A stretch of DNA of 64,000 bases from Camellia lanceoleosa (Eukaryota; Streptophyta; Magnoliopsida; Ericales; Theaceae). The notes under the pieces were generated by a model. It saw only the letters and a program-made list of their open reading frames with translations. It searched no databases and had not been told where the DNA came from. Shown here one piece after another: positions 1-64,000 of the stretch. The position numbers and the translations under genes were made by a program. The stretch covers positions 153,146,246-153,210,245 of the forward strand of contig CM045763.1 of NCBI GenBank assembly GCA_025200525.1. The letters run 5' to 3'. How positions within the stretch are numbered: the stretch's first letter is position 1; each line of letters opens with the position of its first letter.

Positions 1-451
1 TTTCCGTCGTTGGAGAGATTAAGATTGATCTCCTTATGATTAATCCGGTACTGAAGCTTAGTCTAAATGCAACTGATCACTAACCATTGTTATTGTGCAC
101 TTCCATTATCTTCCGGTGAAAGAAATGAACTCAGTAATGACTTGTTATTGTGCACTTCCTGAATCTCAAATCTAATTGTTATCGAAGTTTTAACATTCTA
201 AAATGTCAGCCTATATGGGCTTTTTAACTGTGGTTAGAACTACTTGACTTGGTATGATTCTGGGATTGCAGCTGCAAGCAGATCATTATAAAAACAGCTA
301 CAAAATCACATGTAAATGACAGTGCACCGACAATTTATGCTATTTGGCTGACAAGGTTGCTGGCATTTTCAAAATCAATTGATGCTTGTGGTTTAATCCT
401 TTACAGACACCATTTATTTGTGCTACCTAAAAAGGGTGATGGGTTTATGTA
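1..451. other. unassigned non-coding DNA left of the MITE
   Basis: No reading frame or RNA gene is recognised here. The sequence is AT-rich and intron-like. The 9 bp target duplication that follows shows only that this was the landing site of the MITE. Confidence 0.4.
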
Positions 452-460
452 TTGTTTTGA
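452..460. repeat. left target-site duplication of the MITE
   Basis: TTGTTTTGA is repeated exactly at 1264-1272, directly outside both ends of the inverted repeats. Nine bases is the usual MULE duplication length. Confidence 0.85.
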
Positions 461-1263
461 GGGTGAATTATACTAACAGTTCCTATAGTTTGCAGCTCAT
501 GTCACTTTGATTTTTAACTTTTCAATTGTGACACATTTGACCATGAATTTTAAATCTTATTCCAAATAAGAACAATTGAAGATACCATTGTTTAATTTCA
601 AGGGCAAAGTCGTCAATTTGATAAAATATAAACTGATTTGATAAAAATAAATGTCAAAAAAATATTTTTTAATTTTTAAAAATAATTTCTACCTACTAAA
701 GATAAAATATGTAATATTTATTTATTTATTTTTTTACCAAATTAATTTTTATTATGTGTTTGAATAATGATCATGTAATGAGTGGTTGTTAGGCTTTTAA
801 CGTGTAATCGATATATTTAATATATGAAATGTTTTTAATTTTGGATTTTTTGATTTAATAGATCGGTTTAATAATGATATCAAAGTTGTCGCCATATTTG
901 ACTTTTGAAAAAATAGAAACTAATTAATGAAAGTAAAAACAACCACCCAAGCATATAATAAAAATTAGTTTGACAAAAAAATAAATAAATGTCTAAAAGA
1001 TTTATCAATTTTACATAATTTTATCTTTAGTGAGTAGAAATAATTTTTAAGAATTCAAAAAAAAATTTGATATTTATTTTCGTCAAATTAGTTTATATTT
1101 TATCAAATTGATGACTTTACCCTTGAAATTGAGCAATAATATCTTCAATTGTCTTTATTTAGAACAAGATTTAAAATTTAAAGTCAAATGTGTCACAATT
1201 AAAAAGTTAAGGACCAAAGTGACACAAGACCCAAACTATAACAACTATTGATGTAATTAGCCC
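461..1263. mobile_element. MULE-type MITE with long terminal inverted repeats
   Basis: The element is 803 bp and starts GGGTGAATTA and ends TAATTAGCCC. The two arms, about 461-768 and 948-1263, are imperfect inverted repeats of each other over roughly 300 bp; shared blocks include GTGACACATTTGA and TTTGATAAAATATAAACT. It is flanked by a perfect 9 bp direct repeat TTGTTTTGA. A 9 bp duplication with long inverted arms and no coding capacity is the pattern of a Mutator-like (MULE) non-autonomous element. The central AT-rich segment (769-947) shows no gene. The arms would let a read-through transcript fold into a long hairpin, which in plants can feed small-RNA production; that last point is inference. 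Confidence 0.85.
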
Positions 1264-1272
1264 TTGTTTTGA
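1264..1272. repeat. right target-site duplication of the MITE
   Basis: TTGTTTTGA, identical to 452-460, immediately follows the terminal CCC of the right arm. Confidence 0.85.
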
Positions 1273-1468
1273 TTGCCAAGTCCAGAAGGTAAATTTTAGA
1301 AGCGAAATTACAAGACTCTGAGAAGTAGCGAAACTATTTCCCAAAAGGTGGGGATACAACTTTTAATGTGGGATCTATGAAGTTGCACTTCATGTATTTG
1401 TAACTACTGTTGCTCTTCTACATTGATTTGTGATTCTTTCAATTTTAAATCTTCAAAGTGCAAATTTG

Positions 1469-2419
1469 TTTGCGCTCTTCGGAGTCACTAATGCACCCGC
1501 AGCATTTATGGATTTGATGAACAGGATTTTCAAACCTTTCCTAGATGACTTTGTTGTTGTATTCATTTATGACATTTTGATGTAAAGATGAGCATGAACA
1601 ATATTTGAAAATGACCCTTCAAACACTTAGGGAAAAGCAGCTGTATGAGAAATTAAAGAAGTGTGAATTTTGCCTTGATAAAATAACATTTTTAGGGCAT
1701 GTTATTAACAGAAATGATATCTCAGTTCTCAGAAAATCGAGGCGATTGTTGATTGGCCTACTCCAACTAATGTAACAGAAGTTTGTAGTTTTATGGTGTT
1801 GGCTGGTTATTATCGGAGATTTGTTAAAGACTTCTCAAAAATTGCAAAGCCATTGACTCAATTGACTTGAAAGGGAGAACCATGTGAATGGACTGACCAA
1901 AGAGAATCTGCATTTCAAGAACTAAAGACAAGATTAACTACGGCTCCAATCCTTACTATTCCCTCAGGTACCGAAGGTTTTGTAATCTTTAGTGATGCAT
2001 CTTGTAAGGGTTTGGGCTATGTTTTAATGCAAGATGGCAAGGTAATTGCATATGTCTCTCGACAGTTGAGGCCACATGAAAAAAACTACTCTACACACGA
2101 CCTAGAACTTGTTGCAATTGTGTTTGCACTAAAAATATGGTGTCACTATCTGTATGGAACCAAATGTGAAGTGTACATAGATCATAAGAGTTTGAAATAC
2201 TTTTTCACACAGAAGGAATTGAACATGCGTCAAAGGCGATGGCTTGAATTAATCAAAGATTATGATTTACAAATTCATTACCATCCGGGCAAAGCCAACA
2301 CTATGGCAGATGCACTTAGTAGAAAGAATGTGGGGAATCTTGCCTATTTGCTCATAGATCAGAGAGAACTGCTACTAGAGTTTGAAAAACTCGAAATTGA
2401 AGTAGTGCCTTTTGGATAG
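1469..2419 (+). pseudogene. chromovirus pol, reverse transcriptase C-half and RNase H (broken)
   Basis: This is the pol of a Ty3/gypsy chromovirus, which copies element RNA into DNA. The match starts abruptly inside reverse transcriptase at [15 protein letters not shown] (from about 1487), so gag, protease and the RT fingers are missing to the left. The catalytic box reads FIYDIL, so the first aspartate of the usual DD pair is lost. Frame changes occur near 1584 and 1735, and a TGA sits at 1868-1870. RNase H is clear from 1980: [32 protein letters not shown] and [20 protein letters not shown]. The region ends at a TAG at 2417-2419, in frame with what follows. It cannot make an active enzyme. 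The family call is firm; the Tekay/Del-like sub-clade is a guess from the C-terminus. Confidence 0.9.
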
Positions 2420-3916
2420 GATAGTTTGATGGCCGCAATGTCTGCGCAACCTACAATTATTGAAGAAATCAAACAAAAGCAAATGAATGATGAAATTTTG
2501 AAGAAGATTTGCAATGAACTTGACACCAAGCCTAAACTGGGGTTCACAATTGAAGACTCCGTGTTGAAATTTCAAGGGAGATTGTGTATTCCAAATGATA
2601 CAAATTTAAAAAGGAAAATTTTGGAGAAAGCCCACAAGTCAATGTTTGCTATGCACCCAGGAAGCACCAAAATGTACTAAGACTTGAAGTTAGTGTATTG
2701 GTGGCCCAACATGAAAAGAGAGATTGCCGACTTTAACTCTAAATACTTACAATGCCAGCAAGTGAAAGCAAAACATCAAAAATCAGCGGGTTTGCTTCAG
2801 TCTCTTCCTATCCTGGAATAGAAATGGGAGCATATCGCCTTGGACTTTGTTGTTGGCCTACCTCGAACACCTAGAGGTATGGACTCTATATGGGTTGTAG
2901 TTGATAGACTAACTAAGTCTGCTCATTTTCTTGCCATAAAGACTTCTTTTACTGCATATAGACTTGCTACTATCTACATTGATGAAATTATTTGACTGTA
3001 TGGGGTTCCTGTGTTTATTGTATCAAATAGGGATCCTAAATTTGTTTCTAGGTTTTGGCATAGTCTACAAGATGCAATGGGGACAAAATTGAGGTTTAGT
3101 ACAGCATTTCATCCACAAACTGATGGACAAATCGAAAGGACTATTCAAACCTTAGAATACATGCTTCGTATGTGTGTTCTGGACTTTTAGGGCAGCTGGG
3201 AAACATATTTTCCATTGGCCGAGTTTGCTTATAACAATAGTTTTCACGCTAGCATTGGTATGGCACCATATGAGGCACTATATGGTAGAAAGTGTAGATC
3301 GCCAATTTGTTGGACACAGGTTGGTGACAAGGCTATTTATGGTACTGAACTTGTGCAAGAAACAACTAAAAAGATCAAAATCATTAAGCAAAGGCTCAAA
3401 ACTGCATAGAGCCGACAAAAAAGTTATGCGGATCAACGAAGAAGAGACTTAGAGTATGAAATGGGGGATCATGTGTTTATCAAAGTAACACCAATGAAAA
3501 GACAGATGAGATTTGGCAAGAAGGGAAAATTGACTCCTCGCTATATCAGACCGTTTCAGGTTCTCGAGAGGTTGGGTCCTATTGCTTACCGTATTTCTTT
3601 GCCACCGGGAATGGAGCAAGTACATAATGTTTTCCATGTATCCATGCTTCGTGGGTATCTTAGAGATCCATTCCATATGATTGATCACCACCGAATTGCT
3701 TTAGATGAAAATATGATGTTTGAAGAATGGCTCGTGCAAATCATTGATCGGTAAGTGAAGCAATTGAGAAACAAAACTATCCCTATGGTGAAAGTCGAGT
3801 GGAAAGAACATTATGGGAAGGAGGCTACTTGGGAGAAGGAGGAAGAGATGAGACAACGGTATTTGCATTTATTTCCATCGGAAGGTAACCTAAGTTTGGA
3901 GGACCAAACTTTCTAA
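2420..3916 (+). pseudogene. chromovirus pol, integrase and C-terminal chromodomain-like end (broken)
   Basis: This continues the same reading frame as the RNase H. It holds the N-terminal integrase region (AHKSMFAMHPGSTKMY, then WWPNMKREIADF), the catalytic core ([53 protein letters not shown]), the GPF-like stretch (PRYIRPFQVLERLGPIAY, VFHVSMLRGY), and a C-terminus (VEWKEHYGKEATWEKEEEM) of the type that ends plant chromovirus integrases and tethers them to heterochromatin. In-frame stops lie at 2417, 2678, 2819, 2993, 3188, 3407 and 3752, with no frameshift across about 2 kb. The true terminal stop is TAA at 3914-3916. Most premature stops can be explained by C-to-T or G-to-A transitions, as expected for methylated, silenced DNA. 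Non-functional. Confidence 0.9.
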
Positions 3917-3927
3917 GGGGGAGAGAC
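3917..3927 (+). other. polypurine tract of the chromovirus
   Basis: The purine run GGGGGAGAGAC lies between the pol stop codon and the LTR start TGTGACGACC. This is the expected site for plus-strand DNA priming in Ty3/gypsy elements. Confidence 0.8.
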
Positions 3928-4276
3928 TGTGACGACCCTGACCACCGAACTATTATATTACATTATTTCAATAAGTCTAATTGCATGATTATGTGTTTAA
4001 TTGTGTGATTATATACTTAATTTTATAGTTTTCTGTTATTACATGGAATATCTGTTTGAATTGGCAACTTAAAGACAGAAATTAAAAGCCAAGATGACTT
4101 CAGAAACTGAAATTGATTAGCTTAATAGATTAATTAGAATATTTAGAATTTTACTGCAACTTTAATTGAAAATTGATTCGGATCAAAATAATTAGAATAA
4201 ACTAATTGAAATTAGTTAGAATTGAGCCTAATTACTTAACTTTGATCATACTTGATTAGGCTAGCTAATCACACCA

Positions 4277-4286
4277 TATAAATAGG
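4277..4286 (+). promoter_or_regulatory. TATA box of the chromovirus LTR
   Basis: TATAAATAGG sits about 350 bp into the LTR and is followed about 60 bp later by a purine-rich leader (GAGAGAGAGAGAAGAGAA, from 4363), a normal plant LTR promoter layout. Confidence 0.65.
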
Positions 4287-4929
4287 TCAAATAAGCTTAT
4301 ATACTCATATGTACATACACTTGGCTGAGATTTTGAGAAAGTAGGAGAGTTAACTCAACACTAGAGAGAGAGAGAAGAGAATTGTGAAGGAATTGAAGGA
4401 GAATTGGAGGATTAAGTTATAAGACACTTGAATTCAAGCTTTAGGCACGATCTTCAACCCTAATCCTTGTAAACAAAACATGTAGAAGTTGAATTCATCC
4501 AAGTTTTGAGTTCATTTGCATGAAATTGTTTAGTAGAAGCTTGAATCACCTTGAATTGGGAAGATAAAAGTTAATCATGTACATGCATGCATAATTTGAG
4601 TTAGAATTCATGAAATTTCTACATGCAATGGCACTTTTACACCTAATTTGAAGAGTCCTTTATGTTTTCATACTTCTCATATCACTTGATCATGTTTTGA
4701 AGATATATCAACTCAATTTGAGTCAATCTTGCTCTATAACTTGAAGTTGAAGTTTTTGGTTGAGAAATTGCCATGGTTTTGAGCAATTAGCTTCAAATTA
4801 ATTATGTTTCCATGTTTTATAATGTTTTCCCATGTTTTTGTACCTTAGACACGAGTTTAGAATTTTTGAATACCAAATTTGAACTTCAAACACAATTCTG
4901 GAAATTCCAGAATTCGACCAGTCTGTTCA

Positions 4930-5172
4930 AGCGAAGAAAGTGTCGCTCTAGCTTGAAAATCAAGCTCCCACAAGTTTTACAAAAGTTTAAAGACCGCTCG
5001 AGCGGCCAAAGTGGTGCTCGAGCGAGGACCCTTTTTTCTCAGTCTTTCACTCAAGCGACCATCAAGCGAAAATTTCATGCAACTAATACTTCTGCCAAGT
5101 TTGCAAACCACTCGAGCGACAGAAGTTGCGCTCGAGCAACCACTTTTATTTTTGAACCCCCGCTCGGGCAGA
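4930..5172. repeat. cluster of CTCGAGCG-type palindromes in LTR R/U5
   Basis: The motif GCTCGAGCG or close variants (CTCAAGCG, CTCGGGC, CTCTAGC) recurs about every 30-60 bp, including the palindrome CCGCTCGAGCGG at about 4993. The same cluster recurs in the other chromovirus LTR at 16470-16800 and 53507-53837, so it belongs to the family. Function unknown. It creates Arg/Ser/Ala-rich spurious reading frames, which I do not annotate. Confidence 0.7.
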
Positions 5173-6312
5173 GACCCTGTTTTCAGCAAAGTTTGACTAA
5201 CTCTTTTAAGTGCATGCTTGCATCCTCATGTCATTTCAAGTACTCGTAGACACCAATTGAACTCATACAAACATGGAATGAGTTAGAAACACATGAGAAA
5301 AATTTAATGAAAATGGAACGGCTATCGAATGGTATTCCGGTTGTACTTTTGTTATGTGTTTTGTATAGGTGGACGTCTGAGCCCTTGTGACAACATAACC
5401 CACAATGAGTAATAACTTTATAAAGATATGTTCAAGTTATGTTTATTTTTGAAAATGTTACTGTTAGCGAAATTGATATATGAATGATTGAATGGCTTAT
5501 TGTTCATCGAATGGTTTATTGAAACTCTAGTTTCTTATGAATGAATGAAGTTCCCTTTAGGAAATGTATTCATGGCCCACCCTTGCTTGGGGGAGATTAA
5601 TACCATGGCCCATTGGCCCTCGTCCGAGGGAAACAATACCGTGGCGTATTGGATAATTGAAATATATAAATCTTTGCTGTCAGACATTAATGGTCACATT
5701 GGATATGATATATTGATTGACCCTTAAGGTCCCATTGTTATTAAAACAGTGTTACTCTATTGGATGTGACACATCTTTGAATGAAATGGTTACTGATGCT
5801 AAGATTGATACATGTAATGGTATTGAACTTCATTCATATAACCTCTTTATCCTGTTATTACTCATTGGGCATTAGCTCACTATTTATTTATATATATGTA
5901 GGTGGGCAAGCTGAACATCAAAGTTAAGAAAGTCTCGAGTCTACCCAGATCAGCCTTTTGAGGAGTTTCCAAGTGAAGTAATTAGGTTTAGGTGGAGCCA
6001 TGCTAGTTGAACCCCTTTTTTTTTGCTTGATAAATGATTTTGTATTTGTATATATTTTTGGGGTTTCGTATAACTATAAGATGTGGATTTTTGGAACTCA
6101 TGCGGTATATAAACATAAAGAGTGAACCTTCGCTTATGATACGAAGTCCTCTCATATACGCACGACTCAATGGATAATTTTTGTGTTATTTTAGACTTCC
6201 GCTAAGCCCTGTACTTTATATTAAAAGGTTTATTTGTATGGAGGCCGTAGGTAATCTATGATTACTAGCTGGTCATGATGCTAAACCTATGGGGTGGTTT
6301 TGGGTAGTGACA

Positions 6313-6620
6313 CGAACTCTCTAGCTGTTCTTTATCGATCTCTGTCGCTCGAGGGCTTTGCTCTAGTTGTTCTTCATCGAACTCAAACTCGATCTCAATC
6401 TCGATCTGTTCTTTATCTCAGATTAGATCATTATCATTCTTCGATTCTCTTCTTCTCTCTTCGATCTCTCTGCAAATCTCTCTCTTTAAACTCTGTTTGG
6501 ATCTATCTGTGTTCGATTATGGAGATGAAACGTGTAATCGAGTTTACACATGCGTACATGGATCGTCATCCTAGAAAGAGACTGCATTTGGGTTGAGACG
6601 TTGCTCCCCAGGCCTTTAAG
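6313..6620 (+). pseudogene. AFC2: AFC2-like LAMMER kinase, 5'UTR and exon 1 fragment
   Basis: A CT-rich 5'UTR-like stretch (6313-6518) precedes ATG at 6519. The 34-codon exon reads MEMKRVIEFTHAYMDRHP, RKRLHLG, a stop, then DVAPQAFK, ending AAG before a GT donor at 6621. This matches the start of plant AFC2, a CDC2-like LAMMER dual-specificity kinase that phosphorylates SR splicing factors in the nucleus. The TGA at 6594-6596 replaces the conserved tryptophan codon, so translation would end after 25 residues. No kinase-domain exons follow; the next recognisable exon is from MUTYH. I therefore call it a captured or translocated gene fragment. The chromovirus LTR ends exactly where this UTR begins. 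Confidence 0.75.
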
Positions 6621-7777
6621 GTATCAAATATGTTCTCTAGATCTCTGATTTCCTAATTTCTTTCTTCTTCTTTTTTGATTCTATTTTTTGCTAGATCTGG
6701 TCGAAATTAGATACGTGGTAGATTAGGTATGAGAAAAGGTTTATGCTTTTATAGATCTATAAATTTCATGGTAGATCGGGTTTGGAAAAAGGTTTATTAT
6801 TATTATTTTTTTATGTATAATCGATTTTTATTAGGTAATTTGTCAAAGTTTTTTAGTCTGTGATCAGATCTGCAAATTTCAAATAGCTCTTTTAAATATC
6901 TGTGGAGAATAAGAAAGTTATTAGGAAGGTTTGTTCATCTGACACTTTGATTTCTACTCAACACCTTTTTTGTTCATGCAATATAGTTCAATGATGTCTT
7001 GCAGTTTTCAATTGCTTCACTTGTGCTTCTGTCTTTCTTGGTGGAGATGCGAAGTTACTTGAGCTAGAAAAGCTTCTTCTCCCTCTTTACTTGAACATAT
7101 ATCTTCTAGATTGTTCAAATTCCTTTGATCTAAATCGATCTAGGGCTCAAGGTAAGGATTTTCTGACTTGGATTCGCTCAGTTCACTCAAGATCTGTAAA
7201 ATCTCATGGTTAAAACAATGATTTGGAGTATATTTAGGTTGATGTTTGTAAATTCACTTGCATTTTTTCCCCAATCTAGCTTTTCTGGCATTTTTCAATT
7301 TTTTTTTTTTGGCTTATGTTTTTCTGATTCCACTTGTTCACTTGTTTGTTTGTTTGTTTTTGTTTGTTTTTTTTTTTGGTTCTTATGTTTGAGTTTTGAA
7401 TTTCTTAAAGTCCTATAGGGAATTGAATATTTGAGGGATTGCTTACATCTCTTTTCTTTTGTTCTAAACTTGACGGGTTGGTAAATATGTAATTTTTTAA
7501 CTTCAAATTTCAATTTGATACTTGTTAATATGATATGCTGAAATGAATGACATGTAAATTTCAGTCATTTGATTCCATAAACATTCATTGTTATTTTGCC
7601 GGCAAATTATAAGGCTTGGCAAGTAGGTAACTTTGATTCACAATTGGCAAGTAGGTTAATTTTAAGGCTTGGCAAGTATGATTATTTATTTCCTCTGTTT
7701 GTTTGGTTCTTGATTAATCAAATATGTGTCAACAATTTTGAGTTATTGGGGATTAAATGTTAGCTTAATGTGTGCAG
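6621..7777 (+). other. intron-like DNA with one unidentified exon-like block
   Basis: This T-rich sequence behaves like introns. A block at 7015-7151 is bounded by a consensus acceptor (CTTGCAG) and donor (AAG then GTAAGG), and one frame is open across most of it (CASVFLGGDAKLLELEKLLL). I do not recognise the source gene. It may be another captured exon. A simple TTTG repeat lies at 7342-7365. Confidence 0.4.
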
Positions 7778-7838
7778 GAGGTAAATGAGATGTGGGCAGG
7801 CTTGGGCTATTATAGGTTTCAGCGATTTCTTGTTGGAG
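7778..7838 (+). pseudogene. MUTYH: MUTYH-like adenine DNA glycosylase exon fragment
   Basis: After a GCAG acceptor at 7774-7777 the frame reads EVNEMWAGLGYYR and then diverges (FQRFLVGES). This matches the helix-hairpin-helix part of plant and animal MUTYH (MutY homologue), which removes adenine mispaired with 8-oxoguanine in base-excision repair. Only about 20 codons are recognisable and no neighbouring MUTYH exon is seen. It lies between an AFC2 exon and ABCA exons on the same strand, so it is a captured fragment rather than a gene. A damaged second copy is at about 44798-44850. Confidence 0.75.
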
Positions 7839-8369
7839 AATCTACAATTCCTCTACCCAAATCTGCCAATAAATAATCATATACCATTGTTTGGATGTTT
7901 GTTTTACTACTATTAAAACATTTTTGGCCTATTGCGGCGTTTCAAAAACGTTGCTAATTCTCGATTTTCTTGTAGTAATTGTTTGGGAAACCTGAAAGTT
8001 TTGCCTACTATTTCAAAATGGTGTTCTGGTGGTTCATACTAGTGAAACCATTCTGCTAATTATTATGTTGTTGCTGTTGATCTATTGCTCTTTTATGTGT
8101 ATGTTGCACATTGTTCCTCTAACTAAACCAATTTTCATAATTATTAGACCATTTTTTTTTTTTGGTCTTTCAAGAAGATACAAGAATTATTATCAAATCA
8201 GGTATACAAGACACCCTTGGTCAAGCCCAGTTGGTAAGTTATCCTTCCCCTTTTTTATGTTTCTTTTCTTTTTATGTTTCCTTTTTGTTATAACAATATA
8301 TGTCTGTCTTTAGCCTTCTTGCTATTTGTTTTTGTTGCACTATTAATATGAATTTTTGAAACACTGCAG

Positions 8370-8514
8370 GGATCAGATACAATGATGGATACTACCAATT
8401 TACTTGAGCTAGCGTTCTTTTCAAATGAACCAGTTGACCATCTCCAACCTCAATGCTCTGCAAATTCTACAACTTCTGTTTCCATCCAAATTTCTTCTTT
8501 TCCAGTGTCTCAGG
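8370..8514 (+). pseudogene. ABCA-type transporter exon (N-terminal extracellular region), copy 1
   Basis: The exon is bounded by ACTGCAG and a donor at 8515 (GTATTA). It reads GSDTMMDTTNLLELAFFS and continues NEPVDHLQPQCSANSTT, resembling the first extracellular loop of plant ABCA (ABC1-type) full or half transporters, membrane proteins that move lipids. A likely preceding exon ends at 8233 before GTAAGT (IQDTLGQAQL); its acceptor is uncertain. The remaining ABCA exons lie beyond the solo LTR at 13624, so that LTR sits in an ABCA intron. No ATP-binding cassette is present anywhere in the window, so no transporter can be made. Confidence 0.7.
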
Positions 8515-9511
8515 GTATTATTTTTATCAATAAGATCTCCAACTTTATTACTGTCATATTTGATGATCGCATCTATTTAACATCACATCACATGGACACT
8601 GGACAAATTTAATATTTGCATTGTCTGCACTATCTGCACTGTGATGACTGTTGACTATGCTACAATTATATCTGTTTTCCTGATTATTTGCAAATACATC
8701 ATATATCATTTCTGCCCTTGCACATAGATTTACTTATATGCCATGCAACAAAAATTAATAATGTAACCCTTTTTGCTTGCTTCAGTAGTTTAACTCTTGT
8801 ATTCTTATTTCGAGGTTTGCATCCTAGGATCAAGTTGTACTCTGGTTTTCTAATTTCATTCTTAGAGTTGTTCTCTTGGACTTCCAAAAGTCAATCTAAA
8901 GATTGAATTAGCTGCATTTAAATGAGTTTGTAATTTCATTATGACTTGTTATCTAATTGAGGTTTCATTGCACTCCCAATTTGTTTCCATTGATTGCGTA
9001 CCTCATTTTTTGGATGGTCTTAGTAGGCAATCAAAGTGTTCTGAATCATATGTTGCATCTGTATATATTAAAATGGCTTGAAAACAAAGCAATATGATTA
9101 ATATTTTAATTCTTGCCATTCATGTTACTGTTTTTCATTGTATTTTTTAAGGACTTTGGTGTTGATTCATGATGTTTTCTAAACTAGGACAGTTTGATGT
9201 TAAGTACATTCTTATTATGTTTGTGTGATACATTGATAGTATAGGCCAGGGGTTGAGCCCTGCATGATGAGCTTGGGTATGCAAGAACCCACCCACTGGG
9301 CTAGCCATTAGCTTAGAGTAAGGATGAATTTGATACATCAAATTCTTCATTCCTTTCTCTTTCTCCCTTCTTGCTATGATTGGTGGAACCATTTGTACAG
9401 TCAATCATATGAAGGAAATATGATTAGTGGGTTGGACACTTTTTGCACTAAATGACTGTTTTCAAGCCACACTTTTATTCAGGTCTCTCTCTCTCTCTCT
9501 CACATGTACGC
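8515..9511 (+). other. ABCA intron-like DNA
   Basis: AT-rich DNA between an ABCA exon and the solo LTR. It ends in a (CT)n run at about 9484-9500, directly before the LTR start. No coding signal seen. Confidence 0.5.
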
Positions 9512-12500
9512 TGTAGACACCCTATTTTTTACCGCCCTTAAGACTTGGGCGCTTTATTCTGAACACCTGATGATGAAAGTTACACTATGCAATCTTTTGA
9601 ATTCTCAGCGAAGAAATTTGGATTCAGGCTCTAATCTCAAACCTTACACCCCATTTTGGCCAAACTATTTTTGACCTTAAAACTCTCATTTCAAAATATT
9701 TTTCCAAATGCTTCTACGATGTTCTGAGGCTCGCATTTCGTTTAAAACATTGCACTTTTCGGTAAACCAAGTAAGGACAAAGTGGAAATAAATGGAAGGG
9801 AGGTGAACTCTTTGAAAAATCTTCAAAACCTTTTATTTATAGGTTTGGAGTTGAAGGACATACGAGGAGAGGGAAGAAAACTAGTTTAGGAAGAAGTTAA
9901 GAATCAAACTGTTGAGAAAGAATGAGAAGCCTTCACTAAATTAGGAATATTTCATTGCACACTTAGAATTTAGATATGAGGCCACCACTATTGGAAATTA
10001 GACTTCTGGGGCTTCAATTTAGACTCAAGAATCACCAAAAACCGAGTCCAGATGAGAGAGATATACCTGTTTGAAGTCGAGTCTGAAGTGCATCTTTTTA
10101 GACCCAGCCGGGTTCATTTAGAACTGGCCATACCTCATTGAGTCCCAGCTAGGCCTCAATGAAATCTTATCCTGGGTTGCTTGTTAGGCTCGGCCGGGTC
10201 TCAATGGCGCCAGATAGACAGCTAGTGGGAATTGAACAAATATCTTTATTTGAAGATATTTTTGACCACTTTGACTCAAACTCTATAAATAGGACCTCTT
10301 CCTTCAGAATTCAAGGTTAGCAAAATTTCCAAAAGCCTTGAAAAATTAAAGAGACCTCCTTCCATCTTCCTTCCTCCTTTGACCGTCAGACCTGCTTTAG
10401 CTATACATACACAATACATACACCATTAGAGCTTGTTCTTGAAGCTTTTGTTGAAGTTTCAAACCATATCTCATAAAACTTGAGGGTGTTGGAATCAAGT
10501 TTATTTAACTACAAGCATCCTCTCTTTCAAGAGGTATAACTTTTGCATCTTCTTCCTTATTTCTCTTTTACTATTTTATTCTCTTTTCCATGTTTTGTAC
10601 ACTGTTTTGGGAGTGTTTTGTGGGCTAAAATTTGTGATTTAAGAGCTACCAAAGTTGGAGGGGTTAACCACCATTCTTTGAACCTTATTCTAAGCTTATA
10701 TCCTTGTGTTTCCCACTTATTTCTCTGATTTTAACCACTGTTTTGGGCTATTTTTGGACTATTTTCAAAGGCTAAAATATGGTTTAGAAGTCTCAAAAGT
10801 GGAGGGGTTAGCCACCCCTCCTTAGCTTTGCTTACTACCTTTGTATCTCTTTATTTTTGCCTATCTTTTGTGCTCTTTTAACATGGTTTTAGCTACTGTT
10901 TTTCATCCTTTAGGGGCTGTTTTAGGGCTATCCTAGGTTATTTAATTAATTCATGCTTTGATTAGTTTGCTTGTTGTCTCATAAGTTTGCATATATAACT
11001 TGTTATATGTTGTTCTTGGCCTTTCTTTGTTTAATTTCCATGTTAAGAGCCTCATTTTAATAATCAACTTACCACTCATTTCTTTCATTTGAGAGTTTTT
11101 TCAACCAGTTGATGGTTGTTCAAAACATGAGCTAAAGATCTACGCTTAATGGCTTAATCTCTACGGAGGTTCATCGCCAATGGTATAGTCTCTCTTTCAT
11201 GTTGAGAATCACTTCCCGTTTGACATGCTTCTCATTTAGTGGACGTGATCATCACCTTGGACTTAATGGACTAAAGAATGGAAATGTCTAAAAATTACTA
11301 AAATGAACCAACCTACATAAAGAAAATGAGTTATATTGCTTGGATTCGGCCGGACATTATGCCGAGTCCATCGTGTCAAGAGTCGTCACATGTCAATTCA
11401 TGATATTTTGATGGATCTTGGAGCGTGTATACTTCCTTCTTTTACTTCATAATAAGAGGAAGGGGTGGTTATTGATTCATTGCATTCATTAATTTTTGTT
11501 CAAAATCATGCCCTAACTCATCAAGCAATCAATTTACTCATTGATGGTTTTGAAAATGATTCCAACCTTCTCTCGAGGCTTTCCCATGACAGAGATGTGT
11601 GAAAGGGACAAATAGAGTCTAGAATAACTTTTTCTGCACTGTTTTCACTTCAGAGCACAAAACAAGATTTTGCATGAAATTAAGGCACAACTGGCCCTTT
11701 TGGGGCCAGGCCGGGCCTCATTAAGGCACGGCAGGCCATCAATGTTTGGTCAGCAGTATGTTTTGCAAAAAACAGAGGGCAATGGTTGAAGGTGAAACAG
11801 TACAGGCCTAGGCAAACAAAGCTGTTCTTGGACACTGTGCTTGCAACCCTTGTGCATCCTTGCTTACATTAATGTTGTAAATTAATGCTCCGTGTATTGT
11901 TGTAATTAATTTAATCATTATTATTGTTACAATTAGTCTTGTTAATTATTAGTGTTGTAATTATCATTATTGTTTATTTGTAATTGTTATTAGCTAATTA
12001 GCTTAAATAGTTAGTTTACCTATCATGGTTATCCTTGTTGTAATAGAGTAGTTAGCTAGTTAATTCTTTGCTTATTTATTCATTCGGTTTTGTAATAATT
12101 AGTTTAATTCGAACTTTCAGACTTTGATTCGCACCCTCTTGCATGAGGGCAATCATATAATAAGTTGTATGTCTTCCAACCCTACGTCTTTCTCCTTTTT
12201 ACTTACTTGCTTACAATGGTTAGAATAGAACATCATTTTTCAAATTAGCATTCTTATACGTTGTATCCATTGTCTTGCATGCATCCAAGATTCGACTCAT
12301 CATACTAATCCAATATCAATGTTCAAATTCATTGCCTGAATACGTGTTTTATCGCATGTCTTGAATGGAACCATATGCCATGCTCATAGCCAAGCCTATA
12401 AATTACATAATGTGTGCGTTGTATTTAGTCATATTGCATTAATTAGGAGCATGCATATTTTTCTAATTATTTTGCTTTGTTTTGGCTTGGAGTACTAGGT

Positions 12501-13175
12501 GAGCAATTTTGAGTTTTAGCATCTTGCATCGAATGTTTGTGTTGCCATGCCAAGCATATTTCCATGAGGCTACTTGCTTAAATGATATAATTGTTTAAAT
12601 GCTTGTGGATGAAGGCTAGTTGCTTGAATTGGGATAGTTTGATTAATATCCATTTTAAGCCCACTTTTTCAAGTGGCATATTCACAAACTCTTTTCAAAA
12701 CCAAACATGAAATCAAATGTTCCAATTTTTCGCAAATTAGTCTATACTTGTGTGCGTCACATAGTAAAAATAGCTAATAATCGGAATAAGAGCATATAAC
12801 GTAAATAAAAATTACATCATGATTAGTAAAGGCTGATCTTTGATCGGGCGAGTGAGATGCTCAATTCATGACCTTTCCCTCTCGTACCTAAGTTCCCAAA
12901 CCAAGACACTTTGGTGATGACAGATAAGTGGGCTTTGGCACGAGTCTCAGGTTTCCTAAATTTTTCAAAAATATTTAGGTGGCGACTCTAAATCTGGCAA
13001 AGCAGTCCATTTTTGGCATTTGATTCAAATATCGATTTTCCAAAAGAATTTCTGGATTTGGACTCTTTTGTGTTTTTATTGTTTCACATTGCACTTTGTG
13101 AATCAAATTCAAAACCATGGGAGTCCGAACTATGGGGCTAGTCTTATCCAAAAGGAGCACGAAAAGCAAGCTACA
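9512..13175 (+). mobile_element. solo LTR of a Tat/Ogre-like retrotransposon, copy 1
   Basis: Starts TGTAGACACC and ends near GCAAGCTACA (end placed at 13175; 13201 is the alternative). The order of blocks matches the - strand LTRs elsewhere: TTACCGCCCTTAAGACTTGG at the start, a TATA box, a long R/U5, and near the end GGTGGCGACTCTAAATCTGG, TTTGGACTCTTTTGTG and CACATTGCACTTTG. No PBS, gag, pol or PPT adjoins it, and ABCA fragments lie on both sides, so it is a solo LTR left by LTR-LTR recombination. The target duplication is not clear (TACGC left, CGTGC right). Copy 2 is at 46651-50211. Confidence 0.75.
10284..10293 (+). promoter_or_regulatory. TATA box of the solo LTR
   Basis: TATAAATAGG lies about 770 bp into the LTR. 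The other LTRs of the family have their TATA box a little further in, about 0.9-1.5 kb from the LTR start. Confidence 0.6.
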
Positions 13176-13623
13176 CGTGCGCACGCACACACGCGCGCAC
13201 ACTTTTAACACAGGTTATATTATAATTAGTATTAAGATAATGGAGGAAATCCAGCTTTGGTGTGATTTTTTTTACTGTATTTTTTGTGTTGTCTCACTTG
13301 AAACTACAGTGGCCACTAAAGCCCACAAAGTACATGTCTATTGTTGGTTGCAGTTTGAGCCAACACCCAGGAGGGGAGAGTCAAATGTAACACAGAGAAC
13401 ACCAGATTATTTCCTATAAATGCAACACTTGAATTATTGCTAAATCTCAAGTGACAAGGTGTATCGGTAAAGAGGGATGAAGATCTGGTGAGACAAACAT
13501 GAGAATTGACTTTTACAATTCATACATTTTACGTACTTGAAAACATCAAGTAGAAAAATGTAAAGCAGTGCTGCATTGATTGACAAACATGAGAATTAAC
13601 TTTTACAATTCATACATGTACAG
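13176..13623 (+). other. ABCA-flanking intron-like DNA
   Basis: Includes a short alternating CA/CG tract (13171-13201) at the LTR edge, then intron-like sequence up to the acceptor TGTACAG at 13617-13623. An ABCA exon may be hidden around 13440-13490, but I cannot support it. Confidence 0.35.
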
Positions 13624-14580
13624 GCCTCAAATGCCTACCTCCAATTTTTACTTGGGCCTGCTACAGAAATGCTATTTGAGTTTGTAAACGAAATGCCCAA
13701 GCTTGAGACCCAAATCAAGATAGATCTCACTTCTGTCCTTGGACCACTCTTCTTCACATGGGTCATTCTTCAATTATTCCCAGTGAGTATTTTTTTTTTC
13801 CCCTTCTTTTTCACCAACAATGGTGTTTGTTTGAATTAGAGTATTTGAAGCATGCATGTTGTGTTTTATAGCCAATGAAATGATTGCATCTAATATCTAT
13901 TGGTATATTATTTAGGAAGATGTTATTTGTTTCATTCTTATATATGGTAATAACCTTCAATTATTTTCCCTATTTATGTATGTCATATTGACATCTTTGG
14001 TTTACGAGAAGCAACAAAAGCTAAGAATCATGATGAAAATGCATGGGCTTGGCGACGACCCTTATTGGATGATTACTTATGCTTATTTTCTTGTCATATA
14101 TTTGGTCTACATGTTATGTTTTGTGGTATTTGGCTTAGTTATAGGTAATAAGACAAGAAATGGACTACTTTATTTCTTTTGACTTTTTTTAATCAAGTTG
14201 CTTTAAAACTGTTGATTTTGATGCAGGGTTGAAATTCTTCACACTCAATGACTATACCATCCAATTTGTATTTTATTTCATCTACGTAAACTTGCAAATT
14301 TCATTGGCTTTTCTAGTAGCTTCAATTTTTCGCAAATGTGAAGATTGCTGCAGGTTTGGTCTCAACTAAAAAATTTTATTTGTTAGAGTGGGCCAAATTA
14401 TTATTATTATTATTTTTTCTTAAAGATTAGTCAAATAACAAAGATGACAATTGAAATTTGATGACCATAGTTATCGGGTACATAATGGTTTTCGGATCCG
14501 GGCTCTTAAGAGGCTTTCTTTTCAGATCTTTCTTGAGGATACATCATTCCCAAGTATTCAGCTCAGTTTTGATAGTTCAG
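13624..14580 (+). pseudogene. ABCA-type transporter, first transmembrane-domain exons, copy 1
   Basis: Four exon blocks are seen. Exon a (13624-13782) reads ASNAYLQFLLGPATEM to FFTWVILQLFP. Exon b (13982-14144) has YEKQQKLRIMMKMHGLGD and membrane helices (MLCFVVFGLVIG). Exon c (14227-14353) reads GLKFFTLNDYTIQFVFY. Exon d (from 14471) reads VIGYIMVFGSGLLRGFLF. These are hallmark residues of plant ABCA transporters between transmembrane helices 1 and 5. In this copy the exon b acceptor is destroyed (AT instead of AG at 13980-13981) and exon c carries one extra T in a T run (about 14330-14335), shifting the frame. Exon d is out of register with the family after GFLF. Nothing downstream encodes the nucleotide-binding domain. 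Confidence 0.85.
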
Positions 14581-15238
14581 GTAAGTTTTGATGAACATTA
14601 AGATCTTCATATGCTATGTCATTACACTGATGATAATGACATATGAATAGATATCTATTCTTGGATTAAACTTTAAAATTGGTATAGAACTATTTAGAGG
14701 TTAATTATAAATAGTTGGTATAGTTATTTAATTGACTATCATATATACTTTCTCAATGTCAAATTAGATCTGCTGATTAACTATCTATTTTTTCATTCTC
14801 AGATCGGATCAAATTGATTGAATACACTAGATCGATCTCTCTTGCTTTTCATTTCGGGGTACATTTTTCAAATCAATTAGTTCCTCCTCACAAGTGATCA
14901 ATCTCTATGACTTCTGTTTGGAATTTAGGCTTGCTGGAATTCATTATATGATACAAGTGATGGATACACTAATGGATTTAAAGTTAATTTTGATAGTTTC
15001 TATATAATTAAAATTTTTGATCCATGCATTAAATAATTAATTATAGACATGACTAACATTGTCATCATATTGAATACTAAACAGTTAAAGTTGCCAATTA
15101 TTTGCACAGGTTATTTGTGGTCTTTGTTTTTCATTGATTCAGGTATCCAATCGCTTTTGATTTGGAGTTCACTTGAGATACAGAGCTTTCATGGTAGCAA
15201 TCTTAGGTAAGGTTGTTCAATTTGGAGTTGTTTTATAT
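14581..15238 (+). other. intron-like DNA after the ABCA fragment
   Basis: AT-rich sequence with one exon-like block at about 15144-15206 (acceptor GATTCAG, donor TTAG then GTAAGG) whose translation I do not recognise. It ends at the inverted chromovirus LTR. Confidence 0.35.
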
Positions 15239-15917
15239 TGTCATGACCCAAACCCGCCCTATAGGTTTAACGTCATAACCGGCCAGTAATCCTTAGATTA
15301 CCAAAGGCCTCTGAACAAGTTATCAAGGATTAAGGGGTTGTGGAAGCAAATGTAGAAACATACATAGTCCATAGAGCTGTGCAGACATACATAGAACAAA
15401 AATTTCAAAACTGAAACATATACATACATAAGTGACGTTAAACTTCCTTAAGTCTTGCAACACTATACAAGTAGTATTATAAGGGACTTAGCCCAGCGTA
15501 CAGATAAACAAAAACAAAATAGCAAAACATTCTTAGCATGGTTCACAAAACTTGACTTTTCAAATGGAAACTTCCCTGGAAGGCACAGTGGTTGGCTAAC
15601 TCAAAACTCTCCAGGCAGCAGCTTAGGCCTAGTCACGTGCTTGCTCATCTACATACATAATATAAATAGTGAGCGAAGCCCAGTGAATAATAATAGAGTA
15701 AAGGGTTAAATGAATGATGTCCCATATCAGATTCAGAAAGTAAAAGCAGATTCATATTCTTATTCGAAGTTCAAAAACATGTACTTTTTCAGTTTCATAG
15801 AGGATCATACGTGGTACACTCATTAGTGCTAATAGATCACGTATCGAGCATTAAAGGTCATACTTGACCAGTTCCATAAAGAAACCTCCGGTACCGAGAA
15901 CTTATAACATTCTTAAG

Positions 15918-16070
15918 CCATGGTATTGTTATCCCCGGGCGAGAGCCATGAGACCATGGTATTATTACCCCTGGGCAAGGGCCATGGGACCACGGTATGG
16001 TTACCCTCGGGCAAGGGCCTTGTGCTCATAGACCACGGTATTATTACCCCCGGGCTAAGGCCTTATGCTA
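15918..16070. repeat. four-unit tandem repeat in the chromovirus LTR
   Basis: Four units of about 38-40 bp share the pattern ACCATGGTATTATTACCCC followed by GGGCAAGGGCC. The + strand LTR has a shorter diverged version at 5570-5650, and copy 2 repeats it at 52955-53107. Confidence 0.75.
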
Positions 16071-16469
16071 AGAATGCCACAAATACTTTTCAATATATGG
16101 ACAATCATTCATTGATTCAGAACATAACATGTTAGAAAATAGAGCATTTCTTGTCATGTCATATCATATCATATAAGAAATTACTTAAACGTAAACATAG
16201 CTTTACAAAGTTATTATTCACAGAGGCTCCAAAGCAAACAGATAGAGCAGACAAATCAGATAACTTGCGGCGTGTGACCTACATAGATACAAAATGAATA
16301 CGTACAAAATTACACACCCGGAATTATTAACTTAGGTATTTCTTATATTGGTGTGTTTCTACTTCTTATCCTCATTATTATGTCTTAACCATGGCCTAGG
16401 AATGCCTAGGATGCAATGTGGATGCCAAAATGCACTTTGAAACACTTAACAAAATTTGCTGAAAACCGG

Positions 16470-16800
16470 GCCTTTGCTCAAGCATACCTTCTTTTGCTCG
16501 AGCGGAGACTTAAAAATGTGAGTGGTTACTTGAGCGTAACTTCGATCGCTCGAGCGGTCTGTAAACTCTGCAAAAGTACTAGTTGCTTGATTTTTCCACT
16601 TGACGCACGCTTGACAGTCGCTCGAGCTTGGGACTGAAGTCTTCGCTCGAGTGCAACTCTTGTCGCTCGAGCAATCTACAAAAATTGTAAACTTCCAGAA
16701 GCATGCATTTTACGCTCAAGCCAACTTTTGGTCACTTGAGCGGAGGTGCAAAACACAGAGCGGTCGCTCGAGCGTAGGTTCTGTCGCTCGAGCAGAGAAA
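16470..16800. repeat. CTCGAGCG palindrome cluster, - strand LTR
   Basis: At least eight occurrences of CGCTCGAGC or TGCTCGAGC and variants (ACTTGAGCG, GCTCAAGC) in 330 bp. Same family cluster as 4930-5172. Confidence 0.75.
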
Positions 16801-17384
16801 CAAAATCTGGAATTTCCAGATTGCTCTTCCAAGTTCAAAACGTGAATTCAAAGCTGCAAAATGTGGTCTATTGGGCCAAAACTCAAGAAAGCATTTAGAA
16901 ACTTGTAAAATATCATGAATTGAAGATCATTTCCCAAAATCAAGGCCCAAAATCATGTCAATTGTTCAAAACTCAAACTTGAAATGTTGAAAACAACTAA
17001 TGTATATAATTTCTTAGCTTCAAAGCTTCCAAATCATGATCAAATAAGACAAATTGATGGAAAACAAGATGAATTCTCAAAACTATGGTAAACTTGGTAC
17101 ATGCATGTGAGAATTACTTGACATTTAAACTCAAAAATGTAATGAAAGTGCATGCATGCATGATACGCTCCTAAAACCATTTATCTAAGCTTGGTTCTTG
17201 CATTAACACAACTTAATTCTTTGAATTCAAGTGTTAAATGACTCAATTCCAAAGCTTAAAGGTTGAGTTCTTACCTTAGATGATCAATGATGCTCTAAAT
17301 GATCAATTGTTTGAAGTTCCAAGCCAAAACCTCAAATTTCTCTAGCAATCCCCTTAATTTGAGCTCAAACTTCTCTACCTTAAC

Positions 17385-18490
17385 CTTCAATTGATGATAA
17401 CCCGATCTAAGGTCAATTTTGGAAAATATTTGGGCTCCCTGAAGTTGGTCAAACAAATCATCTATTCAGGGCAACGTATATTTATTCTTGATAGTTACTC
17501 TATTCAATTCTCGGTAATCCATACATAACCTTAGGGACCCATCTTTCTTTTTAACAAACAAAATTGGAGCACCCCAAGGTGAAGTGCTCGATCGGATGAA
17601 TTTCTTGTCTAGCAATTTTTAGAGTTGAACTTTCAATTCTTTTAGTTCAGCGGTTGACATTCTGTAAGGGGTCTAAGAAATTGGTTGTGTCTCGGATACT
17701 ACATCAATGATGAATTCAATTTCCTTATCAATTAACTCCCTAGGTGGGTCATTGGGAAATACATCAGGAAATTCACGAACTACGGAATAGTTTCCACATT
17801 ACCACTATCAAGATATAGTGAATACAAAACACAAGTAGCCCCAACAACCTTTTCTTAACAACTTCTAGCTTTCATAAATGAAATCAAGCACGGCGGAGGA
17901 ACTACCCTATTCCCAATAAAGATTAACTTAGGCATGCCATGTGGTGAAACACTAATGATTTACTCAGACAATCAATGGTGGTATAATATTTCGTCAACCA
18001 ATCCATACCCAAAATACAATCAAAATGAGTAATTTCCAACGGTAACAAATCAACATATAACAACATATCCCCAACCATAATGTCTACTTAAGGTACATAT
18101 AAGCACATAACATAGAGCCTCCAGATGGTGTAGATACAGATAGCAGATCATGCAATGGTTCTAAGGGTGGAATTAATTTTTGAGAAAATGCATGCGACAC
18201 AAAAGAATGCGTAGAACTAGAATCTATTAACACATAGGCACGTTGAGCACAAATAGAGATCATACTTGACACCTTGACTCGGTGTTACCAGACATCACCA
18301 AGTACTAGTGCAAACACTCAGCCTTGCCTCAGAGTTTCTCTTTCGATATTAGTTTTCACATTTGTTCTTGGTGCAGGGATGGGTTCAACTGAACTTGCTT
18401 TAGGATGGTTAGCATCATCGGATCTCATCGAACAATCTCTAATCATTTGGCCAGTCTTGCCACACTGAAAACAAGCACCCGAGGCACGAT
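17385..18490 (-). pseudogene. chromovirus gag zinc knuckle, protease and RT start, copy 1
   Basis: Reading down from 18490 on -: a gag zinc knuckle with the histidine replaced (CFQCGKTGQMIRDC), a retropepsin-like stretch with YVLIDSSSTHSFVSHAF, where the catalytic motif reads DSS, the conserved segment around the GMDW signature, then reverse transcriptase up to [10 protein letters not shown] at about 17390. There the frame runs into LTR sequence, so the rest of RT, RNase H and integrase are deleted. Copy 1 carries frameshifts relative to copy 2. The upstream part of gag is missing because a Tat-type LTR begins at 18499. Non-functional. Confidence 0.85.
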
Positions 18491-20451
18491 AACACGTGTG
18501 TAGACCGCCAAAACTCCGCTCCGCGCGCGAGGGCGCGAATTGTAGTTCTAGCTACTACAGTTCGGACTTCTGTCACGGTTCAGAATCTAATCTCCCAAAG
18601 TGCAATGTAAGATTGATAAATCACCAAAGAGTCCAAATCCGGCAATTGGTTTTGGAAAAGCAATTTTGAATCAAAAAATGCCAAACATGGGCTGCTTTGC
18701 CAGATTTCAGAGTTGACACCTAAATGTTTTGTTTTGGAAAAAGTTTGGAAACCCTGACTCGTGCCTAAGGCCACGTGTCCAACATCACCAAAGTTGTCTC
18801 AGTTCGCGAACTTGGGTTTAATAGGGGAAGGTCCTGAAATGAGCATCCCCGCTCGCCCGATCAAAGGATCGGCCTCTATTAACATGATATGTTGTTTTTG
18901 AAAACACATGTGTTCTTATTCTGATTTATTAATCTAACTTACTATGTGATGCGCATAACATACAAGTATAGACTAGATCGCCTAAATTGGAACAAAACAA
19001 TTCAATGTTTGTTTTTTAAAAATGGTTTGAGGTGCTACTCGCAAATATGCTAAGACGCGGATTTGCCACCCTCGAGTGGGCTTAAAACAGGATTTGCCAC
19101 TCTCGAGTGGGCTTAAAATGCACATTTCGATGAGTTGTTCCAATTCAAACAATGAAGCCTTCATCCACAAGCATTCATGCAGTTAAACACTTAAGCACAT
19201 AGCCTTATGGCAAGCATGCTGAACATGGCAGTCACTCGCACTCATGCAGTATGCTAAAGCGTAAAAGCTTACCTAGTACTCCGAGCCAAAACAAAAGCTA
19301 TGTTAGAAATCAATGCATGACCCTAGCTATGTCAAGAATGCCTAATGCAACACAAGCAAAATGCAACTAAGATAGGTTTGGCTATTCTAAGATGTCATGT
19401 GAATGCAACTTGATAACATCTATTCAAATTGATATTGAAATACAATGTAGTTTGTATGATGCGCCGTGCCCGGTGCATGCAAGACAGATGAATGATGCAC
19501 GCATGCGAGCATAAGTATGCTAACCACTGAAAGCGGGTAAATAAAAGGGAGAAAGACCTGGGGTTGGAAGACATGCATCACACTCACGCACACTTATTAC
19601 AACATTTGCCCTCTCGACGGAGGGTCCGAATAATAAGCTAAGCTACATCTAAGCTAAGCTAGCTAACTAATCTAATAAAGCTAATTAGACTAGTTATTAC
19701 ACAACAAAATGAATGACTAGCTATAACTAGTTATTACAGCACCTTAACTAATCAACAAATTAATTAAGTTACAAATTCAAGCTAGACAAATAAGCATTAA
19801 ACTACACTACTCAGCTCTGCTTTGGAAAGTTGAACAATGTATGATTTTGGTTCCTCGCTCGGAAATCCATTGCTATGCCCTAACTTGCCTCTGTTTGCAT
19901 TTGATCTCAGAACACTGCACAAAACTCCAGATAGCTTCTACTCCAAAATGGGGACCCCCAAGAGGGTTGCCGACCAGTTGATGGTGGGGTAGACCACCTG
20001 TAGACCACCTAAGTATGCTGCAGACTAGAAAAAGTGGTCGGCCAGCTACTTTTTCTGGTCTGCCGACCAGAAAATTCTGCCCAACTCCAGTTTGCTGCAA
20101 CAGAGAACAAGAAGGGACACGGCAGTGTATTTGCAAGGTATGTGTGCATAACCACCGTCCCTATCATTTCTTAAGCTCAAAGAAGTGCGGTTCTCGTCCC
20201 TCGGGCCACCAACCGAGCATCGCAATGCACAATGGCCGAGAAGCCAAGTTTGCACAATTCAATTTCAATGAATGCACAAATAACACATAAGGGCCTTGAC
20301 CTCTATCATGCTTGATCAAGAAGGTCGGCGACCGAGAAATGAGGCATATTTCATCACTTCAAGTATGAAACGTCCCTCGTTTCTCGTGTTTAGATTAACA
20401 TCCTATCCAAACACAATGCAAGGCAACATGATCAACCTATCAATGCTAATG

Positions 20452-20580
20452 GCATGCAAACATAATGCAATGCAACAACATGCGAACAACATGCAATGCA
20501 ACAAAATGCAAACACAATGCAATGTAACCACATGCAAACAAAATGCAATGTAACAACATGCAAACAACATGCTCTTCTAT
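20452..20580. repeat. ATGCAA-type tandem repeat in LTR R/U5
   Basis: Short units of the form ATGCAATGCAACAACATGC and AACATGCAAACAAAATGC alternate over about 130 bp. Copy 2 has the same array at about 57490-57620. Confidence 0.65.
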
Positions 20581-22468
20581 GAATGTTAGAATGGCATGCA
20601 CAAGGTTTCAACATATGAACAATGTATGCATGGCAAGTTTAGAAGCCTAAGGCATCAAAACTAGGAAAAAACATCTCACAAGAGGCCTGCAATACGATGC
20701 TCAATGGACTTAAACCGAATATGGACAGACCTAAATCATGCCAAAACAATGGCCAAAATACCAAAACTCAAGCACAAAGAGCAAGAATACATGCTCATGT
20801 GATGGCTCATTAACTAGGCATAAGGGTCCACTCTCAAACACAATCAAAGAGTGACATGCATGAGGATATGGAAAGGCTATATTCTCTGAAATAACATGTT
20901 AAATGATGCCAAATCATGCACATGTCACAAATGAAGCATGCTAGGAGGCTCATAGCTTGAAACTAGCATAGGCACTTGCACTATAGCTATGCAATACATG
21001 AACCATATGGCCAAGACAACCCAAAACAGTCCTAGAGCATGTCAAAATGATGCTAAAACATGTATGGACTAAAGCTAATACATGCTAGCATGAAGGGCAT
21101 GAAGCATGGAATAGGCAAGGCCAATAAGAAGGATTACACTACACCTACCAAAACCAAGCATGAGATGACTTCACTAACAAAAATTAGAGTTATGGCATGG
21201 AAAAACAAGACCAAAAACACACTGAAATAATAGCCCACAAGCTTAGGCAAGATGGCATACATAATGGCTCATGTTTAAGGCATAAAGCACCAACCCTCCA
21301 AAGCATTGAAAGAGTGAAAGATGTGAGGACATGGCGGTGAAACATGTTCAAATCAAATCACATATCAAATGATGCTAACACATGCAAATAGCCCAAGGAA
21401 TGCATGCTAGTGGCTTGGAAACTCAAAGCTAGTGAGCTAGAATGCACTATGGCTATACAAAACAAGGCATGCATGACCAAAATAACATAAAATAGAGCTT
21501 AATCATGGCAAAACATGAGTAAAAAGCTTCCTGGAGTAGAGTCAAAAGCATGCTAGAATGATGGTCAAAAGCATGATGCATGTTAGGCTAGTAAAGAGGA
21601 TTGCACTACAAGTGCAAGGAGCATGCAAGAGGCTATCAAACCAACCCTTAGCAGAGCTATAACATGCTGAAATAATGCCTAAGACATGCTAAGATGGAGC
21701 CAAAACATGCTAGAAAGACATTCTACTTTGATGAGCTATAAGTAGGATTACACTACACATACAAGAAGCATGCAAGGATGGCCTAAACTAAGCCAAAACA
21801 GAGGTATGCCATACTAAAATAAGGCCAAAAATAGGTTGAGAACAAGCCAAAACAACCTTAACAAACATGCTACTTTGATGAGCCATCAACACAAGCACAT
21901 AAGAGAAGAGGAGGGGGGACAACCCCCATCCATTTGAGGCCTCAAAACATACTTTCCACCACTGAAATTCCTCTGGAATTCAGTGGTGAAGAGGCCAAAT
22001 AAAGATGATCACAAAGGCCTAAAGTGATGGCTCAAAAGCCTAGCAAATAAGGCATGCAAGGGAGTAGACCACCCCCAACACCAAAAAAGCCTTAAACAAA
22101 CATTTCAAGCACTTAAAATCAGAAGTTTTTGCAGTTTAAAGTTAGGCCTAAATCAGCATGCAAAGAGGGCCAAAGGCTTAACCAAAAATAAAGCTTTAAG
22201 GGGTTAAAAACTCACCCTTGAAGAACAACTTCAAAGCTGCAACTCCAGCAACTTTTTTGGACCAAAAGCAATCCAAAAACTCCAAAACTAGCTTCAAGGT
22301 GTCTCAACTCCAAACCAAAGGAGTTTCATTTGGTGTTTGTGTGCAAAAGTGTGAAGAAATGGCACTTTTGAGCACAAATATGAAGAGAAAGGAGCAATAT
22401 AGAGATAGAAGTGTATGTATATCTCTCTAAGCAATTTTCTGAACCTAAGACAAGAGGGAGAAGGTTCC

Positions 22469-22477
22469 CTTTTATAG
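22469..22477 (-). promoter_or_regulatory. TATA box of the Tat-like LTR, copy 1
   Basis: On - the sequence reads CTCTATAAAAGGGAACC. It is about 920 bp into the LTR, placing the transcription start near 22440. Confidence 0.65.
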
Positions 22478-22609
22478 AGAAACATGCATCAAGCTTGTTC
22501 AACAAGCTTCAAGCTTGAATCAATCCCTCCATACACGTGTATGAAGGATGCTTTTTGCCAGCTAACAAAAGGTGGCATGGAAAATATCTCTGAGAAGTGA
22601 GGAAAGCTA

Positions 22610-23200
22610 ACCAATTAAAGTGGTCGACATTACTACTTGGTCGACACCTAGCCAACCATAAAAAATGGTCTGCAGGAAGAGAAAGTGGTCGGCAAGGGGG
22701 AGGAGTGGTCTACATAAAGAAAGCACGGTGGTGGCATGGCTGCCAACCACTTTAGGTGGTCCACAGACCACCAAGACCAGCTGGCCGACCAGAAAACTAG
22801 CTGGCAGGCCCAAAAAGTGGTCTTCAGGGAAAGAAACTGGTCTACAACCCTTATTCCACCCTCCAAGTAAGGAAAACAAGGTTTGTGCCAAAAACAAATC
22901 AAAAAGAATGAAAGACAAAAGTCCGCGGGACAAGGCGCGCAGCCGGAAGCCTCGAAAACTGGTCTACGGGTACCAAAAGTGGCCTACAAGAGGGAAAGGT
23001 GGTCTACAGCCACAAAAAGTGGTCTACAGACCTCTGTTACCCCCTAGGCAAGGGCAACAAGGCATGGTCCAAAACCAGGCCAAGAGGAGAACGTTAAGAG
23101 GTTTCGAGACAAGGCGCTCGACCGAAGGCCCCGGAAACCGAAAACTAGCCTACAAGAGGAAAAAGTAGTCTACGACTACAAAAAGTGGTTTACGGACCTC
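22610..23200. repeat. GTGGTCTAC / GTGGTCGGC motif array in U3, copy 1
   Basis: About a dozen variants of GTGGTCTAC, GTGGTCGGC and GTGGTCCAC lie within 590 bp at irregular spacing, all inside U3. Related palindromes lie upstream of the PMD gene at 25253. Probably a U3 regulatory repeat; no binding protein is shown. Confidence 0.6.
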
Positions 23201-23393
23201 TCTCTCCCTCCAGGCAGGGTCAACAAAGCATGGTCCACGAACCAAGCCAAAACACAAAGAGTTCAGAGGCCCGGAGGCAAGGCACTCAGCCAAAAACTCC
23301 GGAAACTCGAAATGAGCACAAACATGCACAATCATCGAGCGCCCAAATGATGACGTCTGAGTCTTAAGGTCGGTAAAAAATAAGGTGTCTACA

Positions 23394-23408
23394 GTTGCCC
23401 CTTTTTGA
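23394..23408 (-). other. polypurine tract of the Tat-like element, copy 1
   Basis: On - the sequence TCAAAAAGGGGCAAC immediately precedes the LTR start TGTAGACACC. This marks 18499-23393 as a 3' LTR whose internal region lies at higher coordinates. Confidence 0.75.
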
Positions 23409-23789
23409 CAGAACTCAAAAGTCAAGAAGTGATGGGAATGAATGTCAAAGCCTAGAGATGACCCATTTTTGACAAGGCTGAAGGCTCAGACAAACAGGCC
23501 AGATAACAAAGAGATGCGCCCGCAGGTAGGGGCAAGATGCAAATGACATGCACAATGCCGAACATAACTCATGATCATGCAAAGAGAGCTGTGATGAAGC
23601 AATTATGCAAAATAAATACAACATTTTAAATGAATGTTATGCAAAGAAATGCTACAAACTCAGATATAAGCAAGCAAACACGAACCAAGCTACATCTCAT
23701 GCGAAAAGGATGTAAGAAAATTATACAATTCTCACCGTCTCACACGGAAGGCTAAGCGACTACCGAGAATACCGGAGTCTCAAACACAA

Positions 23790-24320
23790 CACCTCTCAAC
23801 GTATCACACGCAGAAGAGAAGAGGAAAACAACATCTCTCGAGTATCACACGAGGAGATGAAAAGCGACACCTCTCGGTATCACACGCAAGAGAGGAAAAA
23901 GGTACACCTCTCAAAGATATCACATGCAGAGAGGGAAAGGTACACCTCTGACGCCTATCACACGCGAGAGAGGAAAGGTACACCTCTCAGCGTATCACAC
24001 GTGAGAGAGGAAAAGGTATACCTCTCAGCATATCACACGCGAGAGAGAAAAAGGTACACCTCTTAGCGTATCACACGCGAGAGAGGAAAAGGTACACCTC
24101 TCAGCGTATCACACGCGAGAGAGGAAAGGTTACACCTCTCAGCGTATCACACGCAAGAGAGAAAAGGTAAACCTCTCAGCGTATCACACGCGAGAGAGGA
24201 AAAGGTACACCTCTCAGCGTATCATACGCGAGAGAGGAAAGGTATACCTCTCAGCGTATCACACGCGAGAGAGGAAAGGTACACCCCTCAGCGTATCACA
24301 TGCAAGAGAGGAAAAGGTAA
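23790..24320. repeat. 37-38 bp hairpin-forming minisatellite, copy 1
   Basis: Fourteen units with core ACCTCTCAGCGTATCACACG then CGAGAGAGGAAAAGGT. Within a unit CCTCTC pairs with GAGAGG and GCGT with ACGC around a 5-base loop, so each unit can form a stem on either strand. It lies between the 3' LTR and the antisense PMD gene. Tat/Ogre-lineage elements are known to carry tandem repeats in this 3' region. Copy 2 has fifteen units. Confidence 0.85.
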
Positions 24321-25227
24321 CAGTACAAGCACTAAGGAGTTATATAAACATCGGAGTACACCCCAATGCTTCTAACAAGGGTGAAACGTAAACACCGAGC
24401 GCACCCGGGTGTTCCTAATCAAAACAAAACGAACTCAAAGGACAGGAAAGGTCTCACCTGGAATTCTTCTTAATGAACCGTACATACAATATCGTCTGGT
24501 TACACCAGCCTCAAATGAACCGTACATACAATATCGTGCCTGCATAAAAAAGAAACTCAATAGGTACAATATAGTAGAAACACATGTTCAATGTTACATC
24601 AAGATACAATTCCAATGCGAGATAAACGCGTGCATATACAATGCAAGTGAAAAGGTGCATAGAAACGCAAGTGAAGAGGGCATAGCAATGCAAGTGAAAA
24701 GTGCATAGCAATGCAAGTGAGAAAGCTGCAGTCTATGCAAAATTGATATACGTATTCTACGCGACGAGTGCATGTTCGATGCAATGCAGCAAGTATGGAC
24801 AATTCCTACACAAATGTAAAAGCATGCAAAATGCAATACGATGTGATTTACATACTGTGGAGACATTAGAACTTGTGTAATGCAATGCAACACAAAGACA
24901 CATTCCATGCACAACAACAATGCATTTTCAATGCAACAATAATAACATGTTTGAAGTAAAATATAGAATAAGGAAATACACTTTAACGAGACCAATTCAA
25001 ACGCAACCTCAGGTTACTTTCTTGGAGGGGTCACAAATACTTAAAAGGATCATACCTGCTCTTGACAAGTGACGATGAGCCATGCATTGAAGGCCTGAGT
25101 CGAAGTTGCCGCGGGGACATTTTGAGCCAAAAATAGTGAACCTTTCTTGCACTTTCTCGAGAACCAAAGACTCCAACCAAAAAAACACTCGAGAGGACAA
25201 TGGGACCTCAAGACCTCCTAAGAGAGT
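24321..25227. other. Tat 3' untranslated region with short repeats
   Basis: No gene seen. Contains a direct repeat of AATGAACCGTACATACAATA 43 bp apart (about 24472 and 24515) and four units of about 23 bp containing GCAAGTGAAAAGTGCATAGC at 24640-24725. Conserved in copy 2 at about 61410-62330. Confidence 0.5.
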
Positions 25228-25350
25228 TGCAGACGATTTCCGACCACTTGTTGACCACCTAGGTGGTCGGTTGCTAGAAAACTGGTCGACTCAGCCAGTT
25301 TACCAAAATTGGGGCAGTTTGGTCTTTTAAAGGTCGGCTCTTTAAATATA
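25228..25350 (+). promoter_or_regulatory. putative PMD gene promoter, copy 1
   Basis: A perfect 16 bp palindrome GACCACCTAGGTGGTC (25253-25268) and a damaged second palindrome (25282-25298) lie about 70 and 40 bp upstream of TTTAAATATA (25341-25350), a plausible TATA element. In copy 2 both palindromes are perfect. The motif resembles the U3 repeats of the LTR. Confidence 0.5.
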
Positions 25351-25379
25351 CAACTCCAAGTCACTTTTGGTCTCACACC

Positions 25380-28300
25380 CAAGGCCGAAATACACTTCTC
25401 TTTGCTCCTAGGAACTTTTCTCTCTCAGATCCACACTTTATATACGTATTCCAACGCCTCTTGCGAAGTTGATTTGCGAAAGACTTTCGATTCTCTTCGC
25501 TTTGAACCGATCAAAATTTGTTTTTGAAGCTTCTTTCTCCATTTTCACCACTTGAGGTATGTTTCTCTCGAAGTTTAGCACCTTTTCCCGGGCTTTGACT
25601 TTCTTTGACTTTTTTCTCTTCCCGAGAGTTGACTTTTGTTGACTTTTTGCAATTTTGGCTCATTTCGCTAAATTTTGCTCAATTTTGCACCTTTTTCAGA
25701 TGGCTGACCACATTCCATACGATGGGAGTTCTCCACGAGTAGAGGACGAGCCTGACATTATGCCATTGCTACCAAGATTCTACTTTTCAACGGAGAGGTA
25801 CCACCTTGAGCATATACTACCACCGAAAGCACCTTTCATCATTTCACACAGTTATGCGACAAGCACCCGCAGACTTGCTACTACGGGGCAAGTCCCACTT
25901 ATCTCATCACGCGTAGGTGCGTGCTACTTTATATTTTCGGCGATGTATTTTGTATTTCTTGCACATTTCATGCTTTCGCTATGTATTATATCTGCTCGTT
26001 CTGAACACATTTACATACACAGGACTTCTGCTCATTCTGAACACAACTCACACACAGCATCCCGTTCATTTGGCACACAGCTCATGCATAACATTCTGTT
26101 CATTTGGCATGCAGCCTCACAACATAATACTGCTTCATTTGGCACGCAATTTCACAACATAGTATTTCGCTCATTTGGCATGTAGCTCACAACACAACAC
26201 TCTGTTCATTTGGCACGTAGCTCACACACAATATTATGTTCATTTGGTACGTAGCTCACACATAGTATTCTGTTCATTTGGCACGCAGCTCACACACAGT
26301 ATTCTGTTCATTTGGCACACAGCTCACAATACAGTACTTTGTTCATTTGGCACATAGCTCACAACACAGTACTTTGTTTATTTGGTACGCAGCTCACAAC
26401 ACAGTATTCTGTTCATTTGGCACGTAGCTCATACATAACATTCTGTTCATTCGGCACGCAGCTCACACAGAGTATTATGTTCATTTGGAACACAGGTGGC
26501 TTCCCGTTTCACCCGGGGATACGGACCGATCATCGCGAGGGAGTAGTACATAGAGCTCTCGCATGTTGTTCCATGCATTGTAGATGAGGGGGTTTCGCCC
26601 ATTTTGTGGGGTTGTCGCATCTTCACAGCGAGCAGACCTCATGGATGCACCGGTAGAGAGATGGGACACTATCAATTCCTTCCATTTTTTGCTTGTGGAC
26701 ATGCGATGACCCGCACGACTTTTCGATGCCGATGGGCCTCGACGTGGGAGGACCGATCCCATACGATTTTGATATGGCAGTGGGAGGAGGCGCTTGGACT
26801 TATCTGCTCGGAGCCCATCCGCCAATCTACCGATCATCGTGCATGGTCAGGTACACCTAGTGTACAGAGCAGTACCGAAGGACCATGCCCAAGACTGTTG
26901 AGGCCATAGAGTAGTATGCCCGGGGATTTCTGATGTTCCTTCTCGACCATACTTTCTCCGACAGGGGGAACATGGTCGGGCTATATCTTCTGAGTGCCCT
27001 GGTAGACCTATCACAGGTCTGGCACTTCGATTAGGGCGGCGTTGGCCTTACTACCCTCATCGCTATATTTAGCGCGACTTCATGCGAGCGAGGACCATAG
27101 TAGGTGGCTACCGAGAGCTTGGGTGGTACCGCCTCTTGATTTGCATTTTGCTTTTCAATATCTCAGACACCGCACACTCTCACACATTGCACACATTACA
27201 TTCTCAGATGTGATGCACTCAAGATTCGTGATTTTCAGATATTCTCAGATTCTCATTTGCCTTTCACAATCGTGGGTTTGCGCCTACTTCCCAATGCTCG
27301 CCTTTAATCCGAGGTAGAGGCACCACCGATGTGCCATACTTCGCAGATTGTGGTTGGTGCCGCCAGCCCCAAGAGACATTGCCATATCTCCAAAGAAGAT
27401 TTTGACACAAGACGACGACCGAGGTAACTAGAACTCAAACTTCATGCTTTCACTTTTGATTCATCTTGCATATTTATGACAACCGATCAATTCATGCACT
27501 TGTTATTCATGAGTCACCCGCAAATTTGGATAGCTATGCTGGGTATTCTTGCCCATTGGGCATAGGCGCCTCCCCAATATAGGATTTTGTTTGAGGACCA
27601 ATACAGGCCTAGTTTCTGAAGCACTTTCATGCGCCAGACAATGGGTAATCCCGCCAGATATCCTTTATCGCTTCCATTAGATATTCACGGACCACGAGAG
27701 TCTCTCCGATCGGGAGGTTACGGACCTATGAGGCCGGTGGCCGACGCCATTCTTTTCCGGAGAAGGGAGTACGCGATACCTCCACAATACCGATGCCTCC
27801 ACTAACAGTGTCCGCACCCCGTGAGGAGAGTCAGCCGATATTCTATTATCGAGCCACTGCCGAAGTCGCGACATCCTTCGACTAGCACAAGACATCGAGG
27901 GATAGGACTAGGGGGATGCCCCCACTAGGCGAAGCCCGATGGTCGAATCCTCCGATAGAGCTGACATGTTGGCGGTATGGGATGCCTTATCAGATTTCGC
28001 TCGAGTCTCCACTGCCGGATCATCGATATGTCAGTCCCCCTGACTCACCACCGGTATGCCTCACAGCTTTCATCTATCATTCAGATATTTAGACATTCAT
28101 TCATTCACTGATGAATTGAACTTGCATCTGCAGCCTTCTAGAGGATACGTTGAGGGATTGCTAGAGGCGATGGCCTCGCTCGAGTTTATGGTTTTGAGGA
28201 GGGAGACAATGCTGCACACCCACGGCATCCCTTACTTTTGGTTTCAGATTTATCATACCGATGATGTATCGAAACTAAACACTTACTATATTGATTCATC

Positions 28301-28745
28301 AGATGGTAGAGCACATCTGACACATCACATTCACATACTATGTCTACATGCACACACTCCATGCACCATACTTGCATCTGCATCTGATATACATACTCTG
28401 GCTGATGTATTCAAATTACCTTTTTAGGTCACACCTGGCCACCTGGCCTTCTGAGGAGGGATCTCGACGCGCAGGGAGACGAGAGCACACCGGATGCAAT
28501 GACGAGTCCGGAGGAGGAGGAGTTAGCACACCCTCACCAAAGACATCGTGGCAGAGATGATGACACCGCCTTGCTTCCGAGGCGAGACGACGCCAATGAG
28601 GATTTTGAGGATGGCTGCTCCAAATTAAGACGGGTAGCTGATGGCGGTGGGCAGAGGTCACTAGCCGAAGACTTGAAGAGAGCCTCTCGATCTGGAGCCA
28701 TAGCACCAATTCAATTGCTTTTGCTTTGTTTACTTTTTTACTAGT
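25380..28745 (+). pseudogene. plant mobile domain (PMD) gene, antisense to the retroelement, copy 1
   Basis: A 5'UTR intron (25557-25699, GTATGT...TTTTTCAG) places the ATG at 25700 (MADHIPYDGSSPRVEDEPD). A second intron, filled with a 35 bp minisatellite, leads to the PMD core from about 26500 (DVGGPIPYDFDM, TYLLGAHPPIYRSSCMVRYT, QYARGFLMFLLDHTF, VGLYLLSALVDLSQV, VCAYFPML). Later blocks include QPSRGYVEGLLEAMASLEF (28128) and a C-terminal exon to about 28742. PMD (aminotransferase-like PMD family, Pfam PF10536) is found in Arabidopsis MAIN/MAIL1 and in many plant transposons; its biochemical role is not settled. The frame is broken repeatedly, but many breaks lie in sequence that disagrees with copy 2 at CAG/CTG/CCGG sites and may be assembly error. 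It is opposite to the retroelement, like the antisense extra ORFs known in Tat-lineage elements. Confidence 0.75.
26069..26499. repeat. 35 bp minisatellite inside the PMD intron, copy 1
   Basis: Thirteen units of the form TTCTGTTCATTTGGCACGCA plus GCTCACAACACAGTA. Each unit contains a 3' splice-site-like TTTGGCACGCAG, and the final unit supplies the apparent real acceptor before GTGGCTTCCCG. A 35 bp unit cycles through all three frames without stops, which explains the long spurious open frames here. Confidence 0.85.
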
Positions 28746-29774
28746 AGTTGTAACACATTGTATAGCATTAAGCAGTTTTATTTTCTTTAAAACTTGTACC
28801 CGTTGTAAAAAAAAAAAAAAGCATAATGGAATGAAAGCAGCTTTTTGTTCAAAAAGTGTTGTATTTGTATTCTAAGCCTCGCATTGCATCACTTTGCACA
28901 AAAATGAGATTGATGAAAATTGAACATTCGTGTATTGCCAAGTCAGGTAGTGAACCAACGCAACAAACAAAACAACTTAACGAAAACAATTCAATAAACG
29001 AATTATAACAACTCGATAAGCAAAGAGCAACAACTTGATAAACAAATCACAACAACTCGATAATCAAAGAGCAATAACTCGATAATCAAAGAGTAACAAC
29101 TTGATAAGCAAAACTTAACAACTCGATAAGCAAATGCATATTGGACAAACAACACAACAGGACACATCAAACAGAGTAAACTTCAGACTTCAAGACTCTC
29201 AAAGACTCAAAGACCAACATGGGAAGGCTAGGAACTCTTTTCTGGAGACAAGGAGCATCAGAGACCGCTTGCTCATCGCTAACTAGAAAAATACACCGCC
29301 AGTAAATCTGAATCCCAAAATATCAACTAGTGCCCGAAGCTCGATGCCCAAACTTGTAAATCGACACATGCATTTGTAGAGACGCACTCTAAAGCACATA
29401 ACAAGCAAGTGAGAGCTTAAACACCCCTATGTTGGGGTAGGGCTTCTATCCCATTTTGTCAGAACTAGGTTTCACTATGCACGCATGGTTTCAAAACAAC
29501 CTAAACTCGGGTAAGCAACCCGCCCCAGCTGGAATGGTCACTATGAATTCGAATATGCACTAGGTCGAATGGTCAAAGGGTGCCCGGAAACCGGGTTTGT
29601 GTTCTATATCGGTAGAGCCCATAACCGTAAGCCTTATGGCACGCAACCTCGCAAACCGCCAGAATAGCAGATAGCAAACACGGTGTCCTAGGCGCACCAA
29701 TGCAAATGCAATGCAAAGAAACACACAATTGTAGTCAAAACAAGATATCATGAGTTCGAGTCAAGTTCTCTAAA
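28746..29774 (-). other. Tat-like 5' leader, no gag or pol
   Basis: This lies just inside the PBS and shares blocks with 42800-43190, the leader of the other Tat internal region (ACACCCCTATG...GGTAGGGCTTC, GAACTAGGTTTCACTAT, AATGGTCACTATG). It runs directly into the 3' end of the PMD gene, so gag-pol is absent from this element. An A14 run at about 28809-28822 follows the PMD gene. Confidence 0.55.
28985..29138. repeat. 22 bp tandem repeat, seven units
   Basis: Seven exact-length 22 bp units of the type AACAACTCGATAAGCAAAGA plus two bases, running from 28985 to 29138 with substitutions only. It lies in the leader next to the PMD 3' end. Confidence 0.85.
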
Positions 29775-29792
29775 TCCCCAGCAGAGTCGCCA
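29775..29792 (-). other. primer-binding site, tRNA-Arg type
   Basis: On - the sequence is TGGCGACTCTGCTGGGGA. Its complement ends in CCA and, from memory of plant tRNA-Arg genes, matches the tRNA-Arg 3' end with about one mismatch. tRNA-Arg priming is known for Ogre-type elements. This fixes 29793-34826 as a 5'-type LTR for the sequence below it. Confidence 0.7.
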
Positions 29793-32700
29793 GAACCAGA
29801 GACGCCTCAAGGGCCTCTATGCTACAGCCGACTCAATTTGTGTCACGGCCCAGATCTAATCTCGCAGAGTGCAATGCAAGACTGATGAATCATCAAAGAG
29901 TCCAAATCCGGCAAATCATTTTTGAGAACAGATTTTTTTGAAAGAAGTGTCAAACATGGACTGCTTTGCCAGATACAGAGTCGCCACCTAAATATTTTAT
30001 TTTGGGAAATTTAGGAAACCCTGACTCGTTGCCTAAGGCCACGTGTCCATCATCACCAAAGTTGCCTCGGCTCGGGAACTTGGGTACGATTGGGGAAGGT
30101 CACTTCGAGAGCACCCCTGCTCGCCCGATCAAAGATCGGCCTCTACTAACCATGATAGCTAGTTTTGAAAACATTATGCGTTCTTATTCTGGTTATTAGC
30201 CTAGATTTACTACGTGATGCGCACAGCATACAAGTATAGACTGGATCGCCCGAATTGGAACAAAACATTTCATGTTCATTTTGAAAGCGGTTTGCTACTC
30301 GCAAGTAGGCTTCAAATGCGGATTTTGCCACCCTCGGGTGCTAGTTATAGAACATGGTTTTGCCACTATCTAGTGGGCTTAAAACACACAAATAACAATG
30401 CATTATTCCAATTCAGATAATCCAACCTTTCACCCACAAGCATTCAGCATATATATCACATAAGGCAATTAGCCTCATGTTAAGCATGCTATCATGGCGC
30501 CACTCACACGCATGCAAGGATGCTAAAGCATAACCACTTACCGAGTACTCACAAGCCAAAACGAGGCTAATCAAAATCCATGCATGATCCTAACTATACG
30601 AAATGCCTAATGCAACACATGCAAATGCAACTAAGATAGGCTCAGCCATTTAAAGATGGCATGTGAAATGCTACAACTAACAAGTATTCAACTCAAAATT
30701 GAAATACAAATGTAGTTAGTATGATGCGCCGAGCAAGTGCATGCAATACTTAATGAATGAATGCAAACATGCTATCATAACGTATGCTAATTGAAACATG
30801 TCCTAATCTAACCGCATAAGCTAGTAAATAAAAAGGAGAAAGACGTGGGGTTGGAAGACATACATCACAACACGCATACTTACCCTATTACAGCTTCGTC
30901 GCCGAGGGTCCTAATAATACATCAATAAATAGTTACAACCGAACAAATAATTAAATATTACAAAACCCTAATTAATTAACAATTAACTAGAAGATGAATA
31001 AACGCATGCAATATGGACCGCCTCGGCCAAATTCCAATGATGAATGATGCACGTTTGAGTTGCCTTGTGCGAAATCCATTGCGATGCCCGGTTTGCCTCT
31101 ATTTGCAATTGTTCTCGAAATATTGTGCAAAGCCCGAAGTCATAATTTCTGATTTGTTGCAACATAGAGCAAACAAAGGGGCATGGTAAAGTATTTTCAC
31201 ATATGTATGCATGACTACTCTTCAAGCGAGTGTAGTCCTGATCCTCGTGCCACCAATCACATCCTCGATGCATGATGATGCGAGCGAGTCGAATTGCACG
31301 ACTCGATGTGAAATGAATGCATATAAAAACACAACGAAGACCTAAACTCCATCATGGGTGATCCGAGTTTATGTCGGCAAGAATCGTGAAATTGAACGCC
31401 TGGCCACTGAGTAATAAACGCCCTTTATTTCTCGTCGCGTTGGGGCAAACTCCTATCCCAAACACAATGCAAATGAGATGGCATACATAATGCGACTAAC
31501 ATACAACCTAGAAGCATAATGCGTTATGAAAATGGCATGGCCACAATGCTCGATGTAACGCGTGGCATACATTAATGCTCTAACTGATACAACCTAGCAT
31601 ACACAATGCTAATGCTAAATTGAAATGGCATACACAATGCACAATGGACTTACACTCAACATGAGTGGATTACTCAGCCACACTCAAGTTAGTGGCCATT
31701 AGATGAAAAAAAATGAGACAACAAAATAGTGCGTGTACACATGCACGCATACCGAGGATCGAATCCTATAGGCTCATAAATACCACTTTACCAAAGCATG
31801 GCAAGAGGGATGGAAGATGGGATACAAACATGTAATTTCCAGCACCAAACTTATGATGCTAAATGGTCCCGAAACATGGAAATATGGGTAACCTGATGCA
31901 TGAATGAGCCCCTAAACTCAAAACTAGGCACATGTATTGAATTATAACTATGCAAAGCAAGCATTATTTGACCATGAAGCACACAAAGACAGAGCCAAGG
32001 AAGTCCCAAAAACATGCACATTTCCATTTTAAACTCATGGCCAAAAGATGCTAATATGATGGACTAAAATAGCATGCAACATTGGCTAGTAAGCATGGTT
32101 TTACATGGCATGTATATGAAGCGTAAAGAGAACTCATCAAACCAGCCAAAAACAGTGAATAAAAATATGTCAAAATATGCCCAAATAACTAATCGAGCAT
32201 GTCACGACTAATGCATGCAAAATGATGAGCTCTTTAGAGGGCCATACAAAAGGGGTTATTAAGCACACCTACATAGACATGTAACATGGAAAAACCACCT
32301 CTAGAAATGGAATATGACAGCCCTAAAACCCACCAAATAGGCTCCCTCAAATCAGTCTAGGAAACATGCAAAGAAAGGCCCTTTTGAAAGCTGCCTTGAA
32401 TGGGATTATTCACACACATGCATCATAGGCATAAAATATGGCAAAATGGGCTCTTGATAGAGCTTTAGGCAGACCTTAAAACCCCTAAAAATGAGGCCCT
32501 AAAACATGACTTCAATGCATGCAAAATAGAGTCCCTTTGGAAGGCCAAAAGGACCACCAAAACAAGACAAGGAGAGAGGGGTCACCTCCTCTGATTTTGG
32601 CTCCTCAAAAATTACATCTAAGCTACTGAAAAATCCACTGAATTTCAGTGGCTAAGAGGCTAAAACAAGGCCAATGTAAATGCTCAAATACATGGCTCAA

Positions 32701-34826
32701 AGCATGAGGATATGAAGCATGCAAGGAAGAAGATGACTCCAAATAGAAAAGTTACCTCAATCAAAACTTAAAGAGGAGGTCAAAACAAGACTTTATTTAG
32801 TTTAGGTTGAGGTTCAAAATGCTCACAAATAAGGCTAATATATCATGCAAAATAAGCCCTAAAAGAGAGATAAAGCATACAAGGAGTAGGAGACCTCAAA
32901 TTTAAGCAGTACTCTTAAACAAACATGAAGAGGAGCTCAAAATAAGACTACTTTCAGTTTACACCAAGGCTCAGAAAAATGCTTTCAAGTATAGCTAATA
33001 GATGAAGCAAAATGATGTCAAAATGGAGGAAATAGAGAAGTTACCCTTGAAGAGAAGAAGAGGCCAAAGCAGCCTCCCTAGACCAAAATAGTGAGTCTTC
33101 AACCTCTCGAAAACAAGCTCCAAGGACCTCCAAACAATGTTGGAAGTGTGTGGTTATGAGGTGGTGTGCAAAGGGCCACAAGACTTTACACTTTTGAAGC
33201 CAAAAGGGAGAGATATAGAGGAGATGTATGGTTTTTGCTCCCGACAATTTCGTAACCCTCGCAATGGAAGGGGAGCCCTTTCCTTTATAGAGAAGAGAGG
33301 CTAAAGATTCTCTTAGAAGCTTAAAACCTAGGTTAAACATCTCCACATGTATAGGAGGATGCACAGAAATGGCAACAGCCAGTGGCACAATGGAATACAT
33401 TTCTTATCGACAAAATTTGGCCGACCGCCAGTTAAAGACAAGCCCATGGTCGGCTGACCACTTGGCATGGTCGGCCGACTAGGGGTCAAAAAGGTTCAAG
33501 CCCCAAAATCTGGCCGTCATAAGAAGCCCTTGAAGTTAGCTTTTCCAATGCCGCATAAACCTTGCATTAAAATTCCTCCTCCTATGCAAAAAGTTATGCG
33601 GCTTTGAAGGTGACGCAAGTAGATTTGGTCCAACCGGACTTCAACCAACCATATCTCCCCCAACCGGACTTGGCTTTAGGATATTCTTGAGTGAAAAATG
33701 AAGCCCGAAAGTAATCTTTTCCAATGGTGGTGGGCCTCATATCTTAAGTCCAGAGTATGCAAAGAGTTATGCTCCATTTCGGTGAAGCCATCGTGAAGTG
33801 TTTTCTTCTTCTTCCCCGATTCATGCTGAACCACTTTTGACCAAAAAAAGCTGGTCATCCATCTGATTTTATGGTTTTCCATGTGGCCACATTGAATCCC
33901 TTGAAGTTAGCTTTCCAATGGTGCCAACCTTGCATCAAAATTCCTCCTGTGCAAAGAGTTATGCCCGTTTCGGTGAAGGCTGTACTTGAGCTTCGGTCCT
34001 ACCCGGATTCATGCTTTAACTTCTCCCAAACTAGTTTTCCTCTCTCTTCTCCTATTTTCTTTCAACTCCAAACCCCTAGAAAAGGTGTATTGAAATATTT
34101 TTCAAAGATTTCATCTCTCTTTCATTCATTTCCACTTTGTCCTTGCTCGACGATGTATCGAAAAGCGCAACATTTGACAAAAATGCGAGCCTCGGAACAT
34201 CATAAAACTTTATTTCAAAAAACATTTTGAAAGAGAGGGTACCAAGACTAAAATCTTTTGATCAAGATTGTTTTGGTCTAGAACAGGAGTATGAAGTTGA
34301 GATTTGACCTCTCTCCTGTCGATAGGAAATCTGAACCTTGCCTCGCACACCTTTTCTCCACCATGCGTAAACCATCGGAAGTGGCATGCGACCCGATGAA
34401 GGTGGTCTCACAGACCATAGTGTCCCTCAAAAGAGAGGAACAAGGTGTGTGCATAAAAACCTAGAGCAAACGGAGGTAGTTAAGCAATCGGCGAATCGAG
34501 AGAGCACATGGTTAAAATTCAAAACCGAAAACCGGGCTCCAACGGGGAAAAAATGGCCCACTGACTCACAAAACGTAGCCTATAGGCACATTGAGAGATG
34601 GTCTATAAGACCTCTTCCTTCCTTCTGGAAGAGAAAAAACAAAGAAAATAGGACCCCTGGTTCACAAACCGAGGCAAGGCGAAAAAGAGCCCCAAGTCCG
34701 GAGGCAAGGCGTTCTCAACCGAGACTCCGCGAACCTCAAAACGAGACAATATCATATTGTCATCAAATTCGTAGCTCAGCCCAATGACGCTCGGTCTTAA
34801 GGTCGGTCAAAAATGAGGTGTCTACA
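29793..34826 (-). mobile_element. Tat/Ogre-like LTR with PBS, - strand
   Basis: Starts on - at 34826 with TGTAGACACCTCATTTTTGA and ends just before the PBS, about 5.03 kb. Block order matches the 18499-23393 LTR (GCTCGCCCGATCAAAGATCG near the end, CATGC-rich middle, TATA near 33295), but the sequence is clearly diverged, so the two are old partners or different subfamilies. No PPT is visible beyond 34826. The palindrome GTCGGCCGAC at 33470-33479 lies in U3. Confidence 0.7.
33291..33302 (-). promoter_or_regulatory. TATA box of the 5 kb LTR
   Basis: On - the sequence is CTCTATAAAGGAAAGGG, about 1.5 kb into the LTR and aligned with the TATA element of the other LTRs. Confidence 0.55.
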
Positions 34827-35830
34827 CTAGTCGATGCCCTAATGAGGGATGATGGTGGTGCTAATGGATGCAGCACGCTTGTATCGCTACTCTGAGCATT
34901 GCTTGGCGTTGCCCTGCCCAATTCTCGGTTTCCACGATGAGCTACAAAGATGACTTCGCCCGACTGGATTCAATTGATCACCTCGGCGACGGTTAAATCT
35001 TGTGTCCTTTACTTCCTATTCGAATTCCTAACATCAATTTGGACATGATCGGACTTGCGGTTCTAAGAAGGGGATAGAGTACCGTCAGATTTCAAATTCG
35101 GAGAAGCGAAGAAGCTAGCCTGGTATGCACAAAGATGGAGGATGAGAGAGCTTCATCCCACTTCGGGCTTGCATCCTCTCGATGAGTGCATAGCTTGGCT
35201 CGATGAAGAGGTCTTGCAGTTAAGGCTTACTTTTGGCATCAGAGGCTTCAGCATAAGCTCGGGAGGCACAGAAAGAATCGAACTTTTGACTATGCCCCAA
35301 ATTGTTATTTGCTAGTAATCAAGATTTTCAAGTTTCTTTATGAATGAAATAAAAAGCAACTTCAATTTGTATTCAAGAGTAGGAGAACTCTATCTTTGAA
35401 ATCAAATGCAATTGAAGGTTGTGGTAATCAAAATTTTTCGGCTTGATCCAAAAATGGTCTAAGTTGTAAAAAGATTAATTTGAACAAAATCAACTTTTTA
35501 TTAAAACTTTTCAAAACTGTTTTTCAATATGGATCACAACCGGATCGATGCCCGTAGATCTATCAATGAGATGTACAACCCCGATCTAGCAAATGGAAAG
35601 TTGCCCCTTGTTTTGAATAGCTAATGCACTAGAGATCACAACCAAGCTCTTGAAACGCAAACGAATAGACAAAGATGACCAACATGATCGATGGACAAAG
35701 GATTGATTTAGAAGTGTTTATGGTACTGGACTTCGTAATGAAGTTGCTACATATCCCAAGATGGGAATCAAGCCTTACGTAGTTCGATTCAGTTCACTGC
35801 GGTATTAACACTCTCCTTTTTGGCGCTCTA
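34827..35830 (+). other. possible 3' end of an antisense extra ORF, truncated by the LTR
   Basis: Between the end of Tat pol and the LTR, a + strand frame near 35085-35290 reads FKFGEAKKLAWYAQRWRMR and DECIAWLDEEVLQLRL. It is followed by AT-rich DNA with AATGAAATAAAAAGC (35343), resembling a 3'UTR. I do not recognise the family. Its place and strand fit an antisense extra ORF of a Tat element whose 5' part is cut off at 34826. Sequence quality here is doubtful. Confidence 0.3.
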
Positions 35831-37030
35831 ACTTTTGCCAAGGCCACCCATTCGGGTTTTCAACCTTGCGAGCCTGGGCTTTTATTATTTCAAATTTTAC
35901 TGCTCTAACTCTTGCCCAGGTTGCCTTTTTTCGAGTTTTCGCCTAGCGAGCCACTCAAGGAAAGTATTTCTTCAACTTGTCCATGTTGATCGGTCGGAAG
36001 AACTCCTAGGCCATCTAGGCCCATCGAATGACAAATTTCCACCACCACTGTGAGATATAGACTTGATGATGTAAGAGCCAAATTCAATTGGGTCTAAACT
36101 TGCCCCTAGGGTCGTGGATGGGAGCTCGGTTGTCTTTGGAGCACAAGATCCTCCTCTCAACACCTCGACTTAACCTTCTTGTTGAAAGCTCCCCGGCAAT
36201 TGGCCGTGGGTGATAACCCCGGACGTGATACACGGTGCTTTTAGCCTTCTTTCATCAAAGAGCATGAATTCTTCGAACCTACTATTATTGCTTACACACT
36301 CTGGTATCATATTATTCCACGACACCTTGTTCGACCAATACTCCGTAATGACGTAACCTCAACTTCGAGTAGAGACGAAGCGGCGTAATGTTCTCCATCC
36401 CATAAAACAGCAAGGAATACCTGAGTCAGCCAGAGAAGTTCGAATTGAAGTCCGGTGAGTCTCCAAAGGAGCAAATGGTAGCATATCTAGCCTTTAGTCC
36501 TCAGTAGGTTTTCACCATCTTACCGCGAGAATGTGCTTGATGTTTTGTTGGCGGCCCAATCGCTGCTCTGTTTGTTTTGTGGTCGAGTATATGTAAGATG
36601 ACTTATGAAAAAGTCACGTTGTACTTTCTCCTTCCAAAAGTCGATCACCTCCTTCTTGAAGAGGGAACCACATTCGAAATAATCTCATTTGGGGACCCCA
36701 GTTATAATGGCGATAGATGATGTTGTTTCGATGAACTTAGCTACATCACGATGCCTTCAACACCACGTAGAAGATTGGGCCTCAACCCACTTCTTCGTAG
36801 AAAGTAGTCTATCACTACCAGAATGTACTCATGCCTGGCGGACCTTTCGAGTGACAACCCCAATCAATTCAATCCCCAGACTAAAACGCCATGGCGAAGT
36901 CATGTTATTACCGACGGCGGAATGTTCATATAGCTTTGGATGGATTCGACGACATGTTGTGGCATGTCAACAAAAGCCAATACAATCCTCCTCCATGGTG
37001 GATACAAGTAATAACCTTGTTTAAAGGATC
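35831..37030 (-). pseudogene. Tat/Ogre-like integrase and pol C-terminus (broken)
   Basis: On - strand, fragments of a Ty3/gypsy integrase core run from about 36900 downward: SPWRFSLGIELIGVVT (36895-36845) at the start of the catalytic core, then around 36340-36400 EHYAASSLLEVEVTSLRS, the segment where plant Tat integrases have their C-terminal GATPFSLVYG-type block. The tail (36000-35830) shows two repeated blocks of ARRKLEKR type after the pol frame. Frames break every few dozen bases. The order integrase, then RNase H, then RT going up in coordinate confirms - orientation. Integrase inserts element DNA into the host genome; this copy is not functional. Confidence 0.65.
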
Positions 37031-37599
37031 TTCACAGGCATTAGCATCCACCGCTCTTAGTAAGCTCCTCGCGACTTCCTCCATGGATGGCCTCTATCAG
37101 TGCTTGGACTCTTTCAAGAGATTGCAACGACATAGCTTATGCATCCCGAGATGACCCTCTTGTATAGTTTACCTCCCTTGAGAGCGATGAACCGTACGTG
37201 TTCTTCTTCCAATTGCCCTCTTATCTTTAGCATTTGCCCTCGTAGATACGCTTCCTTTTTCCAAGAAGTTCCAAACGCTGTAATAATACAGGAATTTTCA
37301 TCTTGTAACTCATACATAAGCGGCAGAATCGGCTACCAGAGGTCGCGCACCTAATTCTGCTCGATGATGATCGAGATATATCCGGACTCCGAAAAGGAAT
37401 GTCTATCATAGAAGATAGAGTTGCTAATGAATCAATGAACCTATTGTTCTCTAACAGATGGGTGAAATTGGGTTTTCTTAAACCGAGGAATCAACGTCCA
37501 CAGGTCTAGTGATAGATTCTCATCTTTTCTTCTTTAACTTTCCAATCTCCTTTAGCTTGAGATACAACAAGGTTCGAGTCCCCTCGATGACATCCAACC

Positions 37600-38980
37600 A
37601 TTTTTGCCTCCTAGTTCCGACTATTCTAGTCCAACAATACATGTCTCATAATTACCTATTATTCGATACATACTTTGAACCGGAGTTTGAATGCTATGGT
37701 ATACAAGAATTGTCAATAACCAGGAGTGTAATGCGGGTCTCGAATCCAACATTTTCTTGCTCAGGTAGTAGATAGCTTTCTCCACTTTGTCCTTAGACTC
37801 TTGTGCAAGCATGCAGCCCATTGTCGTCTCTGGCCATCGATAGGTACAGAATCAACGCATTTCCACGGCTCGAAATGGTGACAACACAGTGGAGTTCTCA
37901 GAATATTGCTTGATCGGTGCTGAAAACAACTGACGTATCGTACCATCCATTGAACTTCTTTTCCTTTCTTCTGTAGAGACCAAACAAGTGGTTCACAAGT
38001 CAAGGTTAATTTTGCAATAAACCGCCTTATGAATTCAATTCACTTACTCTAGAAAGCCTCGCGTACCTCTTTTCCGAGTCCTCGGCTGGTGGCAATTCTA
38101 AGATGGCCTTTGATTTTGGAAGGATCGACCTCGATAATTCCCTTATTAATGATCAAGAACCCCAAAGATTATCCTACTATAACACAAATGTACATTTATG
38201 AGATTCCACCAGTAGAATCGTCGATATTCTCTCGATCCATTGGAAGAATTTATGCAAGGTGGTGTAGTGGCCCTCTCTTTCCTTAGACTTGACAATCATG
38301 TCGCCCACGCATCTACCTCAACCTCTTTATGGATCATATCGTGCAAAAAATTGTAATCATAGCCTCGTTGATAAAGAGTCCCCGGCGTAAGTTTTCTTCA
38401 AAATTTCAAACGACATCACCCTATAACAATAGGCTACGAGTTGTGGTGAGTGAAAGGTCTTCTCCTGTCTTCGGGTGCCATCAAAATCTGATTGTAGCTT
38501 GAAAACCCATCCATGAACGAGAAGCGGCAAATGATGCCAATAAGAATGAAGTCCACCAATTTGTCGATATGCGGCAGAGGAAAAGTTGTCCTTCTGACCG
38601 GGGCTTTGTTCAAATCCTCAAGTCCACACATACCCAGAATTCTCGCAGATCCTTTCTTGGCACCCTAACTATATTAGCCAACCAAGTAGGGTATTCAGAC
38701 ACCAATAGGAACCGTGCATCAACTGCAAGCAGGTGACCCTCCTTCTTTGATCTTCGAGCCAGTTTTACGGGCGAGATCCTTTGAACTTTTTATATGTGTC
38801 AGGCTCTAGGTCAAGAGGGATCCCGTCATTTGTACAATCTCGTGGATCGATTCCTGAGGCATGTTCGTAGGACCACGCCAAAACGTCTTTGAAATCTTTT
38901 AATAAAGCGACTAAGCTGTCGCTCGCTTTCTCCGTGAACACACGTGGACTGGATCCGGACTACCGCGAGTCCTTCTCGGC
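37600..38980 (-). pseudogene. Tat/Ogre-like reverse transcriptase and RNase H (broken)
   Basis: Reverse transcriptase on - from about 38960: MPGIDRE-like start with TSGIDP residues, then EDLNKAPVRRTTFPLPHIDK and FSFMDGFSSYNQILMAPEDR (38620-38460), and HDMIHKEVEVDAW and MIVKSKERE around the catalytic region (38350-38280). RNase H follows: MGCMLAQESKDKVEKAIYYL and SKKML (37821-37750). The DLNKA/FMDGFSGYNQI and EKAIYYLSKKML signatures are characteristic of the plant Tat/Ogre lineage. Stops and frameshifts are frequent, partly from age and partly from likely consensus error. A second RNase H-like segment reads NYETCIVGLE at 37650-37621. Confidence 0.75.
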
Positions 38981-40289
38981 AAGATACCAACATTAATTGT
39001 GGTGATTTCTATCAACCAAAGGTTTACAAACCTCCTCGCTCTTGTAATCAATCAGCGTTGTAAAAACCTAGAGGAAGATTTCTTCCTCGTCGCTTTTCAT
39101 CAAAATTTTGGAAAGTCTTGATTAATGCAATAGAATTAAAGGCCGCGACGTAAAAGTACTTGGAAGCCACGCGAACATACTATTCTCATTTCATACACAT
39201 CCTAATTTGCCTTTGATTCCTCTATTACAACTCAACTCAAAGGCAAAAAAAAGACGACTGGATAAAGTTAGTAGCATCCGGGTTGTCACCCCGGAGAATC
39301 ACCGGACTCGAGACTCAAAGCAATTTGCCGAACTTGATTCCAACTCCACAGACTTCAGTGGAGATCAGATCTAGGCTCACTACGACCCGGACCGATTTCG
39401 CTTGATCAAAAAGCCCTCGCTCGTATTGCTTGGACGAGGGGAAGGGTGCGATGGATGCATCGAAGGAATCGTTTAAAGATGGGCTCCTGACGCTATACTT
39501 TCATTTTCCCGATCATGGAAACCGAGAAGTTATCCTCCCAAAGAATCGGACTCGATACGATCCGGAGGATGCGAGAGTAGACAAGAAATAGTGCTACCCC
39601 CATTTCAATTTATGTGCTCTCGGAATCCTCCTTCTTGTAATCGCTTAGCCTTCACGGTGGTGGGTTTTATACATAACCCGGCTAACTTCTATTCCCTGGA
39701 TAATTGCAAGTCGAAGAAAATCTCAAACCACGTAAGCAAGCGCGCCTCTACCGCATTTAGCCATGGCTCTAGAGCCCTGAGAATGGAAGTCTTCGCCTCC
39801 CACAGACAAAAGCCAGTCCGTTCGAGGGGTCCCTGGATAGGTCGTGGTGCACCAACTCATCAATGCTTCCCGGCCACACTTGTCCCTGGCTCTTCCGGCC
39901 ATCTCTTCCTTCTCCTCGTCCAATCCTCTCTTAGTAGGTAGGTAACCTAGTCGAAAGGTATATGGGTATATGTATTAATTTCGCCGGTAGATGTTCTGCG
40001 GCGCTTCCGATCATGGTTAGCCGCCTACTCCCATTCCTAGGGGATGTGCTTTGGAGCTTGTTCATACAGGTAGATCAGGCACCTGACTTGTATAACCCCT
40101 CATCAACAGTAGGATATTCTCGTACAACCTGCCCTCGCCACTAGGGTGAACTCCCCGACAAAGACACACCTAGCCACATATGCTCAATCTCCAAACGGTG
40201 TAGAAACCTGCTCATGGCTAGGGATGATTTGAAGAATTCCCAAAAAGCGATGGCCGCCCGCTTCCGTGGGGGCGCTTCAGTGATTTGAT

Positions 40290-40620
40290 GCAAGGTGAAG
40301 AAGAAGTAGGCCTTCACTGTGTAGCCATGGCCGCCCCAGAGTAGAGATTAAAGGTTGCCGCGGAACATCTAAGACATGAAAATCAATATCCTCAAGGTTG
40401 CCTAGACCAACCCTAAGTCCAAATCTATATAGTCCTGCATCACCTCGGCCGGCAGGTATTATAAATGCAGGCCCATATCACACCGTAAGGCGATAGGCAC
40501 AAAATCCACGTTAACGGTTTAACCCGAATAGCATATACCTTCATAAAGCGGACACCTGCGATTGATAGCAACGTCTGTGTCAACAAGGACCAATCGGGTA
40601 TCCATTTCTCTCTACACCTC
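40290..40620 (-). pseudogene. Tat/Ogre-like protease region (fragment)
   Basis: On -, LISTLGRPWLHSEGLLL at about 40365-40310 matches the LLGRPWIH-type signature of Tat/Ogre retropepsin, which processes the element polyproteins; upstream DIDFHVLDVP also fits. The catalytic DTG-type triad is not visible. Between here and RT (38980-40290) frames are too broken to assign. Confidence 0.5.
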
Positions 40621-42660
40621 GATGAGAGAATAGAGTGGTTTGTTATGATCCCCGAAGCCCTCGGTGGCCATAGGTTCCTTGTCGTGTTGAAAGGTCAATG
40701 TCGAGGAAGCTCCTCCCTGAAACCAACCCTACCAAATATATCGAGTGTAGGTATCAATTTCGAAAGTTTCACGCGTCCATTGCTTGAAAATGATTAAGCT
40801 TGTCTCAGTGAACTCTTGAGGCCATAAGCAATTCCTGATAGAGAGATGTTCGCTTGGATTTTCTTGTCAAGCTTCAAAGATAGCCTCCTCCTCGAGCAAT
40901 TTTTCTTTCAGCTTCAGGTCCTTCTCCGGATGCCTCTAGTTGGTCTTAAGTGTAAAATGGTACTTCCACTTTGGGGTCATGCGTGGTCAACCTCCTCAAC
41001 AACATACTGTATCATCCGGTTGGTTCTCGCCCCCAATTGCCTATGTGGGCAAGACGTAGTTGTCGCCTTCCCACCACATCTCAGAGCATAACGGATGTAT
41101 AGTCAGTCTTGGCTCATATAATTGTTCTTATGCCCACAAGACATTCTCGCTATAGGTTTAGCCTTCCTAGCCCTCTCAAGATCCTACCTGTCTTGCCCAA
41201 ATTGCTTCAAGTGCCTGCTCAGGTCTCAGACTAAACCCGCCTCGATCCCGAGCAAAATTTAACATCTAAGAGCCTCCTGGCCGATCCCTTCTGATTCCTC
41301 ACCATTCCGGCCATCACGATATCCTAGCTTTGATTGCCCCTCGCTCGGGTCAGGTGCCTTTAACAACATCCGCTCGCCGTCACCACCTAGTAGTTTCTCA
41401 CACCATCCAAGTCGAACCAAGCACGTTCACATCCCTAAGTCCTCGTCAAAGAACCGCAATTTCATAGTTCTTTCATAGTCATTCAACCCCTGATTAGGTC
41501 CATCCTCCCCAACTGTTGGATCGGCCTCCCACTAACCGGCAATCCTACCATTGGCTTAAGCCGATCTGGTTGATGTGATATAACCACTGTGTTGTAATAC
41601 AGTTTTCCGCAGAATTCTGCCAGTTCAATCAAGATTCCTATTCACCCTCAAAGTCATCCCGAGCCTGCTATACCACCACCATCGGCTCAGTTAGTTTGGA
41701 GGCTCAACATGCACAACCAAGTATCCAAGATGATCGTTCACCGCCTTGGGTAGGTGAGAGGCTGATATAGTTAAAATCGTATAGTATAACCCCAAATAAT
41801 CAAATTGATGTGTTTGGCAATAAGCTTATAGGTGGGAGGGGGTTGGTTGCAGGAGGGGCTATTGCATTTGGTTTTTCGAGGTGCGATTACCTGGCTCACG
41901 AGGATCCTAAATTCATGAGACAACTCAGAGTAATCGGGTCGGTGTCGTGACTTACGTTGTTGGTAAAACACGATTTAATGTGGGTTATGGGTTGGTGGGA
42001 GGTTATTTGGTAATGGGCTGGCCCAGGGGCTTCAACACTCGAGGTAGGATTGGGATTAACTGTTCTGGGACGTCCGTGATTTTCCCTCGACGCAGGTAAT
42101 CTCCCCAGTGTTAGAACTCTAGAGGAGGAGGGTGCGGGCAAAATGCTCGCGCCATCAGGCCATGGTCGCCTGCCGGTCTGCAATCACCGCTCGCTGAGCT
42201 GTTAACCTTCGGCGGCGCATAAACTTCGCTTGAAGTAAAGATCCCGCCGCGATGGCTTGGTATAATCTTTGAGCTGACGACGCGTCTCCGCTATAAGATG
42301 CCGATCTAATCAACAACAGTATCTCGCGGGAAGAAACCAAACCCTGTTTTACCACCACTAACGGGCGGATAAGGACCATCGACCGGTAACCGGCCAGACG
42401 ATGAATCATTTTAACTTAATTCGCCTAGTGACCGGGGTAATGAAAGGAACAATCGTTGTCCGGCCCATCGTGATCCCTGACGATGGAAGTTCTGAGAATT
42501 TAGTCTAGAGTGCTCGGGAATATCTTCCCCGTCCGGGCTAAATGAAGCTAAACTACCCACAAAAGATAAAAGCAAAATATGAAACAAACAACCGTAAAAA
42601 CGGACAAGATAATCTGGCCTAAATAAAGACAACACACACATACTGTTGAACACTGCTTCA
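40621..42660 (-). other. expected Tat gag region, no clear gag domain
   Basis: By position between leader and protease this should hold gag. Open frames of 80-95 codons exist on - (42409-42155, 42183-41896) but show no gag signature or zinc knuckle I can name. Treat as unassigned Tat internal DNA. Confidence 0.35.
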
Positions 42661-43192
42661 ACACTCACTGCCTCTAAATCATCGCCAAATCTCGGATAAT
42701 TTAGTAAATCATTCTAAATATCACGCGTTCGGAGTCTTCCGATATCAGACGAAATTTACATAACTCTGTAGGACACTTCGACAAAGACATATGGAAGCCG
42801 GGCACGCACTCTAAAACACCCCTATGGAGGGTAGGGCTTCCGTCTCTATCTTTGTCGAACTAGGTTTCACTATAATGCTAGTTAGTATTTCAAACAACTA
42901 CAAATCTAAGCAACCTGTCCTAGTTTGGAATGGTCACTATGGATTCCGATATGCACTCAGGTCAATGGTCAAAAGGGTGTGCTCGAAAACTGAGGGCTTG
43001 TGTTCTATTTATATAGTTCATTAACCGTCACTTTACGCTAGTTCTCCTAAGAAACTGCTCAGAATAACATGCTGCATTTACAAACACGGTTCTACACTAA
43101 TCAAATGCAATGCAAAAGAAACACATATGTAGATAAAAACAACATATCATGAGTTCTAGCTGCCTCAGTCTCAGCTAGAGTCAGCTAGAATC
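42661..43192 (-). other. Tat-like 5' leader of the pol-bearing element
   Basis: Shares ordered blocks with 29400-29770 (GGTAGGGCTTC, GAACTAGGTTTCACTAT, GGAATGGTCACTATG). The PBS position (about 43170-43187) is degenerate: CAGCTAGAGTCAGCTAGAAT replaces the PBS seen at 29775. Confidence 0.5.
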
Positions 43193-44242
43193 AGAGACCG
43201 CCTGGTATTGTAGTTCTAGGCTAACAGTCAGACTCCTATCACAGCTCAATCTAATCTCACAAAGTGCAATGTAAGACCGATAAATCACCAAAGAGTCCAA
43301 ATCCCAAATTGGTTTTGAAAATTAATTTTGAATCAAAAAGCTAAACATGGATTGTTTTACAGACGGAGCTTAATATTTCGTTTTGTAGAAATTTAGGTTC
43401 CAACTCGTGTTTGCCACATGGTCCGGCTATCACCAAGTTGCCTCAAATGAACTTGGGCACGAGGGGAAGGTCCTCAAATGAGCACCTTACCGATTAAAGG
43501 ATCGGCCTCTACTAACATGATATGTCAAGAGTAAATGTATGTTCTTATTCCGATGACATCTAACTTTACTATGTGTGATGAGACAAAGATACAAGTATAC
43601 AGACTAGATCGTTTAAATTGGAAATCAAACAATTCAATGTCTGCTTTTTTTGAAATGGTTTGAAGCAAGCATCACAAGTAGGCTAAGACGCTGGATTTCG
43701 CCATCATGGGCTTAGTAAACGATTAATAGAATTGTTTCAATTCAAACAATGAAGCCTTCATCCACAGCATTCATGTAGTTAAACACTTAAGCACATAGCC
43801 TCATGGCAAGTATGCTGGAATATGGCACACTCACACTCATGCAATTGCTGCAAACTTACCTAGTACTTTGTTTTGTGTGCTTATGTTAGAAATCAATACA
43901 TGACCCCTAGCTATGTCAAGAATGCCTAATGCAACACATGCAAAATGCAATCTTGTATTATTTGATGTCATGAATGCAACTTGATACATGGTCAAATTGG
44001 TATTGAAATACAATGCAGCTTTATATGATGCTGAAAGCTCGTGCATGCAAGATGATGAATGATGTAATGCATGCAGCATAAGTTTGTTAATTGAAATTGA
44101 TGCCTTAATCAAATAAAAGGGAGAAAGACTGGCTAAGACATGATCACACTCACGCCCACTTATTACAACATTTGCCCCTCGATTTAAGAGTCCGAATAAT
44201 ACAAGCTGTTACATCTAAGTTGTTTAGCTAACTAATCTAATA
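43193..44242 (-). mobile_element. Tat-like LTR, cut by the assembly gap
   Basis: Aligns block by block with 18560-19680: AAAGTGCAATGTAAGA, TCACCAAAGAGTCCAAATC, AGGATCGGCCTCTA, AATGAAGCCTTCATCCACA. It has many small indels. It ends at the run of N, so its far end is not assembled here. Confidence 0.7.
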
Positions 44243-44342
44243 NNNNNNNNNNNNNNNNNNNNNNNNNNNNNNNNNNNNNNNNNNNNNNNNNNNNNNNNNN
44301 NNNNNNNNNNNNNNNNNNNNNNNNNNNNNNNNNNNNNNNNNN
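44243..44342. other. assembly gap of 100 N
   Basis: Exactly 100 N, the usual placeholder for a gap of unknown size. LTR sequence lies to its left and the second copy of the gene-fragment mosaic starts directly to its right. Confidence 0.99.
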
Positions 44343-44797
44343 TGTTCACTTGTTTTATGGTTTGTTTTGCTTCTTATTTTTTTTTTGGTTCTTATGTTTG
44401 AGTTTTAATTTCTTAAAGTCCTATAGGAATTGAATATTGGAGGGATTGCTTACATCTTCTTTTTTCTTTTGTTCTAAACTTGACGGTTGGTAAATATGTA
44501 ATTTTTAACTTCAAATTTCAATTTGATACTTCGTTAATATGATATGCCTAAATGAATGACATGTAAATTTACCATTTGATTCCACAAACATTCATTGGGT
44601 TATTTTGCCTCAAGAAATTATTATAAGGCTTGGCAAGTAGGTAACTTGATTCACAATTGGCAAGTAGGTAAATTTTAAGGTCTTGGGCAAGTATGATTAT
44701 TTATTTTCCTGCTTTGTTTGGTTCTTGATTAATCAAATATGTGTCAACAATTTTGAGTTATTGGGGATTAAATGTTAGCTTAATGTAAAAGTAAAAG

Positions 44798-44855
44798 GAG
44801 GATAAATGAGATGTGGGTAGGCTTGGCTATTATAGGTTTCAACTTATTTCTTTTG
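44798..44855 (+). pseudogene. MUTYH: MUTYH exon fragment, copy 2 (degraded)
   Basis: Corresponds to 7778-7838, but the acceptor CAG is replaced by an A-rich string and the frame is disrupted (LGYYRFQ is still readable). The changes fall at CAG sites and may be consensus errors. Confidence 0.6.
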
Positions 44856-45433
44856 TTGGAGAATCTCACAATTCCTCTACCCAAATCGCCAATAAATAAT
44901 CATATATACCATTGTTTGATGTTTGTTTTACTACTATTAAAAAACATTTTTGGCCTATTGCGCTTTCAAAACGCCGCTAATTTCCTCGATTTCTTTTCTT
45001 TCTTTGTAGTAATTTCGTTTTGGGAAACTCGAAAGTTGGCTTTGCATCACTATTTCAAAAATGGTGTTCGTGGTTCATACTTAGTGAAACCATTCTCGCT
45101 AATTTATTATAAGTTGTTGTTGCTTGATCTATTGCTCTTTTATGTATGTTGTATTATTGTTCCTCTAACTAAACCAATTTTCATAATTATTAGTACTATT
45201 TTTTTTTTTTTTGTCTTTCAAGAAGATACAAGAATTATTATCAAATCAGTATACAAGACACCCTTGGTCAAGCTCTGCTTGGTAAGTTATCCTTCCCCTT
45301 TTTTTTATGTTTCTTTTTCTTTTCATAAGTTTCCTTTTGTTATAACAATATATGTCCTGGTCTGGGTTTTTAGCCTTTCTTTGCTATTTGTTTTTGTTGC
45401 ACTATTAATATGAATTTTTGAAAATAATCGGCA

Positions 45434-45596
45434 GGATCGACATAATGATGGATACTACCAATTTACTTTGAGCTTAGCGTTCTTTTTCTGAAATGAACCA
45501 GCTTGGACTATCTCCAACCTCAATGCTCGCAAATTCTACAAACTTCAAGCTTTTTCCATCCAAATTTCTTCTTTTCCAAAGGTTCCTGTAAGTATT
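45434..45596 (+). pseudogene. ABCA exon, copy 2 (degraded)
   Basis: Corresponds to 8370-8514. MMDTTNLL is readable, then insertions break the frame at each former CTG or CAG. The donor region reads CCTGTAAGTATT. Confidence 0.6.
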
Positions 45597-46650
45597 ATTT
45601 TTATCAATAATAAGACTTCCAACTTTATTACCGGGCTATATTTGATGATCGCATTTATTTAACATCACATCACATGGACATTGGACAAATTTAATATTTG
45701 CATTGTCTGCAGACTATCTCGCAGACTGTGATGATCGCTGACTATGCTACAATTATATCTGCTTTCCGATATTTTGTAAATACATCTATATATCATTTCG
45801 CCTCGCCTCTTGCACACATAGATTTACTTTATATGCCATGTGCAACAAAATTAATAATGCAACCCTTCTTGCTTGCTTCAAAGAGTTTAACTCTTGTATT
45901 CTTATTTCGAGGTTTGCATCCTAGACTCAAGTTGTACCGGCTTTTCTAATTTCCATTCTTAGAGTTGTTCTCTTGGATTCTCCAAAAGTCAATTCTAAAG
46001 ATTGAATTAGGCTTGTGAGATTTAAATGAGCTTTGTAATTTCATTGGTGCACTTGCTATCTAATTGAGGTTTCATTGCACTCCTTAATTTGTTTCCATTG
46101 ATTATGCAGGCATCATTTTTTGGATGGTCTTAGTAGGCAATCAAAAGTGTTTCGGAATCATATGTTGCATCTCGTATATATTAAAATGGCTTGAAAAACG
46201 CTAATATGATTAATATTTTAATTCTTGCCATTCATGTTATCGCTTTTCATTGTATTTTTAAGGACTTTTGGTGTTGATTCATGATAAGTTTTCTAAAACT
46301 AGGATGTGCTTTTGATGTTAAGTACATTCTTATTATGTTCGTGTGATACATTGATAGTATAGGCTTGAGGGTTGAGCTCCTCAAGACATGATGAGCTTGG
46401 GTATGCAAGAAACGGCCACCCATGGGCTGTAGCCATTAGCTTAGAGTAAGATGAATTTGATACATCAAATTCTTCATTCCTTTCTCTCTCTCCCTCTTGC
46501 TATGATTGGTGGAACCATTTGTACGATCAATCATATGAAGGAAAACTTTCTATGATTAGTGGGTTGGACACTTTTTGCACTAAATGACTGTTTCAAGCCA
46601 CACTTTTATTCAGTCTCTCTCTCTCTCCCTCTCTCTCTCACATGTGCAGC

Positions 46651-49600
46651 TGTAGACACTTATTTTTTACCCTTAAGACTTGGGCGCTTTATTCAACACC
46701 GATGATGAAAGTTACACTATGCAATCTTTTGAATTCTCAGCGAAGAAATTTGGATTCAGGCTCTAATCTCAAACCTTACACCCCATTTTGGCCAAACTAT
46801 TTTTGACCTTAAAACTCTCATTTCAAAATATTTTTCCAAATGCTTCTACGATGTTCTGAGGCTCGCATTTCGTTTAAAACATTGCACTTTTCGGTAAACC
46901 AAGTAAGGACAAAGTGGAAATAAATGGAAGGGAGGTGAACTCTTTGAAAAAATCTTCAAAACCTTTTATTTATAGGTTTGGAGTTGAAGGACATCTGAGG
47001 AGAGGGAAGAAACTAGTTTAGGAAGAAGTTAAGAATCAAACTGTTGAGAAAGAATGAGAAGCCTTCACTAAATTAGGAATATTTCATTGCATTAGAATTT
47101 AGATATGAGGCCACCACTATTGGAAATTAGATCCTGGCTTCAATTTAGACTCAAGAATCACCAAAAACCGAGTCCAGATGAGAGAGATATACCTGTTTGA
47201 AGTCGAGTCTGAAGTGGATCTTTTTAGACCCAGGCGGGTTCATTTAGAACTGGTCATACCTCATTGAGTCCCAAATAGGCCTCAATGAAATCTTATCTGG
47301 TTGCTTGTTAGGCTCGGCCAGGGGTCTCAATGGCGCCAGATAGGCGACTTAGTGGGAATTGAACAAATATCTTTATTTGAAGATATTTTTGACCACTTTG
47401 ACTCAAACTCTATAAATAGGACCTCTTCCTTCAGAATTCAAGGTTAGCAAAATTTCCAAAAGTCTTGAAAAATTAAAGAGACCTCCTTCCATCTTCCTTC
47501 CTCCTTTAACCGCCAGACCTGCTTTAGCTATACATACACAATACATACACCATTAGAGCTTGTTCTTGAAGCTTTTGTTGAAGTTTCAAACCATATTTCA
47601 TAAAACTTGAGGGTGTTGGAATCAAGTTTATTTAACTACAAGCATCCTCTCTTTCAAGAGGTATAACTTTTGCATCTGCTTCCTTATTTCTCTTTTACTA
47701 TTTTCTTCTCTTTTCCATGTTTTGTACACTGTTTTGGGACTGTTTTGTGGGCTGAAATTTGTGATTTAAGAGCTACCAAAGTTGGAGGGGTTAACCACCC
47801 TTCTTTGAACCTTATTCTAAGCTTATATCCTTGTGTTTCCCACTTATTTCTCTGATTTTAACCACTGTTTTTGGGCTATTTTTGGACTATTTTCAGAGGC
47901 TAAAATATGGTTTAGAAGTTTCAAAAGTGGAGGGGTTAGCCACCCCTCCTTAGCTTTGCTTACTACCTTTGTATCTCTTTATTTTTGCCTATCTTTTGTG
48001 CTCTTTTAACATGGTTTTAGCTACTGTTTTTCATCCTTTAGGGGCTGTTTTAGGGCTATCCTAGGTTATTTAATTAATTCATGCTTTGATTAGTTTGCTT
48101 GTTGTCTCATAAGTTTGCATATATAACTTGTTGTATGTTGTTCTTGGCCTTTCTTTGTTTAATTTCCATGTTAAGAGCCTTATTTTAATAATCAACTTAC
48201 CACTCATTTCTTTCATTTGAGATTTTTTTCAACCAGTTGATGGTTGTTCAAAACATGAGCTAGAGATCTACGTTTAATGGCTTAATCTCTACGGAGGTTC
48301 ATCGCCAATGGTATAGTCTCTCTTTCATGTTGAGAATCACTTCCCGTTTGACACGCTTCTCATTTAGTGGACGTAATCATCACCTTGGACTTAATGGACT
48401 AAAGAATGGAAATGTCTAAAAATACTAAAATGAACCAACCTACATAAAGAAAATGAGTTATATTGCTTGGATTCGGCTGGACATTATGCCGAGTCCATCG
48501 TGTCAAGAGTCGTCACATGTCAATTCATGATATTTTGATGGATCTTGGAGCGTGTATACTTCCTTTTTTGAGCTTACTTCATAATAAGAGGAAGGGGTGG
48601 TTATTGATTCATTGCATTCATTAATTTTTGTTCAAAATCATGCCCTAACTCATCAAGCAATCAATTTACTCATTGATGGTTTTGGAAATGATTCCAACCT
48701 TCTCTCGAGGCTTTCCCATGACAAAGAAGTGTGAGAGGGACAAACAGAGTCTAGAATAACTTTGTCTGCGCTGTTTTCACTTCAGAGCACAAAACAAGAT
48801 TTTGCATGAAATTAAGGCACGGCAAGCCATCAATGTTTGGTCAGCAGTATGTTTTGCAAAAAATAGAGGGCAGTGGTTGAAGGTGAAACAGTACAGGCCT
48901 AGGCAAACAAAGCTGTTCTTGGAATGCTCCATCTATTGTTGTAATTAATTTAATCATTATTATTGTTACAATTAGTCTTGTTAATTATTAGTGTTGTAAT
49001 TATCATTATTGTTTATTTGTAATTGTTATTAGCTAATTAGCTTAAATAGTTAGTTTACCTATCATGGTTATCCTTGTTGTAATAGAGTAGTTAGCTAGTT
49101 AATTCTTTGCTTATTTATTCATTCGGTTTTGTAATAATTAGTTTAATCGACTTTCGAGACTTTTGATTACCCTCTTGCATGAGGGCAATCATATAATAAG
49201 TTGTATGTCTTCCAACCCTACGTCTTTCTCCTTTTTACTTACTTGCTTACAATGGTTAGAATAGAACATCATTTTTCAAATTAGCATTCTTATACGTTGT
49301 ATCCATTGTCTTGCATGCATCCAAGATTCGACTCATCATACTAATCCAATATCAATGTTCAAATTCATTGCCTGAATACGTGTTTTATCGCATGTCTTGA
49401 ATGGAACCATATGCCATGCTCATAGCCAAGCCTATAAATTACATAATGTGTGCGTTGTATTTAGTCATATTGCATTAATTAGGAGCATGCATATTTTTCT
49501 AATTATTTTGCTTTGTTTTGGCTTGGAGTACTAGGTGAGCAATTTTGAGTTTTAGCATCTTGCATCGAATGTTTGTGTTGCCATGCCAAGCATATTTCCA

Positions 49601-50211
49601 TGAGGCTACTTGCTTAAATGATATAATTGTTTAAATGCTTGTGGATGAAGGCTAGTTGCTTGAATTGGGATAGTTTGATTAATATCCATTTTAAGCCCAC
49701 TTTTTCAAGTGGCATATTCACAAACTCTTTTCAAAACCAAACATGAAATCAAATGTTCCAATTTTTCGCAAATTAGTCTATACTTGTGTGCGTCACATAG
49801 TAAAAATAGCTAATAATCGGAATAAGAGCATATAACGTAAATAAAAATTACATCATGATTAGTAAAGGCTGATCTTTGATCGGGCGAGTGAGATGCTCAA
49901 TTCATGACCTTTCCCTCTCGTACCTAAGTTCCCAAACCAAGACACTTTGGTGATGACAGATAAGTGGGCTTTGGCACGAGTCTCGGGTTTCCTAAATTTT
50001 TCAAAAATATTTAGGTGGCGACTCTAAATCTGGTAAAGCAGTCCATTTTTGGCATTTGATTCAAATATCGATTTTCCAAAAGAATTTCTGGATTTGGACT
50101 CTTTTGTGTTTTTACTGTTTCACATTGCACTTTGTGAATTAGATTCAAAACCATGGGAGTCCAAACTATGGGGCTAGTCTTATCCAAAAGGAGCACGAAA
50201 AGCAAGCTACA
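46651..50211 (+). mobile_element. solo LTR of Tat/Ogre-like family, copy 2
   Basis: Same element as 9512-13175, starting TGTAGACACT and ending near GCAAGCTACA. It is about 100 bp shorter owing to two deletions: one of 41 bp between ATTAAGGCAC direct repeats and one of about 50 bp after TGTTCTTGGA. The TATA box TATAAATAGG is at 47411-47420. Confidence 0.75.
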
Positions 50212-50659
50212 CGCGCGCACACACACACGCGCGCACACTTTTAACACAGGTTATATTATAATTAGTATTAGGATAATGGAGGAAATCCAGCTTTGGTGTG
50301 ATTTTTTTTACTGTATTTTTTGTGTTGTCTCACTTGAAACTATAGTGGCCACTAATGCTCACAAAGTACATGTCTATTGTTGGTTGCAGTTTGAGCCAAC
50401 ACCCAGGAGGGGAGAGTCAAATGTAACACAGAGAACACCAAATTATTTCCTATAAATGCAACACTTGAATTATTGCTAAATCTCAAGCGACAAGGTGTAT
50501 CGGTAAAGAGGGATGAAGATCTGGTGAGACAAACATGAGAATTGACTTTTACAATTCATACATTTTACGTACTTGAAAACATCAAGTAGCAAAATGTAAA
50601 GCAATGCTGCATTGATTGACAAACATGAGTATTAACTTTTACATTTCATACATGTACAG

Positions 50660-51620
50660 GCCTCAAATGCCTACCTCCAATTTTTACTTGGGTCTGCTAC
50701 AGAAATGCTATTTGAGTTTGTAAACGAAATGCCCAAGCTTGAGACCCAAATCAAGATAGATCTCACTTCTGTCCTTGGACCACTCTTCTTCACATGGGTC
50801 ATTCTTCAATTATTCCCAGTGAGTATTTTTTTTTTCCCCTTCTTTTTCACCAACAATGGTGTTTGTTTGAATTAAAGTTTTTGAAGCATGCATGTTGTGT
50901 TTTATAGCCAATGAAATGATTGCATCTAATATCTATTGGTATATTATTTAGGAAGATGTTATTTGTTTCATTCTTATATATGGTAATAACCTTCAATTAT
51001 TTTCCCTATTTATGTAGGTCATATTGACATCTTTGGTTTACGAGAAGCAACAAAAGCTAAGAATCATGATGAAAATGCATGGGCTTGGCGACGACCCTTA
51101 TTGGATGATTACTTATGCTTATTTTCTTGTCATATCTTTGGTCTACATGTTATGTTTTGTGGTATTTGGCTTAGTTATAGGTAATAAGACAAGAAATGGA
51201 CTACTTTATTTCTTTTGACTTTTTTAATCAAGTTGCTTTAAAACTGTTGATTTTGATGCAGGGTTGAAATTCTTCACACTCAATGACTATACCATCCAAT
51301 TTGTATTTTATTTCATCTACGTAAACTTGCAAATTTCATTGGCTTTTCTAGTAGCTTCAATTTTCGCAAATGTGAAGATTGCTGCAGGTTTGGTCTCAAC
51401 TAAAAAATTTTATTTGTTAGAGTGGGCCAAATTATTATTATTATTATTATTTTTTCTTAAAGATTAGTCAAATAACAAAGATGACAATTGAAATTTGATG
51501 ACCATAGTTATCGGGTACATAATGGTTTTCGGATCCGGGCTCTTAAGAGGCTTTCTTTTCAGATCTTTCTTGAGGATACATCATTCCCAAGTATTCAGCT
51601 CAGTTTTGATAGTTCAGGTA
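50660..51620 (+). pseudogene. ABCA-type transporter transmembrane exons, copy 2
   Basis: Exons at 50660-50818, 51018-51180, 51262-51387 and from 51508 are in one continuous splice-compatible frame through the first three, about 149 codons, with consensus sites (CCA then GTGAGT; TGTAG; ATAG then GTAATA; GCAG). They contain YEKQQKLRIMMKMHGLGD and GLKFFTLNDYTIQFVFY, as in plant ABCA half-molecules. Compared with copy 1, the exon b acceptor is intact and the extra T is absent, so this copy is closer to the ancestral gene. There is still no upstream start, no nucleotide-binding domain, and exon d leaves the family after GFLF. Fragment, not a gene. Confidence 0.85.
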
Positions 51621-52275
51621 AGTTTTGATGAACATTAAGATCTTCATATGCTATGTCATTACACTGATGATAATGACATATGAATAGATATCTATTCTTG
51701 GATTAAACTTTAAAATTGGTATAGAACTATTTAGAGGTTAATTATAAATAGTTGGTATAGTTATTTAATTGACTATCATATATACTTTCTCAATGTCAAA
51801 TTAGATCTGCTGATTAACTATCTATTTTTTCATTCTCAGATCGGATCAAATTGATTGAATACACTAGATCAATCTCTCTTGCTTTTCATTTCGGGGTACA
51901 TTTTTCAAATCAATTAGTTCCTCCTCACAAGTGATCAATCTCTCTGACTTCTGTTTGGAATTTAGGCTTGTTGGAATTCATTATATGATACAAGTGATGA
52001 ATACACTAATGGATTTAAAGTTAATTTTGATAGTTTCTATATAATTAAAATTTTTGATCCATGCATTAAATAATTAATTATAGACATGACTAACATTGTC
52101 ATCATATTGAATACTAAACAGTTAAAGTTGCCAATTATTTGCACAGGTTATTTGTGGTCTTTGTTTTTCATGGATTCAGGTATCCAATCGCTTTTGATTT
52201 GGAGTTCACTTGAGATACAGAGCTTTCATGGTAGCAATCTTAGGTAAGGTTGTTCGATTTGGAGTTGTTTTATAT

Positions 52276-54429
52276 TGTCATGACCCAAACCCGCCCTATA
52301 GGTTTAACGTCATGACCGGCCAGTAATCCTTAGATTACCAAAGGCCTCTGAACAAGTTATCAAGTATTAAGGGGTTGTGGAAGCAAATGTAGAAACATAC
52401 ATAGTCCATAGAGCTGTGCAGACATACATAGAACAAAAATTTCAAAACTGAAACATATACATACATAAGTGACGTTAAACTTCCTTAAGTCTTGCAACAC
52501 TATACAAGTAGTATTATAAGGGACTTAGCCCAGGGTACAGATAAACAAAAACAAAATAGCAAAACATTCTTAGCATGGTTCACAAAACTTGACTTTTCAA
52601 ATGGAAACTTCCCTGGAAGGCACAGTGGTTGGCTAACTCAAAACTCTCCAGGCAGCAGCTTAGGCCTAGTCACGTGCTTGCTCATCTACATACATAATAT
52701 AAATAGTGAGCGAAGCCCAGTGAATAATAATAGAGTAAAGGGTTAAATGAATGATGTCCCATATCAGATTCAGAAAGTAAAAGCAGATTCATATTCTTAT
52801 TCGAAGTTCAAAAACATGTACTTTTTCAGTTTCATAGAGGATCATACGTGGTACACTCATTAGTGCTAATAGATCACGTATCGAGCATTAAAGGTCATAC
52901 TTGACCAGTTCCATAAAGAAACCTCCGGTACCGAGAACTTATAACATTCTTAAGCCATGGTATTGTTATCCCCGGGCGAGAGCCATGAGACCATGGTATT
53001 ATTACCCCTGGGCAAGGGCCATGGGACCACGGTATGGTTACCCTCGGGCAAGGGCCTTGTGCTCATAGACCACGGTATTATTACCCCCGGGCTAAGGCCT
53101 TATGCTAAGAATGCCACAAATACTTTTCAATATATGGACAATCATTCATTGATTCAGAACATAACATGTTAGAAAATAGAGCATTTCTTGTCATGTCATA
53201 TCATATCATATAAGAAATTACTTAAACGTAAACATAGCTTTACAAAGTTATTATTCACAGAGGCTCCAAAGCAAACAGATAGAGCAGACAAATCAGATAA
53301 CTTGCGGCGTGTGACCTACATAGATACAAAATGAATACGTACAAAATTACACACCCGGAATTATTAACTTAGGTATTTCTTATATTGGTGTGTTTCTACT
53401 TCTTATCCTCATTATTATGTCTTAACCATGGCCTAGGAATGCCTAGGATGCAATGTGGATGCCAAAATGCACTTTGAAACACTTAACAAAATTTGCTGAA
53501 AACCGGGCCTTTGCTCAAGCATACCTTCTTTTGCTCGAGCGGAGACTTAAAAATGTGAGTGGTTACTTGAGCGTAACTTCGATCGCTCGAGCGGTCTGTA
53601 AACTCTGCAAAAGTACTAGTTGCTTGATTTTTCCACTTGACGCACGCTTGACAGTCGCTCGAGCTTGGGACTGAAGTCTTCGCCGAAAGTGCAACCCTTG
53701 TCGCTCGAGCAATCTACAAAAATTGTAAACTTCCAGAAGCATGCATTTTACGCTCAAGCCAACTTTTGGTCACTTGAGCGGAGGTGCAAAACACAGAGCG
53801 GTCGCTCGAGCGTAGGTTCTGTCGCTCGAGCAGAGAAACAAAATCTGGAATTTCCAGATTGCTCTTCCAAGTTCAAAACGTGAATTCACAGCTGCAAAAT
53901 GTGGTCTATTGGGCCAAAACTCAAGAAAGCATTTAGAAACATGTAAAATTTCATGAATTGAAGATCATTTCCCAAAATCAAGGCCCAAAATGATGTCAAT
54001 TGTTCAAAACTCAAACTTGAAATGTTGAAAACAACTAATGTATATAATTTCTAGCTTCAAAGCTTCCAAATCATGATCAAATAAGACAAATTGATGGAAA
54101 ACAAGATGAATTCTCAAAACTATGGTAAACTTGGTACATGCATGTGAGAATTACTTGACATTTAAACTCAAAAATGTAATGAAAGTGCATGCATGCATGA
54201 TACGCTCCTAAAACCATTTATCTAAGCTTGGTTCTTGCATTAACACAACTTAATTCTTTGAATTCAAGTGTTAAATGACTCAATTCCAAAGCTTAAAGGT
54301 TGAGTTCTTACCTTAGATGATCAATGATGCTCTAAATGATCAATTGTTTGAAGTTCCAAGCCAAAACCTCAAATTTCTCTAGCAATCCCCTTAATTTGAG
54401 CTCAAACTTCTCTACCTTAACCTTCAATT
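52276..54429 (-). mobile_element. partial chromovirus LTR, - strand, copy 2
   Basis: Same as 15239-17392 with the same truncation point at the AATTGAAGG junction. The four-unit CCATGG repeat is at 52955-53107 and the CTCGAGCG cluster at 53507-53837. Confidence 0.75.
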
Positions 54430-55533
54430 GATGATAACCCGATCTAAGGTCAATTTTGGAAAATATTTGGGCTCCCTGAAGTTGGTCAAACAAATCATCT
54501 ATTCAGGGCAACGTATATTTATTCTTGATAGTTACTCTATTCAATTCTCGGTAATCCATACATAACCTTAGGGACCCATCTTTCTTTTTAACAAACAAAA
54601 TTGGAGCACCCCAAGGTGAAGTGCTCGATCGGATGAATTTCTTGTCTAGCAATTTTTAGAGTTGAACTTTCAATTCTTTTAGTTCAGCGGTTGACATTCT
54701 GTAAGGGGTCTTAGAAATTGGTTGTGTCTCAGATACTACATCAATGATGAATTCAATTTCCTTATCAATTAACTCCCTAGGTGGGTCATTGGGAAATACA
54801 TCAGGAAATTCACGAACTACGAGAATAGTTTCCACATTACCACTATCCGAAGATATAGTGAATACACAACACAAGTAGCCCCGACAACCTTTTCTTAACA
54901 ACTTCCTAGCTTTCATAAATGAAATCAAGTACGGCGGAGGAACTACCCTATTCCCAATAAAGATAAACTTAGGCATGCCGTGCGGTCGAAACATGACAGA
55001 TTTACTCAGACAATCAATGGTGGTATAATATTTCGTCAACCAATCCATACCCAAAATACAATCAAAATGAGTAATTTCCAACGGTAACAAATCAACATAT
55101 AACAACATATCCCCAACCATAATGTCACACGCAGGGTACATATAAGCACATAACATAGAGCCTCCAGATGGTGTAGATACAGATAGCAGATAATTCAATG
55201 GTTCTAAGGGTCGAATTAATTTTTGAGAAAATGCATGCGACACAAAAGAATGCGTAGAACTAGAATCTATTAACACATAGGCACGTTGAGCACAAATAGA
55301 GATCATACTTGACACCACTGACTCGGTGTTCTGTACATCACCAAGTACTAGTGCAAACACTCAGCCTTGCCTCAGAGTTTCTCTTTCGATATTAGTTTTC
55401 ACATTTGTTCTTGGTGCAGGGATGGGTTCAACTGAACTTGCTTTAGGATGGTTAGCATCATCGGATCTCATCGAACAATCTCTAATCATTTGGCCAGTCT
55501 TGCCACACTGAAAACAAGCACCCGAGGCACGAT
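54422..55533 (-). pseudogene. chromovirus gag zinc knuckle, protease and RT start, copy 2
   Basis: The better preserved copy: one open frame of 234 codons (55360-54656) carries the retropepsin-like domain near residues 20-110 (YVLIDSSSTHSFVSHAF, CILGMDWLTKYY) and the linker into RT (REFPDVFPNDPPRELIDKEI, residues 185-205). The protease motif DSS in place of the usual D-S/T-G, and a zinc knuckle (CFQCGKTGQMIRDC) lacking its histidine, indicate loss of function. An in-frame stop at about 54654 precedes the RT start, which ends at [10 protein letters not shown] at the LTR junction. It is interrupted on its gag side by the LTR at 55542. Confidence 0.85.
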
Positions 55534-55541
55534 AACACGTG

Positions 55542-58500
55542 TGTAGACCGCCAAAACTCCGCTCCGCGCGCGAGGGCGCGAATTGTAGTTCTAGCTACTA
55601 CAGTTCGGACTTCTGTCACGGTTCTGAATCTAATCTCCCAAAGTGCAATGTAAGATTGATAAATCACCAAAGAGTCCAAATCCGACAATTGGTTTTGGAA
55701 AATCAATTTTGAATAAAAAAACGCCAAACATGGACTGCTTTGCCAGATTTCGGAGTCGCCACCTAAATGTTTTGTTTTGAGAAAATTTAGGAAACCCTGA
55801 CTCGTGCCTAAGGCCACGTGTCCGTCATCACCAAAGTTGTCTCAGCTCGAGAACTTGGGTACGAGAGGGGAAGGTCCTGAAATGAGCATCCCCGCTCGCC
55901 CGATCAAAGGATCGGCCTCTATTAACATGATATGTTGTTTTTGAAAACACATGTGTTCTTATTCTGATTTATTAATCTAACTTACTATGTGATGCGCATA
56001 ACATACAAGTATAGACTAGATCGCCTAAATTGGAACAAAACAATTCAATGTTTGTTTTTTAAAAATGGTTTGAGGTGCTACTCGCAAATATGCTAAGACG
56101 CGGATTTGCCACCCTCGAGTGGGCTTAAAACAGGATTTGCCACTCTCGAGTGGGCTTAAAATGCACATTTCGATGAGTTGTTCCAATTCAAACAATGAAG
56201 CCTTCATCCACAAGCATTCATGCAGTTAAACACTTAAGCACATAGCCTTATGGCAAGCATGTCAACATGGCAACACTCAAGACTCATGCAGTATGCGAAA
56301 GCGTAAAAGCCAACCTAGTACTCCGAGCCAAAACAAAAGCTATGTTAGAAATCAATGCATGACCCTAGCTATGTCAAGAATGCCTAATGCAACACAAGCA
56401 AAATGCAACTAAGATAGGTTTGGCTATTCTAAGATGTCATGTGAATGCAACTTGATAACATCTATTCAAATTGATATTGAAATACAATGTAGTTTGTATG
56501 ATGCGCCGTGCCCGGTGCATGCAAGACAGATGAATGATGCACGCATGCGAGCATAAGTATGCTAACCACTGAAAGCGGGTAAATAAAAGGGAGAAAGACC
56601 TGGGGTTGGAAGACATGCATCACACTCACGCACACTTATTACAACATTTGCCCTCTCGACGGAGGGTCCGAATAATAAGCTAAGCTACATCTAAGCTAAG
56701 CTAGCTAACTAATCTAATAAAGCTAATTAGACTAGTTATTACACAACAAAATGAATGACTAGCTATAACTAGTTATTACAGCACCTTAACTAATCAACAA
56801 ATTAATTAAGTTACAAATTCAAGCTAGACAAATAAGCATTAAACTACACTACTCAGCTCTGCTTTGGAAAGTTGAACAATGTATGATTTTGGTTCCTCGC
56901 TCGGAAATCCATTGCTATGCCCTAACTTGCCTCTCGTTTGCATTTGATCTCGTAATCGCACAAAACTCCAGATAGCTTCTACTCCAAAATGGGGACCCCC
57001 AAGAGGGTTGCCGACTAGTTGATGGTGGGGTAGACCACCTAAGTATGAGACCACCGGCATGTCAGAAAAAAGTGGTCGGCCAGCTACTTTTTCTGGTTTG
57101 CCGACTAGAAAATTCTGCCCAACTCCAGTTTGCTGCAACAGAGAACAAGAAAGGGCACGACAGTGTATTTGCAAGGTATGTGTGCATAACCACCGTCCCT
57201 ATCATTTCTTAAGCTCAAAGGAGTGCGGTTCTCGACCCTCGGGCCACCAACCGAGCATCGCAATGCACAATGGCCGAGAAGCCAAGTTTGCACAATTCAA
57301 TTTCAATGAATGCACAAATAGCACATAAGGGCCTTGACCTCTATCATGCTTGATCAAGAAGGTCGACGACCGAGAAATGAGGCATATTTCATCACTTCAA
57401 GTATGAAACGTCTCTCATTTCTCGTGTTTGGATTAACATCCTATCCAAACACAATGCAAGGCAACATGATCAACCTATCAATGCTAATGGCATGCAAACA
57501 TAATGCAATGCAACAACATGCGAACAACATGCAATGCAACAAAATGCAAACACAATGCAATGTAACCACATGCAAACAAAATGCAATGTAACAACATGCA
57601 AACAACATGCTCTTCTATGAATGTTAGAATGGCATGCACAAGGTTTCAACATATGAACAATGTATGCATGGCAAGTTTAGAAGCCTAAGGCATCAAAACT
57701 AGGAAAAAACATCTCACAAGAGGCCTGCAATACGATGCTCAATGGACTTAAACCGAATATGGACAGACCTAAATCATGCCAAAACAATGGCCAAAATACC
57801 AAAACTCAAGCACAAAAGGGCAAGAATACATGCTCATGTGATGGCTCATTAACTAGGCATAAGGGTCCACTGTCAAACACAATCAAAGAGTGACATGCAT
57901 GAGGATATGGAAAGGCTATATTCTCTGAAATAACATGTTAAATGATGCCAAATCATGCACATGTCACAAATGAAGCATGCTAGGAGGCTCATAGCTTGAA
58001 ACTAGCATAGGCACTTGCACTATAGCTATGCAATACATGAACCATATGGCCAAGACAACCCAAAACAGTCCTAGAGCATGTCAAAATGATGCTAAAACAT
58101 GTATGGACTAAAGCTAATACATGCTAGCATGAAGGGCATGAAGCATGGAATAGGCAAGGCCAATAAGAAGGATTACACTACACCTACCAAAACCAAGCAT
58201 GAGATGACTTCACTAACAAAAATTAGAGTTATGGCATGGAAAAACAAGACCAAAAACACACTGAAATAATAGCCCACAAGCTTAGGCAAGATGGCATACA
58301 TAATGGCTCATGTTTAAGGCATAAAGCACCAACCCTCCAAAGCATTGAAAGAGTGAAAGATGTGAGGACATGGCGGTGAAACATGTTCTGAAATCACATA
58401 TCAAATGATGCTAACACATGCAAATAGCCTAAGGAATGCATGCTAGTAGCTTGGAAACTCAAAGCTAGTGAGCTAGAATGCACTATGGCTATACAAAGCA

Positions 58501-60442
58501 AGGCATGCATGACCAAAATAACATAAAATAGAGCTTAATCATGGCAAAACATGAGTAAAAGCTTCCTGGAGTAGAGTCAAAAGCATGCTAGAATGATGGT
58601 CAAAAGCATGATGCATGTTAGGCTAGTAAAGAGGATTGCACTACAAGTGCAAGGAGCATGCAAGAGGCTATCAAACCAACCCTTAGCAGAGCTATAACAT
58701 GCTGAAATAATGCCTAAGACATGCTAAGATGGAGCCAAAACATGCTAGAAAGACATTCTACTTTGATGAGCTATAAGTAGGATTACACTACACATACAAG
58801 AAGCATGCAAGGATGGCCTAAACTAAGCCAAAACAGAGGTATGCCATACTAAAATAAGGCCAAAAATAGGTTGAGAACAAGCCAAAACAACCTTAACAAA
58901 CATGCTACTTTGATGAGCCATCAACACAAGCACATAAGAGAAGAGGAGGGGGGACAACCCCCACCCATTTGAGGCCTCAAAACATACTTTCCACCACTGA
59001 AAATCCTCTTGGATTCAGTGGTGAAAAGGGCAAATAAAAATGAGCACAAAGGCCTAAAGTGATGGCTCAAAAGCCTAGCAAATAAGGCATGCAAGGGAGT
59101 AGACCACCCCCAACACCAAAAAAGCCTTAAACAAACATTTCAAGCACTTAAAATCAGAAGTTTTTGCAGTTTAAAGTTAGGCCTAAATCAGCATGCAAAG
59201 AGGGCCAAAGGCTTAACCAAAAATAAAGCTTTAAGGGGTTAAAAACTCACCCTTGAAGAACAACTTCAAAGTCAACTCCAAAGAACTTTTTGGACCAAAA
59301 GCAATCCAAAAACTCCAAAACTAGCTTCAAGGTGTCTCAACTCCAAACCAAAGGAGTTTCATTTGGTGTTTGTGTGCAAAAGTGTGAAGAAATGGCACTT
59401 TTGAGCACAAATATGAAGAGAAAGGAGCAATATAGAGATAGAAGTGTATGTATATCTCTCTAAGCAATTTTCTGAACCTAAGACAAGAGGGAGAAGGTTC
59501 CCTTTTATAGAGAAACATGCATCAAGCTTGTTCAACAAGCTTGAAGCTTGAATCAATCCCTCCATACACGTGTATGAAGGATGCTTTTTGTGCCCAACAG
59601 CTAGCACAGCTGGCATGGAAAATATCTGCAGAAAGTGCAGGAAAGCTACCGACCAATTAAAGTGGTCGGCCAGCTACTTGCACTGGTCGGCCGACCTAGC
59701 CAACCATAAAAAATGGCCTGTAGGAAGAGAAAGTGGTCGGCAAGGGGGAGGAGTGGTCTACATAAAGAAAGCACGGTGGTGGCATAGCTGCCGACCACTT
59801 TAGGTGGTCCACAGACCACCAAGACTAGTTGGCCGACCAGAAAACTGGCTGGCAGGCCCAAAAAGTGGTCTTCAGGGAGAGACACTGGTCTACAACCCTT
59901 ATTCCACCCTCCAAGTAAGGAAAACAAGGTTTGTGCCGAAAACAAACCAAAAAGGATGAAAGACAAAAGTCCGCGGGACAAGGCGCGCAACTGGAAGCCT
60001 CGAAAACTAGTCTACGGGTACCAAAAGTGGTCTACGAGAGGGAAAGGTGGTCTACGACCACAAAAAGTGGTCTATAGACCTCTGTTACCCTCCAGGCAAA
60101 GGCAACAAGTCATGGTCCAAAAACTAGGCCAAGAGGAGAATGTTAAGAGGTTTCGAGACAAGGAGTTCGACCGAAGGCCCCGGAAACCGAAAACTAGCCT
60201 ACAAGAGGAAAAAGTAGTCTACGACTACAAAAAGTGGTTTACGGACCTCTCTCTCCCTCCAGGCAGGGTCAACAAAGCATGGTCCACGAACCAAGCCAAA
60301 ACACAAAGAGTTCAGAGGCCCGGAGGCAAGGCACTCAGCCAAAAACTCCGGAAACTCGAAATGAGCACAAACATGCTCAATCATCGAGCGCTCAAATGAT
60401 GACGTCTGAGTCTTAAGGTCGGTAAAAAATAAGGTGTCTACA
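55542..60442 (-). mobile_element. Tat/Ogre-like 3' LTR, - strand, copy 2
   Basis: 4.9 kb, same ends as copy 1 (TGTAGACACC at 60442 down to GGTCTACA at 55542), with flank ACGTG. The TATA box is on - at 59502-59510. U3 here keeps the perfect palindrome GGTCGGCCGACC at 59685-59696, which is altered in copy 1. The ATGCAA array is at about 57490-57620. Confidence 0.8.
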
Positions 60443-60457
60443 GTTGCCCCTCTTTGA
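60443..60457 (-). other. polypurine tract of the Tat-like element, copy 2
   Basis: On - TCAAAGAGGGGCAAC directly precedes the LTR start, as in copy 1 with one substitution. Confidence 0.75.
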
Positions 60458-60847
60458 CAGAACTCGAAAGTCAAGAAGTGATGGGAATGAATGTCAAAGC
60501 CCAGAGATGACCCATTTTTGACAAGGCCGAAGACTCAGACAAACAGGCAAGATAACAAAGAGATGCGCCCTCAGGCAAGGGCAACATGCAAATGACATGC
60601 ACAATGCCGAACGTAACTCATGATCATGCAAAGAGAGCTGTGATGAAGCAATTATGCAAAATAAATGCAACATTTTAAATGAATGTTATGCAAAGAAATG
60701 CTACAGCAAACTCGTACATAAGCAAGCAAACACGAACCAAGCTACATCTCATGCAGAAAGGATGTAAGAAAATTATACAATTCTCACCGCGTCTCACACG
60801 GAAAAGGCTAAAAGCGACTACCGAGAATACCCGGAGTCTCAAACACA

Positions 60848-61412
60848 ACACCTCTCAACGTATCACACGCAAAAGAGAAGAAAGCAACATCTCTCAGCGT
60901 ATCACACGTAGGAGAGGAAAAAACAACATCTCTCAGCGTATCACACGCAGGAGATGAAAAGGCGACACCTCTCAGCGTATCACACACAAGAGAGGAAAAG
61001 GCGACACCTCTCAGCGTATCACATGCAAGAGAGGGAAAGGTACACCTCTCAGCCTATCACACGCAGGAGAGGGAAGGTACACCTCTCTATGTATCACACG
61101 CGAGAGAGGAAAGGTACACCTCTCTGCGTATCACACGCGAGAGAGAAAAAGGTACACCTCTTAGCGTATCACACGCGAGAGAGGAAAAGGTACACCTCTC
61201 AGCGTATCACACGCGAGAGAGGAAAGGTTACACCTCTCAGCGTATCACACGCAAGAGAGAAAAGGTAAACCTCTCAGCGTATCACACGCGAGAGAGGAAA
61301 AGGTACACCTCTCGGATTACACGAGAGAGGAAGGTATATACCTCTCGGTATCACACGCGAGAGAGAAAAGGTACACCTCAGCAGCGTATCACATGCAAGA
61401 GAGGAAAAGGTA
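60848..61412. repeat. 37-38 bp hairpin-forming minisatellite, copy 2
   Basis: Fifteen units, same consensus as 23790-24320, with one more unit and different variants at the left end. The unit number difference shows the array changes between copies. Confidence 0.85.
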
Positions 61413-62339
61413 ACAGTACAAGCACTAAGGAGTTATATAAACATCGGAGTACACCCCAATGCTTCTAACAAGGGTGAAACGTAAACACCGAGCGCACCCG
61501 GGTGTTCCTAATCAAAACAAAACGAACTCAAAGGACAGGAAAGGTCTCACCTGGAATTCTTCTTAATGAACCGTACATACAATATCGTCTGGTTACACCA
61601 GCCTCAAATGAACCGTACATACAATATCGTGCCTGCATAAAAAAGAAACTCAATAGGTACAATATAGTAGAAACACATGTTCAATGTTACATCAAGATAC
61701 AATTCCAATGCGAGATAAACGCGTGCATATACAATGCAAGGGAAAAGGTGCATAGAAACGCAAGTGAAGAGGGCATAGCAGTGCAAGTGAAAAGTGCATA
61801 GCAATGCAAGTGAGAAAGCTGCAGTCTATGCAAAATTGATATACGTATTCTACACGACGAGTGCATGTTCGATGCAATGCAGCAGGTATGGACAATTCCT
61901 ACACAAACGTAAAAGCATACAAAATGCAATACGATGTGACGCACATACTCTGTGGAGACATTAGAACTTGTGTAATGCAATGCAACACAGCACACATTCC
62001 ATGCACAACAACAATGCATTTTCAATGCAACAACAATAACATGTTTGAAGTAAAATATCGAATAAGGAAATACACGCCTTAACGAGACCAATTCAAACGC
62101 AACCTCCGATTTACCTCTTGGAGGGGTCACAACGTACTTAAAAAGGATACGCCCTGCTCTTGACAAGTGACGATGAGCCATGCATTGAAGGCCTGAGTCG
62201 AAGTTGCCGCGGGGACATTTTGAGCCAAAAATAGTGAACCTTTCTTGCACTTTCTCGAGAACCAAAGACTCCAACCAGTCTGAAAAAACTCAGAGAGGAC
62301 AATGGGACCCTGAAGACCTCCTAGGAGAGTTGCAGACCA

Positions 62340-62456
62340 GTTGCCGACCACTTGTTGACCACCTAGGTGGTCGGTTGGCTAGAAAAACTGGTCGGCCGAC
62401 CAGTTTACCAAAATTGGGGCAGTTTGGTCTTTTAAAGGTTGACTCTTTAAATATAC
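62340..62456 (+). promoter_or_regulatory. putative PMD gene promoter, copy 2
   Basis: Two perfect 16 bp palindromes, GACCACCTAGGTGGTC (62357-62372) and CTGGTCGGCCGACCAG (62388-62403), precede TTTAAATATAC (62446-62456). The second contains overlapping inverted GCCGAC cores, the DRE/CRT element bound by DREB/CBF factors; binding is inferred, not shown. Confidence 0.55.
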
Positions 62457-62479
62457 AACTCCAAGTCACTTTTGGTCTC

Positions 62480-64000
62480 ACACCCAAGGCTGAAATACAC
62501 TTCTCTTTGCTCCTAGGAACTTTTCTCTCTCAGATCCACACTTTATATGCGTATTCCAACGCCTCTTGCGAAGTTGATTTGCAAAAGACTTTCGATTCTC
62601 TTCGTTTTGAACCGATCAAAATTTGTTTTTGAAGCTTCTTTCTCCATTTTCACCACTTGAGGTATGTTTCTCTCGAAGTTTAGCACCTTTTCCCGGGCTT
62701 TGACTTTCTTTGACTTTTTTCTCTTCCTGAGAGTTGACTTTTGTTGACTTTTTGCAATTTTGGCTCATTTCGCTCAATTTTGCACCTTTTTCAGATGGCT
62801 GACCACATTCCATACGATGGGAGTTCTCCACGAGTAGAGGACGAGCCTGACATTATGCCATTGCCGCCCAGGATTCGGCTTTTCGACCCGGAGAGGTACC
62901 ACCCTCAGGAGTACATACTACCACCGAGCACCTTTCATCATTTCACAGATTGTACGCGACAAGCACCCGCAGACTTGCTACTACGGGAGCCGAAGTCCCA
63001 CTTATCTCATCACGCGTGCGAGGTGCGTACTTTACTTTTATATTTTCTGCGATGTATTTTGTATTTCTTGCACATTTCATGCTTTCGCTATGTATTATAT
63101 CTGCTCGTTCTGAACACATTTACATACACAGGACTTCTGCTCATTCTAAACGCAACTCACACACAGCATCCCGTTCATTTGGCACACAGCTCATGCATAA
63201 CATTCTGCTCATTTGGCATGCAGCTCACAACATAATACTCTGTTCATTTGGCACGCAGCTCACAACACAGTATTCTGTTCATTTGGCACGTAGCTCACAA
63301 CACAACACTCTGTTCATTTGGCACGTAGCTCACACACAGTATTATGTTCATTTGGTACGTAGCTCACACATGGTATTCTGTTCATTTGGCACGCAGCTCA
63401 CACACAGTATTCTGTTCATTTGGCACACAGCTCACAATATAGTACTTTGTTCATTTGGCACGTAGCTCACAACACAGTACTTTGTTTATTTGGTATGCAG
63501 CTCACAACACAGTATTCTGTTCATTTGGCACGTAGCTCATACATAACATTCTGTTCATTCGGCACGCAGCTCACACAGAGTATTCTGTTCATTTGGAACG
63601 TAGGTGGCTTCCCGTTTCACTTGGGGATACGGACCGATCATCGCGAGGGAGTGGTACATAGAGCTCCCAGATGTTGTTCAACAGATTGTAGATGAGGCGG
63701 GGTTTAGCCCATTTTGTGTGGGGTTGTCGCATCTTCAGGCGAGCAGGACCCTCATGGATGCACTGGTAGAGAGATTGTGGGACACCACCAATTCCTTCCA
63801 TTTCTTTGCTACCGGGGACATGACGATGACCCCGTACAACTTTTCGATGCTGATGGGCCTCGACGTAGGAGGCTGACCAATCCCATACGATTTTGATATG
63901 GGCGAGTGGGAGGCAGCTTGGACTTATCTGCTCGGAGCCCATCCGCCAATCTACCGATCATCGTGCATGGTCAGGTACACCTAGTTTACAGAGCAGTACC
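62480..64000 (+). pseudogene. plant mobile domain (PMD) gene, antisense to the retroelement, copy 2 (runs off window)
   Basis: Exon 1 is untranslated and ends at 62661. The intron 62662-62794 ends TTTTTCAG directly before ATG at 62795. Exon 2 (62795-63022) encodes 76 residues, MADHIPYDGSSPRVEDEPD onward. Intron 2 (63023-63603) contains the 35 bp minisatellite. Exon 3 begins GTGGCTTCCCG at 63604 in phase and reads LPDVVQQIVDEAGFSPFC, ALVERLWDTTNSFHFF, MTMTPYNFSMLMGLDVGG, then after a TGA at 63874, TYLLGAHPPIYRSSCMVRYT, the core PMD signature. A TAG follows near 63983. Splice sites are consensus and frames better than in copy 1. Copy 1 lacks the TGA, so at least one stop is private to this copy. 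Transposon-borne PMD rather than the host MAIN-type gene, given the flanking LTR and PPT. Confidence 0.8.
63170..63603. repeat. 35 bp minisatellite inside the PMD intron, copy 2
   Basis: Thirteen units as in copy 1, with the last unit's TTTGGAACGTAG serving as the apparent intron acceptor. Units differ by point changes only, so the array length is stable between copies. Confidence 0.85.

Follow-up and report, generated by a model that had tools for sequence, protein, structure and literature searches.

Fragments of AFC2, MUTYH and ABCA in Camellia lanceoleosa as the very probable cargo of a Pack-CACTA transposon

The window analysed here, a stretch of 64,000 nucleotides of the Camellia lanceoleosa genome, contains at positions 6313-15238 fragments of three unlinked host genes (AFC2, MUTYH and ABCA), which run in the same direction and retain introns. 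This mosaic is very probably the cargo of a presumably non-autonomous CACTA (En/Spm) transposon, i.e. a Pack-CACTA element, a degree of confidence that covers the carrier and the captures and not the order of events. The first-pass annotation had proposed a mosaic of these three genes in one orientation with introns kept, and matches to this genome's own genes bear it out. It had also suggested capture by a Pack-type transposon, which is supported, and all three donor loci were located elsewhere in the genome, consistent with Pack-CACTA: AFC2 at C2:111907205-111911151 (C2:111.9 Mb), ABCA at C2:103.73-103.74 Mb, in a gene that looks intact, and MUTYH at C11:40.6 Mb. The three genes had been taken not to be neighbours in Arabidopsis, and in this genome they are not adjacent either; AFC2 and ABCA lie 8.2 Mb apart on C2 and MUTYH is on C11, which excludes an origin from neighbouring genes. 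The element itself is of a known kind, and its unusual part is the common, much-reused AFC2 first exon.

All the fragments lie on the + strand. The AFC2-derived stretch (6434-6904) is 80-94% identical to this genome's AFC2 gene and includes exon 1 (6519-6620), with its ATG, a GT splice donor at 6621 and a stop produced by a TGG-to-TGA change. The translation of 6519-6620 is MEMKRVIEFTHAYMDRHPRKRLHLG*DVAPQAFK, and 25 of 34 residues are identical to C. sinensis AFC2 P0002, against 32 of 34 for a consensus of exon-1 copies (typed by hand). The MUTYH fragment (7692-7901) comprises intron, acceptor, the exon start at 7778 and then sequence that is located past the exon in the gene. The MUTYH gene matches 7692-7815 (87%) and 7828-7901 (88%), with 255 bp of the gene absent between them; therefore, about the first 12 codons of the proposed exon 7778-7838 are MUTYH coding sequence and the remainder is not. 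The first 16 residues of this exon gave four matches in PDB, all of them adenine DNA glycosylases (best E 0.026), and the block 7690-7904 is present in 10 of 20 fetched loci. ABCA is represented by two fragments of the same C2 gene, namely 8231-8617 (91.5% identity; exon 8370-8514) and 13530-14556 (94.1%; at least three exons with introns), the latter with an ABC2_membrane_3 match (1.9e-6) below its cut-off. Copies of ABCA are dispersed in the genome. Two further exon-like blocks had been noticed. The counterpart of 7015-7151 serves as an exon in the C. sinensis models P0040, P0049 and P0058, and a block after the AFC2 module (7027-7646) is found in 17 of the 20 fetched loci. The block 15144-15206 has a single match among these loci, in the AFC2-led locus L023 (83%).

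Related elements define the carrier. A common sharp 5′ end, CACTACAAGAAAATTG (0 or 1 mismatch), was found in 18 of the 20 fetched loci and in a copy on C11, and copies with both ends terminate 3′ in TTTCTTGTAGTG or close to it, giving the terminal inverted repeats starting with CACTA that characterize the CACTA superfamily. Both ends with equal 3-bp flanks, i.e. target duplications, were found in 11 of the 19 loci having the 5′ end: L015 (TTC), L022 (GTA), C11 (GCA), L026/L044 (TAC), L014 (ACA), L024 (CAT), L021 (TAC), L009 and L010 (both ATT), L011 (AAG) and L025 (TGA). They amount to ten independent insertions because L009 and L010 go back to a single insertion that was duplicated. No 3′ end with an equal flank was found for L012, L016-L020 and L023 within the 3-4 kb of flank searched, nor for L013 within about 8 kb; matches to the 3′ end with two mismatches in L013, L020, L023, L024 and L025 had unequal flanks and were taken as chance. 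When 3′ ends were paired with the 44 listed copies of AFC2 exon 1, 15 of the 40 scored sat within 20 kb downstream of such a copy on the same strand, and none on its other side. Downstream of this AFC2 first exon, the mix of cargo differs among members of the family. For example, element E26 (TAC flanks) has AFC2 and ABCA pieces and a counterpart (96%) of window 7825-7923, a stretch that is mostly MUTYH, as well as a weak aminotransferase match (E 0.02) below its cut-off. No transposase domain was detected in six ORFs of E15 and E26 searched against Pfam. The genome holds at least 150 matches to the CACTA transposase PF02992 (150 of 2827 candidates scored), and the family-type end pair was absent from about 3 kb either side of one of them (C7:153.018 Mb). 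Transposase may be supplied by autonomous CACTA elements elsewhere.

The copy in the window lies on C6 and has a complete sister on C11 (C11:121505491-121525195, 19.7 kb, flanked by GCA on both sides), which includes a 93-95% identical copy of window 3926-18498 and holds the AFC2, MUTYH and ABCA fragments, with introns, together between CACTA ends and a 3-bp target duplication. On C6 the same 3′ end with GCA is present, on the 3′ side only, and the 2.8 kb of flank past it is 90% identical to C11; the window copy's own 5′ CACTA end was not seen in about 13 kb searched upstream of the window. The C11 copy is the same insertion as the window copy, in a duplicated region. The insertion together with its flank would have been duplicated onto two chromosomes, C6 and C11, and at least three inserts, read as LTR retrotransposons, would have interrupted it. 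Positions 6313 and 15238, the limits of the mosaic as first described, proved to be edges of inserts inside the transposon, with 6312 and 15239 belonging to the inserts. The first insert is a Ty3-type LTR retrotransposon (1871-6312, + strand) with pol remains at 1871-3730 (RNase H, 7.4e-32; SH3_Tf2-1, 1.6e-26) and a 3′ LTR at about 3928-6312, directly followed by the target duplication CGAAC (6313-6317); in C11 an LTR alone occupies this site, with CGAAC on both sides. The second, 9512-13175, lies between the ABCA fragments and is read as a solo LTR (TGTAG...CTACA) with no clear target duplication at its edges. It is missing from E26 and L027, where 9421-9493 adjoins 13173-13465. The third, 15239-18498 (+ strand), is a putative LTR retrotransposon, and in both C11 and C6 its part 15239-17376 is repeated close to the 3′ end of the transposon, in the manner of a second LTR.

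Within the cargo, a 57-bp relic of a CACTA 3′ end (7921-7977, + strand) has a decayed terminal hexamer (GTAGTA) and occurs with the same following DNA in the window, C11 and E26. It looks like a fossil left when two elements became one, and we somewhat favour a history in which fragments were gained step by step, by fusion of neighbouring elements. An element with AFC2 and MUTYH would have come near another same-direction element of the family, the inner ends would then have decayed to leave the relic, and transposase would have acted on the outermost ends, the DNA between them, ABCA included, becoming cargo. Fusion with mutated inner ends also predicts an internal 5′ end, unless lost, and none was found in the search for inner ends, a point in favour of the alternative that the fragments were gained within a CACTA element by template switching during gap repair or replication. 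Such switching would leave mosaics of a similar kind, and patchwork repair would give both a MUTYH piece without 255 bp of the gene and ABCA pieces split by other DNA. However, fusion, unlike patch repair, would be expected to leave an internal 3′ terminus with the same following DNA in three loci, and we consider template switching rather unlikely, if still a serious competitor to fusion.

MUTYH and ABCA pieces recur at about 44.8-51.6 kb, within a copy of 7335-26876 that occupies 44343-64000 (+ strand) and begins at a contig join of 100 N (44243-44342). This repeat copy is probably an unmerged contig overlap, i.e. an assembly duplicate. That the 37-kb second copy represents a real tandem duplication is improbable, even though some 500-bp stretches are free of differences and identity reaches 97% over 11884-24252, since it starts exactly at the join and the left tail becomes irregularly less similar to the right contig, with 96% identity at 24 kb but 72-77% at 41-44 kb. 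As a caveat, another LTR copy fits the last 1-2 kb about as well. Gaps number 15 per kb at first and about 150 per kb close to the end of the left contig, and the first 2 kb of the right contig are likewise noisy, as at poorly supported contig ends.

The first-pass annotation had named Helitrons or MULEs beside Pack-type transposons as carriers, and this part of its proposal did not hold. Helitrons typically yield multi-gene, intron-containing, same-direction mosaics, but they make no target duplications, and the pairs of CACTA terminal inverted repeats and 3-bp target duplications bounding the relatives refute Helitron capture almost completely. A Helitron would begin with 5′ TC, end in a 3′ hairpin with CTRR and lack target duplications, whereas target duplications are present here. 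Scanning 5713-15838 gave no hairpin-CTRR end, which is weak evidence because only 0.28 were expected by chance. For a Pack-MULE, long terminal inverted repeats and target duplications of 8-11 bp would be expected in place of the CACTA ends and 3-bp duplications observed, and no inverted repeat joining 6313-9515 with 13180-15240 was found at 16 of 18 bases. An ordinary decayed host locus, with pseudogenes assembled by rearrangement and no transposon, would account for fragments with stops and deletions but has next to no probability, since copies are scattered over many chromosomes and 11 of these copies have exact ends flanked by equal target duplications.

The Tpn1 family of morning glory, a host from a plant order different from that of Camellia, also consists of CACTA elements with host gene pieces and introns; we know of no shared leader exon in it. 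Pack-CACTA elements of Arabidopsis and other plants, in the parts of the descriptions compared, have CACTA ends, 3-bp target duplications and coding pieces from multiple loci, and grow by joining of neighbouring insertions (PMC8903248, PMC13317346). The Camellia family resembles them in these ends, duplications and pieces and in its probable growth by joining, but differs in that many of its members share a single captured first exon as their leader, and in that three loci have kept the relic of an internal terminus and donors are located; a shared leader exon was not met in those parts of the descriptions (PMC8903248, PMC13317346). Soybean Tgm-Express1 is presented, in the portion of the report consulted, as a CACTA element in which fragments of five unrelated host genes keep exons and introns and are spliced into chimeric transcripts (PMC1947982); it was described in one mutant allele, whereas the Camellia elements, described here at the DNA level, form a family that is scattered through the genome and shares its first exon. 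Chenopodium CACTA elements, according to the sections compared, carry captured gene fragments in their 5′ region (PMC8978399), as the Camellia elements do, but have their own coding sequence, whereas the six Camellia ORFs searched lack a transposase domain. A single family in which three donors are known, the first exon is shared and complete elements have differing cargos forms a tractable natural series for the open question of how transposons collect and combine host exons, and the apparent fossil inner terminus at 7921-7977, as the record of a joining event, adds to its value. With many relatives sharing the same captured kinase exon, the family is a good test case for transposon-built gene combinations.

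Apart from the window and C11, the 5′ module common to the family (6334-6831, + strand; AFC2 5′UTR, exon 1 and the start of intron 1; aligned for 20 loci) occurs in at least 35 places, with 82-90% identity (40 of 592 candidates scored), and AFC2 exon 1 without the rest of the gene is listed in at least 41 places. Locus L028 (C8:39.94 Mb) was rejected as AFC2 donor, having exon 1 alone with two stops, with later exons absent both from the 7-kb locus and from the next 3.5 kb. A captured AFC2 promoter is unsupported because homology begins just 127 bp 5′ of the donor gene's ATG. Among 21 copies (L028 left out beforehand), the intron part shows 49 indel events and exon 1 none, and the pN/pS of exon 1 is 0.41 (bootstrap 5-95% 0.22-0.70), values from which no selection is claimed because 11 of the 21 copies have stops, the copies are non-independent and CpG decay confounds the count. 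It seems doubtful that the AFC2 5′UTR and first coding exon, placed at the 5′ end of the Pack-CACTA family, serve as a mobile common first exon that would give a start codon and splice donor to downstream host exons; chimeric proteins would then form a class sharing one N terminus, and selection would have kept some of them. As a warning for annotation, 19 Camellia protein models other than AFC2 kinases include AFC2 exon 1, the names among them being AFC2 kinase, POLLUX-like ion channel, small RNA degrading nuclease and CTP synthase. Two of these models map inside complete elements and one more inside a complete close relative.

The window, C6:153146246-153210245, carries exon 1 of AFC2 (6519-6620), located by sequence searches, together with a MUTYH piece (7692-7901) and two ABCA pieces (8231-8617 and 13530-14556) delimited by comparison with their donor genes. 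The three-gene mosaic of the first-pass annotation is confirmed by these searches and matches. Donor loci for all three were found in the genome of Camellia lanceoleosa (Theaceae) itself at C2:111.9 Mb, C11:40.6 Mb and C2:103.7 Mb, so that the three are not adjacent genes. A protein search of the genome with AFC2 (at least 106 matches; 99 scored among 1046 candidates) placed the AFC2 donor at C2:111907205-111911151 on the minus strand, the only locus among the matches listed with the first-to-last AFC2 exon series. The MUTYH donor (C11:40.644-40.652 Mb) was the sole place with a MutY-type NUDIX_4 domain among the matches listed. The ABCA donor (C2:103.730-103.742 Mb) looks intact by its sequence, its N-terminal, membrane and ABC-domain portions being open and in the right order. 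A PDB search with ABCA gave five sequences, ABCA1 in all five (best E 0.0054). Diverged ABCA gene copies are clustered at C15:37165822-37429231, and the ABCA block (window 13227-14620) is dispersed, with 47 genome matches (e.g. C12:82250213 and C13:140119834).

Window 6313-8600, used as a query against the 3.0-Gb assembly (790 contigs), gave 88 matches, including at least 35 dispersed copies beyond the window and C11 of the AFC2 module, i.e. the 5′ UTR, exon 1 and start of intron 1 (window 6334-6831). Twenty loci were fetched and aligned. Block 7027-7646 lies downstream of the module in 17 of them and the MUTYH block follows the module in 10. The common left border, CACTACAAGAAAATTG, is present in 18 of the 20 and absent from L027 and L028. 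Including C11, the 5′ end was thus found at 19 loci, 11 of which also have a 3′ end with an equal 3-bp flank; no 3′ end was found in the fetched DNA of L012, L013, L016, L017, L018, L019, L020 and L023. Element lengths are 2889 bp (L022), 3862 bp (L015), 4290 bp (L024), 4880 bp (L026/L044, one element), 6629 bp (L021), 7798 bp (L014) and 19,705 bp (C11). Their ends identify these as CACTA elements, and the host gene fragments inside them place them among the Pack-CACTA. A search with a family 3′ end (L015 5810-6109) scored 40 of 1254 candidates; 25 of the 40 scored ends had no listed AFC2 exon-1 copy nearby, so that the members led by AFC2 probably form only one branch of this CACTA family. 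Judged by titles and abstract openings, no publication on such a Camellia family was found among the papers listed; a literature search for AFC2, Camellia and transposon yielded no paper, and the word CACTA is absent from the main text of a Camellia transposable element paper (PMC12946509).

Window 3926-18498 recurs at 93-95% identity within the complete C11 element (C11:121505491-121525195), but there the left LTR is solo with CGAAC at either side; the window copy has retrotransposon pol remains and a 3′ LTR to 6312, then CGAAC. The 3′ end of the window copy lies beyond the window at C6:153237064 and is followed by GCA, as in C11, and the flanks past this end are 90% identical over 2.8 kb. 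From this shared GCA and similar flank, the two copies are one insertion, duplicated along with its surroundings. An LTR-like insert (9512-13175) is missing in L027 and in E26, a complete element flanked by TAC, where its flanks are joined. A MITE- or foldback-like inverted repeat of 199 nt with 83% complementarity occurs at window 460-1264 and encloses another such pair. A tandem repeat of 36-43 bp units around CCATGGTATTGTTACCCCCGGGCAAGGGCC occupies 15918-16069, and a similar stretch lies on the other strand of the left LTR at about 5580-5648.

A copy of 7335-26876 occupies 44343-64000, after a 100-N join (44243-44342). The right contig opens at the equivalent of 7335, spans the left-tail equivalents and reaches the transposon's 3′ end. 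Differences between the copies are densest at both contig ends, where they are mostly gaps, and the final 1-2 kb of the left tail matches another LTR copy about equally well. The second copy is read as an unmerged contig overlap, perhaps of two haplotypes. Because contig ends are error-rich, ORFs and lesions from about 26-46 kb are unreliable.

On the right side of the MUTYH piece, 7921-7977 represents the end of a CACTA 3′ terminus (56 bp aligned). Its terminal hexamer has a different decayed form in each copy (window, GTAGTA; C11, GCGGTA; E26, GCAGCG), and ATTGTTTGGGAAACC follows in all three. In a model described in PMC8903248, deletion or mutation of the inner ends lets neighbouring insertions be mobilised as one. 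For one inner end, the relic agrees with the mutated-end version: two neighbouring elements may have been joined into one, with 7921-7977 as the mutated inner end. The other, an internal 5′ end, was looked for and not found; the order of events in mosaic assembly is one that we infer.

AFC2 exon 1 is 102 bp long with an ATG and a GT donor in all 22 loci compared, and contains a stop in 12 of them, including the window. The protein search found it without the remaining exons in at least 41 places, CACTA ends being looked at in the fetched loci only. Two protein-database searches (47 and 29 matches), each within one protein-length range, yielded 19 Camellia models with the AFC2 exon and no kinase domain (11 C. 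lanceoleosa, 8 C. sinensis). These chimeric proteins are gene-model predictions. Predicted partner domains are syntaxin (2.6e-44), chorismate-binding (2.6e-15), cullin (8.9e-13), glutamine amidotransferase (4.5e-8) and Sec16 (7.8e-6), and Myb (3.1e-5); the remaining models gave no good domain match. Eighteen models, all except P0066, were compared with the fetched loci by tblastn. The complete element L024 contains the P0054 exons in their proper order (185/192 residues), and L022 contains those parts of P0075 that matched (87/156). P0047, annotated on C3, has its highest identity to the partial locus L017, also on C3 (173/290), and matches the complete relative L014 over 228/290 residues. P0030 matches the partial locus L019 (180/248), and P0076 matched by its exon-1 part alone. 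In P0066 (C. sinensis), the AFC2 exon lies mid-model, Pfam gives a weak unknown domain only, and the stretch ahead of the exon presumably resembles an SMC protein.
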